64,000 nt of DNA, taken from contig NZ_VCMV01000014.1 of assembly GCF_008757455.1 (NCBI RefSeq), forward strand, positions 124,001 to 188,000, read 5' to 3'. The position numbers and the translations under genes are program-made. Each line of letters opens with the position of its first letter. Within the stretch, counting starts at the first letter, position 1. This document shows, piece after piece, positions 1 to 64,000 of the stretch. The DNA is from Microvirga brassicacearum (GTDB lineage: Bacteria; Pseudomonadota; Alphaproteobacteria; Rhizobiales; Beijerinckiaceae). The notes beneath the pieces are model-generated. The model was not told the origin of the DNA, ran no database searches, and worked only from the letters and a program-made list of their open reading frames with translations.

Positions 1-1294
1 CCGACGCGACTTTCATCAACGGGCCGGCCTTGGTGCCCGGATTGGTCTGGGCCCAGAATTCGACGCGATCGAAGCCGCTGGCGTCGCGGCTTGCCTCGTC
101 GGTCTGAATTTCGGTGATAAAGCGCGCCCGCTCCAGTTTCAGCGGTGGAAGCTCGGCCTGAACCGCCAGATCGAGGGCTTCGGCGGCCTTCCTTCGCCCT
201 GCGGAGAGCTTTTTTGCCGCCGTCACATAGGCCCTGTCGGCCTCCGCCGCGTCCTTCTCGAGCGCGCCGAGTTTTTCCTCGCCGGCATCGATGGAAGCAA
301 GGTCCTCGACGAACCGCTGACGCAAAGCCGCAAGCCCATCGGCCGGCACATCATATTTCCGGGCCGCCGCGCGCAAGGCGAAGAGGCGTTCTTCCGTTTG
401 CTCCAGTTCGCGCGGGTCGAACTCAGCGGCGCGAAGGGCGTCCTGAAGGGCCGTGCGAGCCTCGTCAATGGCAAGCAGCGCGGCGTCCAGCGCCTTGACG
501 CTCGGGTCGACGAGGGTGGGCGCCTGGGCGCTCCGGCGTTCGAGCTTGCGCACGGCCGCAGACAAGACCGGAACCGGTGACGCAGAGCCCGCGACCGCCT
601 CGAACGCGTCGGTCAGGTCCTGCGCAACCTTTTCCGATTGCATCATCACGACGCGACGCTCCGCGAGGGCTTCCTCCTCGCCGCTCTTGGGCGCAAGCTT
701 GCTCAGTTCCTCCACCGCATGGCGAAGAAAATCGGTCTCCTTGCGGGCCTTCTCGATGCGGCCCCGGTGATCCTGCAAGGCCTGCCGCGCATCACGCACT
801 TGGCGCGCGGCCGCGTGCACCGCCTGCACCTCCGGCATCAATCCACCGAAGGCATCGAGAATCGCGCGATGCGAAACGGAATCGACGAGCGCGCGATCGT
901 CGTGCTGCCCGTGGATTTCCACAAGTGTCGAGCCGATCGCCTTGAGCACCTGCACACTGACCGGCTGATCATTGACGAAGGCGCGTGTCCGACCATCGGA
1001 GACCTGGACGCGACGAAGGATCAGATCGCCGTCGATATCGATATCGGCCTCGGTCGCGATGAGACGCGCCGGATGATTGTGGGGACAATCGAACACGGCC
1101 GTGATCTGGCCCTGCGCTTCCCCATGCCGAACGAGACTTCCATCGCCCCGTCCGCCAAGAGCCAGCGCGAAGGCGTCGAGCAAGATCGACTTGCCCGCTC
1201 CGGTTTCGCCGGTGAGGACGGAGAGGCCCTCATGGAAATGCAGCTCGAGCTTGTCGATGAGGACGATGTCGCGAATCGCAAGCTGGATCAGCAT
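1..1294 (-). CDS. recN: DNA repair protein RecN (partial, C-terminus beyond the window)
   Basis: SMC-like ATPase that acts at double-strand breaks during recombinational repair. The reading frame opens with ATG at 1294 (MLIQLAIRDIVLIDKLEL), followed by a Walker A motif GETGAGKS at residues 29-36, a phosphate-binding region, and a long charged coiled-coil-forming stretch. About 431 codons are visible; the Walker B and C-terminal head lie off the left edge, so the gene is cut by the window and not visibly damaged. It starts 12 bases after the bamD stop on the same strand, which suggests cotranscription. The bamD-recN order downstream of ftsZ-lpxC is normal for Hyphomicrobiales. Identification rests on the N-terminal sequence and context. 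Confidence 0.93.
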   Translation of the reverse strand, partial: MLIQLAIRDIVLIDKLELHFHEGLSVLTGETGAGKSILLDAFALALGGRGDGSLVRHGEAQGQITAVFDCPHNHPARLIATEADIDIDGDLILRRVQVSDGRTRAFVNDQPVSVQVLKAIGSTLVEIHGQHDDRALVDSVSHRAILDAFGGLMPEVQAVHAAARQVRDARQALQDHRGRIEKARKETDFLRHAVEELSKLAPKSGEEEALAERRVVMMQSEKVAQDLTDAFEAVAGSASPVPVLSAAVRKLERRSAQAPTLVDPSVKALDAALLAIDEARTALQDALRAAEFDPRELEQTEERLFALRAAARKYDVPADGLAALRQRFVEDLASIDAGEEKLGALEKDAAEADRAYVTAAKKLSAGRRKAAEALDLAVQAELPPLKLERARFITEIQTDEASRDASGFDRVEFWAQTNPGTKAGPLMKVAS

Positions 1295-1306
1295 GGAGGG
1301 TAAGGC

Positions 1307-2203
1307 TTAGCCTGTCTTCTGACCGACCTGGGGCACACCGCGGAACGCCTTGCTGATCCAGGAACCGGAATCCTCGCGCGGCTCGACGCCGCCCTTGGTC
1401 AGGAGAGCATGGGCGTCCTTGTACCAAGGACTGTCAGGGAAATTGTGACCGAGAACCGCAGCGGCGGTTTGCGCCTCGTTGACGATGCCCATGGCCATGT
1501 AGGCTTCAGTGAGACGTTCCAGTGCCTCTTCCACATGGCGGGTTGTCTGATAACGCGACACGACCGAGCGGAACCGGTTGATGGCGCCTGAATAATTGCG
1601 CTTCTGCAAGTAGAAGCGGCCGACCTCGAGCTCCTTGCCCGCAAGTTGGTCGCTCGCGACTTGGATCTTCTTCTTGGCATCGGCGACGTATTCGGAATTC
1701 GGATAGCGCTGGACGAGTTCCTGCAACGCCAGGATTGCCCGCTCAGACTTCTCCTGATCGCGGGTGATGTCCGGGATCTGATCGTAATAGGACGACGCCA
1801 TCAGGTATTGGGCATAGGCGGCATCGGGCGTGCTCGGATGCTGCTGAAGATAGCGCTTCGCCGCCGTGATCGATTCCTCATAAAGCCCGCCCTCGTAATT
1901 GGCGTAAGCCTCCATGATCAGCGCCTTGCGCGACCATTCGGAATAAGGGTTTTGCTTCTCGAGCGTGCTGAACTTCTTGGCGGCGCCCTCGTAATCCTTC
2001 TTCTGGATCCGGGCCAGGCCATCGTTATAGAGCGTCTCGCCGGGAAGGTCCGAGACGATCTCCGGCTTATAGGTCTCGCTCTTGTCGAACGGATTGAGCG
2101 ACGACAGGGTATCGCACCCGGCCAGGGTTACCCCGCAGGTCGCGATAACCAGCGCGCGAACTCCCGCGCTTCTCAAGCCCAAATAAGCCTTCGCGAACGA
2201 CAT
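1307..2203 (-). CDS. bamD: Outer membrane assembly lipoprotein BamD (ComL/YfiO)
   Basis: Component of the BAM complex that inserts beta-barrel proteins into the outer membrane. The start chosen is ATG 2203 (MSFAKAYLG), giving 298 residues with a lipoprotein signal peptide and lipobox LAGC; Cys30 is the predicted lipidation site. The body shows TPR-like helical repeats (YNDGLARIQKKDYEGAAKKF, YEESITAAKRYLQQHP, YPNSEYVADAKKKI), as expected for BamD. A GGAGG lies about 10 bases before the ATG. A longer reading back to 2233 would put ten residues before the signal peptide and is unlikely. It follows lpxC with a 187-base gap and precedes recN by 12 bases. Confidence 0.95.
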   Translation of the reverse strand: MSFAKAYLGLRSAGVRALVIATCGVTLAGCDTLSSLNPFDKSETYKPEIVSDLPGETLYNDGLARIQKKDYEGAAKKFSTLEKQNPYSEWSRKALIMEAYANYEGGLYEESITAAKRYLQQHPSTPDAAYAQYLMASSYYDQIPDITRDQEKSERAILALQELVQRYPNSEYVADAKKKIQVASDQLAGKELEVGRFYLQKRNYSGAINRFRSVVSRYQTTRHVEEALERLTEAYMAMGIVNEAQTAAAVLGHNFPDSPWYKDAHALLTKGGVEPREDSGSWISKAFRGVPQVGQKTG

Positions 2204-2250
2204 GCCTCGCGGCCCTCCGAAAAACGCGCACAATTGTAACGGTGCTCTGA

Positions 2251-2281
2251 GGCTCTTTACCCTATGCTTACGGAAAGAGCC
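2251..2281 (-). repeat. Inverted repeat upstream of bamD
   Basis: Perfect 8-base arms ggctcttt (2251-2258) and aaagagcc (2274-2281) with a 15-base centre, in the 187-base lpxC-bamD gap, about 50 bases upstream of the bamD start. There is no T-run next to it on the minus strand, so it is not a classical terminator. It could be an operator or an mRNA leader hairpin. The rest of the gap shows no gene. Confidence 0.4.
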
Positions 2282-2390
2282 AACCCCATCGCGCTGCCTT
2301 TACCCATCCGTGTGACCGGAATAGGGCAAAAGTCGCCACCTCCGGATGTTCGGGGGCGTGAAAGCGGCCGGCGAATGGTGAGATGAAATA

Positions 2391-3341
2391 CTAGAGAACT
2401 TCCGGCGCATAGGCAGGCACGGCGATGTTGTTGCCGATCTCTGCGTAACCGGTCTCGCGGCGCGCGCCGGCATCGACGATGGTGTAATTCGCGCGGTTGG
2501 AGAACAGCGCTTCGAGAACCGCGAAATTCATGCGATGGCCGCCGCAGAACGACCGATAAGTCCCGAGAAGCGGCAGTCCCGCGAGGGACAGGTCCCCGAC
2601 GGCGTCGAGGATCTTGTGTCGGACGAATTCGTCCGCATAACGCAAACCCTCGGGGTTCATCACCCCGTCCTCGCCGATCGCCACCGTGTTGTCGAGCGAG
2701 GCGCCGAGCGCAAAGCCGGCATTCCAAAGCTTCTCGACGTCGCACATGAAGCCGAAGGTGCGGGCCCGTGAGATGTCACGACGGAAGGTCGTGGGTGAAA
2801 GATCGATCGCCTTGCTTTGACGGCCGATGACCGAGGTCGGGAAGTCGATCTCGACCTCGAGACGGAAGGCCCGATCGTTCGGGGTCAATTCGGCGAAAGC
2901 CTTGCCCTGGGCGACGCGGACCGGCTTGAGAACCTTGAGGTAGCGGCGCGACGATCCCTGAAGCGCCAAGCCGACCTCGTCGATAGCCTCGATAAACGGC
3001 GCCGAGCTGCCGTCGAGGATCGGTACTTCCGGGCCGTCGATTTCGACCAGGACGTTATCGACCCCGAGGCCGGTAAGGGCCGCCATCAGGTGTTCGATGG
3101 TCGCAACCGCACCCGTCTGGCGATCTCCGATGACGGTGCACAGCTCGGTCGCGGTAACGGTCAGGTGCCGCGCGTCGATGAGACGGTCACGACCGCCGGG
3201 AAGACCGGTGCGGAGAAAAACAACGCCATGATTCGCTTCAGCAGGGTGAAGGACAATCCTCACCTCGTCTCCGGAATGGACGCCGACACCGGTGAGGTTG
3301 ACGGCTGCGCGGAGAGTTGTTTGCTGGCTTTGCTTCATCAT
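2391..3341 (-). CDS. lpxC: UDP-3-O-acyl-N-acetylglucosamine deacetylase LpxC
   Basis: Zinc deacetylase that catalyses the first committed step of lipid A synthesis in the cytoplasm. Start chosen is ATG 3341 (MMKQSQQTTL), with GAGG six bases ahead; length 316 residues, typical for the family. Zinc and active-site motifs are present: TIEHLMAAL near residue 84, FVRHKILDAVGDL near residue 240, and FCGGHRMN further on. The gene follows ftsZ, separated by the ftsZ terminator and its own leader, so it probably has its own promoter in the 3342-3542 region. Confidence 0.97.
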   Translation of the reverse strand: MMKQSQQTTLRAAVNLTGVGVHSGDEVRIVLHPAEANHGVVFLRTGLPGGRDRLIDARHLTVTATELCTVIGDRQTGAVATIEHLMAALTGLGVDNVLVEIDGPEVPILDGSSAPFIEAIDEVGLALQGSSRRYLKVLKPVRVAQGKAFAELTPNDRAFRLEVEIDFPTSVIGRQSKAIDLSPTTFRRDISRARTFGFMCDVEKLWNAGFALGASLDNTVAIGEDGVMNPEGLRYADEFVRHKILDAVGDLSLAGLPLLGTYRSFCGGHRMNFAVLEALFSNRANYTIVDAGARRETGYAEIGNNIAVPAYAPEVL

Positions 3342-3484
3342 TTGCGACCTCGAACACAAATGCCGCGATTCGGCTGCTTGCGTCCGCTGTTTCTCTTTGT
3401 TTACGGCGGTTTCCGGGGCGAATCCGCTCTCTTAGACTTGAGGGCAACATAGGGCCCGGTAAGAGCGAGGCCAAATCACGCTTG

Positions 3485-3499
3485 GTTACGATCTGTAAC
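3485..3499 (-). promoter_or_regulatory. Inverted repeat in the lpxC upstream region
   Basis: GTTAC (3485-3489) and GTAAC (3495-3499) flank a 5-base centre, inside an AT-rich stretch (about 3484-3546) that contrasts with the GC-rich surroundings and must contain the lpxC promoter. I cannot fix -35 and -10 boxes. The repeat may be an operator. No coding sequence is supported between 3342 and 3600. Confidence 0.3.
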
Positions 3500-3542
3500 A
3501 AACTGAACGTTTCGTAAACTGTTGACATTCTTAACAATTACG

Positions 3543-3575
3543 AAAACGCCCCCAGCCGGGTCAGGGCTGAGGGCG
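3543..3575 (-). terminator. Intrinsic terminator after ftsZ
   Basis: On the minus strand an 11-base-pair stem (arms 3565-3575 and 3547-3557, one G-U pair) with a 7-base loop is followed at once by TTTT (3546-3543). It begins 25 bases after the ftsZ stop, so it separates the dcw transcript from lpxC. Confidence 0.8.
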
Positions 3576-3600
3576 AGGGTGTCGTTGCGTCGTCGGGCGA

Positions 3601-5301
3601 TCAGTTCGCCTGGCGGCGCAGGAAGGCCGGGATCTCGAGCTGATCGTCTTCCATGTTGCGTGGAGCCGGAGCCATTCTTCCCTGCGGGTCGAGATGGCCT
3701 TGAGCAGGGCGGTATCCCTGCGGCGGGACCGGGCGCTTGGCGTATTCTGCATGAACCGGGGACATCTGCTGACGCGGAGCCTCCGGCTGGCGCTGCGGAG
3801 CAGGCTCCGGATGCACCTCGTCCTTGCGGCCGAACCCAACGGTGGCAAGCCTCTGCAGGAGCGACATCGGCTTGGGATCGTGCGCCGTCTCCCCGCGGCT
3901 GGCGCGGATCTGGTTCTGGGCAGGAACCGGCAACTCGTCGATCCGCGGCATGCGGGCCGGCCGCATGGCCCGTTCGGCCTGAGGCGGAATGAAGGCGCCC
4001 TGAGCCATCTGCTCGTCGTGGTACTGCGGCTCCGGCATCGCCGGGGTTTCATACACCATCGCCTGCTTCGGCTGCGCCGGCGTCAGAACCACGTCGTCCC
4101 GGATGACCGGCTGCGGCGCAGGTTCCATGACGTCCGGCATCGGCGCGTAGGCAGCAACCGGCATCGGCGCCGGGGCGGTTTCGATCGCTTTCACGGGCTC
4201 TGCCTGGGTGGCAGCGCGAAAGGTCGGAACGGCCTGGGTCTGGGCGACGCGGGCGCGGGCTTCGGCGCGAAGACGCTCGGCGACCTCGGAGATCCGCTGC
4301 TCCGTCGAGGACAGGTCCACGCCTTCAGCGATCAACGCCTGGTCGATTCCCGTCGCCACAACCGACACGCGGATGATGCCTTCGAGGCTCTCGTCGAACG
4401 TGGCGCCGAGAATGATGTTGGCGTCCTGATCGACTTCCTCGCGGATCCGTGTTGCGGCCTCGTCGAGCTCGTAGAGAGTGAGGTCGTTGCCGCCCGTGAT
4501 GGAGATCAGCAGGCCGCGCGCGCCCTTCATCGAGACATCGTCGAGAAGCGGATTGGCGATGGCAGCTTCGGCCGCGCGGATGGCGCGGTTTTCGCCGGAG
4601 GCCTCGCCGGTTCCCATCATCGCCTTGCCCATGCCGCGCATGACGGAGCGGACGTCGGCGAAGTCGAGGTTGATGAGACCTTCCTTGACCATTAGATCGG
4701 TGATGCAGGCAACGCCCGAATAGAGCACCTGGTCGGCCATCGCGAAGGCGTCGGCGAAGGTGGTTTTCTCAGTCGCGACGCGGAACAGGTTCTGGTTCGG
4801 GATCACGATCAGCGTATCGACCGATTGCTGCAATTCGTTGATGCCGGATTCAGCAAGACGCATGCGGCGCACGCCTTCGAACTGGAAGGGCTTGGTGACC
4901 ACGCCGACGGTGAGGATGCCAAGTTCCCGAGCCGCTCGGGCGATGACCGGAGCAGCACCGGTGCCGGTGCCGCCGCCCATGCCGGCGGTGATGAACACCA
5001 TGTGCGAACCGGAGAGCTGATCGCGGATCTCGTCCATCACCTCCTCGGCGGCTGCGCGGCCGACCTCCGGCTGGGAGCCGGCGCCGAGACCTTCGGTCAC
5101 CTGCAGGCCCATCTGGATGATGCGTTCCGCCTTTGACGACGTCAAAGCCTGCGCGTCGGTATTCGCGACCACGAACTCGACGCCCAACAGACCGGATTCG
5201 ATCATGTTGTTGACGGCGTTACCGCCGGCGCCACCGACGCCGAACACGGTGATGTGGGGCTTGAGTTCCCGGATGTCTGGAGCTTGCAGATTGATTGCCA
5301 T
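3601..5301 (-). CDS. ftsZ: Cell division protein FtsZ
   Basis: Tubulin-like GTPase that forms the cytokinetic ring. Start ATG 5301; 566 residues. The N-terminal GTPase domain (about 1-320) carries the tubulin signature GGGTGTG at 109-115 and the T7-loop region [10 protein letters not shown]. It is followed by a long Pro/Gln/Ala-rich linker of more than 200 residues and the conserved C-terminal peptide [10 protein letters not shown] that binds FtsA and other partners. The extended linker is usual in Alphaproteobacteria. It lies 105 bases downstream of ftsA, leaving room for an internal promoter, and ends at an intrinsic terminator. Confidence 0.98.
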
Positions 5302-5406
5302 GACCTGTTGCCTCTTTTGGCCTTTGTACCGTTAGCGTTTGGCCGACGCTTACCCTTGGTGACTTCAACTCTGAGACGGTGGCCGCCGCACCACCGCCCT
5401 ACTCTC
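5302..5406 (-). promoter_or_regulatory. ftsA-ftsZ intergenic region, probable internal ftsZ promoter
   Basis: This 105-base gap is the longest inside the dcw cluster, where other junctions are overlaps or gaps below about 60 bases. Extra ftsZ promoters at this place are well known in other bacteria. I cannot define clear -35/-10 elements. A purine-rich AGAGG and an ACAGG precede the ftsZ ATG. Confidence 0.35.
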
Positions 5407-6729
5407 TTAAAAACTCTCGCGAATCCAGCGGCCCACCCGAGAGATGTAGCCGTCGGTTCCGGTACCCTGAAACAAGCCGCTGGAACGCGGCTCGAAATAC
5501 TCGATGTGCGCCACCTGCGGATAAACGAGGAGGCCGACTACCGCCGAGAAGGCGGGGCCCTTCGCCGCTTCGGGCAAACCCTTGATGCCGAGCGGACGCC
5601 CGACACGAACCTGCCCTTGCAAGATGCGCCGCGCCGTTTCCGGCAGCCCGACGAGCTGGCTTGCGCCGCCCGTCAAAACGACCCGTCGTCCGGCCTGCGC
5701 CGCAAACCCGGCATTCTTCAACCGGTCGCGAACAAGTTCGAGAACTTCCTCGACTCGCGGCCTGATGATCCGCACCAGATGCGACTTCGGCAGATGGTTC
5801 GGAACATCACGTTCATCCTCATCGACCTGCGGCACGGCGATCATGTCGCGATCGTCGGCGCTCGAGGCGATGGCGGACCCGTAGAGCGTCTTGAGCCGTT
5901 CGGCGGCCGAAACTCTGGTGGTGAGACCGCGGGCGATATCCATCGTCACGTGATGACCGCCGACGGCGATCGCGTCCGTGTGAACCAGATGACCATTGGC
6001 AAAGATGCCGACGCTCGTGGTGCCGCCGCCCATGTCGACAACCGCGCAACCCATGTCGGCTTCATCATCCACGAGGGCGGAAAGACCCGCCGCATATGGC
6101 GTCGCAATCACCGCCTCGATGCCAAGGTGGCAGCGCTCGACCGCCAGCATCAGATTGCGTGCGGCAGCGGCTTCCGACGACACCACGTGCAGATCCACGC
6201 CGAGCCGTTCGCCGATCATGCCGTCAGGATCGACGATGTGGTTTTGTGCATCGAGGGAAAAGCCGGTCGGAAGAGCATGCAACACGGCCCTGCCTTGCCG
6301 CAGATCCTGGCTGCTTGCCGTATCGAGCACGCGGTGGACGTCGCCCGGGCCAACCGCGCCGCGGACGTTCACATGCGCGTCGAAATGCTCGGAACTGAGA
6401 CGGCCTCCCGTGAGGTTCACGATAACCGATTGAATCTCGACTTTCGCCATCCGCTCGGCCGCATGAACGGCTTGCCGGATTGCGCCTTCGGCCGCTTCGA
6501 GATCGACGATTACGCCGCCTTTCAAGCCCGCCGAACGCTGATGACCGATGCCGAGGATACGCGCCACATGGGTGCGACCGCGCAGCGACTCGATCTCGTC
6601 GACCGGCTTCAACTCTGCGACGACGCACACCACCTTGCTGGTTCCAATATCGAGAACCGACAGAATCGCGCTCTTGCGCGCGGAGAGCGGCTTCAGGCGC
6701 GGTGTCAAACCTTGACCTGAGAGACTCAT
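5407..6729 (-). CDS. ftsA: Cell division protein FtsA
   Basis: Actin-fold ATPase that tethers FtsZ to the membrane. Start ATG 6729, 440 residues. Phosphate-binding segments are visible: VLDIGTSKVVCVVAE near residue 26, VDMGGGTTSVGIF near 220, and VVLTGGASQLVGL near 360. The C-terminus RVGRWIRESF is the amphipathic membrane-targeting helix. The ATG overlaps the ftsQ stop by four bases (ATGA), implying translational coupling. Confidence 0.97.
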   Translation of the reverse strand: MSLSGQGLTPRLKPLSARKSAILSVLDIGTSKVVCVVAELKPVDEIESLRGRTHVARILGIGHQRSAGLKGGVIVDLEAAEGAIRQAVHAAERMAKVEIQSVIVNLTGGRLSSEHFDAHVNVRGAVGPGDVHRVLDTASSQDLRQGRAVLHALPTGFSLDAQNHIVDPDGMIGERLGVDLHVVSSEAAAARNLMLAVERCHLGIEAVIATPYAAGLSALVDDEADMGCAVVDMGGGTTSVGIFANGHLVHTDAIAVGGHHVTMDIARGLTTRVSAAERLKTLYGSAIASSADDRDMIAVPQVDEDERDVPNHLPKSHLVRIIRPRVEEVLELVRDRLKNAGFAAQAGRRVVLTGGASQLVGLPETARRILQGQVRVGRPLGIKGLPEAAKGPAFSAVVGLLVYPQVAHIEYFEPRSSGLFQGTGTDGYISRVGRWIRESF

Positions 6730-7676
6730 GTATCGACCCCCTTGCCGCGCATTTTTTTCTGTTTGAGCGCATCGGCACGAGCCGAGGCAGCTTCTTCCGT
6801 AAGGCGAACGACAACCCGGTCCGGCATGCGCAGATCGACTGCCAGCACGTCCTTCTCCAGAATTTTCTGTTCACGTTCGAGTTTGACGAGGCGCGATACC
6901 GCATCAGCAGCGCCCCGCTCCGGCAGGCGCACGTCCATGCCGTTGTCCATTTTGAGGTTCCAGCGCCGCCCGGAGACGAGCGTGCCTGCGCGGATGCGGC
7001 TCTTGAGAGGGCCTGCGGCCTCAAGCAGGTTAAGGTAATCGTTGTTGCGCAGATTGGCTCTATCGCCGACAACCAATGGCAGGCCGATGAAACGCCCGTC
7101 CTGCATCAGATCGATGACGGTGCCGTCCGACGCGATGATGAAGAGTTCGCCGTTGAGCTGCCAGAGTGCATGCGGCGCGCGCTCCGTGAGGCCGATCACC
7201 AGTTCGTTCGGGTAAAGCTTGCGCACCGATGCACTGCTGACCAGCGGCACCCGCTCGAGACGTTCACGAACCTCGTTCACGTCGAGAAAGGGAAGCGACA
7301 CGCGCCAATCGAGACCAGCGGCCGCCAAAACCTCGTTCTCGCGCATTTGCGCGATCCCCGAGATCGTGACTTGTTCCAAGCCGAGTCCGGCCAGCCGCGC
7401 CGCCGCATGATGCGGTTCCCCGTGCGAGCGAATGAAGTCATCGAGGTGACCGCCCTGCCAGAGCCCGACGGTCACGACAGCCGCAAGGAAGCCGAGAGTC
7501 AGCCCCGATCCGAGGTGGCGCGGGATGCGGCGGGCAAGCGGCAGGCTGTCCGAACGCCGGCGCACACTGCGGGATGAACTGAAGATCTTAACGAATGGCA
7601 GTCTGGTGGATTGACGTTTTGCTGGTTCGTAGGTGTTGACGCGCGCAACCGTGCCGCCGGCCCGGGAGGCCGTCAT
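6726..7676 (-). CDS. ftsQ: Cell division protein FtsQ
   Basis: Bitopic divisome protein that links early and late division proteins. The chosen start is ATG 7676 (MTASRAGG), which gives an ATGA overlap with the ddl stop and 316 residues; an in-frame start at 7706 is less likely because it would lie inside ddl. A basic cytoplasmic tail precedes one membrane segment (LGSGLTLGFLAAVVTVGLW). A POTRA domain follows (VTISGIAQMRENEVLAAAGL) and then the FtsQ/DivIB beta domain. Confidence 0.94.
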   Translation of the reverse strand: MTASRAGGTVARVNTYEPAKRQSTRLPFVKIFSSSRSVRRRSDSLPLARRIPRHLGSGLTLGFLAAVVTVGLWQGGHLDDFIRSHGEPHHAAARLAGLGLEQVTISGIAQMRENEVLAAAGLDWRVSLPFLDVNEVRERLERVPLVSSASVRKLYPNELVIGLTERAPHALWQLNGELFIIASDGTVIDLMQDGRFIGLPLVVGDRANLRNNDYLNLLEAAGPLKSRIRAGTLVSGRRWNLKMDNGMDVRLPERGAADAVSRLVKLEREQKILEKDVLAVDLRMPDRVVVRLTEEAASARADALKQKKMRGKGVDT

Positions 7677-8596
7677 CGGTTGCAGGTAGCGTCCTCCACC
7701 ATCCATCGTACAAGCTCACCAAACGAATAGCCCGCATGGGCTGCCAATTCTGGCACCAAGCTCGTCTCGGTCATGCCGGGTTGCGTGTTGACTTCGAGGA
7801 CCACGAGTTCCCCGGTTCCCCCGGGGGTGTCGTCGTATCTCAGGTCAGCGCGACTGATTCCGCGGCAGCCGAGCGCTTGATGCGCCGTTAACGCTAACTC
7901 TTGGACCTTTTGGTAAATATTCGGTTTAATTTCTGCCGGGAGCACGTGAATGGAGCCGCCCTTGGCGTACTTTGCGTCATAATCGTAGAAGACACCCGTG
8001 GCGGGCCTGATATCGATCACGCCGAGGGCCCGGTCGCCCATCACCGCACAGGTCAGTTCGCGACCCGCAACATATGATTCGACAAGGACTTTTTCGCCGA
8101 AGGCCCAATCCTCGCGGAGCAATTCCTGCGGCGGATGCGAGCGGTCCTCGCGCACGATGATGACCCCCAGGGAGGAGCCCTCATCGACCGGTTTGACCAC
8201 ATAAGGAGCCGGCAGGACGTGGCTCTTCGCCGCGTCGAAACGGTTAACGACGATCCCTTTCGGCACCGGCACCCCGGCCGCCGCCATGACCAGCTTCGCC
8301 TTGTCCTTCTGCACCGCCAGCGCCGACGAGAGGACACCCGAATGCGTGTAGGGAATCCGCAAAATCTCGAGCAGACCCTGCATCGTGCCGTCCTCGCCGC
8401 CCCGCCCATGCAGCGCGTTGAACACGACATCCGGCGCTGTCGCCTGGACGACGGTTGCGATATCGGGCTGCACATCGATGGGGGTCACCCGATAGCCCTG
8501 TTCTTCCAAGGCCTTGCAGCAGGCGCGACCGGATGCGAGGCTGACCTCGCGCTCCGCCGACCAACCACCCAGAAGAACGGCGACGTGCTTGCTCAT
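7673..8596 (-). CDS. ddl: D-alanine--D-alanine ligase
   Basis: ATP-grasp ligase that makes D-Ala-D-Ala for MurF. Start ATG 8596; 307 residues, normal for DdlB. Motifs include VLLGGWSAEREVSL at the N-terminus, the HGRGGEDGTMQG loop, PYVVKPVDEGSSLGV in the ATP-grasp core and VLEVNTQPGMTETSL at the metal site. It lies 57 bases after murB and overlaps ftsQ by four bases. Confidence 0.97.
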   Translation of the reverse strand: MSKHVAVLLGGWSAEREVSLASGRACCKALEEQGYRVTPIDVQPDIATVVQATAPDVVFNALHGRGGEDGTMQGLLEILRIPYTHSGVLSSALAVQKDKAKLVMAAAGVPVPKGIVVNRFDAAKSHVLPAPYVVKPVDEGSSLGVIIVREDRSHPPQELLREDWAFGEKVLVESYVAGRELTCAVMGDRALGVIDIRPATGVFYDYDAKYAKGGSIHVLPAEIKPNIYQKVQELALTAHQALGCRGISRADLRYDDTPGGTGELVVLEVNTQPGMTETSLVPELAAHAGYSFGELVRWMVEDATCNR

Positions 8597-8653
8597 GATA
8601 GACTCCCAACGTCCCGTCGATCGGTCGCGATCGCGGGCTGATTCTGATTCGGA

Positions 8654-9574
8654 TCAGGCAAGAGCCTGACCGACGCGTTTGATTTCCCAATCGAGTTCCA
8701 CGCCCGACGTCTCGCGCACGCGGCGTCGAACGTCTTCACCGAGATTTTCGATGTCGGTCGCCGTCGCCGCACCGTGGTTGATGAGAAAATTGCAATGCAT
8801 CTCCGAGACCTGTGCGTCCCCGATGCGCAAACCGCGACACCCCGCCTTGTCGACGAGTTCCCAGGCCTTGAGGCCGGGGGGATTTTTGAAGGTCGAGCCA
8901 CCCGTGCGGGTATTCACGGGCTGCGTCGAAGACCGCGCCTCCGTGATCGCGTTCATTTCGCCGAGAATCGTCTCCGGATCCCCCGGCTTTCCCTGAAAGA
9001 GCGCTTCGGTAAAAATGACATCGTCCGGCACACCGGTGTGGCGGTAAGAGAAACCCATTTGCTGGTTGCTGAAGGACACCCTTTCGCCGCGGCGCGTTAA
9101 ACCCACCGCCTCGACCAGAACATCCTTCGTTTCGCCCCCGTAGGCGCCACCGTTCATGCGCAGGGCGCCGCCAATCGTGCCAGGAATTCCCCGCAGGAAC
9201 GACAAGCCGGAGATCCCCGCATCGGCGGCCACGCGCGCCACTTTCACATCGGGCGCACCGGCGCCCGCGCGGATGCGATAACCCGGCAGGCTTGTAATTT
9301 CCGAGAAGGCTTTGCCCAAACGGATCATGACACCTGCCCAGCCGCCGTCGCGAATCAGGAGGTTGGACCCCAGCCCGACCACAAGCACCGGCATCGCAGG
9401 ATCAAGCCGCGACAAAAAATACCCCAGGTCCTCAGCGTCGGCCGGTGAGAAAAGCACCTGCGCCGGGCCGCCGGTGCGAAACCACGACAGTGGCGCCGTC
9501 GGCGCGTTCGCCTCCAGCTTGCCGCGCAAATTCGGCATCGACGATTTGAGGGCTCCGGTTATGTCCGGAAACAT
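8654..9574 (-). CDS. murB: UDP-N-acetylenolpyruvoylglucosamine reductase MurB
   Basis: FAD enzyme that reduces UDP-GlcNAc-enolpyruvate to UDP-MurNAc. The start at ATG 9574 ([10 protein letters not shown]) shares one base with the murC stop (TGATG). Length is 306 residues, as in type II MurB. The FAD-binding core shows [13 protein letters not shown] and [23 protein letters not shown]; the C-terminal domain has [11 protein letters not shown] with the catalytic Ser, and [11 protein letters not shown]. An apparent upstream extension to 9628 overlaps murC and is not needed. Confidence 0.96.
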
Positions 9575-10989
9575 CAAGCAGCCTTCTCGGACAGGGCGTC
9601 GAGTTCTCCGGGCAGCGCGTAGGCCCATTGGGTGATGTTCCCCGCACCGAGGCAGACCACGTAGTCGCCCGGCTTGGCGAGACCCTTGACGAGGCCTGCG
9701 AGATCCTCCGATTTTTCGAGCGCCATCGCGTTGCGATGTCCCCGGGCCTTGAGACCGGCCACGAGATCATCGCGATCGGCGCCCGGAATCGGCTGCTCGC
9801 CGGCCGCATAGACCGGCGCCACGATCACCGCATCGGCATCGTTGAAACAGGTGCAGAACTGGTCGAAGAGCGACGACAAGCGCGTGTACCGATGCGGCTG
9901 AACCACCGCGATCACCTGCCCGCCCGTGGAGGCGCGTGCTGCCTTCAGGGTGGCGGCGATCTCGATCGGATGGTGACCGTAATCGTCGAAGATCGTGGCA
10001 CCGTTCCAGGCGCCCGTACGGGTGAAGCGCCGCTTCACGCCGCCGAAACTGGCAAGCGCCTTGCGGATCGCATCCGGCGAGACGCCAAGTTCGTGTGCGA
10101 CGGCAATTGCCGCTGTCGCATTGAGCGCATTGTGCGCGCCGGGCATCGGCATGACGAGATCTTCAAGTTCGATCCTCAGCCCGGGGCGCCGGTCGCGGAT
10201 CATGACGCGGAACCGGCTTTGTCCGTCACGCGTGTCGATATCCATCAGGCGCACGTCAGCCTGAGGGTTCTCGCCGTAGGTGATGATGCGGCGGTCCTCG
10301 ATATGCCCGACGAGATCCTGGACGGTCGGATGATCGATGCACATGACGGCGAAGCCATAGAACGGGATCGAATCGATAAACCGCCGGAAGGCTTCCTTGA
10401 TGGCATCGAAAGTCCCGAAATGATCGAGATGCTCGGCGTCGATATTGGTCACGATGGCAACGTCGGCCGGAAGCTTGAGGAACGTGCCGTCGGATTCGTC
10501 CGCCTCGACCACCATCCACTGCCCTTCGCCCATGCGAGCGTTGGTGCCATAGGCGTTGATGATGCCGCCGTTGATGACCGTCGGATCGAGCCCGCCCGCA
10601 TCCAGCAGGGTTGCGACAAGCGACGTGGTCGTGGTCTTGCCGTGCGTTCCGGCAACTGCGACGCAGGATTTGAAACGCATCAGTTCCGCGAGCATTTCCG
10701 CGCGCCGCACCACCGGAAGGCGCTTCTCGCGCGCCATCGCCAGCTCGGGATTGTCCCGCTTGATCGCGGTGGAGACCACGACGATCTCCGCGTCCTCCAC
10801 GTTGTCGGCCTTGTGTCCGATGAACGTCTTGATACCCTTATCGGCCAGCCGCTTGACATTATAGTTGTCGGCCGCATCCGAGCCCTGCACCGTATAGCCA
10901 AGGTTGTGCATGACCTCAGCGATACCCGACATGCCGATGCCGCCGATACCGATGAAGTGAATGGGTCCAAGCTTCGGCGGCAATTTCAT
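9574..10989 (-). CDS. murC: UDP-N-acetylmuramate--L-alanine ligase MurC
   Basis: First of the Mur amino acid ligases; adds L-Ala to UDP-MurNAc. Start ATG 10989, 471 residues. The N-terminal Rossmann motif is [12 protein letters not shown], the ATP P-loop GTHGKTTTT lies at 114-122, and the central domain contains EADESDGTF and [11 protein letters not shown], all usual for MurC. ATGA overlap with the murG stop upstream and one-base overlap with murB downstream. Confidence 0.97.
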
Positions 10990-12104
10990 GTGTTTCTTCC
11001 GTTTTCGTGAGAGGAGGCCAGTTCGAGAACTGCCTGCGCGAGGCGCTCAGCCGCATCGGTGATGCTGGCGCTATGCGCGGCACGGGCGGCCTTGGTCAAG
11101 TCTTCCGGCCCTTCGAGCGCCTTACGGAGCTCGGCAGCCAGCCGGTCGGGCGTAAACGCCACTTGTGGAAGAACGATGGCCGCGCCGATACTGCCGAGAG
11201 CGTTTGCGTTGGCAGCCTGGTCCTGGTCGATCGCACCCGGCAGGGGCACGAGGATCGAGGGTCTGCCGATCGCCGCGAGTTCGGCCACGGTCGAGGCGCC
11301 GGAACGCGAGATCACGAGGTGTGCCTCGGCGATGCGCCGCGGCAGATCCTTGAAAAACGGCTCGACTTCCGAGGCAATCCCGAGGCGTTTGTAATGATCG
11401 CGCACCCGATCGAGGTCCTCGCTCCTTGCCTGCTGGACGATCACGATCCGGGCTCGCAAATCCGGCGCCAGGCCTTCGATGGCGGAGGGAATCACATCGC
11501 TCATCACGCGCGCGCCCTGACTGCCGCCGGTCACGAGCAGATTGAAGCGCTCACCCGGACCTGGCGCCCGATATGGCGTCTGGGCTGCCTCACGCACGGC
11601 GGGGCGGATCGGGTTTCCGGTTTGCAGCACGCGCCCGGGGATGTTGTTCGGGATGCCCCTCGTGTCTGGAAAGCCCGTCGCGATCAGCGACGCGCGGCGG
11701 GCCAGAAAGCGATTCGCGCGCCCCATCACGCCATTTGCCTCATGGATGACGCTTGGAATACGCAGGATTGACGCGGCGATCACCGGAGGCACGGTCGGAT
11801 ATCCACCGAAGCCGACCACCATTGCGGGCTTCAGTCGGCGAAGCGCCGGGATTGCCATGAGCGTCCCGCGGCCCAATTGAAAGGCCGCCCTCATCATCTG
11901 CGGAACCGAGCGACCCGACGGTGTGGCGGACGGAATTTCGATGATCTCATCGGCCGGAAAGGACGCCGAATAGGCGTTGGCGCGTTTATCCGTTGCGAGC
12001 ACGATCCGCGCGCCGGCCTGTTTCAACGCGTTCGCCAGCGCCTCCGCTGGAAAAAGATGTCCGCCCGTCCCCCCGGCCGTAACAACGATCAGGGGTGCTG
12101 TCAT
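10986..12104 (-). CDS. murG: UDP-GlcNAc:lipid I N-acetylglucosaminyltransferase MurG
   Basis: Membrane-associated GT-B glycosyltransferase that converts lipid I to lipid II. The start at ATG 12104 ([16 protein letters not shown]) overlaps the ftsW stop as ATGA; 372 residues. GTGGH near residue 13, [20 protein letters not shown] and [10 protein letters not shown] match the acceptor and donor loops. An in-frame start 12 bases upstream would add only four residues. Confidence 0.96.
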
Positions 12105-13246
12105 CGACGCGACCAATCCTGATTGAAGCTGTCCATCATCTCGGCGCGCGGACGACGACGAGTGAGCGCGATCAGGAAGCCCATGGCGAGCGCTAGCGAA
12201 AGCAGCGACGAGCCACCGTAGGAAATAAACGGCAACGTCATGCCTTTCGCCGGCATGAGGTGAACGTTCACCATCATGTTGATGCAGGCCTGGAGCCCGA
12301 ACATGAACACGATGCCCGTCGCAGCGAGCCGACAGAAGGTATCCTCGCTGCGCCGCGCAAGCGACAATCCGCGCAGGACGATGAAGGCGAAGAGCAGCAG
12401 CAGGATCATGCAGACGACGATGCCGAACTCCTCCGCGGTCACCGCAAAAATGAAGTCTGTATGCGCGTCGGGAAGGATGCGCTTGACCGTTCCCTCACCC
12501 GGACCGCGCCCGAGCCAGCCGCCTCGTGAAAACGACTCCATGGCAGTGTCGACCTGGAACGTGTCGCCGGAGGATTTGTCCATGAAACGCTCGAAGCGCG
12601 CACGGACGTGCGGCAGGAACTCATAGGCCGCCACGATGCCCACGAGGCCGGCGCCGCCAAGCCCCATCACCCAGAACCAATGCAGGCCGGCGATGAAGAA
12701 AAGACCGCACCACACCACGGTGACAAGCATGGTCTGGCCGAAATCCGGCTGAAGAATGAGCGGAATGATCGTGGCCGGCAGGATCAGGAACCCCAGCAGC
12801 GCTCCCGGCATATCCTTGCGGCGGCCGCCTTCGGAGAAAGCCCAGGCGGCGAGCACGACGAACGCCGGTTTGACGAATTCCGATGGCTGAATACCAAGCG
12901 GACCGATCACTATCCAGCGATGTGCGCCCTTGATTTCCGGACCGTACTGGAAGGCCAGAAGGATCAGCACCATGCCGATGAAATAGACCGCCAGCGCGAG
13001 GCGTCTCAAATGGCGAAGCGACAGAAAAGACACCGACAGCAGGATGGCGACCGCCGGCATGAGAAACAGGACCTGGCGGTTCACGAAATGGAACGTGGAG
13101 AGCCCCAGTCGCTCCGCAACAGGCGGGCCCCCCGCCATGAGGAACACCAGTCCCGCGAGAGCAAGGATCGCCAATGCGGCCAGAAGCGAACGGTCGACCG
13201 TCCACCACCAGTCGCCGAAGGCTGAGCGTTCCGCGCGTGACACCAT
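12101..13246 (-). CDS. ftsW: Septal peptidoglycan glycosyltransferase FtsW
   Basis: SEDS-family polymerase that works with FtsI at the septum. The start at ATG 13246 (MVSRAERSAFGDWWW) lies four bases after the murD stop; 381 residues with about ten hydrophobic segments. SEDS landmarks include GAHRWIVIGPLGIQPSEFVKPA, RILPDAHTDFIFAVTAEEFG and LPFISYGGSSLL. A longer frame to 13351 lies inside murD and was not used. Confidence 0.95.
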   Translation of the reverse strand: MVSRAERSAFGDWWWTVDRSLLAALAILALAGLVFLMAGGPPVAERLGLSTFHFVNRQVLFLMPAVAILLSVSFLSLRHLRRLALAVYFIGMVLILLAFQYGPEIKGAHRWIVIGPLGIQPSEFVKPAFVVLAAWAFSEGGRRKDMPGALLGFLILPATIIPLILQPDFGQTMLVTVVWCGLFFIAGLHWFWVMGLGGAGLVGIVAAYEFLPHVRARFERFMDKSSGDTFQVDTAMESFSRGGWLGRGPGEGTVKRILPDAHTDFIFAVTAEEFGIVVCMILLLLFAFIVLRGLSLARRSEDTFCRLAATGIVFMFGLQACINMMVNVHLMPAKGMTLPFISYGGSSLLSLALAMGFLIALTRRRPRAEMMDSFNQDWSRR

Positions 13247-13250
13247 GACG

Positions 13251-14633
13251 TCAGGCTCCCATCGCCGGCTCAACGCCGGGCAAGGTTTTGACGAGTTCCC
13301 GGAAGTGGTTTCCGCGAACTTCGAAGTTCGGATATTGATCGAAGGATGCACTCGCCGGCGACAGCAGAACCACCGCCCGGCTCATTTCAGCCGTATCCTG
13401 TGCCGCCTGTTGGACGGCGCGATCGAGCGTACTGCAGAAGACGTGCGGAACGGCGCTGCCGAGCGTCGCTGCGTATTCGTCGGACGCCGCACCGATCAGA
13501 TAGGCCTTGCGGACCTTCGCGAAGTACGGCGCCAGCGCCGTGATGCCGCCTTCCTTCGCCTTGCCGCCCAAAATCCAATAGATGTCGTCAAAGGATTTCA
13601 GCGCCTTCTCGGTTGAATCGGCATTGGTTGCCTTCGAATCGTTGATGAAGAGCACGTGGCCACGACGCGCGATTTCTTCCATGCGGTGAGCAAGACCAGG
13701 AAAGCTGCGTAAAGCGCGCGCGATCGTGACGGTATCGATTCCGGAAAACAGCGCGATGGCAACGGCAGCCGCAGCATTCTGCGCGTTATGATCGCCGCGC
13801 AAGGAGGCGATCCCCGCAAGATCGGCTATCGGAACGGTGCAGCCGTCCCGGTTGGCAAAGATCCGATGCGATTCGGCATAGATGCTGCCACGCTCATGAT
13901 CGGAAAGTCCGACCCGCAGAACCTCGCCCTGGATATGCCCGACGGCAGAGCGAGTCAGGGCATCGTCAACCCCTATCACCACCTTGTCGGCTTTTGCGAT
14001 CAGCCTTTCCTTGATGGCGGCATAGTTCTGTAGGGTGCCATGCCGGTCGAGATGGTCGGGTGAGATGTTGAGCAGCACGCCGATGGTGGGTGCAAGGGAC
14101 GGTGTGAGATCGATCTGGAATGACGAGCACTCGATGACGTGAACACGCTCGTCCGAGGGAGGGGCGAGCGACAGAATGGCGGTTCCGATATTGCCGCCCA
14201 TCTGCACGTCCTGACCGGCCTCGCGCAGGATGTGAGCAACGAGGGCCGTCGTGGTCGATTTGCCGTTTGTGCCGGTGATCGCAATGAAAGGCGCTTTGGG
14301 TGCGATCTTCGCCCGCTCACGGCAGAACAATTCGATATCGCCGATGATCTCGACGCCGGCGGCACGCGCGAGCGGCACCGACCAATGGGGCTGCGGATGG
14401 GTGAGCGGGACTCCCGGGGAAAGGATGAAGCTCGAGAAACGCGACCAATCCGCTTTGCGCAGATCGGCGATTTCGATGCCGTTTGCTTCCGCCTCGGCAT
14501 TCTTTGCCGGGTTGTCGTCGCACGCCACCACCTGGGCGCCGCCCGCCTGCAATGCAAGCGCGGTCGCGAGGCCGGACCCTCCGAGCCCGAAAAGAGCGAC
14601 CGTCTTGCCGGCGAAGATGGTGATTGGCGTCAT
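13251..14633 (-). CDS. murD: UDP-N-acetylmuramoyl-L-alanine--D-glutamate ligase MurD
   Basis: Adds D-Glu to the growing peptide stem. Start ATG 14633 ([16 protein letters not shown]) is four bases after the mraY stop; 460 residues. It shows an N-terminal uracil-binding Rossmann region ([14 protein letters not shown]), the P-loop [15 protein letters not shown], the central [11 protein letters not shown] and the C-terminal [17 protein letters not shown]. An upstream start at 14660 would extend into mraY. Confidence 0.96.
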
Positions 14634-14637
14634 CGGC

Positions 14638-15723
14638 TCACCGCAGCTTGAGGGTTGCAAGGCCGATGAGGGCGAGCACGACGGAAACGATCCAGAACCG
14701 GATGACCACCTGCGGCTCGGTCCAACCGAGTTGCTCGAAATGGTGATGGATCGGCGCCATCTTGAAGACGCGCTTGCCGGTTAGCTTGAAGGACGTGACC
14801 TGGATGATGACCGAGAAGATCTCCAGTACGAACAGCCCGCCGACGATGGCAAGAACGATCTCGTGCTTCGCCGCAACCGCGATGGTACCGAGGAGTCCCC
14901 CAAGCGCGAGCGAACCCGTGTCGCCCATGAAAATCTGGGCGGGCGGCGCGTTGAACCAGAGAAAGCCTAGGCCTGCTCCCATCAATGCGCCGCAGATAAC
15001 CGCAAGTTCGCCGGTGCCGGGCACGAAATGGATCTGCAGGTAATTCGCGAAGACTGCATTGCCCGCCAGGTATGCGATGAAGCCGAAGGTCCCAGCAGCG
15101 ATCATCACCGGAACGATGGCCAATCCGTCGAGGCCGTCGGTGATGTTGACGGCATTGCCCGCGCCTACGACCACGAACGCACCGAAGACGACATAGAACC
15201 AGCCAAGATTGAAAATGAGGTCCTTCGAGAATGGCAGCGCGAGTTTGTTCGCCAGCCCCGGCGTCCCCATGTAGGAAATCGCCATGCAGGCCAAGGCTGC
15301 GATCAACGCTTCGAGCGCGAGCCGCGAGCGGCCGGAGAATCCTTTGTGGGATTGCTTCGTCACCTTGAGAAAGTCGTCGTAGAAACCGATGGCACCGAAG
15401 CCGACGGTGACGAAAAGCACGACCCAGACGTAATGATTGGCAAGATTGGCCCAGAGCAGGGTCGAGACCAGCACCCCGGCGAGGATCATCAGGCCGCCCA
15501 TGGTTGGTGTGCCGCGCTTCGTCAGCAGATGCGATGCGGGGCCGTCCTCGCGGATCGGTTGCCCCTTGCCTTGCTTCAGGCGCAGCATCGAGATGGTCCA
15601 GGGTCCGAACAGAAACACGAACAAAAGCCCGGTCGCAGTGGCGCCGCCGGTCCGAAACGTGATGTACCGGAAGATGTTGAGAGGGCTGAAATAGGGGCTG
15701 AGCTCAGCCAACCAGGTTAACAT
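14638..15723 (-). CDS. mraY: Phospho-N-acetylmuramoyl-pentapeptide transferase MraY
   Basis: Integral membrane enzyme that transfers phospho-MurNAc-pentapeptide to undecaprenyl phosphate, giving lipid I. Start ATG 15723 with AGGA six bases ahead; 361 residues with about ten transmembrane segments. Active-site motifs include [48 protein letters not shown] and [12 protein letters not shown]. Confidence 0.98.
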
Positions 15724-15726
15724 TCT

Positions 15727-17160
15727 CTATCCTTTCAGCGCTGTGGCCGAGTGGCTTGCGCCGTATTTTTCTTTGAGAGCTTTGACGACAAGGGCCATCT
15801 TCATGCTGAGCGACCCCTTCACCATCACGGCGTCGCCGGGGCGAATGGCAGCGCAAACCGCATCGACCAACTCGGCGGAAGAATCGACATGAACGGCCAC
15901 TTTCGCCTTCGGCAGGCGCGCGACAAGATTTTCCATGAGCGGGCCGGCAGCGAAAAGAACATCGATCTGGTTCGTTTCGATCTCCGCCGCGAGTGCCTCA
16001 TGCAGCGCAGGCCCCTCTTTGCCGAGTTCCTTCATGTCGCCCAGCACAGCGATGCGACGTCCTTTGCGATCGAGCTCGACCGCGCCGAGATTTGACAACG
16101 CGGCGCGCACCGAAGCCGGGTTGGCGTTGTAGCTCTCGTCGATCAACAGCGCATCAGCGTCACCAATGGACAGGATCGTGCGTTCTCCACGCCCGACGGG
16201 CGGCTTGAGATCACCGAAAGCAAGCGCGGCCAACGCAATGTCGATCCCCAGCGCGTGCGCCGCCGCCAGCACACTGAGCGAATTCAACGCGATATGACGC
16301 CCGGCAGTCCCGATGCGATAGACGAGCGGCTGACCAAAGATCCGCGCCTCGACCACAGAGGTATCCGGCTTGACGATAATCCGCTCGGCCCGGATATCGG
16401 CCGTCTCGTGCTCGCCGAAGGCGATAACGCGTCCTGCATTCGATGCGAGTGCGTGGGCGCGCAAGCGCTCGAAGTAGGCGTTATCGCGATTAAGCACGGC
16501 GACGCCGCCCGGTTCTATACCGGAGAAAATCTCGCCCTTGGCGTCGGCGATGCCCCACAGGGATGGAAAAAACTCGATATGCACCGGTTCAATAGTGGTG
16601 ATGACGGCCACATGCGGGCGCACCATCGCGGTCAGGGGCAGAATCTCGTGGGCATGGTTCATGCCGATTTCGAAAATCCCGAACTCGGCTTCGCGCGGCA
16701 TGCGCGACAGCGTCAGCGGCACGCCCCAATGGTTATTGTAGGACGCAACGGACGCGTGCGTTTTGCCCTGGCGCGAGAGCGCGATGCGCATCGCTTCCTT
16801 GGTGCCGGTCTTGCCGACAGAGCCGGTGATTGCGACGATCTTCGCCTTGCTGCGCGCCCGTGCGGCGATGCCGAGACGACGCATCGCTTCCAGAACGTCG
16901 GGCACGACGATCAGCCGGTCGGAGCTATTGAACAATGCAGCTTTGTCCGACGACACAATGGCGCCGGCCGCTCCTTTGTCGAGCGCACCTGCCACGAAGT
17001 CGTGCCCGTCATGCACGTCGCCGTTGATGGCGAAGTAAAGATCACCCGGCGCCAGGGTGCGCGTGTCGATGGAGGCTCCCGACGCCGTCACGACGCCGTT
17101 GCCGACGCGCCCACCGGTCGCCGCCTCGATTTCGGATCGCGTCCACAAAGGCCCGCTCAT
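15727..17160 (-). CDS. murF: UDP-MurNAc-tripeptide--D-Ala-D-Ala ligase MurF
   Basis: Adds the D-Ala-D-Ala dipeptide made by Ddl. Start ATG 17160 overlaps the murE stop as ATGA; 477 residues. P-loop VAITGSVGKTGTKEA near residue 110, EIGMNHAHEI in the central domain and DESYNANPASVRAAL at the C-terminal domain junction are the expected motifs. It ends three bases before the mraY start. Confidence 0.96.
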   Translation of the reverse strand: MSGPLWTRSEIEAATGGRVGNGVVTASGASIDTRTLAPGDLYFAINGDVHDGHDFVAGALDKGAAGAIVSSDKAALFNSSDRLIVVPDVLEAMRRLGIAARARSKAKIVAITGSVGKTGTKEAMRIALSRQGKTHASVASYNNHWGVPLTLSRMPREAEFGIFEIGMNHAHEILPLTAMVRPHVAVITTIEPVHIEFFPSLWGIADAKGEIFSGIEPGGVAVLNRDNAYFERLRAHALASNAGRVIAFGEHETADIRAERIIVKPDTSVVEARIFGQPLVYRIGTAGRHIALNSLSVLAAAHALGIDIALAALAFGDLKPPVGRGERTILSIGDADALLIDESYNANPASVRAALSNLGAVELDRKGRRIAVLGDMKELGKEGPALHEALAAEIETNQIDVLFAAGPLMENLVARLPKAKVAVHVDSSAELVDAVCAAIRPGDAVMVKGSLSMKMALVVKALKEKYGASHSATALKG

Positions 17161-18614
17161 CCCGTTATCTCCGCGATGGCAGCCCGGACCTCGTCGTGAT
17201 CCGAGAACGGAAGGGTGCGGTCGCCGATGATCTGGCCGGTTTCATGTCCCTTGCCGGCCACGACGAGAATGTCGCCAGGTTTCAAGTCGCGCACGGCATT
17301 CCGAATGGCGCGCGCGCGATCACCGATCTCGATCGCGCCCGGTGCAGCCTTCATGATGTCCGCACGGATGGCGGCCGGGTCCTCCGAGCGGGGGTTGTCA
17401 TCGGTCACGATCACCACATCGGCTTTCTCGACGGCGATACGGCCCATCAGCGAACGCTTGCCCCTGTCCCGGTCGCCGCCGCAACCGAAGACGCAGACGA
17501 GGCGTCCGCTGGTGAAGGGGCGCAGCGCGTCCAGCACGTGCGCAAGCGCGTCCGGCTTATGCGCGTAGTCGACGATGCAGATGGCGCCGTTGACCTCGCC
17601 GACATTCTCGAGGCGGCCGACAACGCCTTTGAGACGGGACAACCCCTCCAGCACCTTCTGCGCCTGCCCCTCACCTTCAACCGCCAGAACAAGGCCGGCG
17701 GCGAGCAGCGCGTTCTCGACCTGAAATGCGCCCAGGAGCGGAATGGTCGTCTCATAGACGCGTCCGAACGCCTCGACCTTCAGTTTCTGACCGAATCCTT
17801 CGGGCTGCGTCTCCAGAAGCCTCAGCATGTCGCCCGCGCTACCGGTTGTCAGCAGCGTCAATCCACGGCGGCGAATTCCGGCGCGAAAGACGTCCGCATA
17901 GGGTCCGTCGGCGTTGACGATAGCCGGGGCGTCGGCCGGCAGCAGCGTGTCGAAGAGGCGCATCTTGGCAGCCGCATAGGATTCGGTGTTGCCATGGTAA
18001 TCGAGGTGATCGCGCCCAAGATTGGTCACGCCGGCGGTTTTAAGTCGTACCGCATCGAGACGGCGCTGATCGATCCCGTGGGAGGATGCCTCCATGGCCA
18101 GATGGGTGACGCCATCTCGTGCCAGGCGATCAAGCGTCGCGTGGAGCGAAACGGGATCGGGGGTCGTGAGCGAACCGTAAGCGGTGCCGTCCGACGTGAT
18201 GACTCCAAGCGTGCCCAAGCTTGCCGATTTGTGGCCCAGAAGAGCAAAAAGCTGCCTTACAAAATCGGCGACCGAACTTTTTCCGCTCGTCCCGGTCACC
18301 GCCACGATGGTGGCGGGCTGCTGCGGATGGAACTGCGACGCCGCGAAGGCCAGGGCACGACGGACGTCGGGTACGCGGACGTAAGGCAGGTCCGATGGGG
18401 CCTCGGCCTCGCCGACGATTGCGACAGCGCCGGCAGCGACCGCTTGTGAGGCGAAGGCCATGCCGTCGGCTTTCGTGCCCGGCACGGCAAAGAACACCGA
18501 ACCGGGCGAAACCCTTCGGCTGTCGGATGTTATTCCTGAAACCGCCGCCGCCGCATGCGAGGACTGGCATGCCTCGCGGACCAGATCGCAAAGCGTGATC
18601 GTCTCGCCGGCCAT
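17157..18614 (-). CDS. murE: UDP-MurNAc-L-Ala-D-Glu:meso-DAP ligase MurE
   Basis: Adds meso-diaminopimelate. Start ATG 18614 (MAGETITLCDL) shares one base with the ftsI stop (TGATG); 485 residues. The DNPR motif (VTDDNPRSEDP) indicates meso-DAP rather than lysine specificity. P-loop VAVTGTSGKSSVADF and EASSHGIDQRRLD (carbamylated-Lys and Mg region) are present. An upstream in-frame ATG adds five residues inside ftsI. Confidence 0.96.
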   Translation of the reverse strand: MAGETITLCDLVREACQSSHAAAAVSGITSDSRRVSPGSVFFAVPGTKADGMAFASQAVAAGAVAIVGEAEAPSDLPYVRVPDVRRALAFAASQFHPQQPATIVAVTGTSGKSSVADFVRQLFALLGHKSASLGTLGVITSDGTAYGSLTTPDPVSLHATLDRLARDGVTHLAMEASSHGIDQRRLDAVRLKTAGVTNLGRDHLDYHGNTESYAAAKMRLFDTLLPADAPAIVNADGPYADVFRAGIRRRGLTLLTTGSAGDMLRLLETQPEGFGQKLKVEAFGRVYETTIPLLGAFQVENALLAAGLVLAVEGEGQAQKVLEGLSRLKGVVGRLENVGEVNGAICIVDYAHKPDALAHVLDALRPFTSGRLVCVFGCGGDRDRGKRSLMGRIAVEKADVVIVTDDNPRSEDPAAIRADIMKAAPGAIEIGDRARAIRNAVRDLKPGDILVVAGKGHETGQIIGDRTLPFSDHDEVRAAIAEITG

Positions 18615-20383
18615 CAGCGGGTCCCCCATGCGCCGAGACGCGACATGAGCGGGAAAGGCTGCGCTGGTGGCTCGAAGCGCGGCGGCACGCCGAGCAGCGG
18701 AGCCACACGCTCGATCACGTCGCCTGTGACGGGACCCGCATTCCAGCCCGCTGTGGAGAACCCGTATGTTCCGGGGACGGCCTGCGGCTCGTCCATGATC
18801 GTCAGGAACACATATTTGGGCTTGTCGGCAGGCAGGATTGCCGTGAAGGTCGTGAGATTCTTGTTTTTCGAGTAGCGGCCATTGATGACTTTCTCGGCCG
18901 TTCCGGTTTTGCCGCCGACGTAAAACCCCGCAATCGCCGCCGTCGAGGCAGAGCCCGCCGGGTTGGAGGCGTTGAGGCGCATGACATAGCGCATCGCCTC
19001 GCTGGTCTCAGGTTTGATCACCTGCAACGCACCTTCGCGCGCCGCCGCAGCATCACGCTTGAGGAATGTCGGGGTGATCAGCATGCCGCCATTCGACAGC
19101 GCACCCACCGCCATAAGGGCCTGAAGGGGTGCGACCGCGAGGCCGTGGCCGAAGGCGATCGTCATGGTGTTGAGTTCGCCCCAGCGTCCCGGCACGATCG
19201 GCTCGGCATTTTCCGGCAACTCTGTCTTGAGGCGCGTCAACTGACCCATCTTGCGCAGGAACGCCTTGTGCCCCTCGACGCCGACACCGAGCGCCATGCG
19301 GGCCGTACCGATGTTGGACGAGTGGATGAAGACCTCCGGGACGGTCAGAACGCGACGGGTCGGATGGTAATCGCCGATCGTAAAGCGGCCATAACGCAGG
19401 CCCGATCGCGCATCGAGCGACGAGTTGATGTTGAACTTACCTGAGTCCAGCGCCATCGCGGTGGTGAGCGCCTTAAAGGTGGAGCCCATTTCGAACACGC
19501 CGACATTGATGCGGTTGATGCGATCATCCTCCAGCGCATCGACGGGATTGTTGGGATCGTAATCCGGCAGCGAGACGAGCGCGATCATCTCGCCCGTGTT
19601 CACATCCATGATGGCGCCCGCGACCGCCTTGGCCTTGAATTTCGCCATGCCTTTTTGCAGCTCATCGCGCAATGCATGCTGAACACGCAGATCGATCGAG
19701 AGCTGCACCGGCTTCAGGTCCGCCGACGTGATGTTGAATCCTGCGCCGTTGAGATCTTGCAAACCTTGGCTGTCGATATATTTCTCGATCCCGGCGATGC
19801 CGATGTTGTCGACATTGGCAAATCCGAGAACGTGTGAGGCCGCTTCGGCGTTTGGGTAAATGCGCTTGTTCTCGGGCAGGAAGCCAACGCCGGGGATTCC
19901 AAGGTGATGGACCTCAGATTGCTGGCGCGGCGTGATTTCGCGCTTGACCCAGACGAAGCCCTTCTTGGTGCCGAGCTTGTTGCGCAGATCCGTCGCATCG
20001 AGATCCGGAAGTACCGCGGTGAGAAGTTCGACCGCCTCATCCTTGTCGATGATGTTGCGGGGTTCTGCGAAAACAGACACCATCTTGACGTCTGTCGCCA
20101 GAAGATCGCCGTTCCGATCGACAATGTCCGGACGGGCGGCAGAAATCTCCGAGGAGGTCACGCGCCGCATCTCGCTCGACGCGTCGCTCGTCATCGCAAG
20201 ATAGACCAACCGTCCGCCAATGACGCAAAACAGCCCCGTGAAACAAATCGCCGCGAGACCGACGCGCGCCGTGCTCTTGTCGACGCGCATGCGAAACAGC
20301 TCGCGCACGTGGCCCAGGATGCCGCGTCGCGGAGCGGCCTTATTCCCGGTCAGATCGATTTCGGGCTGTGGGGTCAAGGACAT
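18614..20383 (-). CDS. ftsI: Peptidoglycan D,D-transpeptidase FtsI (PBP3)
   Basis: Septal class B penicillin-binding protein. Start ATG 20383, overlapping the ftsL stop (TAATG); 589 residues. One N-terminal membrane anchor (VGLAAICFTGLFCVIGGRLVY) is followed by a PBP dimerisation domain and the transpeptidase domain with SxxK (GSTFKALTTA), SxN (HSSNIGTARM) and KTG (GGKTGTAEKV) motifs. It pairs with FtsW as the septal synthase. Confidence 0.97.
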   Translation of the reverse strand: MSLTPQPEIDLTGNKAAPRRGILGHVRELFRMRVDKSTARVGLAAICFTGLFCVIGGRLVYLAMTSDASSEMRRVTSSEISAARPDIVDRNGDLLATDVKMVSVFAEPRNIIDKDEAVELLTAVLPDLDATDLRNKLGTKKGFVWVKREITPRQQSEVHHLGIPGVGFLPENKRIYPNAEAASHVLGFANVDNIGIAGIEKYIDSQGLQDLNGAGFNITSADLKPVQLSIDLRVQHALRDELQKGMAKFKAKAVAGAIMDVNTGEMIALVSLPDYDPNNPVDALEDDRINRINVGVFEMGSTFKALTTAMALDSGKFNINSSLDARSGLRYGRFTIGDYHPTRRVLTVPEVFIHSSNIGTARMALGVGVEGHKAFLRKMGQLTRLKTELPENAEPIVPGRWGELNTMTIAFGHGLAVAPLQALMAVGALSNGGMLITPTFLKRDAAAAREGALQVIKPETSEAMRYVMRLNASNPAGSASTAAIAGFYVGGKTGTAEKVINGRYSKNKNLTTFTAILPADKPKYVFLTIMDEPQAVPGTYGFSTAGWNAGPVTGDVIERVAPLLGVPPRFEPPAQPFPLMSRLGAWGTR

Positions 20384-20778
20384 TACCGTTTCGGAGTTTG
20401 CGTCGTCGGGGTACGGGCGTCGCTGGTCTTGTCTTTCGGCGTTGCGGTCGGCTCCAGCAAACCGAGCGCTTCGAGCTTGCGGCCGATTTCGTCTTCGCGG
20501 CTCGGCCGATTGGGCAGGTCCGAAAGCCGCGCGAGTTGCTGGGTTTTCATCGGCTGCAGATCGAGATGCTGATCGGCGGCCTCCTGCAACCTGTCAGGTC
20601 GGTCGAGATACTGCCACTCGGCCTGCAGGACGGCGATCGCGTCACGCTCGCGCTGAACCTTCGATTTCAGTTTCGCCACCTGCTCGACATAGAAGAGCGT
20701 CTCGTACTTGATCGAGTAAGCGTAGCCGGCCGACGCGATGAGTGCCGTGATGGCGATGAAATGCAGCAACCGTTTCAT
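20383..20778 (-). CDS. ftsL: Cell division protein FtsL
   Basis: Small bitopic divisome protein. Start ATG 20778 overlaps the rsmH stop (ATGA); 131 residues. One N-terminal transmembrane segment ([18 protein letters not shown]) is followed by a coiled-coil stretch ([20 protein letters not shown]) and a Thr/Pro/Lys-rich tail. Assignment relies on size, topology and its place between rsmH and ftsI, because FtsL sequences diverge widely. Confidence 0.9.
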
Positions 20779-21824
20779 CGGCGCCCTCCCCGTTTCTCTG
20801 CCGTTTGCGGAAGTTCCGCCAGCATCATGATCGCGCTCAGCGGCTCCTGGGCCTCGGCCTCCGTGCGAGCGCCGGCCCGAAGCTTCGCAGAACGCGCGCG
20901 CGGATTGCGGGAGATCTCGAGATCGCCCGCAACGATCGGCCCGCGGGTGATCGCCTCGAACGTGGCCTCGGGCACAAATGTGGTCGGCATGTGGCGAGAC
21001 CCGCCGGCTGCCCGCCCGGTGCGGGCGGCGAAGAACTGCTTGACGATCCGGTCTTCGAGCGAATGGAACGTCACAACGACGAGCCGTCCACCGGGATTGA
21101 GCGCCCGCTCGGCGGCGTGCAGGGCGCGCGCCAACTCGCCCAGTTCGTCGTTGACGGCGATCCTAAGGCCCTGAAATACCCGGGTCGCCGGGTGGATGCC
21201 GCCTGGCTCCTGCCAAATCAGCGATGCGACGAGTTCCGCCAACTGCTTCGTCGTCTCGAACGGCTGCCGGCGGCGGGCTTCGATCACAGCCCGAGCGACG
21301 GCGCGGGCACGACGTTCCTCGCCGTAATGATAGAAGATGTCGGCAAGTTCCGCTTCCGTCGACTCGTTGATGAGGTCGGCAGCGCTCGGCCCCACCCGCT
21401 CCATGCGCATGTCGAGCGGGCCGTCGTTGCGAAACGAGAAGCCCCGTTCGGCCTCGTCAAGCTGCATCGACGACACACCGATGTCGAGCACGACACCATC
21501 GACGCGCTCGAATCCCTCAGACATCGCAATGGTGTCGAGATCGCCGAACCGACCGGCCACAAGGGTGAGACGACGCTTTGCCTTTGCCACCAAGGCTGCA
21601 CCGCCCGCGATCGCGTCGGGATCGCGATCGATGGCGATTACCGCGTTGCGGGGATTGCTGTCCAGGATGGCGCGCGTGTAACCGCCGGCGCCAAATGTGC
21701 CATCGATGAAAGTGCCGCCACGCTTGGCATCAAGCGTTTCGCAGACCTCTTCCAGGAGGACGGGGACATGACGGTTCGGTCCGCCAGCGGCTCCGGCTCC
21801 TGGGCCGTCGCCGCGTCCCATCAT
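20775..21824 (-). CDS. rsmH: 16S rRNA (cytosine1402-N4)-methyltransferase RsmH (MraW)
   Basis: SAM-dependent methyltransferase acting on 16S rRNA C1402. The start ATG 21824 ([11 protein letters not shown]) has AGGAGG nine bases ahead and overlaps the mraZ stop (ATGA); 349 residues. [27 protein letters not shown] (SAM motif I), [20 protein letters not shown] and [16 protein letters not shown] are diagnostic. The same frame stays open far upstream through mraZ, but that part is not coding for this protein. Confidence 0.97.
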
Positions 21825-22318
21825 CGCTCCCGACCTCCTGGTGAGATTTCCTGCAATGTTCGTGGTTCCAACATTCGGGCTCCTAAAACCTTTTTTAGAT
21901 CTCGCACCTTCGTGCGCGCCTCCTCCAAGTGCGCACGGAAGCGCGCGGGCTCCCAAATTTGAAACTTGTGTCCGAGCCCGACGAATGTCACGGCATCGTC
22001 GATTTCGGCGTGAACTTTTACTGACTCCGTCAGGATGACCCGCCCCTCCGGATCGACCTTCAGGATCTCGCTCGTGCCGAATAGAGCGGTCGATAGCTGA
22101 TCCCGTTCGTCCGAATAGGGTGAGAGCGTCGACAAGAACGCGTCGATCTCGTTCAGGAGCACATTGCCACCCGCGTCCAACGCCGAAGAATCGAGCGCCG
22201 GATGCACGTAGAGGCCCTCGAATCCATCGCGTGCCAACACGGCACGAAAAGATGCGGGGATTGAGACCCGGCCCTTCGAATCCAACTTGTTGGTGAAATT
22301 GGACACGAAGCGATTCAT
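21821..22318 (-). CDS. mraZ: Transcriptional regulator MraZ
   Basis: DNA-binding protein with two AbrB-like SpoVT folds that represses the dcw cluster in E. coli. Start ATG 22318 ([18 protein letters not shown]); 165 residues. The two DxxxR motifs are DSKGR near residue 14 and DPEGR further on. Shine-Dalgarno pairing is poor for this ATG; a GTG at 22336 would add six residues. First gene of the cluster, preceded by a leader hairpin and TGGGN boxes. Confidence 0.94.
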
Positions 22319-22352
22319 GGGCCGCGGCTCGCGCACTCCTGGTTGTCAGCCC

Positions 22353-22379
22353 CACGGCGAACGCAACAGGTTCGCCGTG
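22353..22379 (-). promoter_or_regulatory. Stem-loop in the mraZ leader
   Basis: Perfect 10-base inverted repeat cacggcgaac (22353-22362) and gttcgccgtg (22370-22379) with a 7-base loop, 34 bases upstream of the mraZ start. On the minus strand GGGGC follows the stem, with no T-run, so it is not an intrinsic terminator. It lies downstream of the proposed promoter and should form in the mRNA leader. Confidence 0.6.
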
Positions 22380-22476
22380 CCCTGCGGCTGGCGTGGACGC
22401 ATCTTCTTGAAGGAACTGAACGGCGACGCTTGAGCGGCTGCCGCACCCTTCAGAGAACACCGTCCGCAGGATGGTT

Positions 22477-22501
22477 TGGGATAACATGGGATATTATGGG
22501 C
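22477..22501 (-). promoter_or_regulatory. Three TGGGN boxes, probable MraZ operator
   Basis: On the plus strand TGGG occurs at 22477, 22487 and 22497, exactly 10 bases apart, so each box is TGGGN with a 5-base spacer. This is the arrangement known for MraZ binding in E. coli. The boxes read TGGG on the strand opposite to mraZ transcription. They overlap the proposed mraZ promoter, which fits autorepression. Confidence 0.7.
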
Positions 22502-22506
22502 GTCAA
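22478..22506 (-). promoter_or_regulatory. Candidate sigma-70 promoter for mraZ and the dcw cluster
   Basis: On the minus strand TTGACG (22506-22501) is followed after 17 bases by TATCCC (22483-22478). The -35 is close to the alphaproteobacterial consensus; the -10 is weak. Transcription would start near 22471, giving a leader of about 150 bases that contains the stem-loop at 22353-22379. The remaining gap up to rnpB (22507-22648) shows no gene. Confidence 0.45.
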
Positions 22507-22648
22507 CGGAGCTGGGCGGTTCGGGGCGCTTCTCGACAAGCAACCCGCATCAGAATCCTTTAGGGTTAATGAACCGTAAGCAGGACAATGGTTTACCTCG
22601 CCTTTTCGACGAAATTCCGCCTGTGGACAACGTGTTGATGAAAGAGAA

Positions 22649-23041
<393 letters not shown>

Positions 23042-23045
23042 GAGG

Positions 23046-23074
23046 ATGTGGTGCCAAAGGTATGCCTACGTCAA
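23046..23074 (-). promoter_or_regulatory. Candidate rnpB promoter
   Basis: TTGACG (23074-23069 on the minus strand), a 17-base spacer and CCACAT (23051-23046) lie immediately upstream of the RNase P RNA 5' end, at the distance expected for a -35/-10 pair. The -10 is weak. Confidence 0.5.
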
Positions 23075-23081
23075 CCCAGGG

Positions 23082-23702
23082 CTAGTCAGCCTCGGCGAGA
23101 ATTGTCTTCACCTTCGAGCAATAGATCCGTGAGGCATTGGTCATGGTCTGGGCCCGGTGGCCGGCCTGGTAGCGGAGGATGGCGCCACAAAGGTTTCCAC
23201 CCGCAAGCTTGTAGGCCTGAGCCAGGTATTTGAGGCCATAGCGCAGGTTGGTTTCCGCATCGAAGAGCCCTGCGGCGTTTCCCGTGTAGCCGAGCGATTG
23301 CGCCGTGCGAAAATTCACCTGTGTCAGCCCGAGATTGGGCCCATTGCGGGCAGCCGCATTATAGCGGCTCTCGATCCTGACGACGGCGTCGGCCAGCTCA
23401 TACGGCACATCGTGCTGAAGCGCATAACGGGCGATGAGCGGCCTGAGAGCGCTTGCGCGCAACACGTCCGAAGTCCGCGATTTGAAGGAGAGATTTGCGA
23501 CCGCCGCTTTCGCCGGTCCGGCCGCCGTGGATGCGGTTTCTTCCGGCTCTGCGACTGTGGCTTGCGTTACCGCCGCAACGGCCTCCGGCGGGATTACGCT
23601 CGCTCCCTCACCACCTTCAGCCTTCGCCACGCTAATAAGCCCAAGTGCAGCGACACCAAAACCGGCGACAACCATCGTTCTCACAAAATGTTGCAAAGTC
23701 AT
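23082..23702 (-). CDS. Lytic transglycosylase, SLT domain
   Basis: Predicted periplasmic murein lytic transglycosylase that cleaves the MurNAc-GlcNAc bond. 206 residues with an N-terminal signal peptide (VAGFGVAALGLISVAKA), an Ala-rich linker and a C-terminal SLT domain from about residue 90. The probable catalytic Glu is E111 in VVRIESRYNAAARNG, followed by the GLTQVNFRTAQSLGY substrate segment and a YQAGH motif near 178. The stop lies just upstream of the rnpB promoter. The physiological target is unknown. Confidence 0.9.
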   Translation of the reverse strand: MTLQHFVRTMVVAGFGVAALGLISVAKAEGGEGASVIPPEAVAAVTQATVAEPEETASTAAGPAKAAVANLSFKSRTSDVLRASALRPLIARYALQHDVPYELADAVVRIESRYNAAARNGPNLGLTQVNFRTAQSLGYTGNAAGLFDAETNLRYGLKYLAQAYKLAGGNLCGAILRYQAGHRAQTMTNASRIYCSKVKTILAEAD

Positions 23703-23996
23703 GCTGGTTCCCCACGAGCCATTTCAGCCATCTCATGCTGGGTGGTGGCGAAATCCGGCGAAGATGTGGCGAAATAAAACGCAACGATATTAGAGAACGA
23801 CGCTAGCTTAACAATAAAACCCTTGGAAATGCGGCAAAAACAGGCGGCTATAGCCTTCCGGTACCTCGCCAAAATTGTGCACGGCCGAGCCATCCTACGC
23901 GGAACCGTTTTGACGCAGAAGAGTTGGCGTCAGCGTAAGGTCAAGCTAAGTAGGGTTGGGCGTCTTCAGCCCTCTTAAAGATACAGGGAAGCTTCC
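23703..23996. other. Intergenic region between divergent genes
   Basis: This 294-base gap separates the transglycosylase gene (minus) and the small lipoprotein gene (plus), so it should hold both promoters. The segment around 23760-23830 is clearly richer in A+T than the surroundings. I find no convincing reading frame and cannot fix -35/-10 boxes. Confidence 0.4.
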
Positions 23997-24275
23997 ATGA
24001 AAAAGATCATCACAGCGATTGCCGCTGGCGCGCTGACCCTCTCGATGGCTGCCTGCAATACGCCTGGCGAGCGAGCAGTCGGCGGTGCCGCGATTGGCGG
24101 TCTTGCGGGTGCCGCGATCGGTGGTGCAGCGACAGGCCGCGCGGGCGGTGCTCTGGCGGGTGCGGCCATAGGCGCTGCCGGTGGCGCGATCGTGGGTGCT
24201 GGAACGGCGCCTTCACGTCCTGCATGCCCCTACGGCACGTATCAGGATGTCTACGGCAACATCTACTGCCGCTAA
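23997..24275 (+). CDS. Small glycine-zipper lipoprotein
   Basis: 92-residue secreted protein with a lipoprotein signal peptide (KKIITAIAAGALTLSMAAC; Cys20 lipidated). Gly/Ala repeats of the glycine-zipper type (AAIGGLAGAAIGG, GGALAGAAIGAAGGAIVG) follow, and then a short Cys-containing tail (CPYGTYQDVYGNIYC). Such proteins are usually outer-membrane lipoproteins of unknown function. AGGGAAG precedes the ATG by about six bases. The gene stands alone and is followed by an intrinsic terminator. Confidence 0.85.
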   Translation: MKKIITAIAAGALTLSMAACNTPGERAVGGAAIGGLAGAAIGGAATGRAGGALAGAAIGAAGGAIVGAGTAPSRPACPYGTYQDVYGNIYCR

Positions 24276-24298
24276 ACGCAACAACCCACGGGTTTTTA

Positions 24299-24329
24299 GG
24301 GTCGGGATCGTTCCCGGCCCTTTTCTTTT
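24299..24329 (+). terminator. Intrinsic terminator after the glycine-zipper gene
   Basis: Stem gggtcggga (24299-24307) and tcccggccc (24312-24320), one G-U pair, 4-base loop, followed by TTTTCTTTT (24321-24329), 24 bases after the stop codon. Confidence 0.88.
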
Positions 24330-24359
24330 GCCTGGGGGCTGGCATACGTCTGAATCACA

Positions 24360-25085
24360 ATGATTCAATCAATCTGGGGTAAGTTGGGCGGGGCCGGTAT
24401 CGGGCTCGCGCTCGGAGGGCCGATCGGCGGCCTCCTCGGCGGCTTTGCTGGCCATATGCTGGTCGATCGCGAAGGTGCGATCTTTGGCCGGGTGCCTCGA
24501 GACGTCATGTTCACCATGGGCCTTGTCGCGCTTGCGGCCAAGATGGCGAAGGCGGACGGCGTGGTTGTCGAAACCGAGATCGCCGCCTTCGAACAAATCG
24601 TGGACGTCCCTGACGAGGAAAAAGATCGCGTCCGGCGCTTGTTCGACCTCGCCATGAAAACGTCGGATGGTTTCGAAGCCTACGCCCAACAGATCGGCGA
24701 AGCGTTCGCGGACGAGCCGGCGCTTCTCGAGGACGTGCTGGACGGCCTGTTCCACATCGCGAAAGCGGACGAGGCCATCCACGAGGCCGAATACGTATAT
24801 CTGCGGGATGTCGCCACCATCTTCGGGTTCGACCAGTCCGCCTTTGAGCGCATCGCCGCGCGGCACGTGCAAAAGGCAGACGATCCCTACCTGATCCTCG
24901 CCGCGGAACGTTCCATGAGCAACGAAGAACTGAAGCGCCGTTACCGGCAAATGGCAGCCGATAATCACCCGGACCGGGAACTCGCTCGCGGCCTGCCGCC
25001 GGAAGCGGTCAAGATCGCCACCGAGCGCCTCTCGGCAATCAACGCCGCGTGGGATCGCATCGCCGCCGAACGCAACATCCTGTGA
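24360..25085 (+). CDS. DjlA-like membrane J-domain co-chaperone
   Basis: 241 residues. A Gly-rich hydrophobic N-terminus (GAGIGLALGGPIGGLLGGFAG) looks like the DjlA-type membrane anchor. A TerB-like helical domain (about 50-165) follows, and a C-terminal J domain (about 180-241) has the HPD motif in ADNHPDREL, which stimulates DnaK ATPase. This is the architecture of DjlA, a type III J protein facing the cytoplasm. The stop overlaps the GTG start of the amidase gene (GTGA), so the two are probably translated together. Confidence 0.88.
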   Translation: MIQSIWGKLGGAGIGLALGGPIGGLLGGFAGHMLVDREGAIFGRVPRDVMFTMGLVALAAKMAKADGVVVETEIAAFEQIVDVPDEEKDRVRRLFDLAMKTSDGFEAYAQQIGEAFADEPALLEDVLDGLFHIAKADEAIHEAEYVYLRDVATIFGFDQSAFERIAARHVQKADDPYLILAAERSMSNEELKRRYRQMAADNHPDRELARGLPPEAVKIATERLSAINAAWDRIAAERNIL

Positions 25086-25861
25086 TCGGCGTGAGTAAGG
25101 TCCTGCAGCCAGAAAGCCCGGTCGCCACGAAGGTTTTTCCGTCGGCCAACCATGGGGAGCGGAAAGACGGCAAGCAGCCCACTCTTCTCATCCTGCATTA
25201 CACCGGTATGGCGGATTCCGGCGAAGCACTGCAATGGCTGGCCAATCCGATCTCTCAGGTGTCGGCGCATTATTTCGTGTTCGAGGACGGGCGGGTTCTC
25301 CAGATGGTGCCGGAAGCGCGCCGCGCCTGGCATGCCGGCTTGTCGTTCTGGAACGGTGAAACCGACATCAATTCATTGTCCATCGGCATTGAAATCGCCA
25401 ATCCGGGACATCCAGGCGGGCTGCCGGCTTTCCCGGACGATCAGATCCGAAGCGTAGCGGCGCTGGCGAAGGATATCGCCACGCGCTGGCGCATTGCGCC
25501 GGACCGGGTGCTCGGACATTCCGATGTCGCGCCCGGACGCAAGCTCGATCCGGGGGAAGCATTCCCATGGCAACGCCTGTACGAGGAAGGCGTGGGCCAT
25601 TGGGTTGTGCCCTCCCCCGTCCGCGACGGCCGGTTTTTTGCGCGAGGCGACCGGGGAATGCCGGTCGAGGCGCTCCAGGCCATGTTGGCGATGTACGGCT
25701 ATTCGGCCCGCATCACCGGGCTGTTCGATGAGGACACGGAGAAGACGGTCGCAGCGTTCCAGCGCCATTTCAGACCCGAGCGGGTCGATGGAGTCGCCGA
25801 CGCCTCGACAATCACGACGCTGCGAGACCTGATCGCCCGCCGCCCGGAAACCCCATCATGA
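25082..25861 (+). CDS. N-acetylmuramoyl-L-alanine amidase (AmpD family) with peptidoglycan-binding domain
   Basis: Zinc amidase that cleaves the MurNAc-L-Ala bond. GTG 25082 is chosen because it overlaps the upstream stop as GTGA and gives 259 residues. The Amidase_2 domain shows LILHYTGM near residue 36, HAGLSFWNGETDINSLSIGIE and GHSDVAPGRKLDPG, with the expected zinc His residues. A C-terminal PG_binding_1-type domain (about 185-250; MPVEALQAMLAMYGY) is present. No clear signal peptide is visible, which favours cytoplasmic muropeptide recycling over wall hydrolysis, although AmiD-type enzymes are secreted. Confidence 0.9.
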   Translation: MIGVSKVLQPESPVATKVFPSANHGERKDGKQPTLLILHYTGMADSGEALQWLANPISQVSAHYFVFEDGRVLQMVPEARRAWHAGLSFWNGETDINSLSIGIEIANPGHPGGLPAFPDDQIRSVAALAKDIATRWRIAPDRVLGHSDVAPGRKLDPGEAFPWQRLYEEGVGHWVVPSPVRDGRFFARGDRGMPVEALQAMLAMYGYSARITGLFDEDTEKTVAAFQRHFRPERVDGVADASTITTLRDLIARRPETPS

Positions 25862-25865
25862 CCAA

Positions 25866-25875
25866 GAGTTAACTC
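25866..25875. promoter_or_regulatory. Palindrome GAGTTAACTC upstream of macA
   Basis: A perfect 10-base palindrome in the 49-base gap between the amidase stop and the macA start. It may be an operator or chance; the gap also has to hold any separate macAB promoter. Confidence 0.25.
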
Positions 25876-25910
25876 GAACTCGGCGGCGTTTTCAGCCACA
25901 ATCCTGTTGC

Positions 25911-27353
25911 ATGAACATCATGCATCGAGGGATCGATAGCTTGCGCAAAACGTGGCTGTGGCTGATTGGCGTTCTGGCAGTTTGCGGAACAGCGGCCTTC
26001 ATTTTCTGGACTTCCGCCGGCGGCAGGGCATCGGACCCGGCCTTTCGGTTGGCTGCCATCGATCGCGGCGATCTGACTGCAAGCGTCCGCGCCACCGGGA
26101 CGCTGAACCCCCTGACGACCGTCCTCGTCGGTTCGCAGCTCTCCGGCCAGGTGGTGGAAATTCTCGCGGACTACAACACACCAGTCAAACAGGGTCAGAT
26201 CGTCGCCAGATTGTTCTCCGAGCAGATCAGGTCTCGCCGCGATGCCGCGCTTGCAGACCTTGCGCAGGCGAGAGCCGAACGCGACACCAAGAGCGCGCAG
26301 ATCGACAAAGCGAGGTCTGCGCTGCAACGTGCCGAGGCGATTGCCGACGACCTGATGGCACAGAAGGATCGCGCCCAGGCGCAACTCGAAGAAGCGCAAA
26401 GAAATTTCGATCGTCAGACAGAGCTGCTGGCGCGAGCCGTCGGTGCTCAGAACACGCTCGACCAAACAAGAACTCAGCTCGACATCCATAAGGCAGTGCT
26501 GGTTTCTGCAAAGGCGCAGATCGCATCCAACCGGGCCGAAGCGTCGGGCTTGAGAGCTGATATCGCGCTTGCGGAGGCAGCGGTGAAATCAGCCGAGGCG
26601 CTCATTCTGCAGCGCGAGGCGAAATTGCGAGATGTGGAAATTGATCTTGCGCGCACGGACATTCGCTCGCCGGTCGATGGCGTGGTGGTCAAGCGCGACA
26701 TCGATCTTGGTCAGACGGTGGCGGCTTCCTTGTCGGCCCCTACCCTCTTCACGATCGCGCAGGACCTGCGGGAGATCGATATCTACGCGAATATCGACGA
26801 AGCGGATGTGGGGCGGATCAAACCCGACCAGCCGGTCAGTTTCACCGTCAACGCTTATCCGAACCGCAATTTCAGCGGCACCGTACGGCTCGTCCGCCTC
26901 AGCGCGCAAACCGTGCAGAACGTCGTGACCTATACGGCCGTGATCGGCGTCAAGAACCAGGACCTTGCGCTGCTGCCGGGCATGACCGCCAACCTTCAGA
27001 TCATCACCGACGAGCGCACGGACGTGCTTCGGATTCCCAACGCGGCCTTGCGCTTTCGACCGCTCGTTGCGCGGAGTTCAGGGCGCGCGGAGCCAACGAA
27101 CAAGGAGAGCAGATCCCTGACGGACGAGGGCAGCGGTACGGAAGCGCGCGTCTACCGGATCGGCCCGGACGGAGAACCTACGCCGGTGCACATTCGCCTT
27201 GGTGTCACGGATGGAAGTTTCACTGAACTTCTGAGTGGGGATTTGCGCGAAGGCGCTGCGATCATCGCCGGCCGCGCACCGCAGGATGGATCGTCCCCCG
27301 ATGCCGACAACCCGCGAGCGGGCTCCCGCCCGCGCGCTCCTCGCCTGTTTTGA
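25911..27353 (+). CDS. macA: MacA-like periplasmic adaptor (membrane fusion protein)
   Basis: 480 residues. N-terminal membrane anchor (TWLWLIGVLAVCGTAAFIFW), then a barrel-sandwich/lipoyl half (VLVGSQLSGQVVEILADYNTPVKQG), a long coiled-coil hairpin (about 100-240) and the second lipoyl half (DIRSPVDGVVVKRDIDLGQTV), with a C-terminal beta-barrel. This matches adaptors that join a MacB-type ABC transporter to an outer-membrane TolC-like channel, which is not encoded here. The next gene begins within 12 bases. ATG 25911 and an in-frame ATG three codons later are both possible starts. Confidence 0.88.
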   Translation: MNIMHRGIDSLRKTWLWLIGVLAVCGTAAFIFWTSAGGRASDPAFRLAAIDRGDLTASVRATGTLNPLTTVLVGSQLSGQVVEILADYNTPVKQGQIVARLFSEQIRSRRDAALADLAQARAERDTKSAQIDKARSALQRAEAIADDLMAQKDRAQAQLEEAQRNFDRQTELLARAVGAQNTLDQTRTQLDIHKAVLVSAKAQIASNRAEASGLRADIALAEAAVKSAEALILQREAKLRDVEIDLARTDIRSPVDGVVVKRDIDLGQTVAASLSAPTLFTIAQDLREIDIYANIDEADVGRIKPDQPVSFTVNAYPNRNFSGTVRLVRLSAQTVQNVVTYTAVIGVKNQDLALLPGMTANLQIITDERTDVLRIPNAALRFRPLVARSSGRAEPTNKESRSLTDEGSGTEARVYRIGPDGEPTPVHIRLGVTDGSFTELLSGDLREGAAIIAGRAPQDGSSPDADNPRAGSRPRAPRLF

Positions 27354-27364
27354 GGCCGCGCACA

Positions 27365-28081
27365 ATGGCACTGATCGAAACGCGCGGATTGAGACGGGTT
27401 TACAATCTGGACGCCGGTCGCGTCGTCGCCCTCGACCATGTCGATCTTGACGTCGAAAATGGCGATTTCCTCGCCGTCATGGGACCTTCCGGATCCGGAA
27501 AGTCCACCTTCATGAATCTCGTCGGTTGCCTCGATCGGCCCACCAGCGGCCACTACAGCCTTGGCGGCACGACGGTCGAGCGTCTCGATGCGAACGGACT
27601 TGCGCATCTGCGCAACCGCGAGATCGGCTTCGTCTTTCAGCAATTCAATCTCTTGCCGCGCCTTGACGCGCTCGCGAATGTTGAACTGCCAATGATCTAT
27701 GCCGGCATCGACCGCAAGCATCGCCGTGAACGCGCGATCCACGCGCTTGAACGGGTCGGCCTCACAGACCGCGCGCGCCATCGGCCCATGCAATTGTCGG
27801 GCGGGCAACAACAACGGGTCGCGATTGCTCGGGCGCTCGTGAACAATCCCAGCCTCCTTCTCGCCGATGAACCTACGGGCGCGCTGGACAGCAAGACGGC
27901 CGAGGAAATTCTGGGATTGTTTCAGGAACTGAATCGCGAAGGCACGACGGTCGTTCTGGTGACGCACGACGCGGATGTCGGTCGCCATGCCGGTCGTCTC
28001 GTGCGCTTCAAGGACGGGCGCGTGACGGAGGATTCTCGCCAGACGCCTGTCCTCGTGCCACTTGCCGAGGCGGCGGAATGA
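27365..28081 (+). CDS. MacB-type ABC transporter ATP-binding subunit
   Basis: 238 residues from ATG 27365 ([13 protein letters not shown]). Walker [10 protein letters not shown] near residue 40, Q-loop [15 protein letters not shown], signature LSGGQQQRV and Walker [13 protein letters not shown] are all present. In E. coli the MacB ATPase and permease are one polypeptide; here they are two genes joined by an ATGA overlap. Substrate unknown (macrolides, lipoproteins or peptides are possible). Confidence 0.93.
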
Positions 28082-29310
28082 GGTTCATCGAGGCGATCAG
28101 GTCCGCGCTTGGGGCCATCATGACGAATACACTGCGAAGCTTGCTCACCATGCTCGGCATCGTCATTGGAGTTGCGGCCGTGATCGCCATGGTGGCGATC
28201 GGTGCCGGCGCCCGCAATCTGGTTGACAGCCAAATCCGGTCGCTGGGGGCGAACCTCGCCATCGTCACTCCCGGCAATGTGACCCAAGGAGGGGCGCGGC
28301 TCGGTGCGGGCGCCGCCTCCTCGCTTACCGATGACGACGCACAGGCCATGCGGCGCGAGGTCGATGGTGTCGTCGCGGCGGCCCCTTTCGTCCAAGGCCT
28401 CACACAGGTCGTCTCGGGTGGCAGCAACTGGGCCACCCGCATCTATGGCATCGATCTCGACTGGTTCGATGCACGCGAGTGGGATGTCGCGAGCGGCCGG
28501 GGGTTCGATGCTGAAGAAATTCGGCGCGGTGACATCGTCGTGATCCTCGGAGAGACCGTCGCCCGCAACCTCTTCGGCGAGGAAGATCCGATCGACCGCA
28601 CCGTGCGCGTCCGGAACGTGCCGTTCCGGGTCATCGGCGTGATGGCCCCAAAGGGGCAGTCCGCGTTCGGGCAAGATCAGGATGATGTGATCTTCGTTCC
28701 CCTCGACGCGGGCAGACGTCGCGTGATCGGGCGCAACTATGCGCGAGATGGGTCCGTTGGCTCCATCTTCGTCAAATTCGCCAACGAGGAGGATATCGAG
28801 CCCGGCATCGCCCTTATGACCGACCTGTTGCGGCAACGGCATCGCATCACCGGCGATCAGGAGAACGATTTTTCGATCCGCAACCTGACGGAAATCGCCA
28901 ATACCGCCACGGCCTCCGCCAACACCTTGTCGTTGCTTCTCGCCGCGGTTGCCGCTGTTTCCCTGCTGGTCGGCGGCATCGGCATCATGAACATCATGCT
29001 TGTGTCGGTGACCGAGCGGACGCGCGAGATCGGGTTGCGCCTCGCCGTAGGTGCGCGCCCGCGCGACATCCTCAGCCAATTCCTCATCGAAGCCACGACC
29101 CTGTCGACGATCGGTGGCATGATCGGCGTGGGGTTGGGCGTAGGCGCGGCCTATTTCGTCGCCAGTCTTGCGGGATGGCCGTCGCTCGTTTCGATGAACG
29201 CGGTTCTCGTCGCAGTCGGATTTTCCGCGATGGTCGGCATTTTCTTCGGTTTCTACCCCGCCCAGCGCGCGGCGCGCCTCGATCCCATCGAGGCGCTGCG
29301 GCGCGATTAG
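28078..29310 (+). CDS. macB: MacB-type ABC transporter permease
   Basis: 410 residues. N-terminal transmembrane helix (LLTMLGIVIGVAAVIAMVAIG), a large periplasmic MacB_PCD domain (about 40-280), then the FtsX-like C-terminal domain with three helices (AAVAAVSLLVGGIGIMNIML, GGMIGVGLGVGAAYFV, AVLVAVGFSAMVGIFFGFYPA). ATGA overlap with the ATPase gene. Its TAG ends one base from the convergent metH stop, so no terminator fits between the two genes. Confidence 0.92.
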   Translation: MRFIEAIRSALGAIMTNTLRSLLTMLGIVIGVAAVIAMVAIGAGARNLVDSQIRSLGANLAIVTPGNVTQGGARLGAGAASSLTDDDAQAMRREVDGVVAAAPFVQGLTQVVSGGSNWATRIYGIDLDWFDAREWDVASGRGFDAEEIRRGDIVVILGETVARNLFGEEDPIDRTVRVRNVPFRVIGVMAPKGQSAFGQDQDDVIFVPLDAGRRRVIGRNYARDGSVGSIFVKFANEEDIEPGIALMTDLLRQRHRITGDQENDFSIRNLTEIANTATASANTLSLLLAAVAAVSLLVGGIGIMNIMLVSVTERTREIGLRLAVGARPRDILSQFLIEATTLSTIGGMIGVGLGVGAAYFVASLAGWPSLVSMNAVLVAVGFSAMVGIFFGFYPAQRAARLDPIEALRRD

Positions 29311-29311
29311 A

Positions 29312-32300
29312 TTATTCGGCAGCGATGATGTTGTACGAAGCCGGATCATAATTGAGGATAGGCGCGAGCCAACGCTCCGCTTCGGCGATGCTCATGCCCT
29401 TGCGCCGGGCATAATCCTCGGCCTGATCGCGTTCCACTTTCGCAACGCCGAAATAGTAGGAATCCGGGTGCGACAGGTAGAGGCCTGACACCGAGGAACC
29501 GGGCCACATGGCAAATGATTCCGTCAGCGTCACGCCGATGCTCTTCTCCGCGCCGAGAAGCTGGAACAAAGTTCCTTTTTCCGTATGGTCGGGTTGCGCC
29601 GGATAGCCGGGCGCCGGCCGGATGCCGTCATATTCCTCGCGGACGAGGTCCTCGTTGGTCAGCGTTTCATTGGGTGCGTAGCCCCAGAATTCCTGGCGCA
29701 CGCGCTGGTGCATCCGCTCGGCAAATGCCTCCGCAATACGATCGGCCAGCGCCTTCACGAGAATCGAACGGTAATCATCATTGGCGCGTTCGAACTTCTC
29801 GGCGATACGAACCTCTTCGATGCCGGAGGTCACGACGAAGCCGCCGATATAGTCGGCTTTCCCACTCTCCAACGGTGCCACGAAATCCGACAGGCACAGG
29901 CTCGGCTTGCCATCGCGCTTCAGGAGTTGCTGCCGCAAGCCGTGGAAGGCCGCGAGCTGCTGCTGCCGGCTCTCGCCCGTATAGAGGTGAATGTCGTCGC
30001 CGACCGAGTTTGCGGGCCAGAAGCCGATCACGGCTTTCGGGTTGAACCAGCGTTCCTCGACGAGTTGCCTCAACATGCCTTGCGCGTCTTCGAAGAGTTG
30101 CCGCGCGACCTCACCCTGTTCAGGATCGTTGAGAATTGCCGGGTAGCGCCCTCGCAGTTCCCATGTCTGGAAGAACGGTGTCCAATCAATATATGGTACC
30201 AGTTCACCGACATCGTAGCTGCGGAAGACGCGCGCTCCCGTGAAGGTCGGTTTCGGTGGCTGATAAGACGCCCAGTCAATCTTGAACTTGTTGGCGCGCG
30301 CCTTTTCAAGCGGCATGCGCTGCTTGTCCAGTTCTGAACGAGCATGAGCATCCGCAACCTTGCGATATTCCGCCTGGATGGTGCTGACATACTCGTCCTT
30401 CATGTCATTCGACAGAAGGGACGAGACGACACCGACGGCCCGGCTCGCATCATTCACGTAGACGGCCTGGCCCTTGCGATAATTGGGATGGATCTTCACG
30501 GCTGTGTGCACGCGGCTCGTCGTGGCGCCACCGATCAGCAAGGGAATGTCGAACCCCTCGCGTTCCATCTCGCTGGCAACATTCGCCATCTCCTCCAGAG
30601 ATGGCGTAATGAGACCGGAGAGGCCGATGATGTCGACGTTTTCGCGGCGCGCGGTTTCAAGAATTTTCTGCGCCGACACCATGACTCCGAGGTCGATGAC
30701 CTCGTAGTTATTGCAGGCGAGAACCACGCCGACGATGTTCTTGCCGATATCGTGCACGTCTCCCTTGACGGTAGCCATCAGAATCTTGCCGGCAGTGGAG
30801 CGGCTGGTATCGCCGAGGCGCGCCTTCTCCTCTTCCATGTAGGGCATCAGATAGGCAACGGCCTGTTTCATCACGCGCGCGGATTTAACGACCTGTGGCA
30901 GGAACATCTTTCCCGCGCCGAAAAGGTCGCCGACCACGTTCATGCCCGCCATCAGCGGACCCTCGATCACGTGGAGGGGGCGCTCTGCCGCTGCGCGCGC
31001 CTCTTCGGTATCCCGTTCGATGAACTCGGTGATGCCATTGACGAGAGCATGCTCAAGCCGCTTTGCGACCGGCCAGCTCCGCCATTCCAGGTCAGCCATC
31101 TTGACGGGACCGCTCCCGTCGCCCTTGAAACGCGCAGCCGCCTCGAGCAGGCGCTCGGTCGCATCGTCGCGGCGGTTGAGGACGACATCCTCGCAGAGTT
31201 CGCGCAACTCCGGATCGATCTGCTCGTAAACCGCGAGTTGTCCCGCGTTGACGATGCCCATATCCATACCGGCCTTGATGGCGTGGTACAGGAAGACCGA
31301 ATGCATCGCCTCGCGCACGGGTTCGTTGCCGCGAAACGAGAACGACAGGTTCGAGACGCCGCCCGAGATGTGAACATGCGGGAGTGTTTCGCAAATGATG
31401 CGGGCGCCCTCGATAAAGGCGACGCCGTAGCCGTTATGCTCCTCGATGCCGGTTGCCACCGCGAAGACATTCGGATCGAAGATGATGTCCTCGGGCGGAA
31501 AGCCAATTTCTTCGGTCAGGAGTTTGTAGGCCTTCGTGCAGATCTCGACCTTGCGTTCGAGAGTGTCGGCCTGACCGAGTTCATCGAACGCCATCACGAC
31601 GATGGCAGCGCCATAGGCACGACAGATTCTCGCCTGTTCGAGAAACGCTTCCTCGCCCTCTTTCATCGAGATCGAGTTGACGACCGGCTTGCCTTGAATG
31701 CATTTCAGGCCCTCCTCGATGATGTGGAACTTGGATGAATCCACCATGATCGGGACGCGGGCGATATCCGGCTCCGTGGCAACCAGATTCAGGAACTCGA
31801 CCATCGCTTTCTGCGAGTCGAGAAGTCCCTCGTCCATGTTGATGTCGATGATCTGCGCGCCGTTCGCCACCTGATCGCGCGCCACGTCGAGCGCTGCCTG
31901 GAAATCACCGTTGGTGATGAGCTTGCGGAATTTCGCGGAGCCCGTGACGTTGGTCCGTTCGCCCACGTTCACGAAGGTGATTTCGGGCGTGAGCGTGAAG
32001 GGCTCAAGTCCCGACAGGCGCATCAAGGGCTTGACGGTGGGCACGCGACGCGGCGCCTTGCCCGCAACCGCATCGGCGATGGCGCGGATGTGATCCGGTG
32101 TCGTACCGCAGCATCCCCCCACGACATTGACGAGCCCCGCATCGGCAAACTCTGCGAGCATGGTGGCGGTCGCCTCCGGGCGCTCGTCATAGAGGCCAAA
32201 CTCGTTCGGGAGGCCGGCATTCGGATAGGCGCAGACGAGGGTATCCGCAGCCTTGGCGATTTCCTGAATATGCGCCCGCATCTCTCTTGCACCGAGGGCA

Positions 32301-33067
32301 CAATTGAGCCCGACCGAGAACGGGTCGGCGTGGCGCACGGAATGCCAGAAAGCGGTTGGCGTTTGTCCCGACAAGGTGCGGCCGGACAAATCGGTGATCG
32401 TACCGGAGATCATGATCGGCAGCTTCACGCCCCGGTCGGCGAAGACCTGCTGAATCGCAACGATTGCCGCCTTGGCGTTCAGCGTGTCGAAGATCGTCTC
32501 GATGAGGATGATTTCCGACCCGCCGTCAACGAGGCCCCGCACCTGTTCGGCATAAGAATCGCGGACCTGGTCGAAGGTCACGGCGCGAAAGCCTGGATTG
32601 TTGACGTCGGGCGATATCGAAAGCGTTCGGTTGGTGGGTCCAATGGCGCCGGCGACGAAGCGACGGCGGCCGTCCTGCTTCTGCGCGATCAAGGCAGCCT
32701 CGCGCGCAAGACGTGCGCCGTCGCGGTTCAGTTCGTAGACGAGTTCTTCCATGCCATAATCGGCCTGCGCGATCGATGTGCCCGAGAACGTATTGGTCTC
32801 GACGATATCGGCACCGGCCAGGAAGTAGCTCAGATGAACGTCGCGTACGGCGTCCGGCTGCGTGAGAATGAGCAGATCATTGTTGCCCTTGACGTCCTGT
32901 CCCCAGTCCCTGAAGCGCTCACCGCGGAAATCCTCTTCGGAGAAGCGGGATCGCTGCAACTCGGTTCCCATCGCGCCATCCAGAACGAGGATGCGTTTTG
33001 CGGCGATCTCGCGGAGCGCCCGCACGACTTCGGGACCATTGGCCGGGGAAGGAATTGACGTCGTCAT
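29312..33067 (-). CDS. metH: Cobalamin-dependent methionine synthase MetH
   Basis: Transfers the methyl of 5-methyltetrahydrofolate to homocysteine through B12. Start ATG 33067 ([11 protein letters not shown]); 1251 residues, full length. Domains in order: homocysteine-binding (DGAMGTELQ; zinc site [10 protein letters not shown] near 340), pterin-binding ([14 protein letters not shown]; near 380-650), B12 cap and B12-binding with [13 protein letters not shown] (about 650-900), and the C-terminal SAM-binding reactivation domain. A longer frame to 33196 has no metH-like sequence and enters metF. Likely in one operon with metF and the SahR-like gene. No cobalamin riboswitch is seen in the 73-base gap before it. 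Confidence 0.97.
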
Positions 33068-33140
33068 CTCTTTTTTCTTTCGTCGTGACCGGGACCGAGC
33101 CAGCCACTTCAGGTCTTCGTGCGCTTGCGAGCCGAGCGCT

Positions 33141-34046
33141 CTAGGCAGCAACCTTGTCGGCCTGTCCGCGTAGACCCAGCAGGCGGCAGATCGCATAGAC
33201 GAGATCGGCGCGGTTCATGGTGTAGAAGTGGAATTCGTTCACCCCTCTGTCGACGAGGTCGATGACCTGCTCGGCAGCAACAGCCGCGGCGATCAGTTTT
33301 CGTGTTTCCACATCCCCATCCAGGCCGTCAAATCGTGCAGCCAGCCACGCGGGAATGCTCGCTCCGGTTTTGGCGGCAAAATTCGCCGTCTGCTTGAAAT
33401 TCTGGACCGGCACGATGCCCGGAACGATCGGGATGTTGATGCCGCGCGCGCGGACGCGGTCAAGATAGCGGAAATAATGCTCGTTATCGAAGAAGAACTG
33501 GGTGATCGCGCGGTCAGCGCCGCAATCGACCTTCGCCTGCAACTCGTCGATATCGGCCTCCAATGAGGCCGCCTCCGGATGCTTTTCCGGATAGGCAGAA
33601 ACCGAAACCTCGAAATCCCCCACCGCCTTGATGCCGCGGACGAGATCGCAGGTCCTGCGATAACCTTGTGGGTGCGGCGCATAAGCCGTCCCTAGCCCAC
33701 CGACAGGATCGCCACGCAGCGCTACCACGTGCCGGACTCCGGCCTCCCAATAGGCACTGATTACCCCGTCGACTTCTTCCTTGGTCGCATCAACGCAGGT
33801 CAGATGCGCGGCGGGGTTCAGATGCGTCTCGCGAACAAGGCGTGAGACGGTTGCGTGGGTCCGCTCGCGCGTCGAACCGCCGGCCCCATAGGTGACCGAC
33901 ACGAATTGCGGCTGCAAAGGCGCCAGGCGCTCGATCGACGACCACAGAGTGGCTTCCATCTCAGGTGTCTTCGGCGGGAAGAACTCGAACGAAACCTTGA
34001 TCGGGCAGGAAGCCTGGCGGCTCGGGCGGAGTGTCAGCGGCGACAT
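33141..34046 (-). CDS. metF: 5,10-methylenetetrahydrofolate reductase MetF
   Basis: FAD enzyme that supplies 5-methyl-THF for MetH. Start ATG 34046 ([11 protein letters not shown]) shares one base with the stop of the upstream regulator gene; 301 residues. [13 protein letters not shown] at the N-terminus carries the catalytic Glu; [28 protein letters not shown] and VALRGDP are family motifs. It lies 73 bases upstream of metH on the same strand. Confidence 0.96.
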
Positions 34047-35077
34047 CAGGCAACCTCTCTGTCGGCTTCGATCGCGGGCCAATCCGTGACGACACGGCGG
34101 TCCTGGCCGAGCCAGAGTGAAACAATCAATTGGCCTTCGCCTTTTTCGGGCGGGGCGATCTGGCGATTGGCGACGCAATCCAGCCCGGCATCCTCAAGCC
34201 AGCCTGCGATCTGTTCCGAGGCGAAACCGAGGCGGCGGTGCGCCTGTGCTTCCCTGAGGAATTCGAGGCCATGAGGCGCGAAATCCACCACAAGGATGCG
34301 TCCGCCGGGGGCAACAAGACGGGCCGCTTCGCGAATGGCACGGGCAGGATCATCAAGGTAGTGCAGGACCTGATGGATGATGACGAGATCGAATGTGTTG
34401 CGCGGGAAAGGGGGAGCGTAAATGTCGCCTTGGCGCAACTCGATCCGCGATAGGCCGGCGTTTTCGAGATTTGCTCGCGCCACCGACAACATCGCGTGGC
34501 TCGCATCCAGCCCTACGGTTCGGGACGCGCGTGGTGCCAGCAATTGCAGCATCCGGCCAGTGCCGGTGCCGAGGTCCAGCAGGTTCACGATCGGCTTGTC
34601 GCCCAACGCCTCCAACACCGAGTCTTCCACCACGTGCTCGGGAGCATGGAGGGACCGCAACCGATCCCATTCGGGCGCGAGGCGTGAGAAGAAAGCTTGC
34701 GCAGCGTGGGAACGTTGTGCACGCACGGCTTCGAGACGGGTGCGATCATCGAGAAGGAGGGGATCCGAGCGGTTGAGACCGTCCAGCATCGGGCGCAATG
34801 TACGGGCGGCCGCACCGCGATCGGTCAGCCGGAAGAAGGCCCACGCGCCCTCGCGATGACGCTCCACCAGGCCGGCTTCCGCCAAGAGTTTGAGGTGACG
34901 CGAAATGCGAGGTTGGGATTGCCCCAGGATATCGGTCAGATCGGAAACGGAGAGCTCTCCATCCGCCAGCAAGGCCAGAATGCGCAGGCGCGTCTCCTCC
35001 GCGGCAGCCCGCAGGATGCTCAACGTCAGATCCAGAGATGGTGCGGCGCTGCTGGGCACGGCGAAATTCACTCTCAC
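34046..35077 (-). CDS. sahR: SahR-like ArsR-family regulator fused to a SAM methyltransferase-type domain
   Basis: 343 residues from GTG 35077. The N-terminal ArsR winged helix (about 17-95; LGQSQPRISRHLKLLAEAGLV is the recognition region) is joined to a class I methyltransferase fold with motif I LLDLGTGTGRM near residue 168 and GRILVVDFAPH. This architecture is known from SahR repressors, which sense S-adenosylhomocysteine through the methyltransferase-like domain and control methionine-cycle genes. The link to metF and metH fits that role. I infer regulation rather than catalysis; an active methyltransferase is not excluded. There is no strong Shine-Dalgarno, so the mRNA may be nearly leaderless. 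Confidence 0.82.
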   Translation of the reverse strand: MRVNFAVPSSAAPSLDLTLSILRAAAEETRLRILALLADGELSVSDLTDILGQSQPRISRHLKLLAEAGLVERHREGAWAFFRLTDRGAAARTLRPMLDGLNRSDPLLLDDRTRLEAVRAQRSHAAQAFFSRLAPEWDRLRSLHAPEHVVEDSVLEALGDKPIVNLLDLGTGTGRMLQLLAPRASRTVGLDASHAMLSVARANLENAGLSRIELRQGDIYAPPFPRNTFDLVIIHQVLHYLDDPARAIREAARLVAPGGRILVVDFAPHGLEFLREAQAHRRLGFASEQIAGWLEDAGLDCVANRQIAPPEKGEGQLIVSLWLGQDRRVVTDWPAIEADREVA

Positions 35078-35098
35078 ATATAAAGATATATTTATATC
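35078..35098 (-). promoter_or_regulatory. AT-rich palindrome at the sahR-metF-metH operon start, probable operator
   Basis: Arms atataaa (35078-35084) and tttatat (35091-35097) flank gatata, and a nested repeat gatata-tt-tatatc spans 35085-35098. It abuts the GTG start of the regulator. On the minus strand TTGCGG, 17 bases and ATAAAT could form a promoter whose -10 lies inside the palindrome, which fits autorepression by an ArsR-type protein. Confidence 0.55.
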
Positions 35099-35337
35099 TC
35101 CTTTTGCCGGATCCGCAAGCCTTTAACATTCGGCCGCGCCTACGGCTGCCCGCCTCCTAACCCCTACAGGGACAAGACCCGCTGCGGCGGCCAGCCAAGC
35201 TTCCCCAATCGCTCGCGCTCAAGCCCGGGATCGAACATGAGGTGGATGAGTTGCAGGAATTGGACCTGGCCCGCCCGGCGATGCCCTGCAATCCGGCATT
35301 CCAGGCAAAAAGCCCAGATATCGGCTCACCGGCTGGT
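35099..35337. other. Intergenic region between amn and the met operon
   Basis: Holds the upstream part of the met operon promoter (about 35100-35130). I see no gene, no tRNA and no T-tailed hairpin that would end amn. Confidence 0.4.
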
Positions 35338-36816
35338 TTAGCGGAAGGGAGGTTCGTCGAAGCTCCGGAGCTTGCGCGAATGAAGCGAGGAACGCTGTCC
35401 CCGCAGAATATCCACGGCCACCAGCCCGATCATCAGGTGCTCGCTGACCGCGCGCTCATAAAAGGCATTGGCGGCGCCGGGAAGCTTGATTTCCCCGTGC
35501 AATGGTTTGTCCGACACGCAGAGCAGCGTTCCATACGGCACCCGCAGACGATAGCCTTGGGCCGCGATGGTGCCGCTTTCCATATCCACGGCGATCGCCC
35601 GCGACAGGTTGATCTGGCGGCGCTCCTGCGTCCAGCGCAGCTCCCAATTTCGGTCGTCATAAGTCACGACCGTTCCGGTGCGCAACCGGCGTTTGAGCGC
35701 GTCGCCCCGCTGCCCGGTGACCTGAGCGGCCGCCTCCTGCAGCGCGACCTGCACTTCCGCAAGGGCCGGAATGGGAATCTCAGGCGGGACGGCGTCGTCG
35801 AGAATATGGTCGCGCCGCAGGTAGCCATGGGCGAGCACGTAATCGCCGATGGTCTGCGATTGCCGCAGACCGCCGCAATGACCCACCATGAGCCAGCAAT
35901 GCGGACGGACGACCGCCAGGTGGTCAGTCACGTTCTTCGCGTTCGACGGCCCGACGCCGATATTGACCAGCGTCACCCCGTGCCCATCACGATGGATAAG
36001 GTGGTAGGCGGGCATCTGGAAACGGTGCCAGGGCGATGAGCCGACCAGTTCGGCAACCGCCTCCTCCTTCAACCCCCGTTCGATCATCACTCCGCTTGGC
36101 AGCACGAGCTTGATGAAAGGGCTGTTCTCGCTGGCCAGCTCCGAGATCGCCCAGCGCACGAACTGATCGACATAGCGGTGATAGTTGGTCAGCAGGATCC
36201 AGGGCTGGACCGATCGCCAGTCGGAGCCGGTGTAATGCACCAGCCGCCGCAGGGAATAATCCGTCCGGGCGGCATCGAACAGCGAGAGCGGGCGTGGCTC
36301 GCCTTCGCGAAACTCCCAGGTGCCATCGGCGATTTCGTCGCCGACCTTGGCCAGGAGCGGTGTCGGGAAGAACTGCGCCAGCTCTGCCGCCGAATGCGCG
36401 CCGCGGCCGAGTTCGTCTCCGCGCTCGAAGACATACGGATAGGGAATTTCCTGGTCGCTGACGCCGACCTGGATGGTCGCGCCGTAATCGCTGACAAGGT
36501 AGTTGAGCTGCTCGAGCAGATAGTTCCTGAAGAAGGCCGGCTGGGTGATCGTCGTCGCGTAGACGCCGGGCCCTTGGAACTTCGCATAGGCACGCTGCTT
36601 GATCGGCGGAACGGAGGTCGCCCGGTAGATAACCCGGAGTTCGGGATAGCGGAACTTTGCCCGTTCCTCCGCGGTCGGCGCGACTTGGGTCGCAAAAAAG
36701 CGTTCAAGCGCATGCCGTTGCGCGTCAATGGCGGCATCATAGAGGACGATCAGCCGGGCAACGGCTTCCTCGGGGGACGGGGCTGTCTCGAATGTGGAGA
36801 TTTCATCGGCTGGCAC
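35338..36816 (-). CDS. amn: AMP nucleosidase
   Basis: Hydrolyses AMP to adenine and ribose 5-phosphate. 492 residues from GTG 36816 (MPADEISTFETAP). An Amn-specific N-terminal domain (about 1-190) precedes a nucleoside phosphorylase-like domain, seen in VTLVNIGVGPSNAKNVTDHLAV, HCGGLRQSQTIGDYVL and AVDMESGTIAAQGYRLRVPYGTLLCVSD. Length matches E. coli Amn (484). Single gene with its own upstream gap of 154 bases. Confidence 0.93.
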   Translation of the reverse strand: MPADEISTFETAPSPEEAVARLIVLYDAAIDAQRHALERFFATQVAPTAEERAKFRYPELRVIYRATSVPPIKQRAYAKFQGPGVYATTITQPAFFRNYLLEQLNYLVSDYGATIQVGVSDQEIPYPYVFERGDELGRGAHSAAELAQFFPTPLLAKVGDEIADGTWEFREGEPRPLSLFDAARTDYSLRRLVHYTGSDWRSVQPWILLTNYHRYVDQFVRWAISELASENSPFIKLVLPSGVMIERGLKEEAVAELVGSSPWHRFQMPAYHLIHRDGHGVTLVNIGVGPSNAKNVTDHLAVVRPHCWLMVGHCGGLRQSQTIGDYVLAHGYLRRDHILDDAVPPEIPIPALAEVQVALQEAAAQVTGQRGDALKRRLRTGTVVTYDDRNWELRWTQERRQINLSRAIAVDMESGTIAAQGYRLRVPYGTLLCVSDKPLHGEIKLPGAANAFYERAVSEHLMIGLVAVDILRGQRSSLHSRKLRSFDEPPFR

Positions 36817-36970
36817 GGGACAACTTTCTCAAGGCCTGGTGCCTCAAGGGTCATACACTGTTTCAGTCTCGAACCCAACAGGCATTGCTGAGGCAAGTAG
36901 CCTAGGCCAACAAAGAGCGGAGCGATGGGTTTCACCGCAATCCGCCCTCGGGTGCCGCGCAGCCTTGAAT

Positions 36971-38623
36971 TTACCGCGTGAACTTCTTGTACTTGATGCG
37001 GTGAGGAATCGTTGAATCCTGGCCAAGTCGGCGCTTTTTGTCCTCTTCGTAATCCGCGAAGTTACCCTCGAACCATTCGACGTGGCTGTCGCCCTCGAAA
37101 GCCAGAATATGGGTCGCGATGCGGTCCAGGAACCAGCGGTCGTGGCTGATGATCACCGCGCAACCGGCATAATCCTCCAGCGCCTCCTCGAGCGCGCGGA
37201 GCGTGTCGACATCGAGATCGTTGGTCGGCTCGTCGAGGAGGAGAACATTGGCGCCCGACTTGAGAATTTTTGCCAGATGGACGCGGTTGCGTTCACCGCC
37301 CGAGAGGACGCCGACCTTCTTTTGCTGATCGGGGCCCTTGAAGTTGAACGCGCCGCAATAGGCACGCGCATTGATCTCGCGCTTCCCCAAATACAGGATC
37401 TCGTTGCCGCCGGAGATTTCCTCATACAACGTCTTGTTGGGGTCGAGGGAATCTCGGCTCTGGTCGACGTAACCCAGCTTGACACTCTCGCCGATGACGA
37501 TCTTTCCTTCGTCCGGCTGGTCCTGTCCGGTGATCATGCGGAACAACGTGGTCTTGCCGGCGCCGTTCGGACCGATGATGCCCACGATGCCGCCAGGCGG
37601 CAGCTTGAACGAAAGCCCATCCACCAGCAGCTTGTCGCCGAAGGCCTTCTTCAGGTTATCGAATTCGATGACGTTATTGCCGAGACGCTCGGCAATCGGG
37701 ATGACGATCTGCGCCGTCGTCGCGCTTCTCTCGTCCGCCCGGGCCACAAGATCCTCGTAGCGCTGGATACGCGCTTTCGACTTGGCCTGGCGTGCTTTCG
37801 GCGTCGCCGAGACCCATTCGCGCTCGCGTTCGATCGTCCGCTTATGCGCCTCGTCCTCGCGGCCCTCCTGCTCCAGCCGCTTCTGCTTCTGCTCGAGCCA
37901 GGAGGAATAATTGCCCTGATAGGGAATGCCCCGACCACGGTCAAGCTCAAGGATCCAGCCGGTGACGTTGTCGAGGAAGTAACGATCGTGCGTGACGATG
38001 AGAATCGCGCCGGGATAGGAGCGCAGATGCCCCTCAAGCCATCCGGTGGTTTCGGCGTCGAGATGGTTCGTCGGTTCGTCGAGGAGAAGGAGTTCCGGTT
38101 GCTCCAGCAAAAGCTTGCAGAGCGCCACGCGGCGGCGCTCGCCGCCCGACAGCTTGTCGACGGACCAATCGTCCGGCGGGCAGCCGAGCGCATCCATCGC
38201 CTGCTCGACCTTTGAATCGAGATTCCAGAGATCCTTGGCCTCGATCTCGTCCTGCAGACGGGTCATTTCGTCCGCCGTCTCCTCCGAGTAGTTCATCGCG
38301 AGTTCGTTGTAGCGCTCGAGGAGCGCCCGTTGGGGCGCCACGCCTTCCATCACGTTCTCGCGGACGTTCTTGGCCTCGTTGAGCTTGGGTTCCTGCGGCA
38401 GGTAGCCGACTCGCGCGCCCTCGGCGACCCAACCTTCGCCGTTCCAGTCGGTGTCGATACCCGCCATGATGCGGAGCAGGGTCGACTTACCGGCACCGTT
38501 GATGCCGAGCACGCCGATCTTGGCATCCGGGTAGAAGGACAGATGGACGTCGTCCAGGACCTTCTTGCCGCTGGAATAGGCCTTGGTGAGGCCCCGCATA
38601 TGGTAGATGAACTGACGAGCCAC
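36971..38623 (-). CDS. ettA: ABC-F protein EttA, energy-dependent translational throttle
   Basis: Ribosome-associated ABC-F ATPase that gates the first elongation step according to ATP/ADP. 550 residues from GTG 38623 ([16 protein letters not shown]). Two ABC cassettes: Walker [10 protein letters not shown] near residue 40 and GPNGAGKTT near 355, with signature motifs [11 protein letters not shown] and [13 protein letters not shown]. The arm and linker ([20 protein letters not shown]) are typical of EttA. No membrane segments. It stands alone; flanking gaps of about 150 bases show no genes. Confidence 0.95.
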
Positions 38624-38775
38624 GGAAAACCCTGCTGAAATCTGATCGCGGTGAATGGAGTTCCGTGTCAGTTAGCAGGGGGGAACGGCAGGAGCAAGGC
38701 GAACAGCCTCACGGCTGCCATGCGACGCGCAAAGCAGGTTAGAAAGACTTGCTCAGGTTAAACGACTGGGCCGCC
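38624..38775 (-). other. Intergenic region upstream of ettA
   Basis: A short hairpin cagcc-tcac-ggctg (38704-38717) lies downstream of the SDR gene but lacks a T-run. This 152-base gap should hold the ettA promoter; no gene is seen. Confidence 0.3.
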
Positions 38776-39474
38776 CTAAAGTCCCCGAACGAGCCCACCG
38801 TCCACGAGAAGGTTCTGGCCCGTCACATAACCCGCGTCATCAGAGAGCAGAAACGCCACGGTTTTGGCCACTTCCGCCACAGTGCCATATCGACCCATGG
38901 GAATGCGGGTCTTGCGGTCGGCCTTTTCCGGCAGACTGTCGATGAAGCCCGGCAGCACGTTGTTCATGCGAATGCCCGCCTTGGCGTAGCGGTCGGCATA
39001 AAGCTTGGTGAACGCCGCCAAGGCGGTGCGCAGGCTCGCCGAGACCGGAAAATCAGGGTCAGGCTCGAAGGCCGCGAACGTCGAGATATTGACGATCGCG
39101 CCCTTCCCGCCCCTTTCCATGATCGGCGTCACCAATCGCGCCATGCGAACCACGTTCATGAGCACCACATCGAGCCCGAGGTGCCAGTCGGCATCCGAAA
39201 TCGCCAGAAGATCACCCTTGGGCGGATGACCCGTGTGGTTCACGACCGCGTCGATCTTGCCGTAGCGATCCAAGGCGATCTGCACGAGCCGTTCAAGATC
39301 CGCCGGATCGGTGACCGAACCCTGAACTGCCACGGCGCCAAGTTCCTCAGCGAGTTCGGCGATCCGCTCGGATCGGGCCAAGAGAGCGAGATGGTAGCCG
39401 CGCGCGTGAAGTTCGCGAGCGATGGCCTCACCCATGCCCTTGCTGGAGGCTGTGACGAGAGCGACGGGCTTCAT
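38776..39474 (-). CDS. SDR-family protein lacking the canonical YxxxK
   Basis: 232-residue Rossmann-fold short-chain dehydrogenase/reductase-like protein. The cofactor motif is VTASSKGMGEAIA (classical TGxxxGxG with A for the first G). VNHTGHPP replaces NNAG, and IVNISTFAAFEPDPDF carries the catalytic Ser. Where classical enzymes have YxxSK, this one reads FPVSASLR, so the Tyr and Lys are absent. A related SDR subgroup (BKR-like) has similar replacements. The ATG overlaps the M14 peptidase stop (ATGA), tying it to the peptide-use operon. Substrate unknown; it may be catalytically altered. Confidence 0.85.
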   Translation of the reverse strand: MKPVALVTASSKGMGEAIARELHARGYHLALLARSERIAELAEELGAVAVQGSVTDPADLERLVQIALDRYGKIDAVVNHTGHPPKGDLLAISDADWHLGLDVVLMNVVRMARLVTPIMERGGKGAIVNISTFAAFEPDPDFPVSASLRTALAAFTKLYADRYAKAGIRMNNVLPGFIDSLPEKADRKTRIPMGRYGTVAEVAKTVAFLLSDDAGYVTGQNLLVDGGLVRGL

Positions 39475-41222
39475 GCGACTTGCTCCGACATGATGGCGGC
39501 GAAGGCTGCTTCGGCCGCGAGAACTGTGGTCATCTGTATCGTATGGGCGAAGCGGAAGGCCTCGCCATAAATTGTTTCATCTGGAAACTCGGTGATCAAC
39601 GTCAGCGGCGAAGGATGGCGCTCCTCGGCTGTCAGCAGGCAGGGCACGTCGTTGATGACTTCATACGGCGTACCGCCGGAATGGATCGAACAGACCTCGA
39701 TCTGCCGTCGATTGAACGCGGCCAGCCCCGGAACCAGCGTCAGGCCTTTTGTGACGGCTTGGATGAGGATCCGCGCCTGATCGGTCCATGTCGGGTGGTG
39801 CCGCAGGATCAGAAAAAAGCCCTTTGGAATAGTCCATAGTTCGAATCCGCGTGGCAGATAGCCGGTGAACGGACGGGTCCATTCGTGTGCCGGGTAGCCA
39901 TGCAGGTTCACGTGAAGTTGCGCACCGGAGAGCTCGAGTGCCTGGATGCGCGCGCCCTTCTCGTAAGTCGGGTTGCCTTTGTCATACTCCACATCGCTGC
40001 CAAGCGAGGTATAGCGCGCGGCATGATGCATGTGACGAGGGTTGTGCTCACACAGGCGGCCGTGCAGCGCGTAGCCGTCGGGGTTTTCAACCGGAATGAA
40101 CGCCACGTTTGAATCGGGGTTTGCAAGAAGCCGCCGCATCGCGCGTAACGCGCCGACCGGAGCGGAGGTCTCGTTGGCATGCTGGCCGGCGCTGACGAGA
40201 ACAGCCGGACGCGTTCCCGCCCGATAGAGACCACGAACCGGTCGCCCCTCGCGCGAGACACCCTCGAAAACCTGACCCGGCAGCGCGGCAAGCTCACGAT
40301 GAATTTGCGCCAGATCCGGCGCCGCGTCGGCGTGCTCGAGATCCTGCTGGGGACGCGTCGGATCCTGCGGCGTCGCGAACCCACTGAGCGTGACCCGCAC
40401 AAGCGCATCGCCATGCCCTTCGCGAATATCGGGCACGATCTGACCGGGCTGCAGGCTGCGATCATCAATCGGCCTGCCGGATTTCAGCTTGAAAAATTCG
40501 AGAAGCGAGAAATAGAAATCCTCGTGCAGAGCCTCGCGTGTGCTCAGTACCTCGTCGCCGTAAGGAAGCGCGCGCTCGATCCCCGGGATCGTGACATCGA
40601 TGCCGATTTTTTCGGCATATGGTTCCTCGGCGGGCCATTCATGCGCCGCGATGGCGTCCATCACTTTCTGAAAAACGATCTCGTTCTCGGTCTCAATGGC
40701 TTGATCGATGTCTAAGATATCATTCGATTGTCGCGAAACCCGAAGCCAGCCAGTGGGAGTCAGATCGACCTCGTCGAGATGGTTGGATCGCAAGCGGTTC
40801 GGTGCGAAGACATCGACTTCGACCACTCGCCCGTCGCGATACTCCGCAATCACGCGGTAGGTCAGATCGGCTTCGCCGGGCTCGAAAACCGTCTCCACCA
40901 GATCCAGTAGCGCCGCGAGCGGATAGGCCTCGGACAGAAACCGCAGGGGCAATGCTTCAGAATGGACGGGATAGCGAACGGTGACGCGTTTCAGGTCCGC
41001 CAGGTCGACGTCTTCAAGAAATGCGTGCACGAGCGGTTTGTAGGCGGAGCGGATGCGGGCGATCACGCCGATTTCCGCGAGCCGAGTCTCCGCCTGCTTT
41101 CTCGCAGGCGCGTCCTCGAAGACCCATGCGTCCAATTGCACGCCACGATTGGCCTCGGTCGACCAATCGCGAACGATGATGTCGAGCGTGCGCGGAATCC
41201 GCTCGTCGAGAAGAACTGTCAT
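39471..41222 (-). CDS. M14-type zinc carboxypeptidase with large N-terminal extension
   Basis: 583 residues from ATG 41222 (MTVLLDERIPRTLD), which overlaps the upstream permease stop (ATGA). The C-terminal half (about 330-570) has metallocarboxypeptidase motifs: SAGQHANETSAP (HxxE zinc pair), PVENPDGYALHG, LHVNLHGYPAHEW (third zinc His) and LITEFPDE (probable catalytic Glu). The first 300 residues match no domain I recognise. There is no signal peptide, so it should act in the cytoplasm on imported peptides or peptide-like compounds. Confidence 0.82.
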   Translation of the reverse strand: MTVLLDERIPRTLDIIVRDWSTEANRGVQLDAWVFEDAPARKQAETRLAEIGVIARIRSAYKPLVHAFLEDVDLADLKRVTVRYPVHSEALPLRFLSEAYPLAALLDLVETVFEPGEADLTYRVIAEYRDGRVVEVDVFAPNRLRSNHLDEVDLTPTGWLRVSRQSNDILDIDQAIETENEIVFQKVMDAIAAHEWPAEEPYAEKIGIDVTIPGIERALPYGDEVLSTREALHEDFYFSLLEFFKLKSGRPIDDRSLQPGQIVPDIREGHGDALVRVTLSGFATPQDPTRPQQDLEHADAAPDLAQIHRELAALPGQVFEGVSREGRPVRGLYRAGTRPAVLVSAGQHANETSAPVGALRAMRRLLANPDSNVAFIPVENPDGYALHGRLCEHNPRHMHHAARYTSLGSDVEYDKGNPTYEKGARIQALELSGAQLHVNLHGYPAHEWTRPFTGYLPRGFELWTIPKGFFLILRHHPTWTDQARILIQAVTKGLTLVPGLAAFNRRQIEVCSIHSGGTPYEVINDVPCLLTAEERHPSPLTLITEFPDETIYGEAFRFAHTIQMTTVLAAEAAFAAIMSEQVA

Positions 41223-42076
41223 TTCGAGGTCTGTCCTGTGGGATCGAGATAATCGCGGAGCCAATCCCCAAGCAGATTAAGACCGAGAACGGTAAACATG
41301 ATGGCAAGACCAGGGAAGACGCTGACCCACCAGGCTGATTGCAAGTAGGTGCGCCCGTCCGCCAGCATGCCGCCCCAACTTGGGATGAGCGGATCGACGC
41401 CAAGGCCAAGGAACGTCAGGCTGCTTTCGAGCAAGATGTTGTTGGCGACGTTCAGCGTCATCAAGATGACGATGGGGCCCAGAACATTCGGCAGAATGTG
41501 CTGGAAGATGATGCGAAGATTGCCAACGCCGATCGCGCGGGCCGACAGAATGAATTCACGATCGCGCAAGGCCAGCACGGAACCGCGCACCAGACGCGCA
41601 TACTGCACCCATTGCGCGACAATCATGAAGAAGATCACCTTGTCGATGCCGGTACCGAGGATTGCAAGGAACATGATGGCGATCAGGATGAACGGCAGGG
41701 CAAGCTGAATGTCCGCAAATCGCATCAGCAGGATCTCTGCCACTCCGCGGTAATACCCGGCGACCAGACCCACGAGCGTCCCGAGGATAACTGCGCCGAT
41801 CACGGACAGGACCCCGACCATGAGCGAGATTTTTCCACCGACGATCACGCGAGCGAGCACGTCTCGCCCCAGCGGATCGGTGCCGAGAATATGCGCCGGG
41901 CTTTCGAATGGCGGGATGAGGCGCGCCATCAGGTCCATGCTCTCGCCGCCATCGGGGAAGAGGACTGATGAGAACAGGACCGCCAGCGTCATGCCGCCGG
42001 TGAGAAGGACGCCGACGATGAGTTCGAATGATCTGAAGCGCCACCGCGTCGAGCGTGCAGCCTGGACCGTCGCCAT
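41219..42076 (-). CDS. Peptide-type ABC transporter permease (DppC/GsiD-like)
   Basis: 285 residues, six predicted membrane segments. The family motifs GTDPLGRDVLARVI, in the region after the first helix, and the EAA loop AIGVGNLRIIFQHILPNV are clear. Start ATG 42076 lies five bases after the preceding permease stop. It should form a heterodimer with the neighbouring DppB-type permease. Confidence 0.93.
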   Translation of the reverse strand: MATVQAARSTRWRFRSFELIVGVLLTGGMTLAVLFSSVLFPDGGESMDLMARLIPPFESPAHILGTDPLGRDVLARVIVGGKISLMVGVLSVIGAVILGTLVGLVAGYYRGVAEILLMRFADIQLALPFILIAIMFLAILGTGIDKVIFFMIVAQWVQYARLVRGSVLALRDREFILSARAIGVGNLRIIFQHILPNVLGPIVILMTLNVANNILLESSLTFLGLGVDPLIPSWGGMLADGRTYLQSAWWVSVFPGLAIMFTVLGLNLLGDWLRDYLDPTGQTSK

Positions 42077-42080
42077 GACG

Positions 42081-43001
42081 TCACTCCGTCCGAATGCGAG
42101 GGTCGATCAGCCCGTAGGCAATGTCGACCAGAAGATTGATGAGCACGATGAAGAGCGCCAGCACCGTGATGGAACCCTGCAGCACGGGATAGTCGCGCGC
42201 CGAGATGGCATCGAAGGCGAGCGTTCCCATGCCGGGCCAGTTGAACACCCGCTCGACAATGACAATGCCGCCGATCAGGCCGCCGAATTGCAGGCCGATA
42301 TAAGTGACGAGCGGAATCGCGGAATTGCGCAGCGCATGCTTGTAGAGAACGACGCGATCCTTGAGGCCCTTTGAGCGCGCAACCATGATATATTGCTGCG
42401 ACAGAGTTTCCAGCATCGATGTGCGCACCAGCCTGACATTGGTCGCCGTCAGGATGATCGCCATGGTAAGCGCCGGCATGATGAAGCTCTCCGGCCCCTC
42501 CATTCCGCTCGGCGGCAGCAGGCCGAGGGTGATGGAGAAGAACAGCACCATCATGATGGCGAGCCAGAAATTCGGAAACGAAAGGCCCACAAGCGAGATG
42601 ACGCGCACAAGCTGGTCGGGCCAGCGCCCACGGTTCACGGCGGCGTAGATGCCGAGCGGCACCGAAAGGACGATCGACGTCAGGAGAGACGTGAAGGCGA
42701 GCAGCAGCGTCGCCGGCAAAGCCTTTGAAATGAGCAGCGAAACAGGCGTTCCGCCCATGAAGCTGCGTCCGAAATCGCCGACGAAAATTCCTTTGAGAAA
42801 GCCGAGATACTGCACGGCGAATGGGCGATCGAGGCCGAGTGCCTTGCGGATATTCTGCAGATCCTGCTCGGTGACGCTGCCCGCCCCCGTGAGCATGATC
42901 GCCGGATCGCCCGACAGCCTGATGGCGAACGAGACGATCAGCGTGACCGCGAGAACCACGAAAATGGCTTGCAGCAACCGCTTGAGGATGAAGCCGGCCA
43001 T
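42081..43001 (-). CDS. Peptide-type ABC transporter permease (DppB/GsiC-like)
   Basis: 306 residues. The N-terminal helix KRLLQAIFVVLAVTLIVSF, the LGLDRPFAVQYLGFL motif and the EAA-loop region SKGLKDRVVLYKHALRN identify a DppB-type subunit with six membrane helices. Start ATG 43001. It lies 39 bases after the binding-protein gene. Confidence 0.93.
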   Translation of the reverse strand: MAGFILKRLLQAIFVVLAVTLIVSFAIRLSGDPAIMLTGAGSVTEQDLQNIRKALGLDRPFAVQYLGFLKGIFVGDFGRSFMGGTPVSLLISKALPATLLLAFTSLLTSIVLSVPLGIYAAVNRGRWPDQLVRVISLVGLSFPNFWLAIMMVLFFSITLGLLPPSGMEGPESFIMPALTMAIILTATNVRLVRTSMLETLSQQYIMVARSKGLKDRVVLYKHALRNSAIPLVTYIGLQFGGLIGGIVIVERVFNWPGMGTLAFDAISARDYPVLQGSITVLALFIVLINLLVDIAYGLIDPRIRTE

Positions 43002-43040
43002 TTTTCGTGATCCTTGTTCTTGTTGTTGGTCCGCGAACGA

Positions 43041-44567
43041 TCAGTTCACGGTGACGTCGGTGAATCGGAAGCGGCGATCCGCCGGCGGATCAAAGTTCTG
43101 CAGCCGTTTGTTGACGCCGTAGATCGTGTTCTGGTTGTAGAGCGGGATTTCGAGAGCTTGGTCGGCGACATAGCGTCCAATCTCGTGAAGGATCTTCTCC
43201 CGCTCCTTCACATCATAGATGCTGCGTTGCTTCTCGAGCAGGGTGTTGAGCTTGGGATCGTTGTCGTAAGGATTCCACTTCTCGCCCGAGTGATACATCA
43301 GGTAGGCGGTGTTGTCGTAGTCGAACGTCCAACCGCCCCAAGCATTGTGCCAGGCTTCGCCCGTCTTGCCGTTCGGAATGATGTCGTTGAGCAGGACCGG
43401 CGTCTCGTAAGGCTGAAGCGAAGGCTTGAGGCCAAGGGCCTGCAGATAGCCCGCCGCAGCCTGCGCGACCTCACGGAACGTGGCATCGTTGCCGCGGAAG
43501 TCGATTTTCACGGGGGCACCAGCCGGCACGCCCGCATCTTTAAGTATCTGCTTGGCTTTGGCGAGGTCGAAAGGCACCGGCTTCAGGTTCGGATCGTAGC
43601 CGAAGGACAGATCGGCCTGGAAGCTCGCTATCGGCTTGGCGTGTCCCAGGAGCACCGCCTTGATGATCGCATCGCGATCGATGCCCATGATCATCGCCTT
43701 GCGGACGTTCACATCTTTGGTGATGCCGTTCTTGGTGTTGAGCCGCAGGGCAACGGTGGTGGGGCCGGTGATGCTGACCAGGTTGAGATTGGAGCTTTTC
43801 TCGACCGTCGGCGCAAGTCCGAAGGGGATCAGTGTCGCGATATCGATCCGACCCGCTTGCAGCTCCGCGATCTGCGTGTTCGCCTCGGCGATCATGCGGA
43901 AGACAAGCTTATCGATTTTGGGAGCCCCGCCCCAATGTTCGGGGAACGCTTCCAACGACAAGCTGATCTTCGGGTTGTATTCGACGAACTTGAACGGGCC
44001 GGTGCCCACCGGATGGGTATTGAAGTACTCGTCACCCTTTTCTTGAATATATTTCGGCGGGACGATCATGCCGCCATAGCCGGCGAGTTTCGTCAGCAGC
44101 ACGGGATCCGGCTGTTTCATGATGAAGTCGACGGTGTTGTCGTCAACCACCTCAACGCGTTCGATGGCGTTGTAGTTGGATTGCTGCGGTCCCTTCTTGC
44201 CTTCTTCGCCAAGAAGCCGGTCAAAGGTGAACTTCACGGCCGCCGCGTTGAACGGTTCGCCGTTGTGGAACTTCACGTTTTCGCGCAGCTTGAACCGGAT
44301 GCGGCTGTTGTTGTCGAGAAACTCCCAGCTGGTTGCCAAGCCGGGCTTCAGCTTCATGTCCGGACCCCGCGAGGTCAGTCCGTCGAAAATGTTGGTGGCA
44401 GCAGAAGCCCAATCGACAATGAAGGTGTCGATCGGATCCCAGCTGCCCGGATCGAGCGCGACGGCAACCGTTACGGTGCCGGCGGCTTGAGCGCCCGTTG
44501 CCGCGAGAGGCGCAAGTGCAGCGGCGGCGGCAAAGCCGAACGCTTTCAGGTTTCGTGAAAATCTCAT
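43041..44567 (-). CDS. ABC transporter substrate-binding protein, peptide/nickel family (SBP_bac_5)
   Basis: 508 residues with a signal peptide (FGFAAAAALAPLAATGAQA), then the cluster C binding-protein fold: SWEFLDNNSRIRFKLRENVKFHNGEPFNAA, PVGTGPFKFVEYNP and NTLLEKQRSIYDVKEREKILHEI. GGGAG precedes the ATG by six bases. Soluble in the periplasm; the ligand is probably a short peptide or a glutathione-like molecule, given the linked peptidases and the fused ATPase. Confidence 0.92.
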   Translation of the reverse strand: MRFSRNLKAFGFAAAAALAPLAATGAQAAGTVTVAVALDPGSWDPIDTFIVDWASAATNIFDGLTSRGPDMKLKPGLATSWEFLDNNSRIRFKLRENVKFHNGEPFNAAAVKFTFDRLLGEEGKKGPQQSNYNAIERVEVVDDNTVDFIMKQPDPVLLTKLAGYGGMIVPPKYIQEKGDEYFNTHPVGTGPFKFVEYNPKISLSLEAFPEHWGGAPKIDKLVFRMIAEANTQIAELQAGRIDIATLIPFGLAPTVEKSSNLNLVSITGPTTVALRLNTKNGITKDVNVRKAMIMGIDRDAIIKAVLLGHAKPIASFQADLSFGYDPNLKPVPFDLAKAKQILKDAGVPAGAPVKIDFRGNDATFREVAQAAAGYLQALGLKPSLQPYETPVLLNDIIPNGKTGEAWHNAWGGWTFDYDNTAYLMYHSGEKWNPYDNDPKLNTLLEKQRSIYDVKEREKILHEIGRYVADQALEIPLYNQNTIYGVNKRLQNFDPPADRRFRFTDVTVN

Positions 44568-44586
44568 GGATATCTCCCGTTAATGT

Positions 44587-46470
44587 TTATGCAGCCCCGC
44601 GGAGCAGGTCGGCTTCTATGGCGACCCAATGGCCCGGTTCGACTTCGCGCATGCGGTGAATGAGCGGTTCCTGACCGACTGGTCGAACTGCACTGGGGAT
44701 TTCTCCCTCGATGAGCCTCTTGGCGCGCTCACGAGCAGGGTCTGCAATCGGCACTGCCGCCAACAGCTTGCGCGTGTAGGAATGCTGAGGGTTCTCGAAC
44801 ACCGCCTGTCGGGTGCCGATCTCGACAATCTGGCCGAGATACATCACCGCGACGCGATGGCTGATTTTTTCCACCACCGCCATGTCGTGCGTGATGAACA
44901 GATACGACAAGTCCTTCTGCTGCTGTAGCTCCATCAGCAAATTCACGATCTGCGCTTGGATCGACACGTCCAGTGCAGAGACGGATTCGTCGGCGATGAT
45001 CAGCTTCGGGTTGCTGGCAAGCGCCCGTGCGATGCAGACGCGCTGGCGTTGCCCCCCGGAGAATTCATGCGGATAACGCTTGGCGTGCTGCGGCAGCAGG
45101 CCGACCTGATCGAGCAACTCCTGGACCCGACGATCGATCGCCTTCCGGTCCTGTAGCAGATTGTGGACGACGATGGGTTCGGCGACACTGAAGCCGATGG
45201 TGTGGCGCGGATCGAGCGAGGCGAAAGGATCCTGGAAGATATACTGGATTTCCTGCTTCAGGCGACGGCGCTCGGCTGAGCTCATCGAACCCATGTCGTG
45301 TCCGTCGAAGCGCACCGTTCCGCCAGTGGGTTCGATGAGCTGCTGCAACGTGCGTCCGATCGTCGACTTGCCGCTGCCGGATTCGCCCACGAGCGCGAGT
45401 GTCTCGCCCGGGTAGATGTCGAAGCTGACTTCTTCGACGGCGTGGACCCGATGCGTGACCCGGCCGAAGAATGTTTTGCCCACGTCAAAGCGCGTGGTCA
45501 TCTTGTCGACCTGCAGGATCGGTTTGGCGTAATCCGCTGTGTCCTGCACATGCGTCTCGCCCACTTCCTTGGGCGCACCGTCCTCGATCACAATAACGGG
45601 CGTGCGCTTCGGCAAAGGCTGGCCCGTCATGCTGCCGAGCCGCGGCACCGCGGACAGCAGCGCGCGGGTATAGGGATGTTTCGGTGCCGCGAAAATCTCG
45701 CGCACAGGAGCTTCCTCGACCTTCTCGCCCTTCCACATCACCACCACGTCATCGGCCATTTCAGCCACAACGCCCATGTCATGGGTGATAAAGATGACGG
45801 CGGTTCCCATCTCCTGCTGCAGGTCACGGATGATATTCAGGATCTGAGCCTGGATCGTCACGTCGAGCGCGGTGGTCGGCTCGTCCGCGATCAGAAGTTT
45901 CGGGTTGCAGGCGAGCGCCATCGCGATCATGACGCGCTGGCGCATTCCCCCCGACAGTTGATGCGGGTAGCGATCGAGCAGCTTCTTCGCGTCCGGCAGG
46001 CGAACCTTTTCCAACAAAGCTTCGGCACGCGCCAATGCCTCGCGTGCGCTCAAGCCTTCGTGAAGCACCAATGTCTCGGCAATCTGGTTTCCCACCGTGA
46101 ACACCGGATTGAGAGAGGTCATCGGCTCCTGAAAGATCATCGCAATCTCGTTGCCGCGGATCGACCTGAGGCTCGTGTCGGCAGCGTGGACGAGATCGAG
46201 CGCTTGGCCCTTCGAAGGCCGGAAGAGGACCTCGCCGCTGCTGATCCGGCCGCCGGTGTAATCCGTCAGGCGCATGATGGCGAGCGACGTCACCGACTTG
46301 CCGGACCCGGATTCGCCCACGACGGCGAGGGTTTTTCCCGGCTGCACGTCGAAGCTCACGTTCTTCACCGCTCGGAAAGCACCCTCGGCGCTTCCGAATT
46401 CGACCGACAACGAGCGAACCGACAGCAAAGGTTCGCCGACTGGTACGTGTTTCACTGTTTCTCCCGACAT
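44587..46470 (-). CDS. Fused two-cassette ABC transporter ATP-binding protein (GsiA/DppDF-like)
   Basis: 627 residues from ATG 46470 ([14 protein letters not shown]). Two complete nucleotide-binding domains, corresponding to DppD and DppF, in one chain: first Walker [10 protein letters not shown] near residue 43, signature [15 protein letters not shown], Walker [13 protein letters not shown]; second GESGSGKST near 375, [27 protein letters not shown]. The serine replacing proline in the second Walker B (DESVSALD) is common in DppF-type domains. A fused arrangement is known from the glutathione importer GsiA. Confidence 0.94.
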
Positions 46471-46518
46471 GACCCACCGCTCAAGTGACGAGGATGCCCA
46501 AACGATGCGTCGGGGCCG

Positions 46519-46536
46519 TACCTGTTCAATACCTGT
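46519..46536 (-). repeat. Direct repeat in the peptide transporter upstream region
   Basis: The 7-mer tacctgt occurs at 46519-46525 and 46530-46536, an 11-base period (one helical turn), about 50 bases upstream of the fused ATPase start in a 135-base gap. Possible operator for an unknown regulator; chance is not excluded. Confidence 0.3.
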
Positions 46537-46605
46537 GCGCATCCGGCATGACAACTTTCGAATGTCAGGCCGCCTGGGCGTCATTGCAACTTAGTTTCGA
46601 CGACG

Positions 46606-47871
46606 TTATTGAGTTACCCACTCACCTCTGCGCATGAGGGGTTCCGCCTCGCCTTCCGCCGTCACGCCGTCTACGTCGACCTCGCTTGAGCCTATCATCC
46701 AGTCGATATGGATCAGGCTCGTATTGGCGCCTTTCGCGGCAAGCTCCTGCTCACTCATCGAACCGCCATTCCTGATGCATTTGCTATAGGCCTGGCCAAG
46801 AGCGATGTGGCTTGACGCGTTCTCATCGAAAAGCGTGTTGAGGAAAAGAAGTCCGCTTTGCGAAATCGGCGATGAATTCGGCACCAGCGCAACTTCGCCA
46901 AGGCGCCGGGATCCTTCATCGGTCTCCAGAACCTTGTTCAGCACGGCTTCGCCGGTGCGTGCCCTGCTCTCGACGATCCGGCCATTCTCGAACTTGACCT
47001 CGATGTCCTGGATCAGGGTGCCCTGATACGAGAGTGGTTTCGTGCTGCGCACGAAGCCGTCAACCCGATCCTTGTGCGGTGTCGTGAAAACCTCCTCGGT
47101 CGGGATATTCGCATTGCAAACGACGCCGTTCTTGGCCCGGCTCGATCCGCCGTTCCACTCGTGATCGTCCGCAAGCCCCACCCGCAGATCCGTGCCCGGA
47201 CCGCGGAAGTGGAGTGTCGCGTAGCTTTTGGCGTTCAACAACTTCGTGCGAGCATGCAGGTTGGCATTGTGGGTGTTCCATGCCCCGATCGGGTCATCGA
47301 GGTCGGCTCGCGAGGCGGCAAAAATGGCGTCCCACAACTTCGCGACCGCCACTGCCTCCGAAACCTCCGGGAAGACCGCCTTGGCCCAGGCGGGCGTCGC
47401 GGCGGAGACAATGGTCCAGTTGATGTCGAAGCCGACGATGAGATCGAGCGCAGGCCGGTAAGCCTTCGAGCGGGCGCGATTGGCGCGGGACACCTTGTCG
47501 GTATCCTGTTTGGCGAGAAGCGAAGGGTCGTCGCCCACGATAGCAAGGCGTGCCGCGCCGCTCTTGTAGGCCGCCGCCATGCCGTCATAGAGCCAGCCCG
47601 TGGCGTTGTCGAAGGTATCGTCTTTCGCATGCTGGAAGCGCAAAAGCGTCGATTCCTCGTCGGAGAACAAAGTCGTGACGAGCGATGAGCCGGCTTTATA
47701 GGCATGCTCGGTGATGCGCCTGACCAGCGGGAGAGCCTCGATAGGGGCCGTGATGACGACCTCCTGACCAGCTTTAAGGCCAAGCCCCACCCGCACGGCG
47801 ATCTCCGCCAGACGATCCAAGCGCGCCGCGTGTAGGGTATCGGCGGCCGGGCTCCGGAACTGATCGTTCAT
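46606..47871 (-). CDS. M29-family aminopeptidase
   Basis: Metallo-aminopeptidase of the thermophilic aminopeptidase (M29/AMPS) family, cytoplasmic, releases N-terminal residues from peptides. 421 residues from ATG 47871. Family landmarks include ALPLVRRITEHAYKAGSS, FRGPGTDLRVGLADDHEWNGGSS, NIPTEEVFTTPHKDRVDGFV, GEVALVPNSSPISQSGLLFLNTLFDENASSHIALGQAY and IHIDWMIGSSEVDVDG. It probably completes hydrolysis of peptides taken up by the adjacent transporter. It follows modC with a 91-base gap that may hold its promoter. Confidence 0.92.
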   Translation of the reverse strand: MNDQFRSPAADTLHAARLDRLAEIAVRVGLGLKAGQEVVITAPIEALPLVRRITEHAYKAGSSLVTTLFSDEESTLLRFQHAKDDTFDNATGWLYDGMAAAYKSGAARLAIVGDDPSLLAKQDTDKVSRANRARSKAYRPALDLIVGFDINWTIVSAATPAWAKAVFPEVSEAVAVAKLWDAIFAASRADLDDPIGAWNTHNANLHARTKLLNAKSYATLHFRGPGTDLRVGLADDHEWNGGSSRAKNGVVCNANIPTEEVFTTPHKDRVDGFVRSTKPLSYQGTLIQDIEVKFENGRIVESRARTGEAVLNKVLETDEGSRRLGEVALVPNSSPISQSGLLFLNTLFDENASSHIALGQAYSKCIRNGGSMSEQELAAKGANTSLIHIDWMIGSSEVDVDGVTAEGEAEPLMRRGEWVTQ

Positions 47872-47962
47872 GATGGTCTCTCTTGGATAATGAATGATGA
47901 TGACTGGAAGCTACACGCCCGGTCCCGCGGCGCAACCCTTATGACGGCGCGCAGGACCGACA

Positions 47963-49066
47963 TCACGGCGACGAGGCGGGCGGGACAGCTGCGGCATCGC
48001 CTTCGAACGCGACCCCCTTGATGATGGCGTGGACGGCAAGACCGGGTCGAAGCCCCAGGTCGTGCACAGACTTGCGGGTGAGCCTCGCGACAACGAGATC
48101 GCCTGCGCAATCAATGGTCACATCGACGCTGGCCCCGGATGTCTCGAGTGCCACGATATGTCCCGGCAGCACATTCAGCGCACTCAAGGCTTGCGGCTTC
48201 TCAAGCGACACCATGACGTCGCGAGCCCGGAGCCGAAGACGCAGCGAGGCGCCGATCGTACGGGCGAGGCGCGGGACGGTGAGCGTGCCGGATTTTGCCT
48301 GGAGAACGGTCAGGCTGAATTCATCGTCTTGTGCCAGCACATGCGCGTCGATGACCGCCCCCGCCTCTGCCGGACCGAATTGTGAAAACAGGCTTGAGTT
48401 GCGCAGGATGTCGGCAGCCGGGCCCGACGCGGTCACCTGGCCGTCCGTCAGGACGACGATCGAGGTCGCGAGCCGCGCGATCTCCGCGACCGAATGCGTG
48501 ACGAACACGATCGGCACATGACCGTCATCGCGGAGGCGCTCGATATAGGGATAGATCTCCGCCTTGCGCTCGTCGTCCAGTGAAGCGAGGGGTTCGTCCA
48601 TCAAAAGCAATTCCGGGTCGGCCAGCAGCGCGCGACCGATAGCCACGCGCTGTTTCTCGCCACCCGATAAAGTGACCGGTCGCCTGCCGAGCAACTGCTC
48701 GATGCCCAACAACGAAACCACATCGTCGAGGCGAGTGACCCGTCGGGCGATTGGAGTGAACCAGCGACCGAAAAGGAGATTTTGGCGAACATTCAGATGA
48801 GGGAACAGGCGGCCTTCCTGAAAAACGCAACCGATGCGCCGCCGATGTCGTGGAATCGAGATCCTCTGCGTCGAATCGAAGAGTATCCTTCCGTTGACGA
48901 CGATGCGACCGCGCACCGGATGGATGAGACCGCCGATCACGTTGATGAGCGTCGACTTGCCTGCTCCCGACCGCCCGAACAGGGCCGTGAGGCGTCCGTC
49001 CGACTGGAACTTTGCTTGAAGCGTAAAGCCGCCCTGCTGGTGGCGCACGTCCACATCGAGGCTCAT
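47963..49066 (-). CDS. modC: Molybdate ABC transporter ATP-binding protein ModC
   Basis: 367 residues from ATG 49066 (MSLDVDVRHQQGG), overlapping the modB stop (ATGA). Walker A GRSGAGKST near residue 30, VFQEGRLFPHLNVRQNL typical of ModC, signature LSGGEKQRV, and a C-terminal TOBE/Mop molybdate-binding domain (about 295-360). A longer frame to 49105 would intrude into modB. Confidence 0.95.
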   Translation of the reverse strand: MSLDVDVRHQQGGFTLQAKFQSDGRLTALFGRSGAGKSTLINVIGGLIHPVRGRIVVNGRILFDSTQRISIPRHRRRIGCVFQEGRLFPHLNVRQNLLFGRWFTPIARRVTRLDDVVSLLGIEQLLGRRPVTLSGGEKQRVAIGRALLADPELLLMDEPLASLDDERKAEIYPYIERLRDDGHVPIVFVTHSVAEIARLATSIVVLTDGQVTASGPAADILRNSSLFSQFGPAEAGAVIDAHVLAQDDEFSLTVLQAKSGTLTVPRLARTIGASLRLRLRARDVMVSLEKPQALSALNVLPGHIVALETSGASVDVTIDCAGDLVVARLTRKSVHDLGLRPGLAVHAIIKGVAFEGDAAAVPPASSP

Positions 49067-49761
49067 CGCGTCGACAGCCTTCGCCGCACACGCCGCGCCA
49101 TCCATTCGGACGCCGACAGCGCGCCGATCGAGATGAGGATCGAGACGATGGTCAGCCGCATCGCCCCACCCTCGCCGCCCGGAATCTGGATGAACGTGTA
49201 GATCGCCGTTGGCAGCGTTTGTGTTTCGCCCGGAATATTGGAGACGAATGTAATTGTCGCGCCGAACTCGCCCATTGCTTTGGCAAACGACAACACCATG
49301 CCGGCGAGGATGCCCGGCACGATCAGCGGCAAGGTAACGACGAGAAACACCCAGGCGGGATTTGCGCCAAGCGTTCCTGCGGCGTCTTCGAGTTTCCGAT
49401 CCACTGACGCAAGCGAGAGTCGGATGGCGCGCACCAGCAACGGAAACCCCATAATGGCGCAGGCAAGCGCCGCGCCTGTCCAGCGAAACGAAAAGACGAC
49501 GCCAAGGTTCTCGGCGAGGAACGATCCGATGGGACCTTTCTTGCCAAAGCCCAGCAACAAGAGATAGCCGACGACCACCGGCGGAAGAACCAGCGGCAGA
49601 TGGACCAGCACGTCGAGCGCGGCCCGCCCCCAGAACCGCCCCCGCTCAAGTGCGACCGCGATCGCAATGCCTGGCAAGAGGCTCGCAGCCATGGCCGTGA
49701 ACGCCACCTTGAGACTGATGCCGACAGCCGTCCATTCTTCGGGAGAAAGCCAGGTGTTCAC
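49063..49761 (-). CDS. modB: Molybdate ABC transporter permease ModB
   Basis: 232 residues from GTG 49761, which overlaps the modA stop (GTGA). Hydrophobic segments and the permease signature EDAAGTLGANPAWVFLVVTLPLI plus AMGEFGATITFVSNIPGET are diagnostic of ModB. Confidence 0.95.
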   Translation of the reverse strand: MNTWLSPEEWTAVGISLKVAFTAMAASLLPGIAIAVALERGRFWGRAALDVLVHLPLVLPPVVVGYLLLLGFGKKGPIGSFLAENLGVVFSFRWTGAALACAIMGFPLLVRAIRLSLASVDRKLEDAAGTLGANPAWVFLVVTLPLIVPGILAGMVLSFAKAMGEFGATITFVSNIPGETQTLPTAIYTFIQIPGGEGGAMRLTIVSILISIGALSASEWMARRVRRRLSTR

Positions 49762-50567
49762 GAACGGGCAGCCGGCTGGTTCAGGACAATGAATCCCCGC
49801 GCCTCAAACAACGGTTTCGCCCTTGGCGATCGCAAGAAAGCAAGAAACGCCGCCGCGTCCGGATGTTTTGAATCGGCCGTGAGCGCGACGGGATAGACAA
49901 TGGGCGGGTGGCTATCGGGCGGGAATGCCGCAACGACCGTCACGCTGGGATCGGACGCCGCATCGCTCCGATAGACAATACCCAGCGGCGCCTCTCCGCG
50001 CGACACCAGCAGCAACGCCGCGCGCACGCTTTCGGCCTGCACGATGCGGCCCTTCACCGCGTCCCATTCGCCCAGATGTTCAAGCGCCGCCCTGCCGTAT
50101 TTTCCGGCCGGAACAGCATCGACGTTGCCCATGGCGAGGTGACCGGATCCAAGCATCGTGGCGATAGAATGGGTTGTCGTCTCGACCCTGGTGTCTTTTG
50201 GCGCGATCAACACAAGGCTGTTTCCCAGCAGGTCGACACGGCTCTCCGCGCGAATGAGCTTTTTGGCGACGGCGTAGATCATCCAGTCCAGATCCGCGGA
50301 CACGAAGAGATCGGCCGGCGCTCCCGCGTCGATCTGCTTCGCCAGCAGATTGCTGGCCGCATAAACGATAGTGGCGGGCTTTCCCGTGTCGCGCTCCCAC
50401 GCACGATTCACGTCGTCCAGCGCGTCCTTCAGGCTGGCCGCGGCGAACACGACGACATTCTTGGGCTGGGCACCTGCCGCGGGTGCGAGGAACGTCAGGC
50501 CAGAAACGACGCCGACGACCCACGCGCGGAGAAGTGAGGAGAGGTTCGAGCCTAGAGACCGCGCCAT
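49758..50567 (-). CDS. modA: Molybdate-binding periplasmic protein ModA
   Basis: 269 residues from ATG 50567, chosen because GGAGG lies five bases ahead and the product starts with a good signal peptide (LLRAWVVGVVSGLTFLAPAAGA). VVFAAASLKDALDDVNRAWE and the Asp/Ser-rich oxyanion pocket of ModA follow, with NVDAVPAGKYGRAAL and ARAALLLVSRGEAPLGIVY-type segments. The 52-base gap to msrQ shows no obvious ModE palindrome. Confidence 0.94.
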   Translation of the reverse strand: MARSLGSNLSSLLRAWVVGVVSGLTFLAPAAGAQPKNVVVFAAASLKDALDDVNRAWERDTGKPATIVYAASNLLAKQIDAGAPADLFVSADLDWMIYAVAKKLIRAESRVDLLGNSLVLIAPKDTRVETTTHSIATMLGSGHLAMGNVDAVPAGKYGRAALEHLGEWDAVKGRIVQAESVRAALLLVSRGEAPLGIVYRSDAASDPSVTVVAAFPPDSHPPIVYPVALTADSKHPDAAAFLAFLRSPRAKPLFEARGFIVLNQPAARS

Positions 50568-50619
50568 GCGATCCTCCGATGCCGAGAGGAGGCGCATCGT
50601 ACCCAATTCACCCGTGCCA

Positions 50620-51258
50620 TCAAGCGGCGCGACGGCGCGGCTGGGGCTTTTTGATCAGCGACCGGATCAGGCGGTATCCGAGCAGCGTCGCTACGATCGC
50701 GGCGTAGACGAGCGGCTCGGGCGGCCAGGATTTCACCACGAGAATGAAATGCAGCGCAGCGCCGATAGCGGCAAGATACACTAATCGGTGCAGCCGCGCC
50801 CAGGCATGGCCGCCCAATTTCCGGACAGAAGCGTTGTTGGAGGTGACCGCAAGCGGGATCAGGATGATGAAGGTCGCCATTCCAACGGTGATGTAGGGCC
50901 GCTTGACGATGTCCGCGACGATCGCCGCCACGTCGAGGCCCTGATCGAGCACCAGATAGGTCAGGAGGTGCAGGCACGCATAGTAGAAGGCCAGGAGGCC
51001 GAGCCCACGCCGATAGCGCAGAAGATTGATCTTGAGGAGTTGCCGCAAGGGTGTGATGGCAAGCGTTGCGATCAAAAAGCGCAAAGCCCACAAGCCAAGC
51101 GATTGTTCGAGATAGCGCATCGGATCGGCGCCGAGCCGATCGTTGATACCCTCATAGAAGAGCCAGACCGCCGGAATGAAACCGACAATGTAGATGGCGA
51201 TCTTCGGCACCTGCGGAAGCGTGAACTTCACCGCCTGCGGTTGGCCCTGCGCTCGCAT
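50620..51258 (-). CDS. msrQ: Heme-binding membrane subunit MsrQ of the MsrPQ methionine sulfoxide reductase
   Basis: 212 residues from ATG 51258, which shares one base with the msrP stop. About six membrane helices of the ferric-reductase-like type, with the conserved His residues in FYYACLHLLTYLVLD, WARLHRLVYLAAIGAALHF. It passes electrons from the quinone pool or flavins to periplasmic MsrP. A longer upstream frame is simply msrP in another frame. Confidence 0.94.
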   Translation of the reverse strand: MRAQGQPQAVKFTLPQVPKIAIYIVGFIPAVWLFYEGINDRLGADPMRYLEQSLGLWALRFLIATLAITPLRQLLKINLLRYRRGLGLLAFYYACLHLLTYLVLDQGLDVAAIVADIVKRPYITVGMATFIILIPLAVTSNNASVRKLGGHAWARLHRLVYLAAIGAALHFILVVKSWPPEPLVYAAIVATLLGYRLIRSLIKKPQPRRRAA

Positions 51259-52202
51259 CAGTAGAACTTTTTCAGGTCCATGCCTGCATAGAGCGAGGCT
51301 ACCTGTTCGGCGTAGCCGTTGAAGAGCACAGTCGGCCGCCTTTTCACGAACAGGCCGCCCTCGCCGATCCGGCGTTCCGTCGCCTGACTCCAGCGTGGAT
51401 GATCGACGGCAGGGTTCACGTTGGCATAAAACCCATATTCGTTCGCTGCCTGCCGGTTCCAGGACGTCGGCGGTTCTTTCTCGACAAAGCTGATCCGGCT
51501 GATGGATTTGATTCCCTTGAATCCATATTTCCAAGGAACGACCAGTCGAATAGGCGCTCCGTTCTGGTTCGGCAGCGTTTCCCCATAAAGGCCGACCGCC
51601 AGAATGGCGAGCGGGTTCATTGCCTCGTCCAGGCGCAACCCTTCAACGTAGGGCCAGTCGAGCACCGGGAAAGCGGATTGCAGGCCCGGCATTTCCTTCG
51701 GCCGGTAGGCGGTCTCGAACGCCACATATTTGGCGCTGCCTTGCGGCTCAACCCTTCGGATCAGGTCCGCGAGCGGAAATCCGACCCAGGGGATCACCAT
51801 CGACCAGCCCTCGACGCACCGCATGCGGTAGATCCGCTCCTCGAGGGCGGAGGATTTGATCAGGTCCTCCAGCGCGTACTCCGCCGGTTTGCCGACGAGT
51901 CCATCGACCTTGATGGTCCAGGGTACAGTCTTGAGCGTGTGGGCATATTTTGCTGGTGCCGCCTTATCGACTCCGAACTCATAGTAGTTGTTGTAGGTGG
52001 TGACATCCTCGCGGCTCGTGACCTTCTCGTCGGTCGAGAAGCGTCCCTTTACGGCCGAGAGCTGTGCTGCGTCCGCTGCTGCGGGCAGCCCGGCGCCGAG
52101 GGCCACCCCGGCAGCCGCGCCCATCAGCTGGCGGCGGTTGAGATAGACCTCGCGCGGCGTGATTTCAGACGGCACGATATCGGCAGCGGGACGGATCAGC
52201 AC
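51258..52202 (-). CDS. msrP: Molybdopterin-containing periplasmic methionine sulfoxide reductase MsrP
   Basis: 314 residues from GTG 52202, with GAGG seven bases ahead; the product begins [16 protein letters not shown] as in related MsrP. The twin-arginine signal ([18 protein letters not shown]) directs the folded Mo-cofactor protein through Tat. The conserved Mo-ligand Cys is in [12 protein letters not shown]. It repairs oxidised Met in periplasmic proteins. An ATG at 52298 would overlap the sugar ABC ATPase stop as ATGA but adds 32 residues before the Tat signal, which is unlikely. Confidence 0.93.
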
Positions 52203-52294
52203 GGCGTAACCTCGCGATTGACGGTCTTCCCATTGGGTTACACCCGAGACAGCCGGCCGTGCCTTCACGTTTACGTTATATTCCCTTTGGGAAA

Positions 52295-53365
52295 TCAAAG
52301 GGTCGCGATGCGCGTCCCGTGCTCGTCGAAAAGGTGCGACTGCTCCGGCACGGGTCGCAGCGCGATCGCATCGCCCGGCCGCAAGGTCACGCGTTCCCGC
52401 AGCACAACGGTGAGGCTTCCGCCCTCCGCCTTGACGATCAAGGTCGTGTCGAGCCCTGTCGGCTCGATGACCGCGACCACCGCGGGGATCGTTCCCGGCG
52501 TCCCGGCGGGTGCGAGCTGCAGATGCTCCGGCCTGATGCCGTATGTCAGCTTGCTACCATTCGCGGCGGGCGGCTGATGGTGGAGGGCGAGAACGGCGCC
52601 GCTCGGTAACGCGAGTCCAGCATCCGACAGGGTTCCGTCGATGAAATTCATCGCGGGAGAACCGATGAAACCCGCGACGAAGCGGTTCCGCGGGCGGTCA
52701 TAAAGCTCCAATGGCGCGCCGACCTGTTCGACGATGCCGTCATGCATCACGACGATCTTGTCGGCCATCGTCATTGCTTCGATCTGGTCGTGCGTCACAT
52801 ACACGGTCGTGGTCTTCAGGCGTTGGTGGAGCTCCTTGATCTCGGCCCGCATGGCAACGCGCAGCTTTGCGTCGAGGTTCGAAAGAGGCTCGTCGAAGAG
52901 GAAAACCTGCGGGTCGCGTACGATAGCCCGCCCCATTGCCACCCGCTGCCGTTGGCCGCCCGACAATTGGCGGGGATAGCGATCAAGCAGATCCGTAAGG
53001 CCAAGCGAGGCGGCCGCATCGCCCACTCGCTTCTGCTGCTCCGCCTTGGGGGCGCCCTTCAGCTTGAGCGAGAACGCCATGTTGTCGGCCACCGTCATGT
53101 GCGGATAGAGCGCGTAGCTCTGGAACACCATGGCGATATCGCGGTTCTTCGGCGGGACGTCGTTGATGAGGCGATCTCCGATGCGGATCTCTCCCGATGT
53201 GACATCCTCCAGCCCCGCGATCATGCGCAGAAGCGTCGACTTTCCGCAGCCGGACGGGCCGACGAGAATGACGAATTCGCCGTCCGCAATGTCGACATCG
53301 ACACCTTTGATGATCGAAACCGGCCCGAAGGATTTCCGGATTTCGCGGATCGACACATTCGCCAT
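52295..53365 (-). CDS. Sugar ABC transporter ATP-binding protein (UgpC/MsmK type)
   Basis: 356 residues from ATG 53365 with GGAG six bases ahead. Walker [10 protein letters not shown] near residue 37, signature [16 protein letters not shown], Walker [16 protein letters not shown], and a C-terminal OB/TOBE regulatory domain (about 240-350). Typical CUT1 ATPase; works with the two permeases and binding protein that follow upstream in the same cluster, separated from them only by nanE. Confidence 0.93.
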
Positions 53366-53398
53366 TTCGTTCTCCGTCAGGGACAGTCCGCTTCCGGG

Positions 53399-54100
53399 TC
53401 AGGAAGCGTCGTCGTTAGGTGCGCTCGCCCAGGGTGCCGCGGCCTCGACAAACTTCCGGGTGATCTCGCGCGGGTTGGTGATCGCCGTACCGACCACCAC
53501 CGCGTGTGCGCCTCGCTTGAACGCCTCCGCGACTAGCTGAGGCGTGTCGAAGCGACCTTCGGCCACCACCGGCCCTTCGCCGATGGCGACCAAGACAGAC
53601 AGAAGCTCGAGGTCAGGCCCGGCATCTCTGCTTGCTGCCGTCTCTTCCGTGTAACCGGACAGGGTCGTGGCGATGTAGGTTGCGCCGGCAGCGCGGGCCG
53701 CCCTGCCCTCCTCGAGCGTGGCGACATCCGCAAAAACCTCCCGTCCGAGCTCCTGCCGGATGCGGGCGATCAACTGATCAACCGGTTCACCATCACGGGG
53801 CCGCCTAGTCGCGTCGACGCCGATGATATCGGCACCGGCCCGCGCAATGCGCGCCGCGGCGCTGAAATTGGGCGTGATGTAGACAGGGAAGCGATCGTCC
53901 CAGACTTTGTCGATGCCGATGATTGGATGCGTGCTGATCGCCCGGATGGCCGCCACGTCCTCGGCGCCGTTCGCCCGAAAGCCCGCGGCACCGCCCGCGG
54001 TCGCGGCGCGGGCCATGGCGGACATGAAGATGGGACCGTGGAGCGGATTATCCGCCCTGGCCTGACAGGAAACGATCAGTGCGCCCTTGGGGATCAACAT
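53399..54100 (-). CDS. nanE: Putative N-acylglucosamine-6-phosphate 2-epimerase NanE
   Basis: TIM-barrel epimerase that converts ManNAc-6-phosphate to GlcNAc-6-phosphate. 233 residues from ATG 54100 with AGGAGA ahead. LIVSCQARADNPLHGP, GFRANGAEDVAAIR, PIIGIDK, IIGVDATRRPRDGE, ADVATLEEGRAARAAGATYIATTLSGYT and VVAEGRFDTPQ are the NanE motifs. No NanK kinase or NanA lyase of clear type is linked, so the imported sugar may be a phosphorylatable amino sugar other than sialic acid. Confidence 0.92.
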   Translation of the reverse strand: MLIPKGALIVSCQARADNPLHGPIFMSAMARAATAGGAAGFRANGAEDVAAIRAISTHPIIGIDKVWDDRFPVYITPNFSAAARIARAGADIIGVDATRRPRDGEPVDQLIARIRQELGREVFADVATLEEGRAARAAGATYIATTLSGYTEETAASRDAGPDLELLSVLVAIGEGPVVAEGRFDTPQLVAEAFKRGAHAVVVGTAITNPREITRKFVEAAAPWASAPNDDAS

Positions 54101-54110
54101 GCGACGTCTC

Positions 54111-54953
54111 CTACTTCACGGCTCCGGCTGTCATGCCCTGAATAAACTGGCGTGACAACGCGATGTAGAGAAGCGTGATGGGGGCGGCCGCAATCGTGAG
54201 ACCGGCAAACAGCATGCCCCAATCGGTGGTATACTCACCCATGAAGGTCGTCAAACCCTGCGGCAGCGTCTTGTAGGCGTCTGTCTGGATGAACACGAGC
54301 GGGAAAAAGAAGTCATTCCAGATCGGCACCGCGTTCTGGATCGCCGCAATGGCCATGGGCGGCAGTGCCAGGGGCAGCATCACCGACCACATAATCCGCG
54401 GCTCGGACGCCCCGTCGATCCGCGCCGCATCCTCCAATTCGGCCGGCAGCGAGCGCAGGAACCCCGCCATGATGAACACGGCCGATGGCAACCCGATGGC
54501 CGTGTAGGTGACGATCAGGCTCCAACGGCTGTCCAGCAGGCTCAGGTCCCGCAGCAGAATGAACAGCGGGATGACCGCAAGCTTCAGCGGCAGCATCAGC
54601 CCGGCAAGAAAGAACAGCAGAATGAAAGTGTTCGTGCGCGACTCGTATCGAGCAATCGCATACCCCGCCATCGTGCCGAGCACGATAATGAGGACGATGG
54701 ACGTGCCGGTGACGACGATCGAATTCATGAAATAGGTTGGCATCGAGGTCTCGCCGAGCACGCGCGCGAAGTTCTGAACCTGCGTGAAATTCGGAATCGC
54801 AAACGGATGCTCGAAGATTTCAGCCGTGCTCTTGAAGGCCGAAAAGATCATCACGACTACGGGATAGAGCATGATGAACGAGTTCGCGATCAGCACGATC
54901 TGCACCAGAAACGCGAACGAGATGGGCCGGGACGAGGCGGGAGCGGTGCTCAA
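54111..54953 (-). CDS. Sugar ABC transporter permease (CUT1, MalG/UgpE type)
   Basis: 280 residues from TTG 54953, which overlaps the stop of the upstream permease (TTGA) and has GGGAG eight bases ahead. A GTG at 54980 is the alternative and lacks a Shine-Dalgarno. Six membrane segments; EAA loop ELEDAARIDGASEPRIMWSVMLPL in its usual place. Confidence 0.92.
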   Translation of the reverse strand: MSTAPASSRPISFAFLVQIVLIANSFIMLYPVVVMIFSAFKSTAEIFEHPFAIPNFTQVQNFARVLGETSMPTYFMNSIVVTGTSIVLIIVLGTMAGYAIARYESRTNTFILLFFLAGLMLPLKLAVIPLFILLRDLSLLDSRWSLIVTYTAIGLPSAVFIMAGFLRSLPAELEDAARIDGASEPRIMWSVMLPLALPPMAIAAIQNAVPIWNDFFFPLVFIQTDAYKTLPQGLTTFMGEYTTDWGMLFAGLTIAAAPITLLYIALSRQFIQGMTAGAVK

Positions 54954-55882
54954 AACTGAATCTCCCGACGCCGCAGCCACAAAGTGAGCATCGAGGCGAA
55001 AACGACGATGAAGAGGAAGATCAGCGTCGCAAGAGCCGACCCTTCGCCGAAATTCTGGATGCTCGCGCTCTGATTGCCGAAAGCCGTGCGGTAGAACACA
55101 AGGCCGAGCACATCGGTGTTCCCGAACGGCGATCCATCAAGCCCGGCCATTACGTAAGGAATTTCGAACCAGTTGAACGCGCCGATGAACAACAGGGTGA
55201 ACAGGATCGTCGTGCTGGGAGCAACGAGCGGCCAGATGATGGACTTGAGAAGTTGCCACTCGCTCGTGCCGTCGAGGCGCGCGGCCTCGATAATCTCAGA
55301 GGGGATGCGCTGCATGCCCGCGAGGTAGACCAGCGTCGGGAACCCGATGAAATGCCACGCATTGGCGAGGATCAACGCCCCGAGCGCGGTCGACGGATCG
55401 CCAAGCCAGGGCCTGGCGAAAGCGCCGAGCCCGACCGAAAGCAGCGCCTGGTTCACGAGGCCGAAATTCGGGTTGAGAAAGAGTTTCCAGAGGAAGCCCA
55501 CGATGATCGTGGAAAGAACCACCGGCACGAACACGGCAACGCGATGAAACCGGAAGCCGAACGGCTCCTTGTAGAGCAGCCAGGCCAGCAGGAACCCGCC
55601 GCCATTCTGGATGATCATCAGGGCAATAAGCGCCTGAACGTTGTTCAGAAACGCGTTCCACACCACCGGCGCCATGGTGGCGCCAAACAGCACGTCGCGG
55701 AAATTTGCCAGACCGATAAACTCGCCGCGCGCCAGCCCGCGCCATTCATAGAACGCATAAGCGAAGGCCGACAGGATCGGATACACCACGAACAGCGACA
55801 TGAAGACGATCGGCGGGAGGACGAGAAAAGCCACCCAACTGCGATGCTTCAGCGTGCGGGCCTGTTTCGGCGAGACGGGCAT
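54950..55882 (-). CDS. Sugar ABC transporter permease (CUT1, MalF/UgpA type)
   Basis: 310 residues from ATG 55882 (MPVSPKQARTLKHRS). Six membrane helices and the EAA motif EIIEAARLDGTSEWQLLKSIIWPL. The frame stays open further upstream across a hairpin and into the binding-protein gene's 3' flank, but that part has no permease-like sequence. Confidence 0.92.
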   Translation of the reverse strand: MPVSPKQARTLKHRSWVAFLVLPPIVFMSLFVVYPILSAFAYAFYEWRGLARGEFIGLANFRDVLFGATMAPVVWNAFLNNVQALIALMIIQNGGGFLLAWLLYKEPFGFRFHRVAVFVPVVLSTIIVGFLWKLFLNPNFGLVNQALLSVGLGAFARPWLGDPSTALGALILANAWHFIGFPTLVYLAGMQRIPSEIIEAARLDGTSEWQLLKSIIWPLVAPSTTILFTLLFIGAFNWFEIPYVMAGLDGSPFGNTDVLGLVFYRTAFGNQSASIQNFGEGSALATLIFLFIVVFASMLTLWLRRREIQF

Positions 55883-55987
55883 GGGCTGAGCCTTGAAAGC
55901 GTGATCCGGCGGAGGGCACCGGTTCGACGTAGAAACGGCAAAACAATCCTTCCGAGCGGGCTTGAGTTTCGATGAAACGAACCAGCA

Positions 55988-56020
55988 CGAAGAAAGGCGG
56001 CGAGCCCATGCCCGCCGCCT
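55988..56020 (-). terminator. Hairpin after the sugar-binding protein gene, probable attenuating terminator
   Basis: On the minus strand AGGCGGCG (56020-56013) pairs with CGCCGCCT (56002-55995) around a 10-base loop, followed by TTCTTCG. It starts nine bases after the binding-protein stop and about 106 bases before the permease start. Such hairpins let binding proteins be made in excess over permeases. Confidence 0.65.
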
Positions 56021-56028
56021 CAAGGATG

Positions 56029-57276
56029 TTACTTCTGGAACGGCTTGTAGTAGGTCGCGATACCCTTGTTGATCTCGGCCGCGGCCTGCTCCGGCGTCTG
56101 CTGTCCGGCGAGCATTTTCTGCACATTCGACTGCAGCAGAACCGATCCGCTCGGCTCCTGATAACGGAAGCGCACGAGCATGAGATAGGACATCGAGTTG
56201 TCGGCCAGCTTCGCCACTTCCTGGGTCAGCGGATCCTCGATCTTGATGCCCTTGATCGGCGACAGATTCTTGAGCGCGTTCGTGAAGGCAGTGCCGTATT
56301 CGGGCGTTGCAAGGAAGCGCACGAATTTGAGCGCCGCGTCCGTCTTGTCCGACTTGGCGTTGACCGCGTATCCGCCATCGTAATAGCGCGCGATCAGCCG
56401 CTCATCGCCCGGCTTTGCCACCGGCGAAGCGAAGACGCCGAGATCGAGAGCGGGGTTTTGCGCCTTGAAGTTCGCGACCTCGAAGGACCCGCCCGCAAAC
56501 ATCGCCGCGCGACCTGCCGCAAAGAGTTGCTGCGAAGACGCATAATCGACGCCGATGAAATTCGGCGCGAAGTACTGGCTGATGTCCTTGAGCTTCGAGA
56601 GAGCGTTGACATAACGCGGATCGGTGAAATTCGCCTTGCCCGACGCGATGTCCTCCTCGAACTGTTTGCCGAGCATCGACGAGAGCAGGGCCGCCACAAT
56701 CGTCTCGTTCTGCCACGCGGTCGCGGTGCCGTTGGCAAACGGCGTGACGTTCTTCGCCTTCAGCGCCGCACTCAGCGCGATCAATTCATCCCAGGTCTGT
56801 GGCGGCTTGACGCCCGCGTCAGCGAAGATCTTCTTGTTGTAGATGACCAACATGGTTTGCGTCGCAAACGGCACCGCATAGACCTTGCCGTCGGAGCGCA
56901 AAGTCTCTGCCGCGAGCGCCGGCTCCGGGAAATTTGCAAGCTCAGGCACAGTCTGCTTGTCGAGCGCCAGCAGGTAGCCCGGCGCCGCGATCGTCTCGAG
57001 ATTTCCATAGGCACGAGCCTGGATGACGTCCGGGCCACGGCCGGCAGCGAGCGCGGTGGACAGGATGGTCTGGTAGTTTTCAGGTGCGTAGGTTTCGAAC
57101 TTTACCGAAATCTCCGGCTCTTTCTCCTGAAACTTCTTGATGATTTCGTTGTAGAAAGCCTTGTCTTCCTGCCGCCAACTCCAGAAGGTCAGCTCGGTCT
57201 TGGCCATCGCGGCACCGGCCGAGAGAAGATAGCCGCCCATGGCGACGCCCATCATCATTCGTCTTGTCAATTTCAT
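56029..57276 (-). CDS. Sugar ABC transporter substrate-binding protein (family 1)
   Basis: 415 residues from ATG 57276 (MKLTRRMMMGVAMGG), with GGGAG six bases ahead. Signal peptide with two Arg at residues 5-6 and a cleavage region GAAMAK. KTELTFWSWRQEDKAFYNEIIKKF, ALAAGRGPDVIQARAYGN, PFATQTMLVIYNKKIFADAG and AAMFAGGSFEVANF match CUT1 binding proteins. The ligand is not predictable from sequence. Confidence 0.92.
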   Translation of the reverse strand: MKLTRRMMMGVAMGGYLLSAGAAMAKTELTFWSWRQEDKAFYNEIIKKFQEKEPEISVKFETYAPENYQTILSTALAAGRGPDVIQARAYGNLETIAAPGYLLALDKQTVPELANFPEPALAAETLRSDGKVYAVPFATQTMLVIYNKKIFADAGVKPPQTWDELIALSAALKAKNVTPFANGTATAWQNETIVAALLSSMLGKQFEEDIASGKANFTDPRYVNALSKLKDISQYFAPNFIGVDYASSQQLFAAGRAAMFAGGSFEVANFKAQNPALDLGVFASPVAKPGDERLIARYYDGGYAVNAKSDKTDAALKFVRFLATPEYGTAFTNALKNLSPIKGIKIEDPLTQEVAKLADNSMSYLMLVRFRYQEPSGSVLLQSNVQKMLAGQQTPEQAAAEINKGIATYYKPFQK

Positions 57277-57351
57277 CGTCAGCTCCCTCATTGTTGCAGT
57301 CTCCTCCGTCACACCGCCAGCCGGTCTTTGCCTTGCTGTCCGGAATTCAAT

Positions 57352-58218
57352 TTACGCTTCCACTTCGAGCACCAGAACCGTGGCGTCATCGTGCGTTTTA
57401 ACACGCGGAAAGTTGGCCGCCATGCTGTCCCGGCGCTCGAGATCTCGCAACTCTGCCATCAGGCTGGCTCCCCTGCCCTCCGCGAGGGCGGCATACAGGT
57501 CGGCATCCGTATAGGCGCCGAACACATCGGTGAGCCGCATGAATCCGTCGGTGGCGAGAACAACGGGCTGGCCGGGTTTGATCCTCGCCTCAAAGGTCAG
57601 TTCGCGCCCCGCCCAGGGTCGTTGGGGCTGGACCACCCAATATCCGTCCGGGCGATTGAGCTGCCGGCGATTTTCAAGAATTTGCAGCCTGACCGCCTCC
57701 GGCAGGAGCCCCGGTTCCGACCGGCCTGAGAGGTCCAGAGAGGCCAATGTGCGTTTCTCGAATGGCTTTGCCCGCTCGTCGGTCCAGCGGACGATGCCGC
57801 CTGCCGTCGGCACGAGGGCCACCACGTCGCCAAGCAAAGCCCCATGAAGAAGGAGCCCTTCGCTATCGGCCAGGAGCGCGAGCAGCCCGAGGCAGGCCGC
57901 CGGGCCTGGATCGGCGTCCGGGATCGCCGGCGCGAGGCCTTGAAAAGCGGCCGCCACCGCCGATTCGAGTGTCGCCAGGACCGCGCCGATGGAGGTTCCT
58001 GCAACCGTCAGTCGGCTGAGGCTCGCGCCGATAGTGTTGGCAAGCCATGCGGCATCGCTAGGCCCCGGGGTTGCTTTCCCGCCGGAAACCCCCGTCGCGC
58101 CATCGACGATCCACCCATACCCTGCATGCAGACCACACAGATCCTCGTTGACACGGGATCCGGGGTCCGACTGCCGGTAAAGGGACCGGAAGTGCCTATG
58201 AGGACCAGTTTCGCTCAC
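57352..58218 (-). CDS. PP2C-like protein phosphatase heading the sugar/NanE cluster
   Basis: 288 residues. GTG 58218 is the only start candidate between an in-frame TGA upstream and the domain. Metal-binding PP2C motifs are present: SRVNEDLCG near residue 24, GWIVDGATGV near 37, LLGDVVALV, VVLATDGFMRLTD near 220 and HDDATVLVLEV at the C-terminus. It is a compact soluble domain without sensor or membrane parts. It precedes the sugar-binding protein gene by 75 bases. Its target is unknown; a phosphoprotein or a small phosphorylated molecule are both possible. No kinase gene is nearby. Confidence 0.85.
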   Translation of the reverse strand: MSETGPHRHFRSLYRQSDPGSRVNEDLCGLHAGYGWIVDGATGVSGGKATPGPSDAAWLANTIGASLSRLTVAGTSIGAVLATLESAVAAAFQGLAPAIPDADPGPAACLGLLALLADSEGLLLHGALLGDVVALVPTAGGIVRWTDERAKPFEKRTLASLDLSGRSEPGLLPEAVRLQILENRRQLNRPDGYWVVQPQRPWAGRELTFEARIKPGQPVVLATDGFMRLTDVFGAYTDADLYAALAEGRGASLMAELRDLERRDSMAANFPRVKTHDDATVLVLEVEA

Positions 58219-58261
58219 GCTTAACTGGTCTCATATTGGTCGCACGCTGTCCATAGTGGTC
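58203..58261 (-). promoter_or_regulatory. TGGTC half-site cluster and inverted repeat at the start of the PP2C gene
   Basis: GACCAGTT (58203-58210) and AACTGGTC (58223-58230) form a perfect 8-base inverted repeat with a 12-base centre that contains the GTG start codon. Further TGGTC copies start at 58237 and 58257. TGGTC half-sites are typical of FadR-type GntR regulators. The same repeat could fold in mRNA and hold the start codon in its loop. No regulator gene is encoded close by. Confidence 0.5.
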
Positions 58262-58327
58262 TTAGGTGCTTTTCAACACCATTCAGATGCCGCTCGCGCC
58301 AAATCAGCCCAGAAAGCGCCCCTTCGC

Positions 58328-58888
58328 CTAGTGCTCTTTGTCGACGACTGCGGACATCCGATCGACGAAAGCAATGCCCAGAGCGGAAAGGATGAAGACG
58401 GTATGGATGACGGTCTGCAGGATGACCCCCGTTTCCGTGTAATTGGTTTTGCCCGCCATTCCGATATTTCCCGCCTCGATGAAGGTCCGGAGCAGGTGGA
58501 TCGACGAGATGCCGATGATGGCCATCGCCAGCTTGATCTTCAGTACGCTGGCGTTCACGTGGCCAAGCCATTCCGGCTGATCCGGATGTCCGTGGAGCTG
58601 CAGTCGCGACACGAACGTCTCGTAGCCGCCGATGATGACCATCATGAGCAGGTTCGAGATCATCACGACGTCGATCAGGCCCAGGACCAGCAGCATGATC
58701 TGCTGCTCGGAAAAATTCGCCGCGTGCGTCACGAGGTGCCAGAGTTCCTTCAGGAACAAGAACACATAGACGCCTTGCGCCACTATAAGGCCGAGATAAA
58801 GCGGCAACTGAAGCCAGCGCGAGCTGAAGATGAGCGCAGGCAGCGGCCTCAAGGGTGACGCCATAGGGGGTTTGCGGAGTTGCGACAT
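58328..58888 (-). CDS. YqhA-family (UPF0114) membrane protein
   Basis: 186 residues from ATG 58888 (MSQLRKPPMASPLRP); an ATG eight codons later is possible. Three to four membrane helices (LYLGLIVAQGVYVFLFL, IMLLVLGLIDVVMISNLLMMVIIGGYETFVSRL, TVIHTVFILSALGIAFVDRM). The YETFVSR and HPDQPEWL-type segments match YqhA. Function unknown. A divergent promoter region of about 230 bases separates it from the DapA-like gene. Confidence 0.85.
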   Translation of the reverse strand: MSQLRKPPMASPLRPLPALIFSSRWLQLPLYLGLIVAQGVYVFLFLKELWHLVTHAANFSEQQIMLLVLGLIDVVMISNLLMMVIIGGYETFVSRLQLHGHPDQPEWLGHVNASVLKIKLAMAIIGISSIHLLRTFIEAGNIGMAGKTNYTETGVILQTVIHTVFILSALGIAFVDRMSAVVDKEH

Positions 58889-59124
58889 GTGAGGTTTTCC
58901 AGCGAGAACGGCTGAGACAGCCGGACAATAAGGACTGCCCCTACACGCCTTTTGGCCGATGGTGAAGCAACGTCGATTCAACCACCCGCTGCAACTCGCT
59001 CCGCGCCGTTATCTTTATTATCCTCCCATACGGTGCCTGAGCGCATGATCGAGGCGGCAAGCAGCCCTTTTTCTGGCGAGCCAAACATGTCATGTGCTCC
59101 CAGATTCAAACCGTGAGAAAACGA

Positions 59125-60060
59125 ATGCCGCTGAGCCAGACCTCCGAGGGCGTCTACGCCATTGCTCCGACGCCGTTTCATGAAGACGGCCGCATCGACG
59201 ACGTGTCGCTTGACCGGATGACGGATTTCTACGCCGAGGCAGGCTGCACCGGCATCACGGTGCTCGGCATCATGGGCGAAGCGCCCAAGCTCGAGGCACA
59301 GGAAGGCTTGAGCATCGCGACGCGGATGATCAGGCGGGCGAAATCGCTCCCGATCGTGGTGGGCGTTTCGGCGCCCGGTTTCGCGGCGATGCGCGCCCTC
59401 ACCCATCAGGTCATGAACGAGGGGGCGGCCGGGGTGATGATCGCTCCGCCCCCGCATCTGCGCACCGACGATCAGATCGTGGGATATTTCCGGCAGGCGA
59501 TCGAGGCGATCGGCGCAGACGTGCCCTGGGTCCTGCAGGATTATCCGCTGACCTTGAGTGTGGTCATGACGCCCGGCGTCATCCGCCGCATCGTGGAGGA
59601 GATTCCGTCCTGCGTGATGCTCAAGCATGAGGACTGGCCCGGACTCGAGAAAATCTCGGCCCTGCGCAAATTTCAGCGTGAAGGAACGATGCGCCCTCTC
59701 TCGATCTTGACCGGCAACGGGGCTTTGTTCCTCGATTTCGAGATGGAACGTGGGGCTGACGGCGCCATGACTGGCTATGCCTTCCCCGATATGCTGGCCG
59801 ATGTGGTCAGGCTCTCGAAAGCCGGTGACCGGGATGCCGCTCACGATCTCTTCGACGCCCACCTGCCGCTGATTCGCTATGAACAACAGCAGGGCGTCGG
59901 GCTCGCGATCCGCAAGTACGTCATGAAACGGCGCGGGATCCTGGCAAGCGACGCCCAGCGGGCTCCAAATATCGGCCTCACATCGAAAGCGATCGAGGAG
60001 GTCGAATACCTCCTGTCCCGCGTCGGACGCATCGACAGGCGCGCCCTCCTCGCAGCATGA
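59125..60060 (+). CDS. DapA-superfamily aldolase/dehydratase lacking the canonical Tyr
   Basis: 311 residues from ATG 59125 (MPLSQTSEGVYAIAPTPF); an ATG at 59092 is possible. Class I TIM barrel: Schiff-base Lys in CVMLKHED near residue 160. The GxxGE loop reads GIMGEAPKLEAQE, not GTTGE. Where DHDPS has LYNVPxR, this enzyme reads LQDYPLT, so the catalytic Tyr and carboxylate-binding Arg are replaced. It is therefore unlikely to be lysine-pathway DapA; a 2-keto-3-deoxy sugar acid dehydratase or aldolase role is plausible. Stands alone on the plus strand. Confidence 0.82.
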   Translation: MPLSQTSEGVYAIAPTPFHEDGRIDDVSLDRMTDFYAEAGCTGITVLGIMGEAPKLEAQEGLSIATRMIRRAKSLPIVVGVSAPGFAAMRALTHQVMNEGAAGVMIAPPPHLRTDDQIVGYFRQAIEAIGADVPWVLQDYPLTLSVVMTPGVIRRIVEEIPSCVMLKHEDWPGLEKISALRKFQREGTMRPLSILTGNGALFLDFEMERGADGAMTGYAFPDMLADVVRLSKAGDRDAAHDLFDAHLPLIRYEQQQGVGLAIRKYVMKRRGILASDAQRAPNIGLTSKAIEEVEYLLSRVGRIDRRALLAA

Positions 60061-60070
60061 CGCCTAGGAA

Positions 60071-60107
60071 TTAGACGGCGAGGCCACACCTATGACGCCT
60101 CGTCTAA
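60071..60107 (+). repeat. Inverted repeat after the DapA-like gene
   Basis: Arms 60071-60084 and 60097-60107 (TTAGA..CGAGGC and GCCTCGTCTAA) pair over 11 bases with a 3-base bulge and a 12-base loop, starting 11 bases after the stop. No T-run follows on either strand. Possibly a weak or Rho-assisted terminator. Confidence 0.4.
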
Positions 60108-60150
60108 GGGGATAAGAACCTGAGCCTTGCGCATCGCGTGGCCAACCCTT

Positions 60151-60185
60151 ATATCGCCGATATGGTTAGGATGCTACATATATGT
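60151..60185 (+). promoter_or_regulatory. Two palindromes at the marR start, probable autoregulatory operators
   Basis: ATATCG-c-CGATAT (60151-60163) and ACATATATGT (60176-60185, overlapping the ATG at 60182) are AT-rich palindromes in a GC-rich setting, directly before the marR-emrB-emrA cassette. MarR proteins bind such sites in their own promoters. Confidence 0.5.
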
Positions 60186-60634
60186 CAGCTATAGATATGC
60201 TCCCATCAGATCTACGGACCCTCTTCTCCGACGAATTGTCGATCGTGAGCCGAAAGATCAGGACGTTGTTCGACGCACGTGTGAAGCGCATCGGGCTCAC
60301 GCTCGCCCGGGCCCGGCTTCTCCGGCACGTGTCGCAGGTCGACGGCATGACTCAGACCGAACTGGCCGAGATGCTGGAGGTCGAGAGCCCGACGCTCGTG
60401 AGACTGCTCGACGGACTGGAAAAGCAGGACCTGATCAAACGCTGCCCGGTCGAGGGCGACCGCCGGGCAAAACACATCCTCCTCACCGAGAACGGCCTTG
60501 CCCAGGCGGCCGCGGTCGCGCGCATCGCGGAGGAAGTGCGCGCGGAGATCCTTGACGATGTTTCCGAAGCCGACCTGACCTCCGCCATCCGGGTGTTTCG
60601 TCACATCGGCAAAAACATCGAAGCGACCCGATAG
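60182..60634 (+). CDS. MarR-family transcriptional regulator
   Basis: 150 residues. Winged helix-turn-helix region MTQTELAEMLEVESPTLVRLLDGLEKQDLI (about 57-87) followed by the wing CPVEGDRRAKHILLTENG with the conserved DRR. Dimerisation helices at both ends. It precedes the MFS efflux gene by eight bases and most likely represses the cassette until a phenolic or drug-like ligand binds. Confidence 0.93.
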   Translation: MSAIDMLPSDLRTLFSDELSIVSRKIRTLFDARVKRIGLTLARARLLRHVSQVDGMTQTELAEMLEVESPTLVRLLDGLEKQDLIKRCPVEGDRRAKHILLTENGLAQAAAVARIAEEVRAEILDDVSEADLTSAIRVFRHIGKNIEATR

Positions 60635-60642
60635 GACGCTCC

Positions 60643-62298
60643 GTGTCCAACCCAGAACAACGCGACCCGGCGAGCGCCACAGTTGGAAGCGCGGTTCCCG
60701 CTCCGCAAACATCCGCGCTGCCGCCTTCCATGTCGTTGCTGCGCGTCTCCAGCTACGTCCTCGCGGCAGTGCTTCTTGCCCTGACCCAGGGCCTTGGCAT
60801 GAACCTCATCTCGGCGAACCTGCCGCAGATCCAGGGGGGTCTCGGCGCGACGTCGACGGAAGCCACATGGCTCATCGCGGTCTACATGGCGCCCAATGTC
60901 AGCCTCTCTCTTATGCTGATCAAGATCCGCACCCAATTCGGCCTTCGCAACTTCGCCGAACTCAGCATTCTGGCGTTCGTTGTGGTCTCGTTGATGCATC
61001 TGTTCGTCGACGATCTGCAATCGGCCATCATCGTGCGCTTCTTCAGCGGCGTCGCGGCGGCTCCGCTTTCGTCGCTCGCCTTCCTCTATATGCTGGAACC
61101 CTTTCCGCCTGCGAAGAAGCTCAATCTCGGGCTTTGCCTCGCGCTGACCAATATCTCGCTCGGCGCGCCGATCGCCCGGCTGATCTCGCCGGCTCTTCTC
61201 GATATCGGGCAATGGCACGGCCTTTATCTCATGGAACTCGCGATCGCCCTCATGGCGTTCGCAACCGTGTACCTGCTGCCCCTGTCGCCGCAGCCACGCG
61301 CAAAAGTGATCCACTGGCTCGACATCGTGAGCTACATTTTCATCGCGGTCGGGTTCGGCCTCATTGCCATGGTGCTGGTTCTGGGCCGCGTTTATTGGTG
61401 GATCGAAGCACCCTGGCTCGGTGTCATGCTGGCGGTCGCGATCGCGTCGGTCACATGCGCCGTCATCATCGAGCTCAACCGGCAAAGCCCGCTCGTCGAC
61501 ATTCGTTGGCTGACAAGCCGTGAGGTTCTTCACTTCACCGGTGCGCTTCTGGTCTTCCGGGTCGTCCTGTCGGAGCAGACGAGCGGCGCCTACGCGTTCT
61601 TCCAGGTCCTGGGGTTGCAGAATGCGCAGACGGCCACCCTCTCCTGGGTGATCCTGGGAGCGACGTTGGCCGGCGGATCGATCTGCGCGGCCGTACTGAA
61701 ACCAGGGCGCGAGCCCGCAATCCACATGATGGCTCTGTCGCTTTTGATCGCCGGCGCCTATCTCGACAGCCATGCGACCAACCTGACACGACCGGTTCAG
61801 ATGTATGGCAGCCAGGCCATGATCGCCTGCGCGGGCGCATTGTTCCTGCCGCCCGCGATGGCGTCGGGCTTGATGTCGGCCCTGAAGAAAGGTCCGAACT
61901 ACATCCTCAGCTTCATCATCGTATTCCTGACGACGCAAAGCATCGGCGGCGTTCTCGGCTCCGCTGTCGTCGGCACGTTCGTAACGTGGCGTGAGAAGGT
62001 CCATTCGCACGCTCTCGTGGAGCATATTGCGCTCACCAATCCGATTGTCGCAAAACAGATCGGCCAACTTGCCGGCGTCTTTGCCCGCGTTCACACCGAC
62101 CTCGCCATGCACAACGCCGAGGGTATCGCCCTTCTCGGCCAACAGGCCACACGCGAGGCCTACGTCCTGGCCTACAACGACGCCTTTCTCCTCATCGCCG
62201 TGCTGAGCGCCTTCGCCCTGGCTGCTCTCGTCATCCATGTGTCGGTGGTCGCAATCGGGCGGCGTATGTCGGCCGTTTCTCAACCCGCGTTCTCGTAA
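60643..62298 (+). CDS. emrB: MFS efflux transporter, EmrB/DHA2-like
   Basis: 551 residues from GTG 60643 with AGGACG ahead. About 12-14 membrane helices; MNLISANLPQIQGGLGATSTEATWLIAVYMAPNV is the DHA2 helix 1-2 region, and a long periplasmic loop lies near the C-terminus (SHALVEHIALTNPIVAKQIG). Together with the EmrA-like gene it forms an inner-membrane pump and adaptor; no TolC-type gene is linked. Confidence 0.9.
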   Translation: MSNPEQRDPASATVGSAVPAPQTSALPPSMSLLRVSSYVLAAVLLALTQGLGMNLISANLPQIQGGLGATSTEATWLIAVYMAPNVSLSLMLIKIRTQFGLRNFAELSILAFVVVSLMHLFVDDLQSAIIVRFFSGVAAAPLSSLAFLYMLEPFPPAKKLNLGLCLALTNISLGAPIARLISPALLDIGQWHGLYLMELAIALMAFATVYLLPLSPQPRAKVIHWLDIVSYIFIAVGFGLIAMVLVLGRVYWWIEAPWLGVMLAVAIASVTCAVIIELNRQSPLVDIRWLTSREVLHFTGALLVFRVVLSEQTSGAYAFFQVLGLQNAQTATLSWVILGATLAGGSICAAVLKPGREPAIHMMALSLLIAGAYLDSHATNLTRPVQMYGSQAMIACAGALFLPPAMASGLMSALKKGPNYILSFIIVFLTTQSIGGVLGSAVVGTFVTWREKVHSHALVEHIALTNPIVAKQIGQLAGVFARVHTDLAMHNAEGIALLGQQATREAYVLAYNDAFLLIAVLSAFALAALVIHVSVVAIGRRMSAVSQPAFS

Positions 62299-62315
62299 GT
62301 TCGAAGTCAAACATC

Positions 62316-63380
62316 ATGATCGCCAAGTTCTTCAAATCAACCACCACCCTCCTTGCCTGCCTCGTCGGCCTCGCGGGCGTTTTTCTTGTTCTCTATGCAT
62401 GGCGCCTGCCACCATTCAGCAGCGCCATCGAGACGACGGACAACGCTTATGTGCGCGGGCAGGTCGTTGTCATCAGTCCGCAACTCGCAGGCTACGTGGT
62501 CGAGGTGGCGGTCCAGGATTATCAGCCGGTCAAGGCGGGGCAAATGCTGGTTCGGATCGACGATCGGATTTTTGAACAACGACACCAGCAAGCCCGAGCA
62601 ACTCTCGCGGCGCAACAGGCCGCCTTGGCAAATTCCGAACAGAAGCGCCGCTCGGACGAGGCCCGCATCAAATCCAGCCAGGCGCAGGTCGACAGCGCGC
62701 AAGCGGCTTTCACGGCGGCTGAAGCCAATTGGGGGCGCATCGAACCGCTTCTCCAGCGCGGCGTGACAACGCAAAGCCAGGCGGACCAAAGCCGATCCGC
62801 GCGCGATCAGGCGGCCGCGGCGTTGAGCCAGGCACAAGCGGCGCTGGAAGTGTCGCGGCAGGATCTGGCAGCGACGATCGTCAGCCGGCAATCGTTGGAA
62901 GCTGCCGTCGAAGGCGCCGAGGCGGCTGTTCACCTTGCCGAGATCGATCTGCAGAACACCCGCATCGTTGCGCCCGAGGACGGACGGCTCGGCGAAGTCG
63001 GCGCCCGGCTGGGGCAATACGTCTCGGCCGGCACGCAACTTCTTACAGTCGTGCCGAAGCGGTTCTGGGTCGTGGCAAATTTCAAGGAAACACAGCTCGC
63101 CGGCATGAAGGTGGGTCAGCCGGCGACATTTGCGGTCGACGCCTTGCCCGATGAGTCTTTGCGTGGGCATATCGAGCGCTTCTCGCCCGCAACCGGATCG
63201 GAATTCAGTGTGCTGAAGGCCGACAACGCCACCGGCAACTTCACAAAAGTTGCGCAACGGCTTCCGGTGCGCATTGCCATTGATCCCGGTCAGGAACTGG
63301 CAAACCGCCTCGCGCCGGGAATGTCGGTGGTGGTCAGCATCGACACCACAGCCTCGGCGGAGCGCCCGGTCATGCAGTGA
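62316..63380 (+). CDS. emrA: EmrA-like HlyD-family membrane fusion protein
   Basis: 354 residues. One N-terminal membrane helix (TLLACLVGLAGVFLVLYAW), then TTDNAYVRGQVVVISPQLAGYVVEV, a coiled-coil hairpin rich in Gln/Ala (about 90-190) and the second lipoyl half IVAPEDGRLGEVGARLGQYV, ending in a beta-barrel. It lies 17 bases after emrB. A palindromic intergenic element follows at its 3' end. Confidence 0.92.
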   Translation: MIAKFFKSTTTLLACLVGLAGVFLVLYAWRLPPFSSAIETTDNAYVRGQVVVISPQLAGYVVEVAVQDYQPVKAGQMLVRIDDRIFEQRHQQARATLAAQQAALANSEQKRRSDEARIKSSQAQVDSAQAAFTAAEANWGRIEPLLQRGVTTQSQADQSRSARDQAAAALSQAQAALEVSRQDLAATIVSRQSLEAAVEGAEAAVHLAEIDLQNTRIVAPEDGRLGEVGARLGQYVSAGTQLLTVVPKRFWVVANFKETQLAGMKVGQPATFAVDALPDESLRGHIERFSPATGSEFSVLKADNATGNFTKVAQRLPVRIAIDPGQELANRLAPGMSVVVSIDTTASAERPVMQ

Positions 63381-63401
63381 CGGGAGTCCGTCTCTAGATC
63401 A

Positions 63402-63446
63402 GCATGATGTCGGCCGAAAGCCGTTGCACACTTTTCGGCATCATGC
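63402..63446. repeat. Palindromic intergenic element of rhizobial type
   Basis: Outer arms gcatgatg (from 63402) and catcatgc (to 63446), inner arms ccgaaag and cttttcgg, separated by a 10-base loop. The layout (GCATGAT, CCGAAAA, CACTTTTCGG, ATCATGC) resembles an abundant repeat of Hyphomicrobiales genomes. It lies between the converging emrA and small-protein genes and may serve as a bidirectional terminator. Confidence 0.65.
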
Positions 63447-63447
63447 G

Positions 63448-63681
63448 CTAGGGTTTGACCCGCTGGAAGATGTAGTAGCCCTGCGCCTGGATCGCCTCTG
63501 CGATCTCGCGCTCTCCGAACCCCGCAGAGGCGAGCGCCCCGCGGTCCATTCTGCCTGCGAATTCCCAAACCGGCGCTTCAAGAAAAGGCGGCACCGGCCG
63601 CTCCTCGGGCACAGCGCAGCGGATATCCGGTTCATCACGACGGCAGAAGATGTTGAAGCCTTGCGAACTCTCGTCACTCAT
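63448..63681 (-). CDS. Small protein of unknown function linked to Anbu peptidase
   Basis: 77 residues from ATG 63681 with GGAG nine bases ahead. No signal peptide or membrane segment. It has a Cys (FNIFCRRDEPDIRCAVPEE contains two), a Pro-rich middle and a helical C-terminus (EREIAEAIQAQGYYIFQRV). I do not recognise a family. Codon use looks coding, and it follows the Anbu gene by 66 bases on the same strand, so the two are probably cotranscribed. Confidence 0.6.
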   Translation of the reverse strand: MSDESSQGFNIFCRRDEPDIRCAVPEERPVPPFLEAPVWEFAGRMDRGALASAGFGEREIAEAIQAQGYYIFQRVKP

Positions 63682-63747
63682 AGGCGGAGGCTCCCTGCGC
63701 GAGCCTTGCTGACGCATCGTAAAGTGGCGGGTTCAGCGATCAGGGTT

Positions 63748-64000
63748 TTAAAACCCCTCGTCCGCATAGGGCGGGCGCGGGATTGCCTGATGGGCGGCCC
63801 TGAGGGCGGAAGACCAGCGATCGCGAAGGTCACGGAAATAGGGCTCGTCCTCTTCGATGCGGTAGCGGATGCCGGCTCGCAGCGCATCCCGTTTGGCGAC
63901 CACGATGTCGATCGGCAGCCCCACCCCCAGATTGGATTTCAACGTCGAGTCCATGGAGATAAGCCCAAGCTTTAGCGCCTCCACGATCGCGGTGTCGTGC
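63748..64000 (-). CDS. Anbu-type proteasome-like peptidase (C-terminal part)
   Basis: About 83 C-terminal residues are visible; the N-terminus with the catalytic nucleophile is outside the window. HDTAIVEALKLGLISMDSTLKSNLGVGLPID and DEPYFRDLRDRWSSALRAAH resemble the C-terminal half of predicted proteasome-type proteases (Anbu, COG3484). These are Ntn-hydrolase homologues of HslV, often encoded beside transglutaminase and ATP-grasp genes, which would lie to the right of this window. Confidence 0.8.
   Translation of the reverse strand, partial: HDTAIVEALKLGLISMDSTLKSNLGVGLPIDIVVAKRDALRAGIRYRIEEDEPYFRDLRDRWSSALRAAHQAIPRPPYADEGF

Follow-up and report, generated by a model that had tools for sequence, protein, structure and literature searches.

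What does a PP2C-like phosphatase gene do at the head of an operon for a CUT1 sugar importer and the epimerase NanE, and by what is this operon controlled? The window that raises this question is a stretch of 64,000 nucleotides from a Microvirga genome (G000; 5.2 Mb in 82 contigs), on whose minus strand the open reading frames, together with their Pfam and NCBIfam matches, give the order PP2C, substrate-binding protein (SBP), permease, permease, NanE and ATPase (Table 1), just as a first-pass annotation of the sequence had described this PP2C-headed set. We consider it quite probable that the PP2C leader carries an operator of the NagQ type, which would place the operon in a GlcNAc/MurNAc regulon with a HutC-type GntR protein as its repressor. 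The PP2C-importer cluster contains no regulator gene, which counts against this reading; the first-pass annotation had seen no regulator nearby, a statement that holds for the cluster itself but not for its surroundings, where a MarR gene is found.

Table 1. Positions of genes and leader elements in the window.
Feature	Position	Strand	Remarks
MalK-type importer ATPase	52295..53365	-	adjoins NanE in 14/19 complete genus loci
NanE, ManNAc-6-phosphate 2-epimerase	53399..54100	-	Pfam NanE, 170 bits; NF002231 over cut-off
CUT1 permease 2	54111..54980	-	NCBIfam sugar permease matches under cut-off
CUT1 permease 1	54950..56023	-	ORF as listed; NCBIfam sugar permease matches under cut-off
CUT1 importer substrate-binding protein	56029..57312	-	Pfam SBP_bac_1; listed from a GTG, translation probably begins further in
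PP2C-like phosphatase gene	57352..58218	-	heads the operon; start codon GTG
Inverted ACTGGTC half-site	58203..58209	-	right arm of the inverted repeat; inside PP2C codons 4-6
Tandem operator ACTGGTCTCATATTGGTC	58224..58241	+	ACTGGTC-TCATA-TTGGTC, TGG recurring at 11 bp; candidate site of the NagQ type
Second conserved block GACCACTATGGACA	58248..58261	-	contains an extra TGGTC half-site, 58257-58261
Candidate -10, TATGGA	58250..58255	-	low confidence; TATGGACA in 36/47, TATAGACA in 9/47
Candidate -35, GTTGAA	58272..58277	-	low confidence; proposed from a TGTGAA-like block at that distance in most of 47
MarR gene	60182-60634	+	Pfam; about 2 kb off, beside an MFS gene

An orthologue of the PP2C protein (55-64% identity) is encoded in 47/48 Microvirga genomes, G000 counted, and the lone genome without it, G007, is also devoid of a close SBP (best E 2e-11). 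Outside the genus, a weak match was found in 2/53 related genomes, and a plasmid search returned 7 records of at most 32% identity. Because the PP2C gene adjoins the SBP gene in 20/20 fetched loci, all of them from Microvirga, and is followed further downstream by NanE in 19/20 (the remaining locus ends with its contig), whereas the UPF0114 gene upstream of PP2C is kept in just 1/20, we regard PP2C, SBP, permeases and NanE as a conserved unit. These genes therefore do stay together across related loci, which is what the first-pass annotation had proposed to check; MsrP lies downstream of the operon in 19/20 loci. A PP2C paralogue elsewhere in the same genome (C34), which lies by ssb and uvrA, has 26% identity to the window protein and stands apart.

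The start codon GTG 58218, previously given as the only possible one, is indeed the earliest in the PP2C frame according to the sequence and the list of open reading frames, and the homologues of the genus start at the same place. By sequence the protein reaches the Pfam cut-off of neither PP2C nor SpoIIE, with a sub-threshold match to SpoIIE only (22 bits versus a cut-off of 25); among 20 orthologues searched against Pfam at E <= 0.1, SpoIIE was matched in 15 and PP2C_2 in 1, and the best hit of a PDB sequence search with the PP2C profile was unrelated (E 0.12). A structure predicted by AlphaFold2 on a 20-row alignment (mean pLDDT 82, pTM 0.85) matched PP2C structures in Foldseek, best of all PstP (1txo, E 7e-10), and this model supports a PPM/PP2C fold for what we call a putative phosphatase. 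The metal-binding motifs had been described as intact, and NED, DGATG, GD, TDG and DDAT are all present in the window protein; D26, D39, D131 and D277 are invariant in 20/20 aligned orthologues and D224 in 19/20, the TDG aspartate being lost in one of them (L045). From these motifs we take D26, D39, D131, D224 and D277 to form the metal site. The protein would thus have its fold and metal-site motifs in common with the bacterial PPM/PP2C phosphatases PstP, tPphA and Stp1, but it differs from them in falling under the Pfam thresholds, in a cluster without a partner kinase and in an Arg preceding NED that is not invariant among its orthologues.

The leader of the PP2C gene contains, in 47/47 genomes and at fixed spacing, the block TAAGACCA(G/C)TATGGACA-N4-GCGACCAATATGAGACCAGT. 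On the plus strand, the tandem core ACTGGTCTCATATTGGT(C) is exact over 17 bases in 46/47 genomes, its distance to the second block GACCACTATGGACA is fixed in 47/47, and 36/48 genomes contain the 16-mer GACCAATATGAGACCA exactly once, always beside PP2C. The 47 genomes are those of one genus, whose species are not independent. The columns of the core carry about 2 bits against about 0.2 in the upstream flank from -90 to -46, and chance is therefore no explanation for this conservation. The TGGTC copies at 58237 and 58257 to which the first-pass annotation had drawn attention are both real, and its expectation of conserved sites within non-conserved flanking sequence is borne out. Outside Microvirga, GACCANTATGRGACCA is exact in 2/347 genomes of the order besides G000 (reversed-pattern control, 2); we take these two matches as chance because both lie, according to the lists of open reading frames, in one homologous coding gene. 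The assignment of -10 and -35 elements to the leader is weak: the candidate -10 reads TATAGA in 9/47 genomes, and a promoter scan scored no sigma-70 consensus promoter there. A short upstream open reading frame (ATG GAC ... TGA) was discarded, its ATG being ATA in 9/47 genomes, and between 57000 and 59200 nothing reached an Rfam gathering score, with mir-128 as the only match, far sub-threshold and on the plus strand.

Sites of FadR-type GntR proteins are palindromes of the form TGGT-N(0-3)-ACCA. The conserved unit of the leader is not such a palindrome but a direct repeat. In place of the FadR type once suggested by the TGGTC half-sites, a HutC-type protein is the likelier binder. The inverted repeat GACCAGTT/AACTGGTC that the first-pass annotation had placed around the start codon does exist (58203-58210 and 58223-58230, with GTG 58218 in its 12-base centre); it is the sole inverted repeat in 58180-58320, and this pair occurs at 4-20 bp spacing once in the whole genome. 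What selection keeps, however, is not this repeat but the upstream tandem pair with its extra half-site. Across the 47 genomes, the right arm reads ACTGG in 38, ACTGGYC in 29 and ACTGGTC in 7, and the left arm stays constant where the right one changes or is lost, i.e., without covariation; G002 has neither the GTG nor the right arm and still retains the tandem site.

The right arm may nonetheless have a function of its own. Threonine codon 4 of PP2C is ACT in 41/46 genomes, as compared with 16/216 threonine codons in the remainder of 20 PP2C genes, which points to some constraint at the DNA level. This codon bias and the identity of the half-site sequence with that of the tandem site speak for the inverted ACTGGYC in codons 4-6 as an extra operator half-site, by which the regulator would bind cooperatively or loop the DNA at the start codon, but ACTGG is missing in 9/47 genomes and the spacing of the arms, 14 or 15 bp, is set by the reading frame and not by the helix; on balance we hold such a role to be possible but doubtful. 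It comes near to what the first-pass annotation had supposed and would be compatible with a NagQ-type operator.

A close SBP is found in 13/249 genomes of the order, own genome included. Among nine other SBP loci that were read, one from another family (G668, locus L145) has a PP2C gene directly before the SBP, in the order PP2C-SBP-permease-permease-NanE-kinase and with 40% (PP2C) and 60% (SBP) identity. This order is the same as in the window up to NanE; the cluster differs from that of the window in the BadF-type kinase gene after NanE and in the beta-lactamase-like and peptide ABC genes ahead, behind which the unit sits as in a muropeptide-type locus. Its PP2C leader has no tandem site; the best promoter-placed site of the locus (TCATTGGTATCATACCGGTCTAG, score 10.8, rank 2) stands at the divergent head, and a higher match (12.5) lies elsewhere in the cluster. 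Five Hyphomicrobiales clusters from another family (L146-L150) resemble the window in SBP and permeases (50-69% identity) and in NanE, present in 5/5, but differ from it by a BadF-type kinase and MurQ in 5/5 and an RpiR-type gene in 3. No PP2C was detected in them at E 1e-4, and AnmK was confirmed in L147.

Because MurQ accompanies these importers, the murQ locus of the own genome (L166) was examined. At this locus of the Microvirga genomes, the genes for a beta-lactamase-like protein, MurQ and a BadF-type kinase are divergent from a peptide-type importer, and nagK, a GntR gene, nagB-II and nagA come next. The survey covered 41/48 genomes of the genus; G007 showed none of these genes in the stretch taken. 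In 36/40 genomes an anmK-sized gap lies in between, and the anmK frame was read in two genomes and confirmed as AnmK in one. A AGTGGTATGATATTGGACC-like site in the anmK/importer region and a ACTGGNCCTATANTGGTCT-like site in the murQ leader were found across the other 40 genomes. Since the DNA upstream of gntR is coding sequence of the preceding gene, sites were sought in the nagK leader, where ACTGGATATTAAGTGGCAT-like sites are present in 20/20 genomes read. The promoters of PP2C, anmK, murQ and nagK thus share TGG-N8-TGG, if single departures in the first TGG are allowed.

A matrix built from the PP2C leaders has its top match in the gap between bla and murQ in 34/40 murQ loci (396 kb), before the peptide SBP in 3/40 and elsewhere in 3, including G007. 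Conversely, when the matrix is made from the anmK, murQ and nagK sites, the PP2C site scores highest in the 64-kb window (16.9 versus 10.9 for the next match) and in 20/20 related loci, and 100 column-permuted matrices reached at most 10.4 in the PP2C leader. These tests within the genus are partly circular because the anmK site originally emerged among 17 places that match the PP2C element with 3 mismatches (reversed-pattern control, 8), and the murQ site was found through the PP2C matrix. Some results count against the NagQ-type reading: with the nagK-only matrix the PP2C site ranks no higher than 605th in the window and with the anmK-only matrix 8th, and in 140 kb of own-genome DNA two matches of the PP2C matrix outside regulon promoters outscore the anmK site. 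At a second NanE locus, L085, which has its own kinase and GntR genes, one 3-mismatch site lies inside a listed open reading frame.

Loci outside the genus provide a test free of this circularity. The three-promoter matrix has its top matches in L146 (22.0) and L147 (24.2) at 30-60 bp upstream of the ATPase gene, the first gene of the homologous importer-NanE-kinase-murQ operon, and a second strong match in L147 (21.5) lies beside peptide ABC genes. In L126 the best three matches precede nagK and murQ. No tandem-site match was found in L130 (best 10.9) or in the RpiR-bearing L148-L150 (best 10.9-12.6). G362, a genome of another family, has a nagK-gntR-nagB-nagA operon whose regulator is 56% identical to that of Microvirga and whose nagK leader contains TGGTATCTAAGTGGCATT, i.e., TGG-TATCTAAG-TGGCATT, almost the nagK site of Microvirga.

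The candidate regulator gene of the own genome (L166, 16485-17282) lies in the nagK-gntR-nagB-nagA operon there, distant from the PP2C cluster. Its product has GntR and UTRA domains, and its best NCBIfam matches are HutC-type families, under cut-off; of its neighbours, nagA exceeds one NCBIfam cut-off and the best matches of NagB-II and NagK stay under theirs. Two papers place NagQ, which controls GlcNAc genes in alpha- and betaproteobacteria, in the HutC subfamily and describe its sites as tandem or direct TGGTATT repeats, unusual for the family (PMC5343134, PMC4494728). Microvirga shares with this regulon a HutC/UTRA GntR gene beside nagK, nagB-II and nagA as well as operators that are tandem and not palindromic. 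Its half-sites, ACTGGT/TTGGTC, differ from TGGTATT, to which the anmK site TGGTATGATATTGG is close (PP2C has TGGTC, murQ TGGWC/TGGTC), and, unlike the NagQ regulon, the Microvirga set also takes in the PP2C-CUT1-NanE operon and anmK/murQ. Judged from sequence, the regulator is likely HutC-type (NagQ-like) and not FadR-type, and the near-invariant PP2C site, similar to those of the recovery genes, suggests common control of all of them by one amino-sugar regulator. From the earlier idea of repression by a GntR protein, a GntR-type binder thus survives as the likeliest, but neither its FadR type nor the inverted repeat as the conserved unit does.

A different binder of direct repeats could use the shared operator, such as a relative of RpiR/MurR, a FadR-type GntR protein like NanR or an OmpR-type protein. 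NanR of E. coli is FadR-type, and its pathway includes nanE. NanR binds GGTATA repeats (PMC8012715), which makes it a GntR-family amino-sugar regulator with a repeat operator, as proposed here for Microvirga, but spacing and sequence of the Microvirga operator differ and the candidate regulator is HutC-type. For an RpiR/MurR-type binder speak the genes found in L148 (by NCBIfam), L149 (by Pfam) and L150 (by eye), but it is these RpiR loci that are devoid of the tandem site, whereas L146 and L147 have it with no RpiR among their printed open reading frames. The RpiR homologues of the own genome are weak candidates at 24-30% identity, the best of them (C54) by peptide ABC genes, and the sites before nagK-gntR-nagB-nagA fit autoregulation by the GntR protein encoded there, so that another binder altogether appears improbable.

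More improbable still is the other control that the first-pass annotation had envisaged, an mRNA hairpin around the GTG that governs PP2C translation: the window leader does fold well (-23.2 kcal/mol, z -3.1), a start-codon stem is predicted in 4/8 species (window, L035, L037 and L040) and the ACTGG of codons 4-5 with its rare codon ACT would fit it, but the leaders of the seven other species have z between -2.0, where the fold is another one, and +1.9, the right arm is ACTGGCC more frequently than ACTGGTC, so that an A-C mismatch results, and G002 keeps its tandem site without the GTG or the right arm. As the spacing varies, the left arm never compensates and the fold is exceptional only in the window, we rule out the hairpin as the conserved feature, no conserved or covarying stem at the start codon having been found among the 8 species folded.

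With a NagQ-type operator, the PP2C leader would have tandem TGG(T) half-sites at a distance of 11 bp and, a further 20 bp upstream, an additional half-site; this array would overlap both the promoter (at the candidate -10) and the beginning of the transcript. The HutC-type GntR protein from the nagK-gntR-nagB(II)-nagA operon would bind there and repress, and an amino-sugar phosphate, e.g., GlcNAc-6-P or GlcN-6-P, might release it. Through such binding and release, PP2C, the CUT1 importer and NanE would come under joint control with anmK/murQ and nagKBA for the recovery of cell-wall amino sugars, and the cargo of the importer would most likely be an amino sugar that stems from chitin or from the turnover of the cell wall. 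The proposal assigns the orphan phosphatase, and with it the CUT1 importer, to a named pathway, GlcNAc/MurNAc recovery, by way of a control site that can be tested; it points to a candidate regulator encoded far from the operon and makes predictions on both inducer and cargo.

The surprising part is the steady presence of a PP2C gene in an amino-sugar operon, which raises the question of why such a phosphatase belongs to this regulon. Among the papers listed by our literature searches, none reports PP2C in an amino-sugar operon or regulon; the one that has both Microvirga and PP2C concerns strawberry. The protein may be a regulated part of cell-wall amino-sugar recovery, produced upon induction of the amino-sugar regulator, that either controls the importer or a sugar kinase through protein dephosphorylation or removes phosphate from an amino-sugar intermediate, a suggestion that we hold to be possible but doubtful. 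PP2C genes stand in amino-sugar operons of at least three lineages, namely Microvirga, G668 with the same importer and G362, where the nag operon ends in a PP2C gene that overlaps nagA and thereby is coupled to it. The G362 protein is 27% identical to that of the window and passes the Pfam threshold of PP2C_2 (33 versus 24). It counts against the NagQ-type reading that, of the eight distant PP2C relatives first examined, six had no amino-sugar genes by eye and only two have amino-sugar or CUT1 genes as neighbours: that of G362 and that of G089, whose locus has no tandem site and in which the PP2C gene is divergent from a CUT1 SBP gene.

The NanE-adjacent ATPase is absent from five of the 19 complete Microvirga loci (L045, L046, L048, L052 and L053), where there is only a 35-39% similar ATPase a few kb further, so the importer may borrow its ATPase there. 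In M. aerophila (L045), the PP2C ortholog carries Ala in place of the TDG Asp and is therefore possibly impaired. Among the 20 loci with the PP2C cluster, only that of M. antarctica (L035) retains the DHDPS-MarR-MFS-HlyD set found upstream in the window. PP2C relatives at L129 and L131 have ssb, uvrA and a gyrA-like gene nearby.

Coordinates of features in the window and at other loci
Locus	Positions	Feature	Remark
Window	59092-63380	Genes of the DHDPS family and of MarR, MFS and HlyD type, in that order	Plus strand
L086 (G000:C34)	8150-9397	PP2C paralog	Near ssb and uvrA
L166 (G000:C15:152000-170000)	6358-17282	Muropeptide-sugar locus	
L085 (G000:C15:40000-59999)	9361-11785	Second nanE	
L147	7333-7366; 3119-3141	Tandem TGG sites	Very strong
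L146	7348-7370	Tandem TGG site	Very strong

The muropeptide-sugar locus, comprising a BadF-type kinase gene, murQ, a beta-lactamase-like gene, a peptide-type importer and nagK-gntR-nagB-nagA, is kept across Microvirga (counterparts L178-L217, except L199), and its intergenic blocks are ultra-conserved. The gap holding anmK in other genomes is too short for this gene in M. brassicacearum (G000) and genomes G001, G010 and G043. The second nanE is accompanied by its own kinase-like and GntR genes and adjoins peptide-type ABC genes.

Outside the genus, the tandem TGG sites of L146 and L147, from another Hyphomicrobiales family, precede importer operons, with three consecutive half-sites in L147 (matches at 7333 and 7344).
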